Source: Bolinopsis microptera
Lineage: Eukaryota; Ctenophora; Tentaculata; Lobata; Bolinopsidae
DNA: 64,000 nt
Direction: 5' to 3'
Assembly (NCBI RefSeq): GCF_026151205.1
Contig: NC_087074.1
Location: forward strand, 4,898,001-4,962,000
In this document: in pieces, positions 1-64,000 of the stretch
Numbering within the stretch: the stretch's first letter is position 1
How the letters are laid out: each line of letters opens with the position of its first letter
Notes under the pieces: generated by a model
What the model was told of the DNA's origin: nothing
What the model saw: the letters and a program-made list of their open reading frames with translations, nothing else
The model's database searches: none
Program-made: the position numbers and the translations under genes

Positions 1-1078
1 CCCAATGACCTGCTTCTTCGTAATATATTTTTGTGTCGCTGATGATTGTCACAATGTTTTCCTAGTGAGCTAAAATTTGATATTGCATTATACATTTTAG
101 TAAATCTTGATAAAATTTGGAGAATAATTTTCATATCTATGTTTTTATCGTGTATAACGTATGGATAAAAATTCTAACCATGTTTTAATTTCCGTCGGCG
201 GTTTAACCTTATGGAGTAAATTTAATGTAATTAATATAATTCAATTGGCAATTCATGCTACTCTTTGAACGATCAAAAGTAAATTTATCGTCTAGTTAAT
301 GAATTTAACTATAGTTATGGTTTAATAAATTGAAGACTGGTAATTAATGATTATGTTTAACTCAAATAAGTCACTCGACAGGTTTTGTCTTCATTTATTC
401 TTGCTTGTTGATGATCAGCAATTAAGATTTGTTAAAATTAGAAACTTAAGTCATGTAGACGAATTCGAGAACTTATCAGCTCTAGGCACAAGTCCGTGAA
501 ATTGGATTTTACATTGATCAATAAATTAGAAAGATATGCAGAGAAGCTAATTAGTATTTCACTGTTTAAAAGTCCCATGAGTACTACATACTTACAGATT
601 GGTATATATTACAGTGTAGATCAGCGCACTTTTAGAAAAACGTGACAGTAAAGCACATGTAAGGATTAAGATATTTCAGCACTAAACATGTGCCCAGAAC
701 ACTGCCTATAATGAAGACTGGAGACCCAAATAAGCCGGATTTTACCATCCAAATAACTTAACTTTAAAAAATAAAACTCTGAGTTCACTGTCACAGTTTT
801 AGTTGTGCTGAACGCTTCTCGACTTCAATAATAACAGTTTTCTGGGCAGTCTGCACTGATCAGACGAGCCTAACCGTGACTAGTGCAACACGATACGGAA
901 CAGTTATAATAACCTGCAAAACTAGCGTCCCTTACTCGATAATCTACTAATCTACATAGTTCATACCCCAGCTAACGCGCTACATAGCCCAGTTAACGCG
1001 TTTAAATACTCTTCTCCTTCTCAAAAACCTCCAGTGAAAGCATTTCTTATTGACAAACATCAAACATGAGACTCTAAT

Positions 1079-1752
1079 TAGTCAGTGTAATAAGCGCCAA
1101 GCGCGAGCACAGAACTTTTTTTCTCCGATTTCGATAAATTTGGTACCAAAAGTTGTCTAAAAATGTGAATAAAATAAATCCACCGTGTAGCAATTTTCGG
1201 AAGAAATGCTACACGGCGCTTGTTCGCCGCGCGTGCTTTTTTCGCGCAAATTTTTAGTTTTTGGCCTATAACTTTCACATTTTAAATTATTATCACCATA
1301 GTTATTATGGTATCGTAATCAGCTCATCGAGACGAAACTTTTAGTACTAATATTTTAAGATTTAAAGGAATTTTTTTTCCAAAAGTTTTTAATCTGAACA
1401 CAAGGGTCCCCCCTTGTGTAAAATTTTGAACAAATTTTCGAAAAATTTGGTGCTTTAAATATTATAATTTTGGTACCAAAAGTTGCGTCTGATTAAGCTC
1501 ATTACGATTCTGTAAGAATTATTTCAAAATATTCAATATTTTAGGAGTTATAGGCATTTTAAGCAATAAATTAACCATTTTTCGTCCACAGTACACTTTT
1601 ACAATGCACAGGAGGCCCACATACATCTCAACGAATCGTGCTACACGGTGAATTTTCATTATTCACAGTTAAAGGCAACTTTTGGTACCAAATTTATCAA
1701 AATCAGAGACAAAAAATTCTGTGCCAACTCATGGCGCTTATTACATAGACTA
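1079..1752. mobile_element. 674-bp inverted-repeat element upstream of the myosin gene
   Basis: The first about 115 bp (TAGTCAGTGTAATAAGCGCC... TTTGGTACCAAAAGTTG... CACCGTGTAGCA) recurs as the reverse complement at the other end (1640-1752). The middle has more TTTGGTACCAAAAGT copies but no coding frame. The structure is that of a non-autonomous DNA transposon. A diverged piece of the same family lies at 34970-35180. Confidence 0.65.
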
Positions 1753-3674
1753 AATTCGGGTTTAGAATATTGAAATGTCAAAATTTCTGAGTGTATTACG
1801 TAAGAATAGCGTAATTGCTCAACGAACAGCATGAATGTCCACCACGTAGAGTTTACCTCGCGAGCGGGCTGCGTGATGCATAATACCTCTGACTCTCTGA
1901 AGATGAGTTACAGTTGGGATCCCACGCTCACTGGGTCCTCTTGTCTCCAGTCCTAATCATCTTGTCAACCTTTCGACGACGAATTAGCAAACCATGAAGT
2001 ATTACACTGCTCAGCCCGGGCCAGGCCCTGTGAAGCAAACCGACATATTTTATACTACTAAATTACAGGGATGTTTTAAGTGCTTCCCTTCTAATTTGCA
2101 ACTTTGCGCAGATTGAGCTCCCCAACGTCACGTGCCATTCCTCCCTCCAATCCCTGAGCTCTGGCCGCCATGTTGCGTTGTTATAAAAATCAGTCACTCC
2201 GGAGATTTATTAGTTGTCATTGCGCGCCTCATCCGCGAATACGTTAACACTTAACTATATTTAAGTTGTCTGACAGGGCGTGAGTGGGAAAGTGTCCTCT
2301 CACCACAGCTTGTAAAATTGTGGCTCCAGCTGTCACACTGCTCTGTTCGATGTGATAAACTGCTCGGTGGGATGTGACATATCACTCCAAATAAGTGCTC
2401 TCTAATGGTTTAATTTCGATATCGCTTTTCAATTTCAATTGAAGCTACTTGCGATATCTGTATCAGACTACTCGAGATATTTAGACTGCATTTTTTAATT
2501 AGAGCAGAAAATAAGAAGCACTGTAAATCTATAAATTATTACCCTACAAGTTGATCCTGACATTTAGGCTTCCCTAGGACCTCTAATCATTTTTGTTTTA
2601 ACTTAATTTTAGAAATGTAAGTTTACTTTTCAATATGTTACCTCTATCTTTATTAAACTGCGCATAATACTGCATGGTATAAAGTATGTCCTGTTTTTGT
2701 TGTTGTTGTTTAATCTTACAGTGATCGAATAGCCGACATAGTATTACATTTTTCCAACAAAAAACGAAGTTACGGTAGTCAGACAGTTTGGGTCAATTTT
2801 GGTGAGATTATTAAGATTTTCAGACCCAATACTTTAAAATAAGCGCGGTTCTCATCTACTCCATCCTCATTTATGAGATCGCTTCTCCAACTTTTAATAT
2901 TTGTGGGAATGTTCACAGCTCAATAAGAAACTGTTGTTTAAAACACAGCGTGGGAAACACATTGAGCATTTTTATCATACCGCCCTGATCCTGCGGGTAA
3001 ATAACCAGCCCTCTTTTATAATGGTTTATCCTTCTAGTCCCAAATCAGTGAATAAGCTATTTTGGCGTCTCATGTCCATGTTTATATTGTAACCAGCAAA
3101 GTGCTAAATAGTGACAAGTTATTTGCTTACTTATTTAAATCAATTAAAACATGATTTATCGGTGGATGATTAAGCATCTCAACATGGTTTTCATTAAATT
3201 TTTAGCCGTTGATGATAGGGAACTGTTTTTGATCCGCGGCGAACGGAGATATGATTAGAGGTGACAGGAGTTTTCTTTAACACGCGACATATAATTTGGT
3301 GGATTCGTGTAGTGTTATAGAGATTCATGATTTGATAGTTCTTTCATTCAAATTTCTGATTGTTTCTGAATAGACTCAGTGAAGACAGATTCTAATGGAA
3401 ATAAATAGCTGAATAACGTATCGACATTTTTACGTAATACTCATATTTTCAAATTATTTGTGATATTATAGTGTTTTTAAAAACTCTTTTTAAATATGAA
3501 AGAACGTGACAAATAGTTACCAATCGAAAAAACGTGACAAATAGTTACCAATTATGCTGAGGCAAGGACCAAACGAATACGCAATTTATTTTTGGTAACA
3601 TTATTTCATCAAAAATGAATTGGCTCATTGATACGTATTTTACATTTTAATAACCAAACATTTATTCAGGAACC
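1753..3674. other. Non-coding sequence upstream of exon 1a, nothing recognised
   Basis: There is no convincing exon, RNA gene or transposon here. The only local structure is a 22-bp direct repeat, AACGTGACAAATAGTTACCAAT, at about 3503 and 3531, 150 bp before exon 1a. The first 1,078 bp of the window are likewise without recognisable content. Confidence 0.5.
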
Positions 3675-3720
3675 ATGGCGGAAGAACCCGAACCCGAAAT
3701 CGACTATTCAGCATGGAAGG
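3675..3720 (+). CDS. Candidate alternative first coding exon 1a of the myosin gene
   Basis: Reads MAEEPEPEIDYSAWK plus one base, then a GTATGT donor at 3721. The phase (1 base left over) matches the acceptor at 10227, so splicing would give a glycine and then NMAATWEDS. This is the longest and most acidic of the four possible N-termini (protein about 1,948 aa). It sits 6.5 kb upstream of exon 2 and lacks the promoter block found before the other three. Just before the ATG is an acceptor-like TTTATTCAG, so it may be the second exon of a transcript starting further upstream. It could instead belong to an unrelated gene; only the phase and donor argue for myosin. Confidence 0.45.
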
Positions 3721-4041
3721 GTATGTACACGTTGTTGCTGAATAAATATTAACAATTATGTTTATCATGCTGATCATACCTTTCATGTCATAAATTGAAT
3801 GATCAGCATGATGAATTAAAATAATCATTGGTTAACATTTAAGTGTCATGTTTATTCTTTTTAATCAAATTTTAACTCTCCAAAAAATAAACATTTATAA
3901 TCTTTTTCGACTTTAGCATCAGCGTGAGCATAATTTTTTATAAGCATATTTGACTTACAAAAATCCATATTTGATCATATTTCATGTATCGGCCTGAAAA
4001 ATTAATATTTATAGACAACCACAACCACAAGAAATTAATTT

Positions 4042-4145
4042 TAACCAGTAGTAACCAGTAGTAACCAATAGTAACCAATAGTAACCAATAGTAACCAGTA
4101 GTAACCAGTAGTAACCAGTAGTAACCAGTAGTAACCAGTAGTAAC
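4042..4145 (+). repeat. 10-bp minisatellite (GTAACCAGTA)n in myosin intron 1
   Basis: About ten units of TAACCAGTAG with a few TAACCAATAG variants, between first exons 1a and 1b. The apparent open frames on the minus strand are an effect of the repeat. Confidence 0.95.
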
Positions 4146-4259
4146 TGATTTTTTTTGTAAAACTTGGTTTCGAGATAGCAGTTGTCCGACAAACTAGGAC
4201 CGGTGACCGAACTTTTGAGGGGGTCCTGGACCCCAACCGCCAAACGGTGCCCGCGGGAC

Positions 4260-4870
4260 AGCCACGCCTATATTTGGTCCAAATTAGGCCCAATTTAACC
4301 AAATACCCTGAACATGCCCAGAAACCATATTTTAGGTGCTCTACTTGTAGCTAGTGGTCCCCTGAAGTCGTAATGAATTTTCATCAAGATTGGACAAAAA
4401 ATGACTGAGTTATGAGCCAAAAAGCATATGACCATATTTAAGCATACGCACCAAATTTAATCAATTTTGGCCCATAAATTGGCCAAATATCAATATTTTT
4501 TAATGAAACCAACTTTATATGAAAGGTAAGTCTATACTACACATTATCTATGATTATCAGCTCAGTATCTACCTAACTGTGGATTCTGTGTTCAAATAAT
4601 CGCAAAAAATGAACAAAATCGCCCATATCTCAGTTCGCAATATTTGCGAAACTGATTTCGCTCAAAACAATAGAACTCAATAGGGTTTCAAATATGGTCA
4701 TATGGTTTTTGGCTCATAACTCAGTCATTTTTTGTCCAATCTTGATGAAAATTCATATACGAGTTCAGGGGACCACTAGCTACAAGTAAAGCACCTAAAA
4801 TCTGGTTTCTGGGCATGTTCAGGGTATTTGGCTAAATTGGGCCTAATTTGGACCAAATATGGGCGTGGCT
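4260..4870. mobile_element. 611-bp foldback element with about 180-bp inverted arms
   Basis: The left arm (4260-4440) starts AGCCACGCC and runs through TGGTCCAAATTAGGCCC and AGTGGTCCCCTGAAGTC. The right arm (4692-4870) is its near-perfect reverse complement and ends GGCGTGGCT. The middle 250 bp is unrelated A/T-rich sequence with no coding capacity. This is the structure of a non-autonomous foldback or MITE-type DNA transposon. It lies between alternative first exons 1a and 1b. Confidence 0.75.
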
Positions 4871-6350
4871 CGTTTTTTCATATTACTTTACTAATTATTC
4901 CCCAATAAGATGTCAGTTTCAACTTGATTCTACAGACCTGAATACATATAATTCATAAACTAGACAAATTAATCAATTAAGTTGTTAATTAATATAATTG
5001 CTTAGAAAAAATAGCGTCCAAAACGCTAACTAACTACACAAATATTTACTTTAGATAATTCAAAGGCCGAATATTTATTAATTACACGGATTGAGACGTT
5101 GGATAACCGGTATTTAGTTCCACAGTGTCCTTAATTATTCTGCGTAAGCAAAATATTTGGACAAGGAATTTTACATGGATAGTTTAAAGCTAGCCTAGTA
5201 GTTTACATTCTTCTCTCACAATAAAACAATCTTTAAAAGAACAATGATGAAATAATACAGTTTTTTAATTCGAAAAACTACCTAAATAAGAATGTTGGAT
5301 TGCAGACGTCCGCAGGATCTGAAAAGCCACTGCTGTACTGATATCTTCCTCCAACCCAAAGTAAAACTAAAACTATGTTGAAACATTATTAAAATCGTTT
5401 CCATCCTGTGGTTCAGAGGAGAGACGTACTTCTTTCTGTACTGCAGGATGGAAAAAAGAACTCATAAAACAAACTTTAAGAGAGCAAACTTCAATAAAAC
5501 AAACTTCAATTTTACAAACTTCAGTACAGCAACAAACTTTCAATTTTACAAACTTTCAATTTCACAGCAATCAATACGTCATACAGGCCCTATATTTTCC
5601 ATTTTATGCTTGGACCAGATATACCTATTGAAGAAGAATGAGCACCAGACAGTAAGCATGTGACTAGATAGAGATTTCAAAAGATAACTAAACGGTTTGC
5701 TAAGTTTCTGAGGATCACATAATGACATTACCAGCTTGTAAGAAAGGAACAAAGCTGATTGTTGATCGGTTTTTGAGGATAATGTTTTTATATGACATTT
5801 ATATTTATATGTTCGTACAGTCAGGAAAATTAGTGTGATTAAAAACAGCGCAGTTATTGTCACTTGAAAGCTAGTAACCATAGTGATAGGCACTTGGTTG
5901 ATCTAAGAAATTGCTATTTTTGGGAGTGAAAATTTATTTGCATGCACCGTTTACAAATGTTAGAGTAATTGCAAGTATTTTAATTACTTCAAGACAACTT
6001 TTGCTCTGCGATAAATTTAACATCGCTAGAAACTTGTCAGCAACCAGCTGAGAAATCACTACCAATCGGACTGCAAACAGCAGTCACCTGCCACATAGTT
6101 TATGGTGCTTCACTATTCCACCAGAACTACTTTACTAAACTTCAACATGGGCTGTTTCAACAAAATTATTCCGCTCCTGACCTACCTACCTACCTCTAAT
6201 AACTACCAAGCAAGTTCGTACAACTACCGATAGAGCTCTAATGACTACCAAGCTAGCTCTATTGGCTAACAAATTATCATAGACCCACTCAAAAGAGCAA
6301 AACTGTCAATTAGTCTAACGACAGAATGACAGATATAAGGAACTTGGCTA

Positions 6351-6392
6351 CCAAGCCAGCCCATTATTTTATTTACCTTTTTGGTTGCGAGT
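6351..6392 (+). promoter_or_regulatory. Core promoter block of myosin exon 1b
   Basis: The block runs CCAAGCCAGC, then a T/A-rich TATA-like ATTATTTTATTTACC, then a TTTTTGGTTGCGAGT element. The same order and nearly the same sequence precede exons 1c and 1d. The T/A stretch lies about 25 bp before GTTGCGAGT, the spacing of a TATA-like box to a start site. The start at or near GCGAGT is inferred; it would leave a 5' leader of about 30 nt. Confidence 0.6.
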
Positions 6393-6421
6393 GAACTTTT
6401 CAGCTACTGGCATCAACCAAC

Positions 6422-6437
6422 ATGTCTCAGGCAAAAA
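6422..6437 (+). CDS. Alternative first coding exon 1b of the myosin gene
   Basis: Encodes MSQAK plus one base, followed by a consensus GTAAGT donor at 6438. Splicing to 10227 in phase gives [15 protein letters not shown] and a 1,938-residue protein. About 30 bp upstream ends a promoter block (6351-6392) almost identical to those before exons 1c and 1d. A 10-bp minisatellite starts 70 bp downstream of the donor. Confidence 0.7.
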
Positions 6438-6508
6438 GTAAGTAAATGTGACTGATGTTACCATATCTCACTCTTTATGTTATTTCCCTATCCTCTGCCA
6501 CCCGCAAC

Positions 6509-6953
6509 TGCAACCAGTAGCAACCAGTAGCAACCAGTAGTAACCAGTATCAACCAGTAGTAACCAGTAGCAACCAGTATCAACCAGTAGTAACCAATAG
6601 TAACCAGTAGCAACCAGTAGCAACCAGTAGCAACCAGTATCAACCAGTAGTAACCAGTATCAACCAGTAGCAACCAGTAGCAACCAGTAGCAACCAGTAT
6701 CAACCAGTAGTAACCAGTAGCAATCAGTATCAACCAGTAGTAACCAATAATAACCAGTAGCAACCAGTAGCAACCAGTAGCAACCAGTAGTAACCAGTAG
6801 CAACCAGTAGTAACCAGTAGCAACCAGTATCAACCAGTATTAACCAATAATAACCAGTAGCAACCAGTAGCAACCAGTATCAACCAGTAGCAACCAGTAG
6901 CAACCAGTAGTAACCAGTAGCAACCAGTAGCAACCAGTAGCAGCCAGTAGTAA
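6509..6953 (+). repeat. 10-bp minisatellite (CAACCAGTAG)n, about 44 units
   Basis: Units alternate among CAACCAGTAG, TAACCAGTAG and CAACCAGTAT, starting 70 bp after the exon 1b donor. It belongs to the same family as the arrays at 4042 and 7675. Confidence 0.95.
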
Positions 6954-7199
6954 TCTGAAGAATCAATAAAATGAAAGGCTTCATGTCAGAAATATATCTC
7001 CACTTCGGTGATGCTGTTTTAAATGATATTACGCTAGGCGTTAGCTTGCAGATAAATTAACACTTAATAACTTGAAAGGTACAAGCAGATTATTTTCAAT
7101 TAAAATGGGGGCTAAAACCTCGTTTACTAGTTACACGCCCATCAAATTAACTAAAAGACCTAACCCTAATTATAAATTTAACAAAACCGAGCCTACTCA

Positions 7200-7240
7200 C
7201 CAAACAAGCCCATTATTTTATTTACCTTTTTTGTTGCGAG
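7200..7240 (+). promoter_or_regulatory. Core promoter block of myosin exon 1c
   Basis: Second copy of the block: CCAAACAAGCCCATT, TTTTATTTACC, then TTTTTTGTTGCGAGT. Its match to the blocks before 1b and 1d is far better than that of the surrounding intron, which points to selection or recent duplication. Transcription start at GCGAGT is inferred. Confidence 0.6.
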
Positions 7241-7258
7241 TTCTAATCATAAACCAAG

Positions 7259-7283
7259 ATGTCTGCTGCGGAGGAGAAGAAAA
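7259..7283 (+). CDS. Alternative first coding exon 1c of the myosin gene
   Basis: Encodes MSAAEEKK plus one base, then a GTAAGT donor at 7284. It joins exon 2 in phase to give MSAAEEKKSNMAATW and a 1,941-residue protein. The shared promoter block (7200-7240) ends 18 bp before the ATG. The intron sequence after the donor, to about 7425, resembles that after exon 1d (9637-9805), so 1c and 1d are segmental duplicates. Confidence 0.7.
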
Positions 7284-7620
7284 GTAAGTAGAACTAACCA
7301 TTTCAACTCTTGGTCAGCTGTTTGTTCAAATGTACACCTATTTCTACATGTCTAAGTCTATTCCCTGGTATTATTATTACTGTTTGCAAATTGTCCTGCA
7401 TAGCGTCAGCAGGTGATTTATACAGGGTGTGCTACAGAAAATGTGATTTTTGAGAAATAATAAAAACATTTATGAAGGAACAGTTGCTAAAATATTTTCT
7501 CCACAACGTCTCAATATGTATGGAATTTGTGCATACCAAGTTTCAAGTCCCTATCCCTACTTAATTTTTCACAAATTGCTGTCATGTTATCAGCCCCTCA
7601 CCTCAGAATATGTTAAGATA

Positions 7621-7800
7621 TGGAACTAAGATAAGTTTTGAAATCTGCCGTAAACTTAAGAAGAGTACATAAGAGTAGTAACCAATAGTAACCAGTAGTA
7701 ACCAGTAGTAACCAGTAGTAACCAGTAGTAACCAGTAGTAACCAGTAGTAACCAGTAGTAGAACTAAGATAAATTTTGAAATCTGCCGTAAACTTAGGAA
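7621..7800 (+). repeat. 10-bp minisatellite flanked by 40-bp direct repeats
   Basis: Positions 7675-7760 are about nine TAACCAGTAG units. On both sides lies the same sequence of about 40 bp (GGAACTAAGATAAGTTTTG... at 7621-7661 and its close copy at 7760-7800). The array is thus nested in a duplicated flank, as if it expanded by unequal exchange or a template switch. Confidence 0.85.
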
Positions 7801-8634
7801 CATGATATTTGCCCTATCAGTCGCTGAAATGCACCAAGGTCCGGTTTATGAGCTGAGTTAGGAAGGGTAACATTAAACTAGAGATTCAGACACTTTTCCA
7901 ACATTTTGGGTTAGTCTCATTTCCAAGCTTCAGTCTCAATATTTCACCAATAAAAAAGTCTATGGTAACTTCTGAAAATGTACCGATAGCAGCAAGCATT
8001 TTTAATGAGTTGGTCTAACGAAGTTAAAGCCATGGGCTGGACAGAAAGGAAGCGGGCTACTGGAAAACATCCTGTGTCACTGTTTTCACTGCACACTGCA
8101 CGCAACATCCTATTGGTTAATTAATATTGCTGTAATGTGCGGCTGCTGATTGGCTTCTCTGGAGTGAAGGGGCTCGGTTATTGGTTATTCCTCTTTATTG
8201 GGTTATTGTGTAGGTTATCGTGTTATGCGGAGTGGGTTTATCAAGTCAGCAGCAAAGGCTGGTAGCACAGTTCCTTGTTGTTGCGGTGGAGTGAGTTGCT
8301 GTACAAATCAGATGGAGCAACTCGCACTTTCTCTTATCTCTAGCTTTATTTTCTACTTTTTTGAACTATGTAGCACAGAATTATAATGACATTTAAATAA
8401 ATATAAATATCCTTGCTGAAAATGAGTTGCACCAAACCGATGATTATTACTAATTAAACCGATGATAATTACTAATTAATAATCTGTAAGTCATGTTAAA
8501 TTGTGAGACTCATTATAATAGATTAAAAATATTAATGTTATAGCACTTAAACATTCCCGGTCGAGGTTAAGGAATATCAAATGATGGAGTAGTTCGTTGT
8601 TTATTAGTCTCATGATTGAAATACTGATTAAATA

Positions 8635-8822
8635 CAATTTAACCGGAATGTTAAAGTACTGATAGTTGGATAATATGCGGTTGGGAGAGACAAGGACAAA
8701 TGAAACAAGACAAATGAAACAGCAATTTTAGCCTGAAGATGGCGTTGACGCCGAAAATTGGCCTTGTCTCTCTCAACCAGATATCATCCAACTATTAGTA
8801 CTTTAACATTCCGGTTAAATTG
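8635..8822. mobile_element. 188-bp hairpin MITE
   Basis: Arms of about 58 bp start CAATTTAACCGGAATG and end CATTCCGGTTAAATTG; both contain the AGTTGGAT and GAGAGAGACAAGG stretches in opposite orientation. There is no coding capacity. It lies in the intron between first exons 1c and 1d. A shorter relative is at 23117-23215. Confidence 0.7.
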
Positions 8823-9563
8823 TGAGACGCATGTCCAACTATAATGGAGTTAAAATATTATATTATTGCACTTTAACATTCCGGTCCAGTTTCAACTTTC
8901 TAGAGTTCTTAAGAAATCCCAGAATAGGCATAAAAATACCTCGTTGTTATATAACTTACCGTGAACACATGCCGCTCATATGGAACATATATTGTAACTG
9001 AACATTTAACAATTCTGCCGAAAAACATGAAGGTCGCCTTGAAGTGGGTGTTAAACGGAAAGCCAAGTGTTTGCAGCTTTCCTATTGGTCAATATATCAG
9101 TAAATCACGTGAGGTAGCAGAAAATCACGTGATCCCCATACTTGGAAGTAATTGTAAATAGGGCCGGTGATTGGGGGAGCCTGCACAGTTCAGGTTTAAA
9201 ACACGGCACTGTGTGCAGCCCGCAGGGCCGTGTCACCACCTTTCTGCAGAGAAGCCTTCCAACGGCCCACCTCAAGCCTTTGCTTCCACCACTACCAATC
9301 CTCCGATATCATCTTATTGTTCCTCCAACCTGCACTAACTCCTTTCTTTCTACCGCTAATTTACACTCCTCCAAAAAAGATCATCTGAACAAGCCATATT
9401 GGACATATTTGCCGGAAAGTGCGAATGAAACCGACTGTGTAGTGTGTCCAAATGTGTTAAAATAGGTCCTGCTGCAGCTTGGCTTAGACCGAACCAAACA
9501 ACGGGGTCTGAGCTGTCAACAGGACCCGGCCTTTCAACAGGTATTCTCAGCAAAGACCTGCTC

Positions 9564-9610
9564 ACCAAACCAGCACATTATTATTTTTTCTACCTTTTTG
9601 GTTGCGAGTG
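9564..9610 (+). promoter_or_regulatory. Core promoter block of myosin exon 1d
   Basis: Third copy: ACCAAACCAGCACATTATT, a T-rich stretch, then CTTTTTGGTTGCGAGTG, 14 bp before the exon 1d ATG. It differs from the 1b and 1c copies mainly by a few inserted bases in the T/A-rich part. Confidence 0.6.
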
Positions 9611-9623
9611 CCCACCAGTAGAC

Positions 9624-9636
9624 ATGTCCAAGGGAA
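9624..9636 (+). CDS. Alternative first coding exon 1d of the myosin gene (nearest to exon 2)
   Basis: Encodes MSKG plus one base, with a GTAAGT donor at 9637. It joins the 10227 acceptor in phase to give [14 protein letters not shown]. The shared promoter block ends 14 bp before the ATG. It is the closest first exon to exon 2 (590 bp intron), so I use it for the reference protein of 1,937 residues. Confidence 0.75.
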
Positions 9637-12600
9637 GTAAGTCAATCTAAACAATTCAACCTTATCTGACTTCTGAGTCAGATATTTGTTCAAATGTTTA
9701 CATCTTCTACCTGGCCAGGTCTATTCTTCGGCATGATTATCACTGTTTGCAAGCTGTCCTGCATATATAATGCGGTTGTCCGTACGTCAGCAAGTGATTT
9801 ATATGTTATCAGCTCGCCTCCTTCGACCTATGTTACCGATGAATATTGCGTGATTCATCTGACTTTCCGAGCGTTCTGCAATTATAGAAGTTTTAGTGAT
9901 GATTAGCATCTATATTATGACTCATTAATGAAATATTAAGATAAAAGAATTCAGCCTATATATAGAGCCTAGTGAGCTCTAATAACTGTCATTAGAAAAG
10001 TATGTGTTCTGAACAGCATATTGAAACCAAATCTTACAGAAGGTTTCCTGAATTATAATAAAGTTTTTAAAGGACTCAATCTGGGTACGGAACAGTCTCC
10101 TATTTAGTATAAAAACTCATCAGCATTAAAACTAGTCCCCAGTTAAATTCACCTCAAACCCCACTGCACCCACACATGTTTTATTAATCTAACAGCTCCT
10201 TTATAAATCTAACAGTTCCCCTTCAGGCAATATGGCCGCTACGTGGGAGGATTCCTGCAAGTACTTGTACGCTCCTACAAATAACAACAAGTCTAATGAC
10301 TTCGCCGGTAAGAAGATGGCCTGGCTTCCAGTGCCCGGTGATGATGGGTTCGCCAAGATCGAGATCTTGAAACAAGAAGGAGATGACTGCCAGATTAATC
10401 TGGTCGAAACCAACGAGGTGAGGATGGAAAAAAATATATACTGTCACGCTAGAGTTACAGTTTCTAAAATATTTAATATTATCACAATATTTTTGCAATG
10501 GGATAAGGACGGATATTTTAGAATATCAAAAAACAAGGTCTTGAAAGTTGAACTAGCTTTCAAAAAGTATAAAGCTGGAAAATATATTTAATATTCATTC
10601 TTGACAATTTTGTGGCGATGCAAGTGTTAGCATTGTTAAAACTCTTTTGAAATTCTTTCCGAATTGTCGATAATCTGGAAATTTTGACATTCTTCAATTT
10701 TCAATAAATAAAAGTTGGTAAGCTCATCAAAGTTTTTGTAGAAGCCTCAATCGAATCAATTATTCGAGATTTTTTACATTTCTCATATTCTAAAAATTCC
10801 CGATCGTTTAAACTTTAGAAATGGTAGAAAAATGCATTATCCCTAGATATGAGCCCTTGAGCCACTATAAACTTATAAAATGTTACTAATAAAACATTGT
10901 TTGAATTAGCCATATAATCGGGTTCAGTGCAAGAAGGTTTTTTCTTTTACAGCTTAGGATGCAAGTGGCTACTTAGTAGACGGACAATACCTCAACATCT
11001 TTAAATTAAATAAACTATTGCTGACCTTGAACGGCCAAAATATCAACCATGAGACTTATTTTATCGCTAAAAATCAATAACAGTTGAATTAGCTTTTTAG
11101 GGATTTGACCGCCTTGAGAGACACACAGAAAACCTATTATATAGTTCATAAAACCTATCTAACTTATATCACATATTAGTATATAATAATCACTCCTACT
11201 GAGTCTGATGAGTGAGCTAGGAGGTCGCCGAACATCTCATTTTAAAGCTGTATCGATTTTCTATACGCATACCAAAAACGAACTTTTATGGGTGTTTCTA
11301 ATGACCATACAGGGTCAATACTCGAAAAGAGCAGATTTGTTAACTTATACGACGGTGCACCAATTTCCTGCTCTATCCTGCAAATTGAAGGCGCAAATTT
11401 TTAAGAGCTCTTGGAGTTCGACGCCTATCGGAATAATAAGGGTACTTATTAAACATCTGTACTCGCGAAGAATCTAAAATCAGGAAATAGACTAAGTCAT
11501 GGATGTGGTACAAATTTGAATATGGGTGAAGTTTTAATAAGATATGCCTTAGAACTAAATTATGGTACACAAATTTTCACTTTCGTCGATGATATAAAAA
11601 ATGATATAAAATGAACAATGACTATGAGCTTGGCTGAATCTCAGTTAATTGCTTTCAATTCGACTACATTGCAGAATATAACTAAGAATATAATTAAATA
11701 AAGGAAAAATTTGCAAAACAAATATGTTTAAGTCCGAAAAAATGTTACTTAATCTCTTCTCAGAAACGAACAGTCAACATCAACGAATGCCAGCCAATGA
11801 ACCCCCCTAAGTTCGAGATGTGTACCGACATGTCTCTGCTCTCTTACCTTAACGAAGGAGGTCTCCTCCATAACTTGAAGACCAGATACGTCGCCAACGT
11901 TATCTACGTGAGTAAAAACAACCTCTTATTGATATTAATAATTGGCAGGATAAGGAAAGCATAAATTGATCGACTTTACAAACCATGATTTGAGTTAACT
12001 GTGACTTATTGTTGAGTATCTTGACTCCGTTTATTTTTCAGACCTACTCCGGTCTTTTCTGTGTCGCTATTAATCCCTACAAGAGATTCCCTATCTACAC
12101 AGGTACGTTCTGCTCTACAATCACAATTACCTTGTTGCTAGCAATATTCCCAGTATTCATTGCGCATCATTGAGCTGTAAGGCATTTTTAAACCTTACCT
12201 ATACAGCACTCAGTAAAGATTGTTTAATTTCACCATGAAACTATTCCAGATGTTGTGATCGCCAACTACCGTGGAAAGAAGAGGACAGAATTACCTCCTC
12301 ACGTCTTCGCTATTGCTGATAACGCTTACTCTGACATGATCCAAAACAGGGAGAACCAGTCTATCCTGATTACTGGTGAATCTGGTGCGGGAAAAACCGA
12401 GAACACGAAGAAAGTCATCCAGTACTTCGCCAGTATTGGAGCCACTGCCGGTAGTGGTGCAGATAAGAAAATGTCCGTCGAAGACCAAGTTGTCATGTGT
12501 AACCCCGTCCTTGAGGCCTACGGTAACGCCAAGACCGTCCGAAACGACAACTCTTCTCGATTCGGTAAATTCATCCGAGTTCATTTCGGTAAGGACGCCA

Positions 12601-15600
12601 AGTTGGCTTCTGCCGATATCGAGTACTACCTGCTGGAGAAGGCTCGTCTCACCTACCAGAACCCCGAGGAGAGGAACTTCCATATCTTCTACCAGATCTT
12701 CAAGGGTACCCCCAAGGAGATGCAGACCTCAGATTTCCTGCTCGACCCTGACGCAAACAACTACAAGTTCCTGAGTAACGGAGATGTACAAGTACCTTCA
12801 CAGGACGACGTTGAATTGTGGAAGGAGAACGAAGAGGCTATGGTTATCCTCAACTTCTCCGACGACGAGAAATACTCCATCCTCAAACTCATGTCCGCTT
12901 GTCTACTCTTCGGAAACATCAACCTGAAGCAGAACAAGAGAGATGAAGGTTGCGAGATCGAGAATCCAGTCTACATTGAGAAGACAGCTGCTCTTCTTCA
13001 GATCCCCGCTGCTGAATTCCAGAAGTGCCTCCTCAAACCCAGAGTAAAGGTCGGATCCGAGATGGTCACCAAGTCCCAGAACTCTGACCAGGTACTTTTT
13101 AAGCACTTTCCTTGTGTTTAAATTGCGATAAAACTAAAGTAATGATAGATTCAAAAACAAACAACTTTTCTAAACTAAGATTACAGTAGAAATACAAAGT
13201 GAATCAAGTACGTTGCGAAACAGGAGATTTGTAAATAACGATGGTTTCCCGTAGGTCTACTTCGCCACCAAGGCTCTGTGTAAGGCTATCTTCGAGCGTG
13301 TGTTCAAGTGGCTGATCGGAAAGTGTAACAAGGCTCTTGATACCAAGAAACCTAGGGCTAACTTCTGTGGTGTCTTGGATATTGCTGGATTCGAGATCTT
13401 CGACGTAAGTCTTTCCACATCATTTAATTTCCTCTTTAATGTTTTTTTAAAGTCGTAATTGACAACTAATTGTCTTCTTGTAGTGTTCAGAAGGGAGATC
13501 TTTAACTTATCTTGTGACGTTATGTCAAGGTTATGGTGGCTGACACTCTGTATTATTTCAGTTCAACACATTCGAGCAGCTGTGTATTAACTTGACCAAC
13601 GAGAGACTGCAACAGTTCTTCAACCACCACATGTTCATCCTAGAACAGGAAGAATACAAGAAGGAAGGAATTGTCTGGGCGTTCATTGACTTCGGTCTTG
13701 ATCTGGAACGTTCCATTGAACTTATGGAGAAGCCAATGGGAATCTTGCCTATGTTGGACGAGGAATGCATGTTCCCCAAGGCTACTGATACTACCTACAA
13801 GGATAAGGTCATCCAGCAGCATAACAAGAAGCACCCCAAGTTCTCTACACCATCCATGAAGTCCATCAAGGGAATGGATAACCCACCCCATTTCAACATT
13901 CACCATTACGCTGGTGGGTTTTTTACAATACAAATTTTGTTGACAATAAAAATTTACTGAATCATTGTTTTATGATTCAACCATATCTCCATCAAACAAA
14001 TACCGTTTTTGTAAAACTAGGTGTATTTAGATGTTGAAGTATCTAGTTATGGTTTATAGAGCTGATACTGTATTTATATAGGTGTTGTCGGATACAATGT
14101 TGGTGATTGGTTGACCAAGAACTCCGATCCTCTCAACGACAATTGTCTGGATCTGTTCAGAAAATCTGCTATGCCCTTCATGGCTGAGCTGTTCGCTGAT
14201 TGTGTCCCCGCTGGACCCAAGGAAAGGAAGAAGACTTTCCAGACCATGGCTATGATGCACAGGAAGTCCCTGAACTCTCTCATGGGAATGTTGCACGCAA
14301 CCTACCCTCATTTCATCCGTTGTCTGGTACCTAACGAGACCAAGACCCCCGGAAAGGTCCAGGCTGAACTTATCCTTCATCAGCTCAGGTTTGTTCTAAA
14401 TCAATCAGCTTCATTATCTTCATAAGTCATAACTTTTAATTCTTGCTCTCAAAAGATGCATATTCATTGAACGGTCATGAGGTGCTCCCAATAAGACTTA
14501 ACATGTACAAATAACATTGGCAAATAAATGTAATTTCTAACTCTCAAAATGTCCAGGTGTAATGGTGTACTTGAAGGTATCCGTATTGTGCGAGCTGGAT
14601 TCCCCAACAGGATTGCCTACGCCGACTTCGTACAGCGATACAAGATCCTGGCCGCTTCAGCCATCCCTGCTGGCTTCATCGAGGCCAAAGAAGCTTCTCA
14701 GCTTATCATCACTCATCTTGAGCTTACTGATGACCAAGCTAAATTCGGAAACACCAAGGTCTTCTTCCGTTGTGGAATCTTGGGAACACTTGAGGATTTG
14801 CGTGACGAGAAGATTACCCAGATCCTCTCTGCCTTCCAGGCTCTCACTCGTGGATGGATTGCCCGCAAGATCTACATGAAGCTTATGGAACAGAGGTAAA
14901 ACTATTACCTGTTGCCTAACCTACTGGACATCTTTGAAGTATTCGGTTTTGATCAGGGTAGAAAAGCCCAAATACGAATGGCAATTATTCTCCACATAAA
15001 AATATTCGGGAAATAAATCATAGTTTTTTTCAGGGTTGGAGTTGTTGTCCTGCAGAGAAACATCCGTCAGCACTTCGTCCTGAGGAACTGGCCGTGGTGG
15101 AAGCTTTTCACCAAGGTCAAACCTCTCCTGTCCATCGCCCGTCAGGAGGACGAGATCAGAGAAAAGGAGGAAGAGATGAAGAAAGCCATGGAAGAAGCCG
15201 CTGCAACGGCCGTTGCCAAGAAGGAGCTCGAAGAGAAATACGAGAAACTTGAGGAAGAGAGGATGAAGATCCAAGCTGAGCTGGAGAGGGAGAGACAGGC
15301 AGCTATTGATGCTGAGGAACTTGTCTTCAAACTTGAAGGTAAACAGCAGGAGCTCGAGGAGGAGAACAATGAGTTGATCGACAGAATTGAAGAGGAAGAG
15401 GAGAACAACTTCATCGTCGCTGAGAACAAAAGGGGAGTTGAAGCTGAACTCATCGGAGTCCAGGAAGAACTTGCCGCTCTTGGCGAAAGGCTCAAGAACG
15501 TGAGTATTAGTTTTTTTATGTTGTTCGACAAAAATTATTTCGTTTGTTAACAAAACAACACAAAAAAGATTTTTACATCTTTGGCTCGTGCAAATCTTTT

Positions 15601-18600
15601 ATTGGGGTTTCCATTTATTTTTTGTTCCATTGCTGAGGCGTTCGTTTATGACAAATTCAGGCAAAATGTTTATCCTAATGTTCCATTCATTTACAATGTA
15701 TCACTTCAGGCCGGTGGTGATATCCAAGGAAAAGAAGCAGAACTCAAGGAAAAAAATAACGAGTTGACCAGAAAGGACGAGGAGATCAAGAAACTGGATA
15801 CCAAATTGAATGATACCGCAAAGAGACTGGGAGAGACCGAATCCATGCTGGCCGCTGCTCAAGAAAAGGGACAGCGTCTTGACAAGGAGAAGAAGAGGGT
15901 TGAGAGTGAGCTTGGTGAGACCAAAGTGGATCTTGACAAGGAAAAGAGAGCCAAGGCAGATCTGGACAAGAACCTGAGAAAGAAGGACGCTGAATGCAAG
16001 GAAGTCCTCGGACAACTTGATGACATGACTAGACAGAAGACCGAGTCTGAGGACACCGTCAGAAGGAAGGAAAGTGAAATTTCCGGCCTACAGGCAGCTG
16101 TTGAAGCTGAACAGAACAACGTTACTAAATGCCAGAGACAGATTAAAGATCTCGGACAGAAGAACAAGGACATTGAGGATGAGCTCGATAACGAGCGAAA
16201 CCAGAAGCAGAGACTTGAAAAGGCAAGAAACGAGCTTGAAGCCCAGATCGCCGCCTACGAGGATCAGATTGAGGAGGCCGGTGGAGCTAACAGCGCTGCC
16301 GTAAGTTATTTCACTTTTAATCAAACATGTCATCATAGTTTATTGAATTTTAAACAGAACGTCCAGTTTGATGCAAATATGCACATGTATAATTAGCGAG
16401 GATGGCACCTTGACTCCCAAGACTCCGAGAGTAAGGAGTGTAACAAACATTGAGGAATGTTACTGCAAAGGAAACCTTTTTTAAGTAACTCTTGATTCGC
16501 TGAGTCAGTACTTGATAAATGTTATCGTGTCTAGTGTTACCGGTCTCTGATTTTTCTTTTTTCTCTCATACATCCTGACATTCCGCAGCTGACATGGTCA
16601 GCAACAAACAATTGGTGAATTGAATAATATAATTCGTTATTCGATCTTCCTTTTTTTGCTTATTTCGCACAAACCCGATGATTTTTAAAACCAGTAAAAA
16701 CTTGTGCATGTTTAGTCTGACGTAATCCTATGGTGCCAAATTTTTGTAAATTTAGAATCATTTGCTAAATTAGTTTTCCCTCTTCATGTGCAACACAAGG
16801 GAATATTTTGTCCGCACTTTAACTCATCTCTTTCTCTTTGCAGACTGAGTTGTGCCGACGTCGTGAGGAGGAGATCGCCAAGCTCCGAAAGGATAAGGAA
16901 GGAGCTGAACTCGAAGCTCAAGAACAGGCCGATGCTTCTAAGAGGAAGTTCAACGATGTCCAGAACCAACTTGAGGATGCTGAGGATATGCTCAGGAAAT
17001 ACAAAGCCAAGTGAGAAATATATGAATAAAATTATTACGTCATTTCGTATAAGAATATATTTTGTACGAACACTTAGTTTCAATAATATAATGTTTGGTT
17101 CATTTGCGTCTTTCAAAATAATTTCTAAGATCTCCAAAGAATTATCATTTCATTTTAGTAACCCCTTAATTCAACTCAGGGCTGAAAAAGAAAAGAAGGC
17201 CTTCATGTCCGAAATGAATGACCTCAACGAGCAGGTCGACAACTTGGCCAAGGCCAAGGCCACCTCCGACAAGAACGCCGGTGGCCTTGACGCTTCTCTC
17301 GCAGAGGCCAACGCCCGTATTGCTGCACTCGAGGCCTCTCTTAGAGAGCTGACCGACAAGTACAACAAGCTGGTCAAGGACAACAACGCCACAGTCGGCA
17401 GACTGGAAGAGGCTGAGGCCAGAGAGGCCAACCTCGCCAAGCAGAAGAAGGTTCTCAGTGCCCAGATTGATGACCTGAAGAACCAGCTTGAGGACGAGAG
17501 CGCCCAGAAGAACCAGCTCATCAACCAGCTGCGTGCCGCCACTGCTGACCTTTCGGCCGCCAGAGACGACCTTGAGATTATCAACGCCGAGAAGAACGAT
17601 CTTGGCAGGAACCTAACTAACGCTCAGAACGAGATTCAGTCTTGGAAGAGCCGACTCGAGGCCGAAGCTCTGCCCAAGATCGATGGTAAGGACCATATTC
17701 TATATTGCCATATTCTGTTATATCAATATTATGCTAGTTTTATCTTCAGTTACTGTAGACTGTGTTATAAAAAAACTAATTTAAGGCGTAATTTTGCCTG
17801 TATTTTCCACTTTTTGCATCTATGGTTATATCGATGTAATTAGTACAGATGATAAACAGCAATATTTACAGAGCTTGAGGCTGAGAAGAGGAAACTCCTT
17901 GCCCGAATCCAGGAGGCTGAAGACCGAGCTGATGAGGCTATGTCAAAGTAAGTTAATTAAGTGAACAATTTCATACTTGTCCTACTTGAGAGTCCAGCTC
18001 GAAGTCACCAAATGTGCGGTATTTAAAAAGTGTGCAGTTTACATAGTGTCAAAAACCTTTTACAATACGTGAGAAATCCTGAATTTTTCACCTACATTTC
18101 CGTTCCATGCCAGACATGGCAAAGCAATAGCCCACCAGATTCTGAGATATAATATACACTAAAAATGCGAGCTGTGAGCTGGCTAACAACCGATGACAGT
18201 CATTGTCAACAACTGCCGACCTCCGTACACCCCATGTTTCCACTGCTCCCACCATTCCGAGAATATTTTTACCTTATATGGTCATGTCTCCTGTCCTGCA
18301 ATGTGTTGACGTTCAGGACCTTAAAGAGAAGCTTGTCCGGCGCCCGACTTAGAAAACTCGGGAAATACCATACAAAGTTTTAGTGACTGGTGGTTGGACT
18401 CAGAAAATAGAGACAGATTACTGTATTGAGTAAAAAAACAGCTATATCGGCTTCAGCTAGAAAAGACATAGAAGTTAGAACTGAATAGGGAACATCATAT
18501 TAATAGCATATGGAAATCATTCGGAAACTATTTGATCAAGGAGAAGTGTGTGAGCTCTGAGAGGATGATATTATGTTCACATAGTGCTACATACTGGTTA

Positions 18601-21600
18601 CATACTGGTTACATACTGGTTACATACTGGTTACTGACTGGTAACTGACTGGTAACTGACTGGTTACATACTGGCTACATACTGGTTACTGACTGGTAAC
18701 TGACTGGCTACATACTGGTTACTGACTGGTAACTGACTGGTAACATACTGGCTACATACTGGTTACTGACTGGTAACTGACTGGTTACATACTGGCTACA
18801 TACTGGTTACTGACTGGTAACTGACTGGTAACATACTGGTTAGATACTGGTAACATACTGGTTAGATACTGGTTACATACTGGCTACATACTGGTTACTG
18901 ACTGGTAACTGACTGGTTACATACTGGTTACATACTGGTTACACACATGCTGGTGTTATATCTTTATAAACTGACAATAACAAAGTTCTAACCAAACCCC
19001 GTACCCAGGTGCAACAACCTGGACAAGATGAGGACTCGTCTTATGCACGAACTCGAAGATTCTGGTGTTGAGCTAGAGAGGACTAGGTCTGAACTGGCCG
19101 CCCTTGACAAGAAGTGCAAGAAGATCGACATGATCGTCTTGGAATGGAAGAGCAAGTACGACTCTGCCAGCAGCCATGTCGAGTCTCTCACCATTGAACT
19201 CCAGAAATCCAACGTAAGTTTAACTATATCTTACTCCATATGGTTTCTAACATGCTCAGCTCTATAGATCACCGGAACATTTGTAGAATGTTTTCGGCTT
19301 ATATTTTAACACACGACATTGGGAAGAGAAATATATTTTTCTAAGCAAACTTACTTTTCAGACTAACGTCCTGAACATGAAATCCACATGTGAGGAGTAC
19401 ACCGTTACCATCGAGAACCATAGCCGATCTCTCAAGAAATACGAGGCTGACATCAGAGACTTGAACGCCGAGCTTGAGGGAGGACGCAACAGCCACGAGC
19501 TGGAGAAGATCCGCCGCAAACTCGAGGGAGAGAACGATGAGCTGAGACAGCACATTGACGAGCTCGAGATCCTTGTCTCCTCAAGCGAGAGCAAGTGCAC
19601 CAAGCTCACTCTGGAGATCGCCACCATCCGTAACTCATACGAGAGACAGCTGGCTGACGCTGATGAAGAGGGAGAGAAGGCCCGTAAGGGACTCCTCCGA
19701 CAGGTCGAACAGCTCAAGATGCAGCTCGAAGACCAAGAGAAGGCTAAGGCTGATATCCTCAAGGTGAAGAAGAACCTCGAGATTGAAGTTGGAAACCTCA
19801 ACGAGGACCTCGGAAACGCCGACAAGACCATTGCCGCTCTGAACGCCAACATTGGAAAGCACCAGAAGACCGTCCAGGAGATGACCATGGCTCTTGATGA
19901 GGCTCACCGTGCTCTCGATGACCACAAGACCGCCCTTGTCCGCTCAGACAAGCGATGCAGTGAACTGACTCACATTAAGGAGGAGCTCGAGGGCAACCTT
20001 GATGGAGCTGATCGTGCACGCCGAAACGCTGAGGGTGAGAAGTCCGAGATGGCAGCACACATTGCTGATCTTGAACGACAGATTGCCACTATCTCCAACC
20101 AGAAGAGGAAGGCTGAGGTTGATCTTGCTGGACTCCGAGAGTCTCTCGAAGAGTTCGAGTCTCAAGCTATGTCTGCTGAGGAGAAGGTGAAGAGACACGC
20201 TGATATGGTTTCTAAACTTCAGTCTGACCTTACCCGTGAGGCTGATGCTCGTGCTGGATTTGAACGTGTAAACGCCAAACTCAACAGTGACATCTTCAGC
20301 CTGAACGCAAGGATCGAGGAAGTAGAATCATCTGCTCGCTCTGCCGCCAAGAACAAGATCAGCCAGCTGGAGATCAAGATCAGACAGCTGGAGAACGACT
20401 GCTCTTCTGAGGCCAAGGCCCGAGGTGATGCTCAACATGCTCTGAAGAACCTTGACCGAGTTATCCGTGAGAAGGAATTCAACTCTGATGAGGACATGAA
20501 GACCATCCAGAGACTCCAGGGACAGATCGAGTTCCAGAACAACAAGATGAAGGCTCTCCGACGAACCATCGATGATGGCGTAAGTAAACTTTTCTAGTCT
20601 TTCTGCTTTTCCATCCCATCTGTAATTCAATATTATTCGGTACTTTACTGATATTTTCATAGGGCAAATTCTTCATCAAGGTTCCCGGTTATATATTGTT
20701 AATAGTATTAAAAAAACTAGCCCCACTAATCGAATACTCTTTACAGGAAGCTCAGATTGCTGTTATGCAGAACAAACTTCGCAAGGCTATCCATGACGTA
20801 GAAGAGGCTGAGGAGAGGTCCGCAATGTTGGAGACCCAGCTCGTCAGGGGTGGAAGATCTGGAGGTAGCTCCAGCACCCGCATCACTACTCGCCGTGTGG
20901 TAAGTTGATACGCTCACTGCTTTCACTTTCACTTTCACTTACAATTCAAATTTTAGTCTCATTTCTCCCCTTTCACGAAGTTTTTGTTTTTTGTAGCGCG
21001 CGACTACTTATATGAGCTATTATAGTATGCTACTGAAACTGCACTCCGATAATACTTCGTAGTTTTCAAGCTGCTGCAAGTAAAGCCTTCTAAAATACTC
21101 CTTTATAAATACTGCTATTTTGTGCAACGAATTTTTGCATAATACAGCTTCCCGGATTTCAACACCTCCCACAGCTTGCTGACAAGCGCTTTGACACTTG
21201 CAGGGCTTCCGAACCAGCTTACACCTCACGTAAACTTTCCGTCAGAGTCACGTGTCTTTTCACTGTAATCACGTGACTTTTCACTGTAATCACGTGACTT
21301 TTCACCGTGGTAGAATCGTTTTTTATAGGATAATGTCAGGTGGTGTTGCTTGCTGAGGAAGCAGGTCCGGAACAAACTGCTAATTACATCAGCCGTACAG
21401 TGGCCCTTTTTAATTACATGAGCCTATATATTAGTGTGCTTATTATGTTTCGGCAGGAAGACTTGCAAAATGTATAAAAATGAATCGCTGAGAGAATATT
21501 TCTCTATGCTGTTGTTATACGCATAATTGGAAATTTGGTTCAACTCTATCTCCAGTTCAACAATATACTTTATATACTCGGTAACCTTACAACTAGTACC

Positions 21601-22399
21601 CATCAAACGTCACACCACGTGATATGACGTCACAGCTAAATTAGTATAATTTCGACACCACTCTAAGTAACATCTTTTCCAGTTCTCATCCTCCATTGGA
21701 CCATCCACCACCGTTCGTCGCAGCTCTGTTACCCAAAGCTCCAATGCTGCTGCAGCAGAGTAGAGTAGGTTACCGGCATGCTTTCTGCATCTTACCGGCA
21801 TACTTTCTGCATCTTACCGGCATGCTTTCTGCATCTTACCGGCATGCTTTCTGCATCTTACCGGAATCTTACCGGCATGCTTTCTGCATCTTACCGGCAT
21901 GCTTTCTGCATCTTAACGGAATCTTACCGGCATGCTTTCTGCATCTTACCGGCATCTTACCGGCATGCACGATATCTCAACATTCTAAACTCCAATACTT
22001 GTGGTCATGCATGTCAAACCGATTAATTAAATGAACAAGTCATTCTGATTAGATTATTTGCTTGTTCAAGTCTTACAGATTGCATGTTAACGATCAATTT
22101 TATTCTCTGATAATGCTGTGATCAACATTTTGATGTCATATCCGAGATCTATAATTGATTTCTTGTTATGATCAACTTTAGAAAGCATTAAATTCTTGCT
22201 GAAATCTATAACTCATCCTCTATCTCATCCTGATTGATGAGATTTTAAAGCAATTTAATGTTAGCGTCAATATTCTCAGTTACTTTAGTTATCTCAGTTA
22301 CTTTAGTTATTTAAGTTACTGAACATACCTTGCTAAAGCAAATCCTTAACACCTTTCTGTTTACAGGCTATCGACGTCAAACGAGAGGAGGAGGAATAG
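9624..22399 (+). CDS. Muscle-type (class II, striated/smooth) myosin heavy chain, complete gene
   Basis: Actin-based motor of muscle thick filaments. Exons: 9624-9636 (one of four first exons), 10227-10417, 11764-11907, 12042-12102, 12250-13091, 13255-13404, 13562-13913, 14082-14388, 14557-14895, 15034-15499, 15710-16300, 16844-17010, 17180-17685, 17872-17947, 19009-19213, 19362-20579, 20747-20899, 22367-22399. All junctions are GT-AG and in phase, giving 5,814 nt or 1,937 aa, the normal length for the family. Order: SH3-like N-terminus (about 30-80), motor with P-loop GESGAGKT (179-186), switch I NDNSSRFG, switch [15 protein letters not shown] helix, two IQ motifs, hinge proline near 830, then about 1,100 residues of heptad coiled coil ending in KREEEE. 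Motor sequence looks muscle type rather than non-muscle type. Codons in the rod exons are GC-richer than the introns. Gene function is certain; exon 1 choice and species are less so. Confidence 0.95.
10418..11763 (+). other. Myosin intron 2, no recognisable content
   Basis: A/T-rich intron of 1.35 kb between the SH3-like exon and the exon beginning [18 protein letters not shown] see no repeat array or transposon end in it; the open frames are short and lack family resemblance. Confidence 0.6.
12250..13091 (+). CDS. Myosin exon 5: nucleotide-binding core of the motor
   Basis: This 842-bp exon is the longest of the motor. It carries the ATP-binding P-loop GESGAGKT (12375-12398), followed by the [15 protein letters not shown] helix, a short loop 1 ([12 protein letters not shown]) and switch I ([11 protein letters not shown], from 12543). 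It continues through [37 protein letters not shown] and the upper 50-kDa domain to the donor after NSDQ. It corresponds to residues 137-417. All catalytic residues I can check are present. Confidence 0.95.
13255..14895 (+). CDS. Myosin exons 6-9: switch II, actin-binding cleft, converter and first IQ
   Basis: Exon 6 ends in the middle of switch II ([15 protein letters not shown]). Exon 7 gives the relay helix ([17 protein letters not shown]) and part of the actin cleft. Exon 8 carries a short basic loop 2 ([12 protein letters not shown]) and HPHF-like [14 protein letters not shown]. Exon 9 holds the SH helix, the converter ([14 protein letters not shown]), the lever arm KVFFR and the first IQ-like motif ([15 protein letters not shown]). 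The SH2 cysteine is present (codon 14558-14560), but the usual SH1 cysteine position reads valine (14588-14590). Confidence 0.95.
15034..22399 (+). CDS. Myosin exons 10-18: second IQ, hinge and coiled-coil rod
   Basis: Exon 10 starts with the second IQ-like segment ([17 protein letters not shown]), then [10 protein letters not shown] with the proline that ends the lever arm, and enters a coiled coil rich in E/K/L heptads. Exons 11-16 are rod throughout; exon 16 alone gives 406 residues. Exon 17 ends in a Gly/Ser-rich tailpiece ([17 protein letters not shown]). Exon 18 adds only [10 protein letters not shown] and the TAG stop after a 1.47-kb intron. The tailpiece is non-helical and is the usual site of filament-assembly control in this family. 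Confidence 0.92.
18588..18945 (+). repeat. 11-bp minisatellite (TACTGGTTACA)n in myosin intron 14
   Basis: About 32 units mixing TACTGGTTACA, TACTGGCTACA and GACTGGTAACT. The core TACTGGTTAC is the exact reverse complement of the GTAACCAGTA core of the intron 1 arrays, so transcripts of the two introns could pair. Confidence 0.95.
21770..21969 (+). repeat. 22-bp minisatellite in myosin intron 17
   Basis: The unit is TTACCGGCATGCTTTCTGCA plus TC, in about eight full copies. Interspersed are half units of 11 bp (TTACCGGAATC or TTACCGGCATC), so the basic step is 11 bp. Confidence 0.95.
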
Positions 22400-22415
22400 A
22401 CTGATAATGATAACT

Positions 22416-22447
22416 TACCACTGATATCAATAATAATATCAGTGGTA
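22416..22447 (+). promoter_or_regulatory. Perfect 12-bp hairpin in the myosin 3' UTR
   Basis: Arms TACCACTGATAT and ATATCAGTGGTA are perfect reverse complements around an 8-nt loop, starting 17 nt after the stop codon. It would fold in the mRNA. It is too far from the polyadenylation signal to be part of it. A role in stability or localisation is only a guess. Confidence 0.7.
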
Positions 22448-22481
22448 TTACCCCTGGTTGACGGACTATGATTATGTGGAT

Positions 22482-22487
22482 AATAAA
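22482..22487 (+). terminator. Polyadenylation signal AATAAA of the myosin gene
   Basis: Canonical AATAAA 83 nt after the TAG stop, with T-rich sequence downstream. It is the first such hexamer after the coding region. Confidence 0.7.
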
Positions 22488-22971
22488 ATTGATTCTTGGA
22501 CTAGACGAATTCTGAATTAGGACTATAGACTGAAATTTTTGAGAGAACTTCTGTTTTTTGTATAATATTTTGTAAACATGATGATTTTTGACGAGTTTTC
22601 TAGAGAATTCCCCTTTTATACCCCCATATTCGCGGGAAAGGGTTTAAATCTTGCTATTATTCCTTGATTTTATTATTATATACTTATCAATGTGAACCAA
22701 ACTGACGCAAACTTAGAAATGATATAAGAGTTTTTATCGTTTCGAAAAACATCAAACTCTTGGTGGAATAACTAAAAATATTGATGCAAAATCTATTTAA
22801 TAACAAGACTTAAACACTCTCAAAAATACAGTGAAATAATTGTACCATAATACGGAAAAACATATTTGGGAAGATGGCGAATACATTATTCGTTAACATT
22901 TTTTCTCTTTTTAATTTTATAGTTTCTTCAATGTCCCTTCTCATTATTTTTTATTCTTTTTGGCGTTACGG

Positions 22972-23387
22972 TTAAGTTAATACTTTAATAGGTTCAGAAA
23001 TGCACTCTTTCCCGTTTGCATTGACCAGTACGGCTCTGTAAGAATAGTAGTAGATAGAAGTTTGGTTATTATACCAACAATGGTGCAGTTAACCATGCAG
23101 TATACTAATTGTCAAATGTTGGAGTAGTTCGCTGTTTATTAGTCTCATGATGAAATACTGATAGTTGGATAATATCCGGTTGAAAGAGACAAGGACTTTA
23201 TCCAATTATCAGTATACCAATTGTAGTATTAACTTGATAGAACTTTAAAACTTACAGGTAGGATCCACTCATATATTTTTTGTTTTGGTAAATTAGCCCT
23301 TCTTAAATTTACTAGTTTCGAACTCCGTTGCCTTCTCATTCTAAAATTCTTGTAAAGACAAATCTTTACATATTTTACTTTGAGCTT
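22972..23387 (-). pseudogene. Decayed terminal exon pair of the secreted D-domain/Ig family
   Basis: Positions 23255-23387 match the penultimate exon of copies A-C (KICLYKN and a basic stretch) but carry a one-base shift near the end. Positions 22972-23035 match the last exon (AVLVNANGKECISEPIK) but stop early at TAA and lack the lysine tail. Acceptor and donor sites are still recognisable. No upstream exons of the copy remain before copy A. It looks like the end of a lost fourth family member; use as an alternative 3' end of copy A is less likely because the frame is broken. Confidence 0.7.
23117..23215. mobile_element. Relic of the 8635-type hairpin MITE
   Basis: Shares CAAATGTTGGAGTAGTTCG, TTTATTAGTCTCATGAT and AGTTGGATAATATCCGGTTG with the sequence at 8570-8700, and ends with a shortened opposite arm (TCCAATTATCAGTA). 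It lies inside the intron of the decayed exon pair. Confidence 0.5.
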
Positions 23388-23942
23388 CTGATACAAATAA
23401 GTGCATTAAGATAGCTGGATATCATCACGGCTAATGATACCTATGTATCACGGGCAGAAAATGCCTGTAAGTTCTTTTATTAATCAGATAGCCAGAGTAA
23501 TAAAGGTTTGCCCCAGCTTCCCTAAGGATTTTCCCTAAACTGTGCTTAAGGTCATTTTTTGCCTCGACTGTGCCCCAATTGTCCCCTGGAAGATGCTGAT
23601 AATTTCGTCTTTATGAATTTTAATTCTCTGCATTTTATACGATAAATCAAAAAGCAATCAGTTTTATTTTAGGCTATGAACGTTAAACTTTTTTATTAAT
23701 AGCACGATTACTAATATAACAATATTTTTTAGTTAGCTGATACAATGTGAAAACAAATTACCCAGGTTTCGCACTTAAAAATAGAGTCTATACATCTAAT
23801 TTATCTGTTTCACATGACAAAAACTGACAATTCGGGAAACAGTCAAAAATTCTATCCGCATGCAAGTTGTTTATCCAAAAAGCTATATTATTATTTTATC
23901 GTATAAATAAAATAAATATGATCGTGCGCCTTTGATCGGTTT

Positions 23943-25336
23943 TTAATTGTCCTTATTTTTCTTGTTTCCTTTCTTTTTCTTCTCTTTTTTTGTTACGGTC
24001 AAGTTGATAGGTTCAGAAATGAACGTTTTGCCATTAACCGTGACCTTGGCCCTGTAAGAATAGTAGTAGATAGAAGTCTCCAGTTCTAATCCGGTGATAA
24101 TTCTAACAAGGGTGCAGTTCAATCTATTCCAGTATTTCAATTGAAGCTAACTTAGTAACTTATTTGATAGAACTTGAAAACTTACACGTATGATCCACTG
24201 TTTTTAGGTTTCCTTTTCTTGCCAAACTCTTTGGTATAGATGCCATCCTTAACTTTACTTTTCTTGCACTTCGTCGCTTTCTGATTCTTGTAGAGACAAA
24301 CCGCTACTTTGACAGTCTGAAATAAATAAGTGCATTAAGATTCAGGTATAGTTAAGATGTAACTTTAGAGACAGATAAACTTATATTCTGTCTAACTCTA
24401 CCAGGATGTACTCAGAGGAGTTGTGTTAACAATTCTAATATTTTATTAAATGATAAACTTTGTACAAATCTTATATTTGACTATGCCAACATCCTATTTA
24501 ATGATGTATAGAAATCTTTATTATATTATTTATGTCACAGTAGTTGCAAAAATAATTATTGAAATAAAATTGTGATACAGGAATGAGCTGAAAGTACAGG
24601 GTGTCCCAAAAAGGCAACCAAGTTACTTCTGTTACTAACTCGCAGCTCAGATTTAACGACTTAAAACTTTTCAAGTCATGCAGTAGGATGCTCCAGAATC
24701 AGTGTTAACAATTTTAGGACAAAACTTTATCAGGAACCTTCTTATTTAGCAATAAACTTGTCTGCCATCAGATAGGGGGGGGGGGGGCGGGGGTGGGGGT
24801 TCATCCTGTAGTTAATTATATCACCATACCCCGATTGTAGAGACGACATCCCACCCTAGAACGCAAGCCGTCTTCTTGTCTCCCTGTTTACATGTAAGGT
24901 CTTCCGCTTGAGACGTGATGGTAACTTCGTTCTCAAGTACTCTTACTTGAATGTCCGCTGAATCCTCCGTACCCTGTCCTTTGGCGTGACATGTACACGT
25001 TCCTTTGTCAGACAGTTTAGCTGGCTTCAGTACCAGTTCGCTGAAAGCCTCTGAAATCAAAAAGTCAGCAATAAAACAAAATTTAATAAAACAAAATTGT
25101 ATTTTTTTTCTTTTATTATTTGTATTTGGTTTCATCCACTTATACCACAGTGATGGAATTTTAATAAGTTTCACATTTCTTTTAATGCAACCACAAAGTT
25201 AGCTACTGAGATTCAGAGCTACCTTTTGTTTAAAATGCTTACTTTTGTTTATGATCATCACGTTGCCTTTACCATTTTTCATTTTCTGTCCGTTACAAGT
25301 CCAGAACAACTCCGTCACTGTCTCCAGTTTATTACA
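23943..25336 (-). CDS. Copy A exons 19-22: Ig-like domain, beta-sandwich and lysine-rich C-terminus
   Basis: Exons 19-20 form an Ig-like unit ([14 protein letters not shown], then [13 protein letters not shown]). Exons 20-22 give a second beta-rich unit ([50 protein letters not shown]). The protein ends with a basic tail, [16 protein letters not shown]. Intron 18 (25337-26166) holds an RNase H fragment of a retroelement on the opposite strand. Confidence 0.82.
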
Positions 25337-28300
25337 CTGTAGACATTACTGATTAACTTTCACAAAATACTTCGATTAAACCTTAAAAAGTTATAAACGT
25401 GAAAACGAAAAGTAATGCAATTTATTATTATGGCAATGATATCAAATGTTTACACAGAGAAGGAAATGGAAATATAACTGAGCATAACCGTGACCGACTA
25501 GTGACCGATAATCAAGTCCTCCTGCTTTGGATATGCTGGTAATGAATATACAGATTTTCTTGCCAAAAATGTTCCAAAACCTAGGACTCCGCCCAAGTGC
25601 TGCTACCAATTCCAGAGGTATGGAAAGGGGCATTGCGGAGAATAAGTCATCGGAAAATGAGGCAACGAAGAAAAACGATATTAAACATTTACTTCAAACG
25701 AGTATGGAGAGACAAATTCGCTAGAACTTGGTAAAGAGACCACAAGAACAACAAAACAGTTTCTTGCCGGACGTTGTGAACTAAACTACTATCTTAACAA
25801 ATTTAAGCCGGCAACAATCCCCAAAATGTGTCCTCATTGCCTCATGGAACAGGGCACAATGAATTACTTTAATAGTAAGTGCCCAAAGTGATCTTTACAA
25901 CGAAGAGGATACTTTGGCTCATTTTACTGCAGTGTGACAGAAATAGTGGACTTATACTCACTCCAAAGGATTATCGACAAAAACGCGACAAAACACCAAA
26001 ATATGCGGAAAAACCTATAAATTAAACCTTTACATTCAATTATTTTAAAATATTTTACCGGCGCGGGGTAAACACAAGGCTTTAATTGTATTGGTCACCT
26101 CGGCCACAGCTCCTCAACAAAGAAGAATATATCAAATTCATAAGGTAATCCAATAATAATCTTTACCTGAAGCTTTATCACATCACCCTCGACAAAATCT
26201 ACGATTTCTTTTTCTGCCTTAACCAGGTCTTTTTCTTCGAGTGGCAGAGCAACCTCGAATACTCCTTCAGATGTTTTCCCATCCTTCTCCACGACACACT
26301 TGAACTTTCCTTCTTTCTTAGCATCCATTTTCTTGATAGTCAAGGTCAAACCGTCGTCAGAAATGGAATACGCCTTTTGTGCTTTGGAGAGATCCGCCAT
26401 ACCTGGGGCAAACTTGAACCACTTAACATTATCCTTGGTCACTTCCACGCCGTTCACCCTACACGTCAGAGCTAAGGGTTCTTTGACGACAGCATCAGGC
26501 TTAGGATTAACTGCCTCCACCCAGTTAGCAAGACATATGGGACAACATTCTCCTTCTTTTTCAACCTCGATCTCATCATCACCACATGTAACTTTACATT
26601 TCTTGTCTTCACACTCTTCCTGTCCCTTACCCACACAGCTGCAATCCAGACATTCTGCTCCCTTCTCGTACTTGTCTCCAACATCGTAGAGCTGGCCAGC
26701 ATATTCGCACTTGCAGTCATCTAGGCCAACACATTTTCCTTCCTCCATCATCTGACCCTCGGGACAGAAACATCCAGACTGAGACTTTTTACCACCGTTA
26801 GGTTTTTGGCAGGACGGTGCTGGTTTAGGTCCCCTTTGTTTGAATACTGAACCTTCTGGACAATTAGGAGCACACATGCTTTCAGGGAAGTTGATTTGCC
26901 ATCCGTCAGTATTTACTTCCTTAGCTTTGCACTCTCCAGCCAACTGTTCGAGAATGGCACAGGAACAGCTAATATCGAAACACATACAGATCTGATCTAC
27001 GGCCTCTGCTGCGAAGGGTTCTTGGTCCACAACATCTGCACACTTTGAGAAGGGACTTTCTTTAAGAATGTTAGCAATATGTTGCTCATAACCTGACTTC
27101 TGGGCTGTTGTGTGACCCATGAGATCACACATGTCTGGGGGAGGCACCGGTACAGGGCAGTCTGCTTCGTCATCTTGAGCCCATGCTGTCCCGAAAGCTT
27201 CAACACTAGGGTTATAAGTATTACTATTATTATTAATGTGTAAACTTATAAATATGTCTAAATAACGAGTGTTGAGTGTGCTAGAGATCATTCTACACTC
27301 GATCTTCGAGATTTTTTGAAGAGGGCCCCGACAGTCAAAACCAACTTGAATCGATGTATTTTCTAACGCCGATTCAAAATCACCCCACATGACATAGGGT
27401 TAAAAAGCTCCCCTGGCATTCAGTCGAGTGTAGAGTGAATAATTATCATCCTCTAAATAAGAATATATATTTCCATCAAAAGAGCGTATGAGTCATTAGA
27501 GCACATTTAGTTACTTTAACAACTAAACTATAGGACTAACCTGTCAAGTACGTCTCCCTCAGGTCCAGTCAGATCGTTTGTTTTATCGTCGTCCCATTTA
27601 CCACACATGCCGGTTGAGAAGCCCTTGCAGGAGCCGTGAATATCAATGGAGTAGCTGGAGATCTTGTCCCACTGCAGGTACACCAAAGGATCTTTTCCGT
27701 CCTGTGTAATCGTCATCGTGTATGTTCCTGCAATGTTTATGTACGATCTCAGCTGGATTATTATATTATTGTACGAGTATTTCAGAGGGGAGAAGGAGAC
27801 ACATCGGAGGAAAATACCGAAATATTACCTAATATTAAATAAGAAATGGATAGGTATGTCTAAAATTTATTCATAAAGATTTGCAAGTTTCAATGATTAT
27901 ATTGTATCGTTATACTCTTCAAAGTAATAAATGGGCTCTCTACCTTTGTCTTCAAGTGAAATCTTAGATCCATCTTTGTAAGACTTGTGCATGGGAACAG
28001 CAACAACATCACCATTCAGGGTCACAGTGTTGCCTTCCAGCTTAAATACGTCCGTTTTGAAGGCTATCTGAATAAGGGCCAGTAAGACGGTGGTAAAAAT
28101 AACTTATTATCATATTATTATAATTTCTAGATGATAATTTAAAATTATCGTGGATCCTAACTTACTATGGATCTTAACTTTGCATGATAACAAATAAATG
28201 CTGAAATGTATGAGGGTCAAATCATACCTCAATATATTTATAATGCGATTACTGACCTATAAATAAACTATAATAAATAAAACTTAAACAAACTCAAGAC

Positions 28301-31300
28301 GACATCTTACCTCAATATATTTGGTGCTAGTACTGGCTTCTTCTTTCTCATGGTCAGCATACATCTTCACGTCACCACAACTGAAGAAGTTGTACTTGCA
28401 ATCCCCCTTGAAAGCAAATTTAGAGCCATCGAACGTTGAGTAGAATGGATCAGCAGCAGCGGCACAGTGCCCTTGCTCAGGAACGCAGGTCTTGACACAG
28501 TTGTCATTAAACCAAACCACAGGGGTGGGATCTTCGCACTCTTCCCCGTCATCAATACAGGCACAGTGATGTACTCCTTGTGCATCACACGTGCACTCTT
28601 CTGTCTCCTGAGGGTTATAAATGGTACCTTCTTCAAAGCTCGTACCATCCTCATGCTCACAAACTGCAGGCATTACCACATCTACTCCAAAGTCGTCACT
28701 AGCAGTGACTCCATCCTTGGTGGCCTGGCAAGTGTAGGTTCCATCATCATCAGCATCAGCATCAGATACAGTCAGCATCTTCCTGTGAAGAAGATACAAT
28801 TTATATTGAGGTACTTATAGACACAGCTTCAAACGAAGTTTATGGGAAAGCAAAAATGAATAAAGATATAAATGGCCAAATTAATCATTGTAAGAATACC
28901 CACTTGTTTCTAGAGATTCCCTTAGTTATCTTTTTACCGTCCTTAAGCCAAACAATGTCCTTCTTGCTGACCCCCTCTACAAGTACTTCACAGGTCAGAA
29001 CTACAGACTGTCCTTTCTTGATCTGGTTGTCGGGGTTCTCTGCCTGGAGAGGATGCTTGCTTAAAACGAACAACAGTCACACTTTACAACACATTTCACA
29101 CATAGGTCGAGCTTCACTTAGTTTGATCTAACAACTAAAATATTAACTTACCACGACCCAGTTATCAAGACAGTAGTGACAGCACTCATCATCCTTCCTA
29201 GCCTCTAGCTGGTCTTCCTCACAGTTAAGAGTTGGACACGCCTTGTCTTGACACGACATCTCCCCTGCATCTTGACAAGTACATGTCTGACACTCTGCTT
29301 CCTTTTCTATAACTGCACCGTTCTCATAGAACTGTCCCTCGTAGAGACACTTGCACCCGCTAGCATCTACACAAACTCCATCCTGTAGGAACTGGCCTTC
29401 CGGACAGAAACACCCTCTAACAGTCCCGGTCTCCTCTGGCTCCTTGTCGAGACAAGTTGGTACTGGAGTGGCTCCGTTAGATAGGTATGTTGTTGGCTCA
29501 GGACAATCGTACGCTGAGGGAGAGATAAGAGTCAGCTCTTTCCTTTCGGAACGTTTTACAGCATATAGCATCAGAATGTATGCCCTAAATTTTGAAATAC
29601 GTTTTGAAAAATTTTTTAAATTAGAAATTAATCTTTATTCTAAATATGTCTGGTGTCCAAAAATAACTTACGACAGAATGCGACAGCTTCTCTCCAGTTA
29701 GCGGCATCAAAGCCGCTATTCTGACATTGAGTGGCGTACACATCAAACTGAGGACAAGCACACGCCTGAAGGAAGATCATTACAAGAAAAACTGGTAGGG
29801 TTGCATTATAGCATTATGGATCGTAGGCAACGCATTTTAGATTCTATAAGTCAAAACTCCTGCCAGTTCGGCTTGTCTAAAAAAAAGCCCTAAAAAAATT
29901 TGATAAATACGTCAATGAATAGTAGTAGTAGTATTAATATGTTCTAACTTCATCTAAATAACACATGCAGACGTCTGTCATACAGTCCTTCATGGGACCA
30001 CCGTTTCTATCTCCAACCGGTATTGCACCGTTACATTGCTTGAATGGGTCATCTAGGAAAAATGGGCTTAATAATTTGTTCAGACCCAGTTCTTAAGTTC
30101 ATGAGCATCATCAGCTGAGATAAATTAATTAATTAATTAAATCAGAGATTAAAACCCACCTCTCCAGCCTAATAACTGTAAAATGTTCAGTATTTGATGA
30201 AAACCATAATTGAGACCACTTACTCAAGAGAGCAGAGCAGATAGCCTCAGCTTCGTCGTGTAGGTTTCCGACGTCTCTGCAAACATCTGGTGGGAGAGGG
30301 GGAGCAGGACAGTTCTCATCGTACTTCTGGTGCATTATTCCCAAACTATTTGCACTTCCTCCCGTTAGATCATCGCTAGGGTTCGCGTTCCAGTTCCCAC
30401 ACATACCTTCTGTTATGTCAGCACAAGACCCGTGGAGCCACATTTCAGCATTGATATAAGAACCCCCGTTGGTAGCACGCAGACGCACTGATGGGTTTCT
30501 GCCCTTGTTGTACAGCCTGATTTCAAGTTGACCATTATTGATGATTTCAACCCTGTCTCCGTTGTTGTAGTGTTTGATGTAGGGAATTTGGACCTGGTAA
30601 GTTGTTTATTTGCTGATTAAAATATAATTATGAGATTATAGTATTAGCCCACTATTTACAATTTTTTACCGCGGAGACAGTAGTTAATATAGATTTTAAG
30701 TACTCACAGTTACGTCATCGACCATTGACACCAAACCTCTCTCTATAGAAAATTTGCATCCATTGAAAATCAGTTCAATTCGTCGTGTGAATCTTGGGGC
30801 TCGATTATAAAGATCAACATTCTTGAAATTTACCTGAAATAAAAATCGATCATCAGAAATATTGCAGTTTATATGCCTTTATATGCCTAGATATTTTCTA
30901 CTGAAGAATTGCATGTCGTGGATTACTGGATGGTGCCAGCCTCTCACTCTGCAATATCTTCTGATTAGGACCCCAGATGACAGGTAAGGTGTGAAAACTG
31001 ACCATGGAAGGACATACACAGATAAACGGAGTAATAAAAGATACTAAATCTTAATTTCATGGCTTTCTTTGCAGGTAGAAACTACAAACAGTCCTGCTGA
31101 TAATGTTTGAAGAACCTACCACAAAAGACTAATGTAAAAACCTTAATGTATTGATAAAAAAGAAGCTAGTAAATAAAACTTACAACGAAGTCCCCACAAC
31201 TAGCTGCCTGGTATGTACATACTCCATGAAAATCATAGTATTTTCCGTCAAACGACCTGTAGTGAGGATCTCCGGAGCTGGAACAATAAGCTGGTGCTGA

Positions 31301-34300
31301 AATTAACTAGGTGAGTATTAAGTTATTGTAGTAATAAATCCTTTTTACTTCGGGAAGTACACATAAGACACCCAGTTACCAAACCCTCACTAACAATGGT
31401 TACTAACATTTGATGCATTTAGAAAGACAAGTTCCAGGTTCTGTCCATATTTCCTGGCCTCCGGGGCAGGTGATAGTTTCACACACACACTCGATACCTT
31501 CAGCGGAACACGTGCATGTCTTGCCGTCATCGTTTGTCCACGTGTCCCCACCAGAGTGTACTTTACCGTCTACATCTGTACACGTGATAGGAGTACACAC
31601 TTCAGCTCCTTCTACCTGTTACGGGGCAGTTCATTTTTTTATTTTGGAATGGAATGACCGGTCACAATTAATGGTAAGATTATATATAAGTACATATAGT
31701 TATAATATAGGAGTACACACTTCTGCTCCTTCTACCTGCTATAAGGGGCATTGGTGGAAGGGTTTCTTAGATACTACCCTGTTTAAATTATCCCAGTTCT
31801 TAGCTATTGTTTTGTTCAAAAATTAACTTAAACGTCCTAATCAGAAATTAAAAACCTTGATAGAATTCCAACTTTTTACGGATTGGAACCCGAACCCAAC
31901 ATGACCAGCTGCTACAAAGAAGGGCTGCTGAGAGGAGATAGACTCTTCTAGAACACCGTCTATCCAAACTGACTCTTCCTCGCTCTTAACCAGAATCTCT
32001 GAGGGAATTTCGCAAAATTTTAGTGTGTAAAAAATAGGACACATCTTGCTCTCCTCTGATTGGTGCATTATATTAAGTGAGCAGGTTAATTAAAATGGAG
32101 TGCAGAGACACATTAATGACACATTTATTTCCAAACTGAGTACTGGTTTACGTGCATTGTTAGATTGAAAAGCTGTAAGCCAATGTGGGGAGCATTTACT
32201 AGAAGTATTTTTTATTCTGAGCTGCTCCATTTTGTGCCCCTGGTAATTATTCAACTGAAAAGCTTTGTATGCCATGCATATTTTTGTTGAAAGCTTAAGG
32301 TTTCTTGTGGCTAAAAAAACTTTAGAAAAATGTTTACATTCTGTGAAATTATATGATTTGAAAATATATGAATTCATAGGTTTTTAGTGCTACGAGTTAC
32401 GACCAAATCAGCACGATCAAGTTTTTATTCAGGTGTGGCCTAAGATGAGAAGTACGTACCGTACCCGGTTATTTTTAGTACGTACCGTACAACCACTTTA
32501 AAGTACGAAATTTTTCTGAAAAAATGGTGTCCGTTTTTTACCTTATTTTTCTATTGTACTTTATAACCAATTTTATTAGTACGTACTGCTACTACGTACG
32601 GTACAGCCATTTTTTCCATTTCACCCTTTTGTAAAAAGGCAATAGTGAAAGGTTACGAATGGTCGTTTTTGCAGAAAAACGTGAATTTTGGAGATCGCAG
32701 TAAGTGGGTTTAAAGATGTCCTTACGTCCGTTACCATACAACGAAAAAGCCGCGCGTGTGCGCGAGGATTGCTTGCGGAGATGTGGTGTATAGCCAGACT
32801 GTGGTCAATGAATGCTCGGCGTGAACGTATTTTAATGTATACTATGTTTAAACTTTAATGTATCGTATTAGGTGATAGGCCTATTTTGTACGTGGCCCAT
32901 TTTGTACGTGGCACACGTAGTTTACTGATGTGTTTCAATATTATTATTATGAAGTGAGCTGATTAGAGCTTATATTTATAATTATAGGAAATGGTAATCT
33001 AGCGTCCGCCAAAACGAAACAACGGGCACAATTCTTGTTAAAAGTACGGGTGTTGCACATTATAGCCATCCGCATCAGTGCTATATACCAATTATTTACT
33101 GGGCCGCGCTCAGCCTGTCATTCCGCCGCATCTCTATTAAAATACATAATACTAATAGCCTAAGGTCCCCAGGTAAACCAATTATATGATGGGTTTTTTC
33201 ACGAGGGTTTTTATAAAACCCGATTTTTGTAAAGTATTTATACTTCACAAAAATCGGGTTTAAAAAAAGGTTATAACTATAAATAGACAGATGATTACCA
33301 AAATCCAATTAATAATTATTTAGTACAGCCTTAAAACGTAATGAATTGAGGCTTATCACACCGATTAAATCGTCAAAGAATGAGAAAAATGTCATTTAAT
33401 TTCATCCGATCCAATTTTTTGATTTTCATAAAATAACACACAACAAGATTTCGGCACATATTGCAATTTTCCGAACAGAAGTTGATTAAGTGATAATTTT
33501 GACTAATTCTTTGTTTTGAATTTGGTATACTACAGGCAAGTTGATTACGTATTATATTTGCAGGATTCTACAGTAGTCGTGCGTTATATGTTGCAATTGT
33601 TTATTTTATACTAACATAAGGTTTACTGCAGTACTAACCTAAGGTAGCTGCCCCTGAATTGGCAAACTGATTTGCAACTCCACTCTGTGCGATAACCACT
33701 AACCTAGAGTCGCTGCTCCAGAAGCGACAGCGTTATTCTTGACTTTGCTTTGAGCGAGATTTTGTCCATTACCGTTAACTATTTTACCCATCTGAACATT
33801 GGCAGCTGCTGGTACCTTCAATCTGGGAGAAAATGCATTATTATTAATGCTTTTTTGTTTTTATCTCTTCTGTAAAAGTAAGTAAACTGATTGTTTGATT
33901 CACACCATAATATTGCAGATACAGTAAACCAAATCCAACGGGAGCTAAATTGTCATTTTTCCCAATTAAACGAGTTTTGTCTCACCTCATCATAACGTAG
34001 TTGCCATTGTTATCGTCCTCCATATTAAAGGTAATACCTCCGAAGGGGCCAGCAATGGCACTTGGATTGCTGTTAGAGAACCGGGCCGTGACGTAAAAGT
34101 CCTTGCTAGTGTGAAGTCCCTCCCCAGAAAGTGAGATTACACAAAACTTGTTAGCCCCTGCTCCAGACTGAAGAAGTTAACTTGTTTTAAATAAAGTGTA
34201 ACACTGCGGAGTGTGAAGTCACAAGAGGGGAGTGTGACGTCACGTGAGGGGAGTGTGACGTCACGTGAGGGGAGTGTGACGTCACGTGCGGGGAGTGCGA

Positions 34301-35241
34301 CATCACGTGAGGGTAGTGTGACGTCATGTGAGGGGAGTGTGACGTCAAGTGCTGGGAGTGTGACGTCACGTGCGGGGAGTGTGACGTCACGTGAGGGGAG
34401 TGTGACGTCACACGAGGATAGTGTGACGTCACGTGTGGGGAGTGTGACGTCACACGAGGGTAGTGTGACGTCGCGTGAGGGTAGTGTGACGTCACACGAG
34501 GGTAGTGTGACGTCGCGTGAGGGTAGTGTGACGTCACACGAGGGTAGTGTGACGTCACGTGAGGGGAGTGTGACGTTACACGAGGGGTATGCCATCTGCA
34601 TCACTTGATAAAACGAACATTACCTTGGAGTTTGAAGTTCCAATGCTCCATACTCCGTTTGCATAAGAGCTTGATGTCACACATCCCTCAACAGACGATG
34701 TGATTTCAGTGAGTGGAGCACAACTCCAGTTCTCTGTCGAAATGACGAAATATGAAGGATTGGATAAGGGATTGAAATTTACTGTAATTGAGAAATACAT
34801 CACATCTTAACATAAAGTTCAAGGAGTAAGCTTGTGATTATCATATTTTATCCGTACAATAAAGAACACTAGCTAATGACTATGTTAAACAACGTACCTG
34901 GAACATTTCCTGCCCATGCTTCAAGTTCAAACAATCTGAAAAGATTTTCTCTTAATAGCCTATTTTATAAGCCCCAAGAGTTGGCACTGAATTTTGTCTC
35001 TAGTCCGATTTTGATAAAACATAATTCCACCAATTTTCGAATTTTCAAAATTTGGTTCTTCAAATATCATAATTTTGGCACCAAAAGAATAGTCTCGCCG
35101 AGTTGATTACGCGTACGATTTTGTAGAAAATAATTATAAAATAACCGATTCTAAAGAAATCTTATTAATTTTCAAAATATTCGATCAAAACAGTACTTAC
35201 AAAAACACCAAAGAAGCTGCGACCAACATTAACTTGGACAT
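23943..35241 (-). CDS. Secreted jellyroll/VWD/C8/TIL/Ig protein, copy A (complete, 22 exons)
   Basis: Exons from the 5' end: 35201-35241, 34898-34935, 34624-34733, 33986-34167, 33704-33822, 31856-31998, 31408-31615, 31184-31296, 30708-30833, 30224-30593, 29949-30052, 29672-29765, 29152-29513, 28904-29043, 28311-28782, 27944-28067, 27541-27727, 26167-27205, 25243-25336, 24830-25050, 24186-24316, 23943-24051. Phases agree at every junction: 4,527 nt, 1,508 aa. Domains: signal peptide (1-22), concanavalin-like jellyroll (30-211), VWC (212-280), VWD (281-483), C8 (484-549), TIL and VWC (551-670), Ig (671-755), VWC (757-820), VWD (820-977), C8, TIL, VWC (980-1205), Ig (1206-1300), Ig-like (1310-1390), beta-sandwich (1395-1490), Lys-rich tail. 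It resembles zonadhesin or gel-forming mucins in its D-assemblies, but the Ig insertions differ. Secretion is well supported. Matrix, mucus or glue function is inferred. Confidence 0.88.
24597..24808. mobile_element. Possible mariner-like MITE in copy A intron 20
   Basis: Begins TA-CAGGGTGTCCC and ends CATCCTG-TA, the end type of Tc1/mariner elements with a TA target. The right end is preceded by a run of G (24774-24799). Copy B keeps only a G run and TCACCCTGTA at the same place in its intron (41493-41517). Ends are imperfect, so this is tentative. Confidence 0.4.
25521..25900 (+). mobile_element. RNase H and tail fragment of a LINE-type retroelement in copy A intron 18
   Basis: The + strand reads [14 protein letters not shown], the C-terminal RNase H signature (GNE-x-AD-x-LAK). 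Farther on is [14 protein letters not shown] then [14 protein letters not shown], the cysteine/histidine tail that follows RNase H in such elements. Stops and frame changes show it is dead. It is antisense to the host gene. Confidence 0.6.
26167..28067 (-). CDS. Copy A exons 16-18: second VWD, C8, TIL, VWC and Ig
   Basis: Exons 16-17 complete VWD2 ([19 protein letters not shown], then [17 protein letters not shown]). The 1,039-bp exon 18 holds C8 ([15 protein letters not shown] to [27 protein letters not shown]), TIL ([35 protein letters not shown]), VWC ([14 protein letters not shown] to [12 protein letters not shown]) and an Ig domain ([39 protein letters not shown]). Exon 18 packs four modules that the first assembly spreads over five exons. 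Confidence 0.87.
28311..29043 (-). CDS. Copy A exons 14-15: Ig domain, VWC and start of second VWD
   Basis: Exon 14 has the first half of an Ig fold ([22 protein letters not shown]). Exon 15 has the second half ([19 protein letters not shown]), then a VWC module ([32 protein letters not shown]) and the opening of VWD2. There the usual GDPH is [10 protein letters not shown]. An Ig domain between two D-assemblies is unusual. Confidence 0.85.
29152..31615 (-). CDS. Copy A exons 7-13: first VWC-VWD-C8-TIL-VWC assembly
   Basis: Exon 7 is a VWC-like cysteine module ([21 protein letters not shown]). Exon 8 opens VWD with [11 protein letters not shown], and exon 10 closes it with [18 protein letters not shown]. 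Exons 11-12 form C8 ([24 protein letters not shown], then [14 protein letters not shown]). Exon 13 gives TIL ([25 protein letters not shown]) and a second VWC ([14 protein letters not shown] to [12 protein letters not shown]). This order is that of a von Willebrand D-assembly. The first cysteine of the usual CGLCG motif is missing. Confidence 0.85.
31705..31740 (-). repeat. Micro-duplication of the 5' end of copy A exon 7 with its acceptor
   Basis: Intron 6 repeats the first 26 nt of exon 7 (GTAGAAGGAGCAGAAGTGTG...) preceded by its own AG, about 115 bp before the real exon. It lacks a donor and would shift or truncate the product if used. Confidence 0.7.
31856..35241 (-). CDS. Copy A exons 1-6: signal peptide and jellyroll module
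   Basis: The ATG at 35241 opens [14 protein letters not shown], a hydrophobic signal peptide with a likely cut after AWA. Exons 3-6 form one beta-rich module. It contains [54 protein letters not shown] and GHVGFGFQS. The order (strand, F-x-D-x-x-N-x-Y, then DG and GxxGFG) fits a concanavalin/LamG-like jellyroll, a fold often used for sugar or matrix binding. I recognise the fold pattern, not a named family. Intron 5 (31999-33703) is the longest of the gene. Confidence 0.7.
33216..33261. repeat. 46-bp palindrome in copy A intron 5
   Basis: Arms AAACCCGATTTTTGT-A-AAGTAT and its reverse complement, with a 2-nt loop and one mismatch. It may be the core of a small foldback element. Confidence 0.7.
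34207..34589. repeat. 21-bp CRE/E-box minisatellite in copy A intron 3
   Basis: About 18 units of AGTGTGACGTCACGTGAGGGG. Each good unit holds TGACGTCA (a perfect CRE/ATF palindrome) overlapping CACGTG (a perfect E-box). Because 21 is a multiple of three, open frames appear on both strands; I do not regard them as coding. The homologous intron of copy B has only one or two degenerate units (about 50765-50822). Confidence 0.95.
34970..35180. mobile_element. Fragment of the 1079-1752 element in copy A intron 1
   Basis: Shares AAGAGTTGGCACTGAATTTT, GTCTCTAGTCCGATTTTGAT and the TTTGGCACCAAAAG block with the arm and centre of the element at 1079-1752. Confidence 0.5.
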
Positions 35242-36330
35242 TGCTGTATGTCAAGGGTTATATTGATGATCTTAATACGTACATTGTCAATATATAAACT
35301 TCGATATTAGGCAATTCGAATAGCGCTTTTTTTGTCGGTAACAATATTATGATCAAATATGATAGTGGTGGTCACATAATTAAATATTAAGATGCAGTGA
35401 AACTATCGGAGTGAATGGGGACTTTTCATGGCATCATTAAAATATATCGACTCTATTTTACATATTGCATTACATTACATTTTATATACAAGCCAGTTAT
35501 CTGGCAACGCCCGCTCATGATGCTTCTCCAAGCTCACACAAGTGTCAGCAAGGAGGAAGATATTCATGCATTTCTGCACGAGGAGCCCATCACAGCTACC
35601 AACAATTAATTTGTTTCCAAGGCCTAGTCCGTGTAACATTTTGTGCTAAGCAACACCATGGTTTGGTGATCGGTCATTCTTTTTAGGTTATAATATGTTG
35701 AGAACTGTCCGCCTGACGGGGATCGAACTCACAACCTCTAGGATAGCAGCACAGTGGCTTAAACTGGCGTTTTTATCAACTGTGCTGCTCGGCCGACAAT
35801 TAATCTATTGTATCGTTTCCTTAATAAATTAATAGATTTTTAGTGCTGTTATTAGTTTAAAATATAGTGGAAATCGTCTCCGAACTATGAACGTCCACGT
35901 CATGCAGGCCTCAACGGGAGATGCACAGAAAATAATTTGACAACCTTATTGTCCTTTTTCTAGTTTCTGTAGAAATTGTTACGAGAAAAAGGGCCACGTG
36001 CTATCAATACGAATGTGCGTTTTAGAATTGTATAACCTAGAACTCTTAATCCAATCAAGTAACCGTATTTTTGTAATTGTGTCAGCGTCCAGCGATAGGA
36101 TCACAACGTCAGTACAGCTATTTTGTGTAAAAAGATATGCCAAAACAGACTTACGTTAGTAGAATTTTTGAAATTTTGGGTATCAACACGAGCAGAAAAT
36201 TTTGCAAAAACGCCTGTGGAGTGAAAAAATATGGATAAAGAATATCAGATGGTTGCTTCTCGGAGGCAAAACTCCGATGATAAACACGAATACTGATCAG
36301 AAATCATCAGGTATACCCCCGATTTACTTA
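35242..36330. other. Copy A upstream region with a tRNA-like sequence at 35700-35800
   Basis: On the minus strand, 35700-35800 reads GTCGGCCGAGCAGCACAG, then ACGCCAGTTTAAG, then GTGAGTTCGATCCCC. These resemble the A box, anticodon-side and B box of a leucine-type tRNA, but with extra bases and poor stems. I read it as a tRNA-derived SINE or tRNA pseudogene. The rest holds nothing I recognise. Confidence 0.5.
35291..35298 (-). promoter_or_regulatory. TATA box of copy A
   Basis: TTTATATA on the minus strand, 50-57 bp before the ATG. This allows a transcription start about 25 nt before the ATG. Copy B has a TATA box at nearly the same distance. Confidence 0.5.
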
Positions 36331-38985
36331 AGGTACATGCTTTGGTGAGTTAGATGTTTATTATCAACATATGAGAGTTGCCCTGTGTTTAACAAGTCTA
36401 CTGCACTCGTGTAGGACCTTATAGTTTAACAAAAAACAAAATAGAGGATTTCATGTTCCTTGGAAGGTTCTAGAATATTGAAGGCTGTTACGGGAACTCT
36501 ATCTGCTCGATACGTAACAATTACATACTACAACATGCATTTCTAATTTCTTCTAATTCTTAAAATCATAAAAACCATCTATTTAAATGTATTTTTACCG
36601 TTGAATCGATTCAAATTAGTATCAAGTGATTTAAACTCAATTCTTATTGTCAAATTTGTCAATAACTGCTAAAAATGAATAGGCCTAATTTTCATGTTTC
36701 TTGACATTTTGAACAAAACAATTTGGTCGGCATTTTTTGTGAAGATGGTTTCCGTTTCTAAACCAGTTGTTACTGTCTCTTATAGTAGGGAAATGTAATA
36801 ATAAGACTGTCAATACAGGCGCCTTCCGTAAGAGGAACGTGATTACGAAACACAATCAGTGATTCATTTGGAACACAAGGCCAGGAAGTGTTATAGCTCG
36901 TCACATATCTGAACAGTCTTTAAATATGAACTTCTCGTTCAGGTAAACGCGAAATAAACGCAAAGTATGAGCGTTGAGCCACTTGCTCGGACATCCTTTT
37001 AAACTTTGGACTAAAGTTACAAAAGGGATTCTGGTCAGAGTTTGTCGAATCAAACACAGAAAGTTAATGCAATGTACAGGGTGAGTTGAAAATAGTGTGT
37101 GGAATGTAAAAATCGATCATTTTTTTGTGAAGGAGCAAATTTTGAAAGGTGAATTGCTATCAGTTCATAAACTTTACATATTTCATTCTTGCCTCTCATT
37201 TGATTCTAACTCATAATTTGGTTGATTTTTGGCAGTTTTCCAAAAAATCTTAAATTCGTCCTAATGGGGTTTTCAAATCGTGTGCCCTGAAAATCGAGTC
37301 TAAAAATCTATCTTCTCCTATATTTTTTAAGCAATCACCCTGCAACTTTTAGGATATGTTCTGGGGATAATTTAAAAGAGATGAGCTAGACAGAATTTTA
37401 AAATAGGCCTATAAAAATTTGATTCGATTTTGAAAATCGTGGACCTCAAAAAATCATCAAAAAACGAGGTCCAAGATTTTCATCAACATGACCTATCCCC
37501 GCATCATCAGCAACAAGGATTTATATGCTCGTTGCAATGTAACTCCACTTTCAGAGAGAGTTCATAAATCCCGCTGGAAAATCTTTGGCACATTCTTCGT
37601 AGCGACTGCAACTCACCACCACAACTAGCTCTAAATATTGCTGTTGACAGTATGTCAAATATGAAAGGTAGGATTGGTAGACATCAAAGTAATATTTTTA
37701 AAACTATTTTAGACACTTTGAATAAAAGAAATATTTATTTAAATAATAGTGACGACTTGACAGATTTAAGCCATTTAGCCTCGAACCGCCAATTGTGGAG
37801 AAATTTATTTTGAATTTGTTTAGTTTGATAATTTCAGTTTTAAGTTCAATTTTTTTGCATAATTTTTGATTTTGATAATTTCAGTTTTAAGTTCCATTTT
37901 TTGCATTTATAGTAAGTTTTCAGTTCTGCAAGTAGACTTATCAGGTTTTTAGGATGTTCTTAGTATAAACTACTTTGGATTTGTGTAAAGTTCGATAATA
38001 ATAATTTTTGCAAATAACTTTTTTCGGTGTATCATGTATCAGATTAACTTAAAAACATTCGTTTCGTATTCGTTTTTATTTTTTACTCTGCCTAGAGGCA
38101 GAGCTCGGTGTTTTCACAAATGACCAAGTTTGCTGCGCGCATTGTGATTGACGCACATGATACAGAAGCATTTAGCTTTATTACTATGCATGCGCTCTGC
38201 AAAAAACAGCTATAAGTATAACTTATAAACGAACTTGAGTCCATTTTAGCTCATTTCTTTACACAAATACAATATAGAGATTGAAATTAAATTGTGTGAT
38301 CTTACTCATACTGATGACATGCAATGACAAAATATAAATTTAATTGCTCAATTGGCCTAAAAATTATATAGTTATACTGTCAAAGTTTAAAATAAAGCAG
38401 CGCATTTTCATAGCACGTGACTAAAAAGGCCTAATTTTTAATTCAAAGCGGATTCTGTCTCTGGAGTTTGACATATTATATGTTTGTGTTAAATGATTTG
38501 TTAATGTTAGGTCGCCAAACTTGAAGCAGAAAGTAACATTTCCCCTTAACACTCAAACAGCATTCTATGCTAATAGACGTAAAGAAGTTTTACTTTCAGG
38601 GTTATAAATCTTTGTGGATGTTACCGGCCCGTAAATATTTTTATTTGTAAACTTGTACTGTTGACTATACTCGGCGAATTTGCTGAATGAATCATATACG
38701 ATTTCATTTATAAAATTATAAATCTAAATGCTATATGATTTCACCACTACACACTGTCCACCCCTTTTACATTTTAAAAAGTTCCGCCGTCGTAGTCTCT
38801 CTTCCCCAATTGTAAATAAAGATACTGTAAGGTAAAAGGTACATGGTTTGGTGAGGTAAATGTTTATTATCAACATATGAGAGTTGCCCTGGGTTTAACA
38901 AGTCTACTGTAGGACCTTATAGTTTAACAACAAACCAAAATAGAGGATTTCATGTTCCATGACGCATGAAAGGTTCTAGAAGACG
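36331..38985. repeat. Direct repeats of about 130 bp (36331-36474 and 38841-38985)
   Basis: Both copies contain ATGTTTATTATCAACATATG, AGAGTTGCCCTG, TTTAACAAGTCTACTG, AGGACCTTATAGTTTAAC and AATAGAGGATTTCATGTTCC in order. The 2.4 kb between them includes a LINE tail fragment. They could be ends of one old insertion or two insertions of the same short element. Confidence 0.7.
37490..37812 (+). mobile_element. LINE C-terminal tail fragment
   Basis: Frames read RIISNKDLYARCNVTPLSER, then HKSRWKIFG, and after a break GRIGRHQSNIFKTIL and SNRQLWRNLF. This is the pattern of the tail that follows reverse transcriptase in many LINE elements (SN-x-L-x-x-RC, SER-x-x-x-RW). Stops and shifts show decay. 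Confidence 0.55.
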
Positions 38986-39389
38986 TTCCACTTTCAAAGT
39001 GAATCTTTATGGATGTTAACTGTAACTATTTCAATTTGCAATAACGAGCGCAGCTCAGCCATCAGCGCGCGCAGGTTGGTAAATTATAAACATATAGTTA
39101 TACGGTGAATAATATTAAATTTGATCTATAAAGTTTAAGTCCCGTCACAGTGTCCTCCGCTGTAGTCTCTAGGATCCCTAATGCTCTAATGGAACTCGTG
39201 AATAATATCAAATGTAAGGCAGGGGAACGCAAAGTAAAAGCCCCTCCCTCAAGAGAGTTATAATCATCAATCAAGCTGCACACTAAAAACCTTTTTATTT
39301 TTGTCCTAATCGCACCATATCACGTATGAATTTTAATTCTCTGTACTTCAAACGATAAATCATAAAGGAACCATTTTTATTTAAGGATA

Positions 39390-40325
39390 TAGATCATGAT
39401 TCCGAGTCGCTGAAAGAAATTCTAAAAGTGAGGGCAGAAAAGCACGAATTAGAATACACGTTAATCTGCAATGAAAGCAGTGATAGATCTACACGTGCAA
39501 TTAATCAGGCAAGAGAAAAAGAAAGCTCAAGTTGGTTGACTGTCCTACCTCTTAAGTCTTATGCTCTTATGGGTTCACATTGAACAAAGGGGAATTCAGG
39601 GATAGTCTACTTCTTCGATATAACAAAGACCTTCCACGATTACCTCAATCCTGTGTTTGTGGGGCCAAAATGGACATCAACCATGCTCTAAACTGTCCAA
39701 CTCCAAGAGGAGGCTACACTGCTACATCATCATCCGCCACAACTCAGTTAGGGATTTCATATCCAAACAACTATCAACTGTTTGCAAAGACGTAGAATGT
39801 GAGCCCCACCTACAGACTTTAGACGGGGAGACTTTCTCAACAAGTACCACACTAACAGGAGACAATGCCCACCCTGACGTCCGTGCCAGGGAATTCTATC
39901 GTCCAGAACAGAACTCCTATTCACTATTTCGACATAAAGTTTCTCAATCCCAATTCTGAGTCTTATCTCTCATCATCAACAGAAAAAATATACGAGAGAG
40001 CTGAGACTCAGAAGCGGAGGTAATACAACGAGAGAATATTGAATGTCGAACATGGGAGTTTCTGTCCAGTGTCCACTGGTGTACTCTGTCACGGGTGGCA
40101 GCGGGCCAGAAGCGAAAACATTCTTTAGATTATTGTGTGAGAAAATAAGTTATAAAACTCAACAAAATTATTCAGATGTTGTCAATTTTTTAAGATGTAA
40201 TCTATCATTTATTATCAGGAAGCTGGTTCTCCTGTGTATAAGAGGAACCAGATCTTCTGTCAATTCAGTTGACAAAAGTTGTGAAAGCGACTTTGAGTTC
40301 GCATGCTTTGTATCAAAGCTTAGCT
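39390..40325 (+). mobile_element. Decayed retroelement C-terminal region (zinc motif plus nuclease-like domain)
   Basis: The broken frames read SSWLTVLPLKSYAL, LNKGEFRDSLLLRYN, LPRLPQSCVCGAKMDINHAL and NC (a C-x-C-x8-H-x3-C zinc pattern). Then come VCKDVECEPHLQTLDGE, NAHPDVRAREFY, an F-D-x-K stretch and VEHGSFCPV. I know this combination from a family of repeated mobile-element proteins common in cnidarian genomes; the D...F-D-x-K pattern suggests a restriction-like nuclease. At least three frameshifts are present. Confidence 0.5.
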
Positions 40326-40894
40326 AATTATGATTCCTATGGACTCAATTAATTGTTGATTCAAATCTGGTCAATATACATTGTTGTAAATTATATTGTT
40401 ATATATTATTCTATTTGTTTTCCAAAAAAATTTAAAAAAATGTTTTATTTAAGGCTACGAATGTTCAACTTTCTTCTATATTAATAGTACTAAAGTCAAA
40501 CCGCTTTTTACCGGCCGGGCCGGGAGGAACGAGTAAAAGTGCACAGTATAGAAAAAGAAACCTGGTTCACGTGATGGCACTCCCCAGTACTTGTCAAGGG
40601 TCTCATGTAATACCCATTATAACTCATTATTTAGAGCATTGTATTTTTATGTACATTTGTTGAAAAAAGAAGAAATCCGGTATATCGAGGTCCAGTATAA
40701 ACAGGCCCGGTATGAAGGAGTTTCACTGTATTACTGATATAACAATAAAAACAATTTGAAAAACAATAACCATGGTTTTGTATTTTAAAATGGGGTCTAT
40801 ACAATTAAATTATGAGTTTCACATGACAATTCATGATTCAGGAAGGTTTTTAAAATTTACCCGCATGCAAATTGTTTATCCAAATGGCTACATA

Positions 40895-40900
40895 TTTATT
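40895..40900 (-). terminator. Polyadenylation signal AATAAA of copy B
   Basis: AATAAA on the minus strand 47 nt after the stop codon. The aligned place in copy A has lost the hexamer. Confidence 0.55.
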
Positions 40901-40946
40901 TCATAGTATAGATTTAAAAATATCATCATTCGCCTTTGATCGATTT

Positions 40947-43900
40947 TTAATTGTCCTTATTTTTCTTGCTTCCCTTCTCTTTCTTCTCTTTCTTCTCTTT
41001 CTTCTCTTTAGGCTCTTTAGGCTCTTTAGGCTCTCTCTTTTTCTTCTCTTTTTTTGTTACGGTGAAGTTGATAGGGTCAGAAATGTACTCTTTGCCCTTA
41101 ACCGTGACTATGGCTCTGTAAGAATAGTAGTAGTCAAAAGTCTCCAGTTATAATAATCCCGTGATAATTCTAACAAGGGTGCAGTTAAATCTACCCCAGT
41201 ATTTCAATTGTAGCAAACTTATTTGATAGAACTTGAACACTTACACATATGGTCCACTATTTTTAGGTTTCCTTTGTTTGCCATATGCTCTGGTATAAGT
41301 GCCATCTTTAACTTTACTAAACTTGCAACTTGTTGGCTTCTGATTCTTATAGAGACAAATCTTCACAGCTTGTGGTCCGATTTTCTGAAATAAATAAGTG
41401 CATTAAGATTCAGGTATAGTTAAGATGTAACTTTAGAGATAGATAAACTTATATTCTGTCTAACTCTACCAGGATGCACTCAGAGGAGTGGTGGGGGGGG
41501 GGGGGGGTCACCCTGTATTTAATCAGATCGCCTTACCCCGATTGTGGAGTCGATATCCCACGCTAGAACGCAAGGCTTCTTCTCTCCCTGTTTGCATGTA
41601 AGGTCATCCACTTGAGACGTGATGGTAACTTCGTTCTCAACTCCTCCTACTTCAATATCTACCGAATCCTCCGAACCCTGCCCTTTGGCGTGACATGTAC
41701 ACGTTCCTTTGTCAGACAGTTTAGCTGGCTTCAGTATCAGTACGCTGTACGTCTCTGAAAAAAAAGTTGTTATAATTCTAATAGGTTATAAAGAATTCGC
41801 AGAAATTATTTATTTGATTGTGAGATCACGTAACTAGGATAAGAATTGAATTACAAATTTCTTTGGTTTAGGAATTGTTTCGCAAAATATAAGAATATAG
41901 ATGTTGATGAGACTGATCTCTGCCCCTCCACCCCTTCAAAAACCAATAACAACGTGCACTTTGTAAGCGAGTATATAAGAAAACCTAAATTCCATACTCA
42001 CTTTTGTTGTTAATTCTGACATTTCCCTCTCCAGCTTTTAATCGCTTTCCGTTGCAAGTCCACCACAGTTCCGTGATAACGTCCAGTTTGTTGCACTGAA
42101 AGTAAGTAAATACCTTACTCGACATCTAATTATAAACGCGACGAAACGTTTTATCAACATGGTGTGGAAAACAACCAAAAGTTTTACACTTACAAACGTT
42201 TTACAGGGGTGACCACAAGGCTTCAATGTTTTTGTCTTATAATAGTGGTCATTTTGACCACAGCCCCCTACGGAGAAGAAACTATCAAATTCGTAATATC
42301 ATCAAAAATTATTTTTACCTGAAGCTTTACCACCTGTCCCTCGACGAAAGCTACGACTTCTTTTTCTGCCTCAACCAGGTCTTTTTCTTTGAGTGGCAGA
42401 GCAACCTCGAACACTCCTTCGGATGTTTTCCCATCCTTCTCCACAACACACTTGAACTGTCCTTCTTTCTTAGCATCCATTTTCTTGATAGTCAAGGTCA
42501 AACCGTCGTCAGAAATGGAATACGTCCTTTTTGCTTTGGAGAGATCCGCCATACCTGGGGCAAACTTGAACCACTTAACATTGTCCTTGGTCACTTCCAC
42601 GCCGTTCACCCTACAAGTCAGAGCTAAGGGTTCTTTGACGACAGCATCAGGCTTAGGATTAACTGCCTCCACCCAGTTAGCAAGACATATGGGACAACAT
42701 TCTCCTTCTTCATCAACCTCGATCTCATCATCACCACATGTAACTTTACATTTCTTGTCTTCACACTCTTCCTGCCCCTTACCCACACACTTGCAATCCA
42801 GACATTCTGCTCCCTTCTCGTACTTGTCTCCAACATCGTAGAGCTGGCCAGCATATTCGCACTTGCAGTTATCTAGGCCAACACATTTTCCTTCCTCCAT
42901 CATCTGTCCCTCGGGACAGAAACATCCAGACTGAGACTTTTTACCACCGTTAGGTTTTTGGCAGGACGGTGCTGGTTTAGGTCCCCTTTGTTTGAATACG
43001 GATCCTTCTGGACACTCAGGTTTACACTTGCTATCAGGGAAGTTGATTTGCCATCCATCAGTATCGATTCCCTTAGCTTTGCACTCTCCAGCCAACTGTT
43101 CGAGAATGGGGCATGCACAGGCAACATCAAAACACATACATATCTCTTGTACTGCCTGTGTTGCGAAGGGTTCTTGGTCCACAACATCTGCACACTTTGA
43201 GAAGGGACTTTTCTTAAGAATGTTAGCTATATGTTTCTCATAACCTGGCTTCTCAAGTGTCTGAAACATCAATTCACACATGTCTGGAGGAGGCTCCGGT
43301 ATAGGGCAGTCTGTTTCGTCATCTTGAGCCCACGCTGTCCCGAAATCTTCAGCACTATAGGGTGATAAGTATTACTATAAATGTATCAATCCGATTAAGG
43401 TAAACATCGGAATAGACTTAAAGTCAGGATTGGTTAATTTTTAGGGGTGGTGCTTTGCTCAAGTAAGTAAGTAATACCTGCAGGGAGATTTGTTTAAAAC
43501 ATATAAGTGATACGAAAAGTTGTTTTAGCAGGAGCTTTCAAAATTCATGTGTAAATCGTCTTCAGCTAGGGATGATATTGTGAAGGGGTGATTCATATTA
43601 TATGTGATAGAGAAAACATACAGAAAACAACATATCACACAAAACTTTAATGTGTACGTTGCATACTCTCCAGCACTTGAAGAGTCTTTACTTTATTCAA
43701 TTTTACTACACAACTTTTATCCTCCCCCTTATTATAGTCATTAGAGCGTATTCAATTATTTTAACAAAGATACAGGACTAACCTTTCAAGTACGTCTCCC
43801 TCAGGTCCAGTCAGATCGTTTGTTTTATCGTCGTCCCATTTACCACACATGCCGGTTGAGAAGCCCTTGCAGGAGCCGTGAATGTCAATCGAGTAGCTGG

Positions 43901-46900
43901 AGACCTTGTCCCACTGCAGGTAAACCAAAGGATCTTTTCCGTCTTGTGTAATCGTCATCGTGTATGTGCCTGCAGGATTGATGATTATGTAAGATCTCAA
44001 CTATAAGATTATTCTTGTCTTGAGTTGCAATGTTATTCATGTTGTTAAAGGTAGTTTAGTAGTTCGTTTTCCAACATGTTGATAATTCGAATTCCAATTG
44101 ACAATAGTTTTATAGAGGCATTAAGGAGCTAATGGGTAGTGAGCAATGTATAATACTGTTCACATTATCCAATGAGGGTTAGAACGATGTATCTTTCTTA
44201 GTTGATAAGTGGATAATGGAGCCATGTTTTACACTCAAATACTGAGTGTAGAACATGGCTCCAGTGACTCAGTACTCTGACTCACTAAACCTAATTAAAT
44301 GTGTGAGAGGGGCTAGAGCAAAAACAAAGGACAGCTATGTTAGTGAAGGCTTTCAGGTACACTTCATGTTACTGAAGACTTTCAAGTATATTTGGCAATG
44401 AAGCCGTATATTAAGCCGCATTTAAGCCACATTGTAAGCCAACTTTTCAGTAAAACATCGATTTGCTGTGGAGTTGGGGGAATGGAAACATCCGCATGGT
44501 AAATCGGGGTTTTGTTTGTTTATATTATGCATAATATCTAATTAATTGGAATTGGAAAGGAAATGGCCGCGGTAAATCGGGGTTGGTGGTGAATCGGGGC
44601 GCGGTTTATGAATATCGGGGTTTTACTGTGCTTAGCACATGCTTTCATTTTGTGTACTGTCCAAAGAAGAAAATTATTATTTATCCAACAAAATGATGAA
44701 AGTTACAACTTTTATTTAAAAACGAACCTTTGTCTTCAAGTACAATCTTGGATCCGTCTTTGTAAGACTGATGCATAGGAACAGCAACAGCAACACCATT
44801 CAGTGTCACAATGTTGCCTTCCAGCTTAAATACGTCCGTTTTGAATGCTACCTGGGGGTGTATTCACTATTCAACCTAGTCGGATCGGATATCTTCTTAA
44901 CGATAACGATAACAGTTGTAGAAATTTGAACAGCATTGTTCTGTGATCAAATTAATCTTCATCTATCTCAAGGAAGTGTCTTTAGGAAGTTTACAAGACA
45001 ACTGTTTGCTTTGTGCTTCAGTTTATCAAAACGTAATTGCCCCTTTAAAGCCTTGGTTATAAATCTGATATAAACTATAATAAATAAAACTTATACAAAC
45101 TCAAGACGAAATCTTACCTCAATATATTTGGTGCTAGTACTGGCCTTGTTTTTCTCATGGTCAGCATACATCGCCACATCACCACAACTGAAGAAGTTGT
45201 ACTTGCAGTCACCCTTGAAAGCAAACTCAGACCCGTCGAATGTGTTGTAGAATGGATCAGCAGCAGCGGAACAGTGACCTGGCTCAGGAATGCAGGTCTT
45301 GACACAGTTGTCATTAAACCAGACCACAGGGGTGGGATCTTCGCACTCTTCCTCGTCATCAATACAGGCACAGTGATGTACTCCTTGTGCATCACACGTG
45401 CACTCTTCTGTCTCCTGAGGGTTATAAATGGTACCTTCTTCAAAGCTCGTACCATCCTCATGCTCACAAACTGCAGGCATTACCACATCTACTTCAAAGT
45501 CGTCACTAGCAGTGACTCCATCCTTGGTTGCCTGGCAAGTGTAGGTTGCATCATCATCAGCATCAGCGTCAGATACAGTCAGCATCTTCCTGTAAAGAAA
45601 ATACAACTTATATTGAAGTACTAAAACACACAGCTTCAAACGAAGTTTATGGGAAAGCAAAAATGAATAAAGATATAAATGGCCAAATTAATTATTGTAA
45701 GAACACCCACTTGTTTCTGGAGATTCCCTTAGTTATCTTTTTACCGTCCTTCAGCCAAACAATGTTCTTCCTGCTGACCCCCTCTACAAGTACTTCACAT
45801 GTCAGAGTTACAGACTGTCCTTTCTTGATCTGGTTGTCGGGGTTCTCTGCCTGGAAAGGATGCTTGTTTAAAACGAACAACAGTCACACTTTACAACACA
45901 TTTCACACATAGGTGGAGCTTCACTTAGTTTGATCTAACAACTAAAATATTAACTTACCACGACCCAGTTATCAAGACAGTAGTTACAGCACTCATCATC
46001 CTTCCTAGCCTCTAGCTGGTCTTCCTCGCAGTTAAGAGTTGGACACGCCTTGTCTTGACACGACATCTCCCCTGCATCTTGACAAGTACATGTCTGACAC
46101 TCTGCTTTCTCTTCTATAACTGCACCGTTCTCATAGAACTGTCCCTCGTAGAGACACTTGCACCCGCTAGCATCAACACAAACTCCATCCTGTAGGAACT
46201 TTCCGTCCGGACAGAAACACCCTCTTTCAGTCCCGGTCTTCTCTGGCTCCTTGTCGAGACAAGTTGGTACTGGAGTGGCTCCGTCAGATAGGTACACTGT
46301 TGGTTCAGCACATACGTACGCTGAGGGAGAGATTAAAATGTTTTTTAATCTTTTAGATTTCTAAGAAATGGGCCCAGCTCGACTAAGCCTTGTTTATTCT
46401 AGAAAAAATGGCAATCACGAGTAATCACTAATCAGTAACTTACGACAATATGCAACATTTTCTCTCCAATTAGCGGCATTAAAGCCATTATTCTGACATT
46501 GTGTAGCGTACACATCAAGTTGAGCACAGGCACACGCCTGAGGAAATATCATTTTAAGGAATTGATAGACATGTGTGTAGTCAGTGTGTAGTCAGTGTGT
46601 AGTCAGTGTGTAGTCAGTGTGTAGTCAGTGTGTAGTAAGTGTGTAGTCAGTGTGTAGTCAGTGTGTAGTCAGTGTGTAGTCAGTGTGTAGTCAGTGTGTA
46701 GTCAGTGTGTAGTCAGTGTGTAGTCAGTGTGTAGTCAGTGTGTAGCCAGTGTGTAGTCAGTGTGTAGTCAGTGTGTAGTCAGTGTGTAGTCAGTGTGTAG
46801 TCAGTGTGTAGTCAGTGTGTAGTCAGTGTGTAGTCAGTGTGTAGTCAGTGTATCCTAGACAAGATAAATTTGAAAAATCGTGCCACCAACACAAAAATAA

Positions 46901-49900
46901 GGTGACTTTTTAGATTCTATAAGTAAAAATGTTTGTCGGTTCGACTTGGCTAAAAGAATTGTGATAAATAAAACAATGTGCTCTAACTTTGTCCAAAAAG
47001 CAGTTACAGACGTCTGTCATACAATCCTTCATGGGACCACCGTTTCTATCTCCAACAGGTACTGCACCGTGACATTGCTTGAATGGGTCATCTAGGAAAA
47101 ATGGGCTTAATAATTTATTCATACCCAGTTCTTAAGTTCATGAGTATCATCAGAGATTAATTAATTAATAAATTACAAATCCGTCCTAATAACTGTAAAA
47201 TGTTCAGCGAATTTGATGAAAACCATAATTGAGACCACTTACTCAAGAGAGCAGAGCAGATAGCCTCAGCTTCGTCGTGTAGGTTTCCGACGTCTCTACA
47301 AACATCTGGTGGGAGAGGGGGAGCAGGACAGTGTTCATCGTACCCCTGGTACGTTGTTCCCAAGCTGTTTGCACTTCCTCCCGTCAGATCATCGTTAGGG
47401 TTCGCGTTCCAGTTCCCACACATACCCTCCGTTATATCAGCACAAGACCCGTGGAGCCACATTTCAGCGTTGATATAGACACCACCGTTGGTAGCACGCA
47501 GACGCACGGATGGATCTCTGCCCTTGTTGTACAGCCTGATTTCAAGTTGACCAGCGTTGATGATTTCTACTCTATCTCCGTTGTTGTAGTTTTTAATGTA
47601 AGGAAGTTGTACCTGGTAAGTGGTAAGTTGAATATTTGCGGATTAAGAATAAGCCCACTTTTAAAGTATTAACAATGTTCTAATACTTGAGGGGGGGGGG
47701 TACAGTCCCTCTAATACTTAACAATCATATAGATTCGAAAAATTTAAATTTACAGATTTACTCACATTAACGTTATCGACCTTTGACAAAAAACCTCTCT
47801 CGATAGCAAATACGGTTCCCTTGAAACTCAGTTCAACTCTTTGTGTGTATGTTGGGGCTCGATTATGAAGATCAATGTTCTTGAAATATACCTGAAATAA
47901 AAATCAATCATTAGAAACATTTTACTTTGAAGGTAAAGGTAAAGGTAAAGGTAAAGGTAAAGGTAAAGGTAAAGGTAAAGGTAAAGGTAAAGGTAAAGGT
48001 AAAGGTAAAGGTAAAGGTAAAGGTAAAGGTAAAGGTAAAGGTAAAGGTAAAGGTAAAGGTAAAGGTAAAGGTAAAGGTAAAGGTAAAGGTAAAGGTAAAG
48101 GTAAAGGTAAAGGTAAAGGTAAAGGTAAAGGTAAAGGTAAAGGTAAAGGTAAAGGTAAAGGTAAAGGTAAAGGTAAAGGTAAAGGTAAAGGTAAAGGTAA
48201 AGGTAAAGGTAAAGGTAAAGGTAAAGGTAAAGGTAAAGGTAAAGGTAAAGGTAAAGGTAAAGGTAAAGGTAAAGGTAAAGGTAAAGGTAAAGGTAAAGGT
48301 AAAGGTAAAGGTAAAGGTAAAGGTAAAGGTAAAGGTAAAGGTAAAGGTAAAGGTAAAGGTAAAGGTAAAGGTAAAGGTAAAGGTAAAGGTAAAGGTAAAG
48401 GTAAAGGTAAAGGTAAAGGTAAAGGTAAAGGTAAAGGTAAAGGTAAAGGTAAAGGTAAAGGTAAAGGTAAAGGTAAAGGTAAAGGTAAAGGTAAAGGTAA
48501 AGGTAAAGGTAAAGGTAAAGGTAAAGGTATAAAGGTAAAGGTAAAGGTAAAGGTAAAGGTAAAGGTAAAGGTTAAGGTAAAGGTAAAGGTAAAGGTAAAG
48601 GTAAAGGTAAAGGTAAAGGTAAAGGTAAAGGTAAAGGTAAAGGTAAAGGTAAAGGTAAAGGTAAAGGTAAAGGTAAAGGTATAAAGGTAAAGGTAAATCA
48701 TGAATAAGTCTCGAAGTGCAAAAAGGCTATTATCGACACACTCTTATTTTTTCAAAAATCATGTAAAAATAATATTGGCATTAAAAAGTCGATCTTGGCC
48801 AAAATTCATAATGGATGTCCACTTCCATAGAAGATAGAAAATAAAACTTACATCAAAATCCCCACAACTAGCAGCCTTGTAAGTACATTCTCCATGAAAA
48901 TCAAAGTATTTTCCGTCAAACGACTTGTAGTGAGGATCTCCGGAGCTGACGCAATAAGCTGGTGCTGAAATTTATAAGGTAATTTATAATGTGCCATAGT
49001 TATTAGTTACCAAGCAATAAGTCAACAGAACACACTCTGAAAAGCAAACGAATTGTTCGTTATGTGTCCTTTATTGAATTTCATACGCATCAGCGAATTA
49101 TTCATTTGTTTAATGATCAGCCCTTGATAATTGATAAAAAGAGGAGTCCAGGAAAGTGGATATTTTGGCAACATTACCGGCAGCCCCGGGACTCGATTCA
49201 ATTTTTTCCGAACCCGGGAAACATTACAACCTCGAACCGACCTGATAACTCCGTCAATAGCTAAAATGTACTTTTAAAAAACCTACATTTGATACACTTG
49301 GACTCGCACTCCTCAGGATCTGTCCACTTCACAGTGCCTCCAGGACAGACCAGAGTGTCGTCACCACACGCACAGTTGATACCCGCCTCAGAGCAAGTAC
49401 AAGTTTTTCCATCTTCTCCTGGCCACTGTTCTCCTCCAGAGTATGTTGTTCCATCTTCAGCAGTACAGCTTATAGGTGTACATACCTCAGCTCCTTCTAC
49501 CTGTAAATGGACAGCCAGTTATTGGTTTATCTCTATACGTAAAATTGTAAGACTGGCAGAGATTTGGTACCGAGCAAATTCTTCTGCCTGTTATTAGAGG
49601 TTATAGCTATTATTTTGTACAAAGCTTAACACGTAGTCCCAAATTAGAAATTACAAACCTTGATAGTAGGCCAACTGACTACGGATTGGAAGCCGAATCC
49701 AACATGGCCAGGTGCTACAAAGAAGGGCTGCTGAGAGGAGATAGACTCTTCTAGAACACCGTCTATCCAAACTGTCTCTTGCTCATCTTGAACCAGAATC
49801 TCTGAGGGAAATGCCATAATGTGAAACACAATAATTTATCTTGGGGTGGGTTTCATGCTTGCTTAGTTGCTTGAGGGCCAATTTTTATTATAATAAGGGC

Positions 49901-51326
49901 GTAATATATTGGAAATGAAGATTGGCCACTGCCCACTAGTAATCGACCGCTGTTATTAATCATATTACCTTATATTATTGTAATATTAGCATAACGTTTT
50001 GGATCATCATCTCCCAGGAGGATAGAATGAATTAATCGCAAGCTTGGGTTCGGTCATATTTAGGTCATTTGATACCTGCTGACATTTGGGGGTGCCTGAG
50101 ATCTGAGGCCCTCTTAAAAGCTTGTTCTATGGTCCTAGTTTGTTGATCTAAAGTCTACCGTACACCTCCAACTCGGATTTTACACAAATTCCGGGCTAAA
50201 CCTTCCTTTTCCATCATCACTAACCTAGAGTCGCAGCTCCAGAAGCGACAGCGTTATTCGTGACTTTGCTTTGAGCGAGATTTTGTCCATTACCGCCAAC
50301 TATCTTACCCATCTGAACATTGGCAGCTACTGGTACCTTCAATCTGGGAGAAAATGCATTACTTTTTGACGTCGTCAATATTTCTTTTTAATAATCAATC
50401 CATCGTAGTGGGGCAATATAGTAACTTAGTAAGAAAAGTCCGGGTTTTTATCGCCCCTCCCCCTCTCTCTCACCCTCCAGCATCTACATTTTCACATAAT
50501 GTTTCGTCTCACCTCATCATTACGTAGTTGCCATTGTTATCGTCCTCCATATTAAAGGTAATACCTCCGAAGGGTCCAGCTCTGGCACTTGAATCGCTGT
50601 TAGAGAAACGGGCCTTGACGTAAAAGTCCTTGCTGGTGTGAAGTCCCTCCCCAGAAAGCGAGATAACACAAAACTTGTTAGCTCCTGCTCCAGACTGGAT
50701 AAATTAACTTATGTTATATATTATAGAAGGATACAAGTGTGAGAACACTCAAAATAAACAATGCATCACGTGAGGGTGAATGTGACATCTGTATTATGTT
50801 TCACGTGATAATGTATAACGTGATGAAACGAACATTACCTTGGAGTTTGAAGTTCCAATGCTCCATACTCCGTTTGCATAAGAGCTTGATGTCACACATC
50901 CCTCAACAGACGATGTGATTTCAGTGAGTGGAGCACAACTCCAGTCTCCTGTTAAAATGATCAAATATGAAGGATTGGATAAGGGATTTAAGTCAATTAT
51001 AATTGAAAACTCCGACGTTGATAAAGCATTGGAATTGAATCAATGGACATAAATCATATGAATTTAAGGATTACTTGCTAAATGCATGGTTGTAAAACTA
51101 AAGATTACACTTCTTACCTGGAGCATTTTTAGCTAATACCGCTGGTAATCTGAAAGGTTAAGTTTTTAGGTCAAAAATAAACGTCAAGAATACGTTAAAT
51201 TCAAAGGCTTTCATAGAATCAAATTTAATCAAAAAGTATTGTAATATTCCCATTAACTAAAAGGTTCTAAAAATAAGATACAACTTACAAGCCCAGCAGA
51301 GCTGCTGCGACCAACACTAAAACCAT
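40947..51326 (-). CDS. Secreted jellyroll/VWD/C8/TIL/Ig protein, copy B (complete, 22 exons)
   Basis: Exons from the 5' end: 51289-51326, 51118-51149, 50839-50948, 50513-50694, 50225-50343, 49659-49801, 49287-49500, 48852-48964, 47766-47891, 47243-47612, 46988-47091, 46444-46537, 45959-46320, 45711-45850, 45118-45589, 44728-44851, 43783-43969, 42319-43354, 42002-42095, 41537-41754, 41245-41384, 40947-41115. Phases agree throughout: 4,587 nt, 1,528 aa. Exon sizes match copy A one for one except small changes in exons 1, 2, 7, 18 and 20-22. Signal peptide MVLVLVAAALLGLLPAVLA. The C-terminus is longer than in A, with KEP repeats followed by KEK-type repeats (about 25 residues). Domain order and inferred role as for copy A. 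Confidence 0.88.
42319..43354 (-). CDS. Copy B exon 18: C8, TIL, VWC and Ig modules
   Basis: Nearly the same as the copy A exon from the TIL onward. Differences cluster in the C8 part (MCELMFQTLEKPGYEKH against [18 protein letters not shown]) and in [20 protein letters not shown]. The low divergence of the 3' half suggests a recent exchange with copy A. Confidence 0.88.
46573..46852. repeat. 11-bp minisatellite (AGTGTGTAGTC)n in copy B intron 11
   Basis: About 25 nearly perfect units. It is absent from the matching intron of copy A, so it arose after the duplication. Confidence 0.95.
47930..48697. repeat. 768-bp hexamer microsatellite (AAAGGT)n in copy B intron 8
   Basis: About 128 units, the first 99 or so without a mismatch, with interruptions near 48528, 48571 and 48680. 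In the sense of the gene it is (TTTACC)n and ends 37 nt before the acceptor of exon 9. Copy A has only a 350-bp intron here, without the repeat. The open frames on both strands follow from the repeat. Confidence 0.98.
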
Positions 51327-51378
51327 CTAACTCTTCTACGATACAAACTGTTAATAAGTTTTGAAAAAGACTTGAAAT

Positions 51379-51384
51379 TTTATA
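51379..51384 (-). promoter_or_regulatory. TATA box of copy B
   Basis: TATAAA on the minus strand 53-58 bp before the ATG at 51326, the same spacing as in copy A although flanking bases differ. Confidence 0.5.
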
Positions 51385-51399
51385 ATTCTTTAAATTATA

Positions 51400-52907
51400 T
51401 CATGTGATATAAAAGATTTTTGAGATCAAAAGTCAAGCTGAACTCAGTTAATTATTGTTTTGCCCAATGCTACGCTAATTAGCAGTATAACTATATGTAT
51501 AACCAGCATTTCCTCAACACAATTTGCTATTTGTAGCTGTGAAATTAAAATAAAAATACAAATGCTGATAAAAATAAGGAGACCAGACATTAACCTAGCT
51601 GGTAAAGAGGTTATTCGGTGGTCAAATCTGTGTTAAAACATAAAATATACAAGATAAGTCCACCCTCAACTAACATTAAAAAGGCTGGTGCAACCTTCAA
51701 CTTGAAACAAGAAATAAGCACCAAATAAATTACTGACCCTGTTACACCGAACAAGTTATTAACTAAAGTCTAAAACAGCATACTGGATTAACATCGTGAA
51801 GCAAGTGACACGAGTCTATGTGATCAACGTGTCGTTTGCTTATTCCCCCTCTGAGAGAGACAAAGCGGGATAAAGCCACCCCTTTCCGTGCTTCTTAATT
51901 GTACAAGCTTTGTTTAATAATTCTCGGAACTGTGGGGCTTACATGGATTCAGAATACACAGACTAATACATTATTAGGTATACGAGGCAGACCTCCTGAT
52001 CCTGACAGGGCAGATCATGTGATCAGCCAATCAGTGACGATTGATTCATGGATACAATTTGATTGAGTTAGGAATGGGCTATACCTAGAGATCTAGAGTT
52101 CACATTACAGTTATGTACATAATGTACATAATACATTCCCCACTGAAGCACTGTACTAAACTCTAAAGGGATATTGCGTGAAACGACTATATGGTAAACC
52201 ACTCATCTTCATAGCTGACTTTCAGCCGTGGTAAAATGTGTATTTGTTGGCTGACTTACCTATGTGGTCAGATGAATCTAATATCATTGATCACACAGTC
52301 TTCTAGTGGTAAGATAATAACCAAAACTCCAAGCTTTCCCATTTTCTAAATCCAGTGTGCATATCATACGGTACGCCTACTTTAGTTTGACACGCACTCT
52401 AGTTCGATACGTACTGTAGTTCGACAAACCCTAAAGTTCGACTTTGTCGAACTACAGTGTGCTACCTGGACTTTAGTTCGACACGTGCTCAAGAAAGATA
52501 TTCATAAAGAAAAATTTATTAATTCAGAATATCTTTCAATTTAGTTTTTTATCGAACAATAATTTTGAGTCGCATATCAAATTTGATAACGTTCCGTGAG
52601 CCAGAAGTTACGGTAATATTATAAAGGACATGGACATGATGTTCTATACGACTACTTTACCTTCATGGGCCTATATAGTTATACCATATGAACTTGTAGT
52701 TGTTATCCCTAATCCCAATCATGAATCAAGGAATCAAATGCCTATGTGATCCGATAGCGTGCAGCAACGACAACAGTGAAGCAGCTATATGAGTAGCACC
52801 AGTGCTTGCCATGGGATCACCAAAGAACACGTAATTAATACCACATCGGCAATTTTTATTTATCATGATATTGGTTGTCGATATAAGCGGGACATAAATT
52901 TACTTAG
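51400..52907. other. Copy B upstream region, mostly unrecognised
   Basis: No coding signal. The only named item is one copy of the TTCGACA repeat family (52371-52500) with AGTTCGAC-TTT-GTCGAACT as a perfect short hairpin. Confidence 0.5.
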
Positions 52908-53510
52908 GGATAATGTGACGTCACGTGAAGGAGAATGTGACGTCACGTGAAGGAGAATGTGACGTCACGTGAAGGAGAATGTGACGTCACGTGAAGGAGA
53001 ATGTGACGTCACGTGAAGGAGAATGTGACGTCACGTGAAGGATAATGTGACGTCACGTGAAGGATAATGTGACGTCACGTGAAGGAGAATGTGACGTCAC
53101 GTGAAGGAGAATGTGACGTCACGTGAAGGAGAATGTGACGTCACGTGAAGGAGAATGTGACGTCACGTGAAGGAGAATGTGACTTCACGTGAAGGAGAAT
53201 GTGACGTCACGTGAAGGATAATGTGACGTCACGTGAAGGATAATGTGACGTCACGTGAAGGATAATGTGACGTCACGTGAAGGATAATGTGACGTCACGT
53301 GAAGGAGAATGTCACGTCACGTGAAGGAGAATGTGACGTCACGTGAAGGAGAATGTGACGTCACGTGAAGGAGAATGTGACTTCACGTGAAGGAGAATGT
53401 GACGTCACGTGAAGGATAATGTGACGTCACGTGAAGGAGAATGTGACGTCACGTGAAGGAGAATGTGACGTCACGTGAAGGAGAATGTGACGTCACGTGA
53501 AGGAGAATGT
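52908..53510. repeat. 22-bp CRE/E-box minisatellite upstream of copy B
   Basis: About 27 units of AATGTGACGTCACGTGAAGG plus AG, 1.6-2.2 kb before the copy B ATG. Every unit but a few holds TGACGTCA overlapping CACGTG, as in the copy A intron 3 array. Confidence 0.95.
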
Positions 53511-53519
53511 GGGTTAGTA

Positions 53520-53800
53520 CATAATAGTTGTAATTACAATACAAGATACAAGGCTAGGTCACTCCCGGTGTTGGGATGGCCTAAGGTGCTTACTGCTTAT
53601 CTCCGTTTCATTAACCCTAAGCCACTCTGTGCCACTATACTAGTATGCTAGCTGTCGGAGGGTTAGTCCTACGCGCCAGGGAGTGTGTATCACCAGCCGA
53701 AGCTGTATCAAATTACATTTTAGTAATTGGCCGACTTGCATCCGACCGGATTTGAACCCGGGCCGTCTGCTTAATTATAATTAAGATCATTGAAACAAAC
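53520..53800 (-). mobile_element. tRNA-like SINE candidate
   Basis: The minus strand has CCCGGGTTCAAATCCGG, a good tRNA B box, followed by about 200 bp of unrelated sequence and a TTGTATCTTGTATTGTAA tail. The A box side is weak. This is the layout of a tRNA-derived SINE. Confidence 0.45.
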
Positions 53801-54169
53801 AAATTAACGGGTGATACTCGTAAAATATTTGTTCCGTCGACGAGTTCAATTTGGCGTGCGTCTTGGTAGGTTATAAACCTACAAAAACAAAACTCCACAG
53901 TGTAACATACTGATTTTATAAACTGTGGTTATATGATACACTTCTTAATATACTTTTGATTTGTTTGGAGAGGCGAATCATACACAGTTTAGGCTCTTGA
54001 ATTCTTCGAATAAAATATCATCTTTAGAAAACCTCCTCAAATTAATACATAGACATAGTAATATAATATGTAGACATAGTAATATAGTAATATACATTAG
54101 ACATAGTAATATAGTAATAATATGTAGACATAGTAATATAGTATTACTAATAGTACAGATGCAACACTA

Positions 54170-54420
54170 ATCTATCGTCTCTGAAAAAATTAGGCGTTCA
54201 GCAATCAGCATGTTCAGAGAGAACAATATTGGTGTTTTAACATTGAATGGGCGTGATCTAAAATATTCGAATTTTCAAATTTTGGCGACGGAATCCTCGA
54301 ACGACGAACAGTATGACATCTGTAAAGCAACAACTCTCAAATATAAAACACGGTGGTGGTAAAAGACCCAATATATGTGTACTGACCCCCCCCCCCCCCC
54401 CCCCCCACCCCTGTTATGAA
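54170..54420. mobile_element. Truncated relative of the 61667-62639 mariner-like element
   Basis: Shares TTGAATGGGCGTG, ATATTCGAATTTTCAAATTT, GACGGAATCCTCGAAC and CTCAAATATAAAACACGG in the same order with 62460-62600. Where the terminal repeat should stand there is a C run of about 20 bp. Confidence 0.65.
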
Positions 54421-54819
54421 GTAATATAATATCGACAGTACCCACAATAAATACTCATGATTGTTGATTGTAATTAATCAACGGTGTCCAATAATTCCAC
54501 GGGTATCTACTATCTACTATCTAAAAGTTCTTCTGTGCGTAAGTGCAAGATGACTTCGAATAATTGCTAAAAATTCATTATTTTAACTCAAAAGGTCTAA
54601 GGAGACCCTTGCCCCCCCCCCCCCCCCCACCCGCGGTTTGCTTTCCACTTATCTCATGCTGTTTAACTAACATGTAATAATGTGTGTAATGTGCAAATTA
54701 TCTTATTGGGAACTGATTGAGACAATTGATAACTACTGGTCATTGCCTAACTGACCTCAGACTCAATTGTTAATTAGCACAATTATAGACTAAGCACAAT
54801 TGTAAACTCAGCGGTGCCC

Positions 54820-55250
54820 CGATTCCCGTACTGTATAAGTGCGACACGTACCATAGTGCGAAAACCTCCAAGATCGACACTGTCGCACTACAGTACTGAG
54901 TACGCTACCTGGACTGTAGTGCGACAGAGAATTTCCAAGGCCTCGAGGTACCATAAGCCTCAGCCGAACGATCCATGTGATTCCACCGAGTAGGTGGAAT
55001 CCCAAAGCAGGAAGGTTTGTGAACTTGTTATCCCAATCAGAGATATGTCTTTATACGATGCGTGTGATAGGAATTAGGATCATCTACTGCTTACGACTGG
55101 GTGTTAGGATCTGACCTGAACTTGGAAGTATGACAGGATCTGGTGTCGCACTACAGTACGCTACCTGGACTGTAGTGCGACACGAACTCCAGTGCGAAAG
55201 AGGGAAGGATCTTGTCGAACTTCAGGTTTCGCACTACAGTACGTTTACAG
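54820..55250. repeat. TTCGACA-family hairpin repeats (two copies, TGCGACA variant)
   Basis: Copies near 54830-54930 and 55140-55250 carry TACGCTACCTGGACTGTAGT, GTGCGACA and its reverse complement. They are variants of the TTCGACA copies elsewhere in this intergenic region. Confidence 0.7.
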
Positions 55251-55254
55251 GTAA

Positions 55255-55620
55255 CTGGTACTCCGTTTTATAGATCTAGATTGTAGAGTACGCTTGTAAA
55301 GTAGGATAATTACAATTAATATTAATGATTATACTGAATGGTTCTGAAATTTCCAACCGCTGGTTGCTTGATATCAGAAAATAGTTTAAAGATTACCTAA
55401 ACGTTTTGAAATTTCTGATCTCGTGCACCTTCCATTGAACCCTGTGATCTTATGATAAGGACCCGGCAATATTAGCCCTTGGATCACAAACAGAAAACTA
55501 TTTGTCGAACTAAAGTACGCTAACTGGACTCTAGTTCGACACGTACCGAAGTTCGAAAGGGGTGATTTCTGGCGAAAGTTCGAACTATAGTGTGTGTCGA
55601 ACTAGAATACGTGAATCCAT
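55255..55620. repeat. Dispersed repeat, copy 1 of about 360 bp
   Basis: Shares ACTCCGTTTTATAGATCTAG, CATTGAACCCTGTGATC, GTCGAACTAAAGTACGCTA and TTCGACACGTACCGAAGT with 57935-58385 in the same order. The last 120 bp is the TTCGACA hairpin unit. Confidence 0.75.
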
Positions 55621-55639
55621 ATCATACATTATATTATAA

Positions 55640-56160
55640 TGAATGTACCAAATAGTAAATTTATACAGATCACCGTCAAGAAATACTAATAATTTCATTA
55701 GCTTACTCGATCACGTACTCAATAGACTAGATAGACAATCACAAAAACACGTTATGTTTTATGGCGAAGCAATTATTGATCTTATTAAATATGACACTGA
55801 TTCCTCAAGCCAGAACCTCATTGACACACTGGCAAATATGGTTTTGTTCAAACAGTTTCAAAACCAACACGAGTCACTGACCACAGTGCCACCCTTATTG
55901 ACCATGTGTACACAAATAATATTGAAAACAAGTTGTAACGTGCTAACACTCGACATCTCCGATCATCTTGTAACACTGACCACTATAAAGCTACGTGCAG
56001 TACCACACACTCAAATAGGACCGATACCACAAAATACCGTGAAACACGTACTATTAATGAAGCCAGCAATGCTATGTTCAAGGAATCATGGGAGGAGGCG
56101 CGGGAATCAGGCTGTGCAAATGAACAGGATGATAAGTTCTCAGAAATCTACATGAAACAA
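55640..56160 (+). mobile_element. LINE endonuclease-domain fragment
   Basis: Reads VNLYRSPSRNTNNFISLLDH, then a block ending YGEAIIDLIKYD (normally GDFN-x-DLLKYD), NLIDTLANMVLFKQF, a shifted frame with RVTDHSATLIDHVYTNN, and LDISDHLVTL. These are the motifs of the APE-type endonuclease of CR1/jockey-like LINEs. A key aspartate region is altered and one frameshift lies near 55870. Confidence 0.75.
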
Positions 56161-56341
56161 TACAGCACTGGCCACTGCATACCCATTAGTTGTAGTGAAC
56201 GGTCGATTTTGACGTATTGAACGCACGTTCCAGTAACTTTTTAGTGAACGTTATTGAACGTTTATAGTGAACGTCAGTGATTATCAAAAACAAAAATTCA
56301 TGAAAATAAACTTTTTGAAATCTCAATTTCTCCAACTGATA

Positions 56342-56418
56342 ATTATCAATTTGTATTGTATTGTATTGTAGTAGTATTTTAAATACTACTACAATACAAT
56401 ACAATACAAATTGATAAT
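56342..56418. repeat. Perfect 38-bp palindrome with 1-nt centre
   Basis: The left arm (56342-56379) includes ATTATCAATTTGTATTG and TAGTAGTATTT. The right arm (56381-56418) is its exact reverse complement. The arms contain ATTGT pentamers. Confidence 0.95.
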
Positions 56419-56429
56419 ACTATTTATGC

Positions 56430-57500
56430 TACTGAATGTAAACGTACTCAAGTTCGACACGGACTCTAGCTCGACAAACCCTAAGGTTCGACTCTGTCGA
56501 ACCAAAGCGCGCTACCTGGACTCAAGTTCGACACGTATTAAAGTTCGACAAGATAACTTTGACTGTCGAACTAAAGTTTTGAAATCTCCGATCTCAAGCA
56601 ACGATCCTTTACGAGCTTGTAATCTATTTGCTTGTTTGTTTTCCACTAGTCTCCCAGCTTTGGATCTGTGATGGATGTGATGGATTTCTTGCGGTCAATT
56701 TTATCCCTACATGGGCTCCCGGCCGTGCGTCCATGTAGGAGCCGTGGGGCCTTCCGAGTGATAGGGTTACAGTGACTGTTAGTAGGGAAAGTATGAAGGC
56801 TATATCAGTAGACACAATTACCGAACACAGGGCATTGGCTCGACCTCCAAGACAGGGTATCCGTGAGGACCCTGGTCGTAATCAGCTCTGCACTGCTCCA
56901 GTGTATCCTGATGCCTGAAATCTTGGACACTGCCTACGTACGGGGTAGACAGCCACCGATGATTCTGTCTGTGAGTTTTTCATCACTTCCTGATATGAGT
57001 CAGACCTCAGCTGGATCCTTCCTGTTTAGCTTCTTCTGAGCTTCCCGCTCGACCTCCTTCTTCAATCATCATCATCAGTTAGAGCTGCCGTGCTCTCGAA
57101 CTTTCCCTTCACACTCCACCACGGCACCTCCTTTGAGCCCTCCTGCCAGGTAACACCGGCTCTCAGACATAGGCAAGCTTACCGCGCACGACGTATTTTT
57201 TTGTTTCGTCCTTTCCGTGTGTGCCGTTTTGTGCCACCCTCTCTGCTGTTCCTGCGCTTGCGCTCACCCGCTCTTCAGTGGGCTGTTCATTTGACAGAAG
57301 TTACTGGCTGGCACTCCAAACATCTTCTCACTCACAATCACCATCAATCAAATTCAAATTATGCAATCAATCCACGATCATATGATCAAAACACAAAACT
57401 TTGTAATATACTGTTTCTGTTTGAGATTTGAATAACGTTACTGTAATGTTTCAAATTATATTTTAAATTCAAAATGTTCAAATGTGCTGTTCAATTGTGT
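56430..57500. other. Mixed segment: TTCGACA repeat, then a GC-richer patch
   Basis: Positions 56443-56580 hold one TTCGACA-family copy. Positions 56640-57300 are richer in G and C than anything nearby and may be an old coding or mobile sequence on the minus strand, but stops are frequent and I recognise no family. Confidence 0.4.
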
Positions 57501-57510
57501 GTGAATGTAA

Positions 57511-57819
57511 TCTCACTATATATAAAGCGAGACGATATATATCTATCCGTGCCATTTTACTGACACCACGGCATCGATTTTAACGCAAATTTCCGCAAAA
57601 ACCGTAAAAGATATACAACTGAAACTTTTTTGACTGGGTCAAATGCTTTAATGGCCTCCAAATCAGCATGAAAAAATAAAAAATTGGCCAAGAAATAGGA
57701 GTTTTAGAGCCCAAAATTTGGTACCCCAAGTGGTTTCAAAAACGCGAATTAAATAGGCAATAATTATTTTAGTCTCTTGAGTCTTGACACCATTTTAGGG
57801 TTATACGGGTTCCTGCTAG
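57511..57819 (+). mobile_element. Helitron-like non-autonomous element
   Basis: Starts TCTCACTATATATAAAGCG and ends ACGGGTTCCTGCTAG. It sits between a host A (57510) and T (57820). A 5' TC, a 3' CTAG and insertion between A and T are the marks of Helitrons. A clear terminal hairpin before CTAG is not obvious, so this is tentative. Confidence 0.5.
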
Positions 57820-57934
57820 TCTCTATAATCCATATCTATAAACATTTAATTGTCCTCATACTCATAATTCAATTGTTAGCTAGCAGAATTGTAGACTTAG
57901 CGGAGAAATAAAAGACTAACGTAATAACTCGTAC

Positions 57935-58385
57935 TCCGTTTTATAGATCTAGATTGTAAAATACGCTTTATAAATATCTACCACGTACCACACTTTATAT
58001 CATCACAAACGACTAGTAACCGAGTACCGGTCTAGAGATTTGGCAGCTGAATCGAAATCAGTCGGATATCAATCTATTTTCCTGTTAGCTAGACCAGAAC
58101 TGAGTGGCAAAAAGGAGAATTAAAACTATACTGAAAGGTTCTGGAATTTATAACCGCTCACATGGTTGCTAGATGTCAGAAAATATTTGTATCTGCCATT
58201 GAACCCTGTGATCCTATGATGAGGACCCAGCAATAGCCATTGGATCATAAGCAGAAACTATTTGTCGGACTAGAGTACGCTACCTGGACTCTAGTTCGAC
58301 ACGTACCGAAGTACGACAGGGGTGATATCTGGCGAATTTAATTTTTCGAACTATAGTGCGTGTCGAACTAGAGTACGTAAATCCT
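57935..58385. repeat. Dispersed repeat, copy 2
   Basis: Second copy of the 55255-55620 repeat in direct orientation, with an extra segment of about 80 bp near the left end. Confidence 0.75.
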
Positions 58386-58519
58386 ACTGAACACTACTAG
58401 TTATAATTTATCCATACCGTTCAGAACGTTCCGTACATGCACTACAACTAAGGCATACTCCGTTAAGAGCAATAATAAAAATGAAATTATTTTGCAATAA
58501 ACACGTTAACCTTACCAAG

Positions 58520-60520
58520 GAGCAGTATTACAAAAAACAATTTAGATAAATATCAGCCATCAGGACTGTTGATCCAAAAAACAATGGGAGATAATTAACG
58601 GCCTGCTAAAGAGAAAAAGACGGGGATCTGATCAGATCAGATTGAGGGATACTGACGGGACGATCCTGAGTACTAACTCGGCAGTCGCTGAAAAGTTCAA
58701 TGGCTGCTTTTCCAGCATCGCAGCCAACATCAAGTCTCAGATCAGTTCCCGACAGCCTTCAATCCTGAGGGGTTCCAGGACTATCTGACCGGGTCATGTC
58801 CAACGTCTATCTACCTCGAACCTGCTGCTCCCACCGAGATTCATAGAATTATTATTGGCCTACAAAATAAGGCAACTCTCGATTCAAAGATTGAGCCTTT
58901 GAAAATAGCCAGTACATGCCAAAATTTTTATGCACCTTAGTAACAGTATAGTCATTAGTCAACACATCTTTCGTAGAGGGAACTTTCCCTAAAGCTTTGA
59001 AAACGGCAAAAGTTACACCTATACAGTATACACAAAAGAGGGTATAAACTCGACGTAGCGAATTATAGACCTATCTCGCTTCTGGGCTCGTTCTCAAAAA
59101 TTTATGAAAAACTTATTCACAGACGCTTATTAGAATTTCTTGACAAGAATAACTCTCTTTAACTTTCTTTTACCGCATCAACATGGATTTCGAAAAAAGA
59201 GAAGCTGCCTAACTCAACTCTTGGACCATGAGATACTATATTGTAAAGCTTGAACAGTGGCGAAGAAGTAGATGTCATATACCTCGATTATGCCAAAGCG
59301 TTCGATAAGGTGGACCACAACATACTACTTGCAAAAACAAAACGTTACGGAATTCATGGAAATATGCTACAGTGGTTAAGTGAATTCCTAACAAACCGCC
59401 TCCAGACACTGACAGCATGGTTGTTGAAGGAACTAAGTCATCCTTCCAGCTGGTGATAAGTGGAGTGCCACAAGGTTCAGTGTTGGGACCGATTCTGTTC
59501 ATTCTCTACAGTCTACATGACCAATTGGACGCACTGCTTATCTCTCTTGGAAAGATATTTGCTGATGACACCAAACTCATCGGCAAGATATTGGACCTGG
59601 CCACCAAAGCATCGCTACAAGAAGACCTCTTCAATGTTATTGCCTGGGCTTGAAGAAACAATATGCAGCTCAATGAAGCTAAATTTGAGATCCTCAACTA
59701 TACGCTCAATAATTAGCTTCTGCTACGAAATCTGCCATTTACAAATGATCTGCTCAGTTACAGTCTTACAAAGTTACAACAGGTCAAAAAATTGAGCCTA
59801 CAGAAACTGTCAGGGACTTGGGGTGATTTTATCAAAAGACTGCTCTTGGACTCCCCACATCCAGAAAATGATCCAATCAGCAAGCACTATGTCATGAGTC
59901 ATCCTGGGTTCTAAGCGTCTTCAAGGACAGATCACCATTTCTAATGCTTACCCTCTTCAAAACCATGGTGCGGAGTAAGCAAGAATATTGATGCCCTGTC
60001 TGGAATGCAGCCGAGACCATGGACATAGTGGCTATAGAAAACGTTCAACGACAATTTACCCGACGCATTAACGGATGCAGTGGTTTAGACTACTGGTAAC
60101 GTCTCACGAAACTCAATATCATATTATTGCAGAGACGTCGAGAAAGGTACATCTTGATCCACACATGGAAAATTCTCAATGGCCTGACCACAAATGATAT
60201 TGGCATGCTGTTCAAAGACAACCCCCGACATGGAATAAAAGCTACTGTACCGGCACTGAACAACAAATCACAGCGCTCTGTGGCAACTCACTATGAAAAT
60301 GCATTAGTAGTGAAAGCGGCACAGCTGTGGAATCTTCTTCCTAAAGAAATTAATTCCATCTCTACTTTGGACCTGTTAAAATCGTCACTGGCAGAATTCA
60401 TGTCAACATTAACTAGGAAAGTAAAAAGCAGAATTTACGAATTGCGAAACGTTTTGAAAGAAATTCAGCTCAAGGATACAAATTTTTCAATATCTAAAAT
60501 TGTTCTTCATCTCAAGTAAG
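58520..60520 (+). mobile_element. Decayed CR1/jockey-like LINE (reverse transcriptase and C-terminus)
   Basis: Frames in order: GLLKRKRRGSDQIRL and a preceding linker; NYRPISLLGSFSKIYEKLI; VDVIYLDYAKAFDKVDHNIL; FQLVISGVPQGSVLGPILF; FADDTKLIGK (catalytic F-x-DD, normally YADD or FADD); QLNEAKFEI; VQRQFTRRINGC; and AAQLWNLLPKEINSISTLDL. At least six stops or frameshifts are visible, so it is inactive. It runs toward copy C and its end is only about 90 bp from the copy C stop codon. Confidence 0.85.
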
Positions 60521-60607
60521 TATAACTAATAAATTTTTCCGAATGACTGAAAAAGTCACACAACCAATCTCCATTCTCCCTAGCCTTTAGCTCTTTAGCA
60601 AAATCTT

Positions 60608-63600
60608 CTATTCTACCTTCTTGCCTTTGGGCGTTACAGTCAAGGTGATAGGGTCCGAAATATACTCTTTTCCTTTCACTGTGACCACAGCTCTGAGATG
60701 AAGAGTGAGTTAGCGAGCAAAAGGGTATTTATTTATAGTCCCACATAATGGGTATTAACATTAATAAAACAATACCCAGTATACAGTCAGATCTTATTTA
60801 TAAAATAAACTTCATAACAAATTCCATCAATAGTTCCGCATATTATCTTTTATCCTAATTCATTAAGGTCTGGAATTAAAAAGTGATCGATTACACTTTT
60901 TAAACTAAACACTATGGCAGCCTACTATTATTTATACTGAATATAACTAAACATTTTTCACGGTCAACTAATCAAAAACGAAAATTAACACGAAAAATTA
61001 TGTGATTTTCGTGTGCATCTATACCGTTCTATACTTCATGTGACCAATATGTGACCAATATATGACCAATATGTGATAAGGTACACAGTACAACAAATCA
61101 GTTTAAGCTAAAATCATAATATAAGTTAGTACAGTGGTCCACTGGTCCTCAGAACTCAGTTTTAGCATAAAATAACGCGTTTAACAGGGGCCGGGACCAC
61201 GTTAAAAAGGAGATAACTAATTTTCGCTCTAAACTCAGCTCTGGTGTGGATTAAACATGCACATGGGGGCTATTATGCATTTTAGAGACTATATAAACAT
61301 AATTGAAAAATCAGAAGCTGAGAAAGCATCATATTGATATATATCCACGAAGCAAACAAGATGGTGGGATGTTAATTCTTTCAAACTAACTAACTAACAA
61401 GGATAAGAATTTGAATAATTTCACTCCTAATGAAACAGTATACTTATTATCTTAAAACGAAGAAAATTTTAAACTTACACGTATGGACCACTCTGTTGAG
61501 GCTTTCGGTGATATGCAAAGTTACGCCTGAATATGTCGTTACTGAGCCTGCTAACCTTGCAGTTAGTCTTTATCTCATTCTTGTACAAACAGATCTTCAC
61601 CTTTCTTCCTTTAACCGTCTAAGTAACGATATTTCAGCACAACAAATGATAAGCAAGGAAAACATACAGGGTGGGCCATAAGTCAGTGTGCAAACGTTGG
61701 CCTTAATAGCTCAGTCACTGAGTGCCCAATTGAAATAATTTGTTCTGGTATGACTTACTACAATAGTTGGTTCGTGCGTCAATTTTTTGGGAAAAGTACG
61801 TAAAGTGCGTTTGAATTATTTCTTGCGTTAAAAGTGCGTTTAAGTACATTTACCGTTGAATTCACCGTTTTACGTTTTTTCGTACGTTAAGTGCGTTATG
61901 TTTTAAAAGTACGTTAAGTGCGCACGAACCAACTATGCTTACTACCACCACTGGTTCGAGAAATTTGTCAAATCGAAACATATTTGTGTTCATTTTTTTC
62001 AAAAGAAGGTTCATTTTCGCATTTATTTAATAGTTTGGATAGACGGATCGAGCCAAATTTTATTGAATTGTGGTTGGCCATTTAAATTATGTTTGCCTTG
62101 AACAAAATGAGAACCGTAGCTTCTCAGGTGACCGAGATATGAACGTTAACGAGGTTATTCATTACGTGTGATCAGGTGATTGGTTAACCTAATCACGTGA
62201 TTAGGATTACACACAGGATTAGGATTAACCTGGTTAACCACCCCGTTAAACATTATGGGAATCGTGAAGGCTGCCCAATTAAGATGTCGTGTCGCGGTGT
62301 CACATAATCATCCAGTCAATTTTGTTAACGAGATACAGAAAATGCTTGATAACTTCGTCATTTCTAATCCGTTTTGCCTCATATTTTCAGATCATATGCA
62401 ACATTTAATACTCTACCGTCTCTGAAAAACATTAGATATCTAGCATGTTCGGGGAGAACAATATAAGTGTTTTAATATTGAATGGGCGTGGTCTAAAATA
62501 TTCGAATTTTCAAATTTTGGTGACGGAATCCTCGAACCAGTAGGTACAGTAAACCATCTGCAAAGCAACAACCCTCAAATATAAAACACGGCGGAGGTAT
62601 AAGACCCAACGTTTGCACACTGAATTTTGGCCCACCCTGTATTTAGAGCTAATACAAAGATTGATGAAAGCAAGGAGGAATTGGTGTGTCTAATGATATA
62701 GACGCATGCAGCCAAACACTGCATGTATTCTCCAATCTCCACCTTAAATGAAATCAAAACGCAAAGGAAGGCATATTTGTTGTCACGGGTATTTTGTTAA
62801 CCATCCAATTTCCTTATGATTGTACTTAATAAGAATGTGAAAATTGATTGTTGCTGCAATTAATTTAATCCTCTTACCCCAATTTTAGTGTCGATACTCC
62901 ACTCCAGATTACAAGCCTTCTTCTCTCCCTGTTTGCAGGTAAGGTCATCCACTTGAGACGTGATGGTAACTTCGTTCTCAACTCCTCCTACTTCAATATC
63001 TACAGAATCCTCCGAACCCTGTCCTTTGGCGTGACATGTACACGTTCCTTTGTCAGACAGTTTAGCTGGCTTCAGTATCAGTTGGCTGTACGCCTCTGAA
63101 GACGAAAAAGTCGTGATGATAATTTTAATAGGTTATACCTATAAAGAAGTTGCAGAAATTATTTTTGTTGGTTGTAAGATAGAAATTGAATAGAACATGC
63201 GAAAGATAAATTATGATGAAACTGAGCTCTGCACACCCACCCCTTAAAAAAGCTGCAATAACAACGTGCACTTTGTAAGCGAGTAATTTGCATACTCACT
63301 TTTGTTTCTAATCTTGACGTTGTCCTTCCCAGCTTTTAATCGCTTTCCGTTGCAAGTCCACCACAGTTCCGTGATAACGTCCAGTTTGTTGCACTGAAAG
63401 TAAGTAAATACTTTACTCGACATCTAATTATGAGAACAATTTACTGGTTATTGCACAATGTAGCCAATATACATTAAGTATGCTTTCAAATATTTGAACG
63501 AGAACATATCAAACTGATCGATCAAAACACGGTTTACCTGAAGTTGCACTGTTCCTCCCTCGATAAAATCTACAACTTCTTCTTCTGCCTCGACTAGGTC

Positions 63601-64000
63601 TTTTTCTTTGAGCGGTAGAGTCACCTCGAATACTCCTTCAGATGTTTTCCCATCCTTCTCCACAACACACTTGAACTTTCCCTCTCTCCTGGCGTCCATT
63701 TTCTTGACAGTCAAGGTCAGACCATCGTCGGAAATGGAATACGCCCTCCTCGCATTGGAAAGATCGTTCATACCTGGGTCGAACTTGAACCACTTAACAT
63801 TGTCCTTGGTCACTTCCACACCGTTCAGTTTCACCCTACAACCCAGAGCTAAGGGTTCATCGACGACAGCATCAGGCTTAGGATTAACTGCCTCCACCCA
63901 GTCAGCAAGACATGTGGGACAACATTCTCCATCTTTCTCAACCTCGATCTCATCATCATCACATACGCGGACATGACAGTTCTTGTCTTCACACTCTTCC
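60608..64000 (-). CDS. Secreted D-domain/Ig protein, copy C (3' part; 5' end outside the window)
   Basis: Exons visible: 63538->64000 (VWC and Ig), 63300-63393, 62878-63095, 61479-61618, 60608-60692. They match exons 18-22 of A and B with the same phases. The Ig part reads [18 protein letters not shown] with a two-residue insertion before NGVEV. The last exon ends PITLTVTPKGKKVE and stops, so the long lysine tail of A and B is missing. Exon 19 (VITELWWTCNGKRLKAG) is closer to B than to A. All visible reading frames are open, so it is probably functional. Confidence 0.85.
61667..62639. mobile_element. 973-bp mariner-like non-autonomous element in copy C intron 20
   Basis: Starts CAGGGTGGGCCATAAGTCAG and ends with the reverse complement of CAGGGTGGGCCAAAATTCAG. 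The inverted repeats run about 33 bp and a TA lies on each side (61665-61666 and 62640-62641). That is a Tc1/mariner target duplication. There is no transposase frame inside. Confidence 0.8.

Follow-up and report, generated by a model that had tools for sequence, protein, structure and literature searches.

The 64,000-nucleotide stretch of Bolinopsis microptera DNA analysed here (the window) carries a myosin heavy chain gene whose 5' region holds several short candidate coding exons, a repeated upstream block and a shared exon that may open the SH3-like N-domain (see table). The gene fits a ctenophore muscle-type (MHCIIb1/Mhc1) myosin II heavy chain. In keeping with the ctenophore origin of the genome, two further loci, L008 and L006, had a ctenophore protein in their lists of matches, whereas a glutamate receptor (L007) had none among the 60 of 275 matches listed. 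Among the best 60 of 150 PDB matches to its motor exon (E<=1e-20), striated-muscle heavy chains rank at the top (3e-92 for the scallop structures 1dfl and 1kk7 and their relatives), compared with about 1e-79 to 6e-82 for smooth and non-muscle myosins. This exon is single-copy in the genome, identity elsewhere being at most 73%, and profile searches identified a Myosin_head domain (1.5e-103) together with a long coiled-coil tail (Myosin_tail_1, 3.2e-46 on a 436-aa stretch and 9.4e-12 on the exon at 15710-16300). The gene fits Mhc1 rather than Mhc2 in that the cluster-0 exon pair is absent, the corresponding region forming one exon (12250-13091), while the closest paralogue, the gene at C3:9150610, retains the Mhc2-type pair at C3:9154012 and 9154252. 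The reading frame of our hand-made exon model is open to 17685 and out of frame beyond. At least one short tail exon missing from this model is predicted between 17686 and 19008, an interval for which 249 loose candidate models and four direct joins with poor donors included none that was convincing.

Table. Features of the myosin heavy chain locus, in window coordinates (a slash marks a splice junction; exon assignments are predicted).
Feature	Position	Strand	Basis or detail
Strong 3' splice acceptor (CAAACATTTATTCAG/GAACCATGG)	3655..3669	+	score 11.4, 5 nt upstream of exon A ATG
Candidate alternative 5' coding exon A, MAEEPEPEIDYSAWK + 1 base	3675..3720	+	frame, phase
Shared block copy 1 (TTATTTTATTTA with ACCTTTTTGGTTGCGAGT), candidate core promoter	6347..6393	+	29-nt core 6364-6392
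Candidate alternative first exon B, MSQAK + 1 base	6422..6437	+	frame, strict donor scan, donor 8.4
Shared block copy 2	7196..7242	+	core 7213-7241, 1 mismatch
Candidate alternative first exon C, MSAAEEKK + 1 base	7259..7283	+	frame, homology to unit D
Shared block copy 3	9561..9610	+	core 9581-9609, 2 mismatches
Candidate alternative first exon D, MSKG + 1 base	9624..9636	+	frame, donor 9.7, homology to unit C
Shared exon, putative start of SH3-like N-domain, acceptor CAG/GCAATATGG	10227..10417	+	acceptor score 11.5
Rest of myosin heavy chain: motor, neck, coiled-coil tail, up to stop	11764..20908	+	Myosin_head and Myosin_tail_1 matches, hand-made exon model

A preliminary description of this DNA had proposed that exons A to D give one myosin gene four alternative N-termini. 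Consistent with that proposal, each exon begins with ATG, is followed directly by GT and has a length of 1 mod 3, and checking of the reading frames in the sequence confirmed that all four are in frame with the shared exon, yielding MAEEPEPEIDYSAWKG-, MSQAKS-, MSAAEEKKS- and MSKGS-, respectively; the joins themselves are predictions. The accompanying statement that all four have good GT donors did not hold for exon A, whose donor (AGG/GTATGT) scores 6.4, below all 14 shared-exon donors (6.9-12.4), the same 14 on which the donor matrix was trained. Exons B, C and D score 8.4, 8.4 and 9.7. Taken by themselves, the criteria of ATG, donor and phase are hardly more than chance for four mini-exons, since at a permissive donor threshold positions 1-10226 contain six phase-1 ATG mini-exons on the forward strand and five on the reverse. 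With GTRNGT donors in any context these counts become seven and three, against an expectation of 3.3 per strand derived from the rest of the window, and with GTRAGT donors and a purine at -3 they become three, which are exactly exons B, C and D, and two, with 0.36 expected.

Exons B, C and D are tandem duplicates, a relationship absent from the preliminary description, and the same ~45-bp block lies upstream of each. At up to three mismatches the 29-nt core of this block was found at three places in the 265-Mb genome (a reversed-pattern control gave none), and the cores end 29, 17 and 14 nt upstream of the in-frame ATG exons B, C and D, respectively. Homology between units C and D extends for about 210 bp, reaching into the intron (7192-7402; 68.6% identity over 226 columns, E 1e-19), and the 271-bp unit D used as a genome query matched only D and C, in a search too insensitive to list unit B. 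Despite indels, the lengths of the three exons (16, 25 and 13 nt) are all 1 mod 3, and their donors are identical (GTAAGT). The common block and the duplication rule out chance as the whole explanation for these exons. An origin of C and D as haplotype or assembly duplicates is likewise ruled out, the two being 69% alike, and a repeat family or transposon is an unlikely source of a block whose core, at up to three mismatches, was found at three genome places.

The aligned bases of block copy 1 are identical at 42/46 positions to copy 2 and at 43/47 to copy 3. For the B and D pair the latter figure compares with 38/55 in the intron (Fisher P 0.005), but of the three pairs this is the sole one in which conservation of the block exceeds that of the intron at P<0.05 (0.09 and 0.21 for the other two), and plain common descent could therefore account for the block. 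Furthermore, the block was not found upstream of any other gene in the genome, and so its reading as a promoter gains nothing from outside this locus. With at most one mismatch allowed, a 16-nt core gave five genome matches, two of them outside this locus, against five in the control, and hence no sign of a promoter element common to other muscle genes. The possibility that the GAG at the end of each block acts as a splice acceptor was ruled out by scores of -3.5, 0.2 and -3.5.

Good acceptors do not lie near every 5' start codon. Scores are 11.4 and 11.5 ahead of the ATGs at 3675 and 10232, and a possible acceptor for exon B (7.3) lies 18 nt upstream of its ATG, while the best upstream AG reaches only 0.2 for exon C and -1.1 for exon D, compared with 6.7-14.4 for the gene's own acceptors. 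Exons C and D thus appear to be transcript-initial, and an arrangement of serial cassette exons is unlikely for them. Judged by sequence only, C and D are exons without an acceptor that would join one shared exon in frame; B is ambiguous, and A has an acceptor of its own. That acceptor scores highest among the 623 AGs examined in 1-10226, a set outside which the shared acceptor lies, and its score lies within the 6.7-14.4 given above. Its position just ahead of the ATG suggests that exon A probably receives a splice, either in cis from an unseen 5' exon or from a spliced leader, and exon A is therefore more likely to be internal, or to accept a spliced leader, than to be promoter-proximal. A window self-comparison gave no match between exon A and units B, C or D, and chance may still account for exon A, unlike the other three.

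Missed in the preliminary description was an in-frame ATG at 10232, 5 nt past the acceptor within the shared exon. This ATG is flanked by A at -3 and G at +4 and represents a possible fifth start. The shared exon aligns with PDB myosins in the right register at E 0.04-0.8, a designed protein scoring slightly better (0.031). Residues 21-61 counted from this ATG resemble residues 25-64 of a PDB myosin heavy chain (E 0.04), and on this weak alignment the N-terminus would fall about 4 residues short of the one in the aligned muscle-type myosin. When the first shared exon is taken by itself, the Myosin_N profile gives 13.7 bits, against a cut-off of 27, the domain running on into the next exon; the three genome places listed for Myosin_N do not include the shared exon. 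On the same weak alignment the variable residues would precede an N-terminus already near-ordinary in length, and an effect on the SH3-like region is therefore something that we infer.

The explanation that we favor, with a probability of roughly 57%, is that this muscle myosin gene carries tandemly duplicated alternative promoters and first exons, with exon A spliced in and ATG 10232 as a possible additional start. The 5' region would consist of three duplicated promoter and first-exon units (6347-6437, 7196-7283 and 9561-9636), in which the ~45-bp block, acting as a promoter, would set transcription start at or just past its end. Each unit, if used, would produce a very short 5' leader and a first exon of 4 to 8 codons joined by a single splice to the acceptor at 10226. 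Different promoter choice in different cells, presumably in a tissue-dependent manner, would then generate myosins differing only in a Met-Ser start of 5 to 9 residues, followed by an otherwise ordinary N-terminus; such differences may be important for function. Exon A would be a further, unrelated 5' coding exon, to which an unseen exon farther upstream or a spliced leader is probably joined, and ATG 10232 a possible trans-spliced or leaky-scanning start. The earlier suggestion of promoter-linked N-termini thus gains from exons B, C and D, as tandem duplicates with a promoter-like block and, for C and D, no usable acceptor ahead of the ATG, and is weaker for exon A because the latter is unrelated to the other units, has a poor donor and lies behind a strong acceptor. 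More doubtful is a broader version, in which the whole cassette of promoter and micro-first-exon was duplicated in tandem in a muscle-only myosin gene, muscle type (through promoter choice) and N-terminus would become one decision, and trans-splicing onto exon A and the shared exon would bring the number of N-termini to as many as five.

Alternatively, only one tandem unit may work, perhaps the nearest (D), the other two decaying yet still intact in appearance, and exon A may owe its ATG to chance, next to a cryptic acceptor. The divergence of C and D to about 69% identity, the 4-14% per pair at which ATG and donor would be retained under neutrality, the occurrence of comparable mini-exons on both strands and the weakest donor belonging to exon A are all consistent with this view, but ATG, donor, block and phase have been kept in all three units, with indels altering exon length by multiples of three, and we regard this alternative as unlikely. 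We attach lower probability still to the view that the first exons are alternative 5' leaders serving expression control only, most protein being translated from ATG 10232 so that N-termini would hardly differ. Its appeal lies in the bases at -3 and +4 of this ATG (A and G, respectively), the N-terminus shorter by about 4 residues in the weak alignment above, and the paralogue Mhc2, which probably starts inside the equivalent exon (an upstream in-frame ATG at L011:8476 being a possible alternative). Very short leaders can, moreover, favor leaky scanning. Set against this, each of the four upstream ATGs has a purine at -3 and is in frame, and the frame is preserved by the exon lengths.

Splicing of a leader in trans, which is common in ctenophores, provides another account, in which one distal promoter would serve the gene and the starts would be alternative spliced-leader acceptor exons, mainly at 3669/3670 and 10226/10227. 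For exon A and ATG 10232 this is a serious rival. One study reports a spliced leader on 56% of Hormiphora Iso-Seq reads, a lower bound, and the motif in Mnemiopsis as well (PMC8527503); leader-like sequences also occur in the present genome (23 at up to one mismatch, versus 5 in the control), including four exact matches, all at C13:12.81-12.89 Mb. Strong acceptors lie 5 nt ahead of the ATG in both exon A and the shared exon, and that of the paralogue Mhc2 (7.5) lies 8 nt ahead of its probable ATG. However, the ATGs of exons C and D lack a usable acceptor, the terminal GAG of the block does not supply one, and leader-like sequence within the window is not above chance (three one-mismatch matches, 8.6 expected), leaving trans-splicing improbable as an explanation of the whole region, if somewhat less so than translation mostly from ATG 10232.

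Alternative N-termini have precedents among other myosins. In Drosophila zipper, a non-muscle myosin II, an alternative 5' exon adds an alternative N-terminal extension to a class II heavy chain, as predicted here, but there it is a single extension in a non-muscle gene that is not known to have a tandem array of similar first exons. In vertebrate MYO1C, N-terminal extensions that distinguish the myosin-1C isoforms, including nuclear myosin I, change motor output; MYO1C is a single-headed class I myosin, whereas the window gene encodes a muscle class II heavy chain with a predicted 5-16 variable residues, and the available portions of these reports make no mention of tandem duplicated promoter units (PMC7948490; PMC3623870). 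Within ctenophores a comparable case is the sister gene Mhc2/MHCIIb2 of Mnemiopsis, in which one heavy chain is diversified by the mutually exclusive duplicated exons of cluster-0 (PMC3912159); these are internal loop-1 exons chosen by splicing, whereas the duplicated exons of the window gene are 5'-terminal and a separate copy of the block precedes each. The same source describes arthropod and molluscan muscle Mhc genes that give several products through mutually exclusive exons, as well as a unique N-terminal exon for catchin and an alternative start for myosin rod protein (PMC3912159). Those last two starts lead to tail-only proteins and the arthropod and molluscan motor variants involve internal exons, rather than N-termini of a full heavy chain. 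Additional gene copies and mutually exclusive internal exons are the known means by which animals diversify muscle myosin (PMC3912159).

Alternative first exons are common in general, which limits the surprise of the arrangement proposed here. In the open-access literature, the titles and abstract beginnings among the matches listed contained no report of them for a ctenophore muscle myosin heavy chain, which does not establish that they are unreported. If true, a duplicated array of promoters and first exons would represent a further route to muscle myosin diversity, in a phylum whose muscle has been proposed to have arisen independently (PMC3502136).

The 5' region is best explained if, in a gene for a muscle myosin heavy chain, a promoter and its first exon were duplicated in tandem, a reading to which we assign a probability of roughly 0.57; exon A, and possibly the ATG at 10232, would be additional starts reached by splicing. 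Among the matches listed in the open-access literature, none describes such an arrangement for a heavy chain of muscle.

Comparison of the motor with PDB sequences, together with domain profiles, identifies a myosin II heavy chain gene (+ strand, 3675-20908 of the window, which is C3:4898001-4962000) with a striated-type motor plus tail. Our hand-made exon model is open from each start through 17685 and out of frame thereafter, because at least one short tail exon within 17686-19008 is unplaced. The genome searched (264.65 Mb, 232 contigs) is identified as a ctenophore's by its glutamate receptors: an ORF at one locus (L008) best matches ML032222a, presumably a Mnemiopsis receptor from its ML name, in PDB (9.7e-121, next molecule 3.7e-71), a second locus (L006) does likewise, and there are 32 receptor-domain matches in all. 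The motor exon matches 23 places, identical only in the window and at most 73% identical elsewhere. The nearest paralogue lies on this chromosome too; in it, two successive exons differing in loop length encode one motor segment, and passages of PMC3912159 describe such a pair in Mnemiopsis Mhc2. The window gene, in contrast, has this segment in a single exon and for that reason fits Mhc1, i.e. Pleurobrachia MHCIIb1, the exclusively muscular form according to part of PMC3502136.

Positions of predicted exons and other features (contig C3 is NC_087074.1)
Feature	Position	Strand	Details
Exon A	3675-3720	+	AG 5 nt upstream of ATG, acceptor score 11.4
Exon B	6422-6437	+	16 nt; block core ends 29 nt upstream of ATG; AG 18 nt upstream, acceptor score 7.3
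Exon C	7259-7283	+	25 nt; block core ends 17 nt upstream of ATG; best upstream acceptor score 0.2
Exon D	9624-9636	+	13 nt; block core ends 14 nt upstream of ATG; best upstream acceptor score -1.1
Shared exon	10227-10417	+	acceptor 5 nt upstream of ATG 10232, score 11.5
20-bp tandem duplication (TTTATAAATCTAACAG..)	10180-10219		close upstream of shared acceptor; two branch-site-like CTAAC motifs
10-bp minisatellite (TAACCAGTAG type)	4042-4145; 6510-6950; 7674-7760		introns after exons A, B and C, respectively
Inverted repeats	1078-1753; 4260-4870; 8634-8823		69%, 96%, 74% identity; look like foldback or MITE-type elements
Large-gene tandem array	about 24000-35000; 41000-51000; 62800-64000	-	genes combine VWD, C8, VWC and immunoglobulin domains; domain search covered two ORFs
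Reverse-transcriptase fragment	59247-59453		RVT_1 E 4.5e-4, below curated cut-off
Mhc2 paralogue exon pair	C3:9153653-9154482		mutually exclusive pair of Mnemiopsis kept; longer loop 1 in 3' exon

The repeat search of the window reported no minisatellite between 9636 and the shared exon. By eye, the ORF list shows two or more copies resembling each other in the VWD-type array, along with a further, incomplete one.

Re-reading the sequence bore out exons A-D and their frame into the shared exon; the preliminary description had also credited all four with good GT donors, which does not hold for exon A, whose donor scores under all 14 shared-exon donors. ATG, donor and phase are by themselves weak evidence, because a permissive scan of 1-10226 yields six phase-1 ATG mini-exons on the + strand versus five on the - strand. 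With GTRNGT donors the counts are seven and three, where the remainder of the window leads one to expect 3.3 per strand; requiring GTRAGT plus a purine at -3 leaves three, exactly exons B, C and D, and two (0.36 expected). These three stand as real candidates because they share an upstream block and their units are duplicated.

Judged from sequence similarity, exons B, C and D are copies of a single unit. The putative promoter-like block of ~45 bp is near-identical across them (42/46, 43/47 and 41/47 aligned bases, pairwise), and its 29-nt core occurs at three places in the genome at up to three mismatches (reversed control, none). Units C and D stay similar within the intron as well, self-comparison aligning 226 columns at 68.6% identity (E 1e-19); a genome search with unit D returned itself and unit C only, unit B lying below that search's reach. 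All three donors are GTAAGT, and the lengths of exons B, C and D differ by multiples of three. The block is more conserved than the following intron at P 0.005 in one of three pairs (0.09 and 0.21 in the others), and ATG plus donor would be retained under neutral divergence with a 4-14% chance per pair, which is suggestive, not decisive, of selection. Partly dead duplicates are an unlikely alternative reading.

Acceptor scores (matrix built from the 14 shared-exon acceptors and scored on the same sites, own range 6.7-14.4) suggest that exons C and D are transcript-initial, leave exon B ambiguous between first and spliced-to exon, and make exon A look like the recipient of a splice. The Mhc2 paralogue probably starts inside its SH3 exon, where an acceptor of 7.5 lies 8 nt before the probable ATG, an in-frame ATG also being present upstream; a gene on C6 starts 12 nt past a 5.4 acceptor and 43 nt past a 9.4 acceptor, and a third Myosin_N locus (C3:11071k) has no acceptor before its start (best 0.5). 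The spliced-leader 3' end plus GT matched the genome 23 times at up to one mismatch (control, 5); all four exact matches lie on C13 at 12.81-12.89 Mb, in a cluster of leader-like sequences ending ACAAATTAATTTGAG followed by GT, and the two that were read resemble leader genes. Given these matches, and a leader on at least 56% of Hormiphora Iso-Seq reads and its motif in Mnemiopsis (excerpts of PMC8527503), trans-splicing likely operates in this animal. It would account for exon A and permit a fifth start at 10232, and is a poor fit for exons C and D; alternative trans-splice acceptors are a quite improbable explanation overall. First exons with a leader-only function seem less probable still.

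Counted from ATG 10232, residues 21-61 align to positions 25-64 of a muscle-type myosin in PDB, weakly (E 0.04, outscored by a designed protein at 0.031) and in the expected myosin register, which suggests that the residues of exons A-D would precede an N-terminus of near-ordinary length. N-terminal extensions alter power output and ADP release in myosin-1C (part of PMC7948490); the candidate exons here would place 5-16 residues on a class II myosin.
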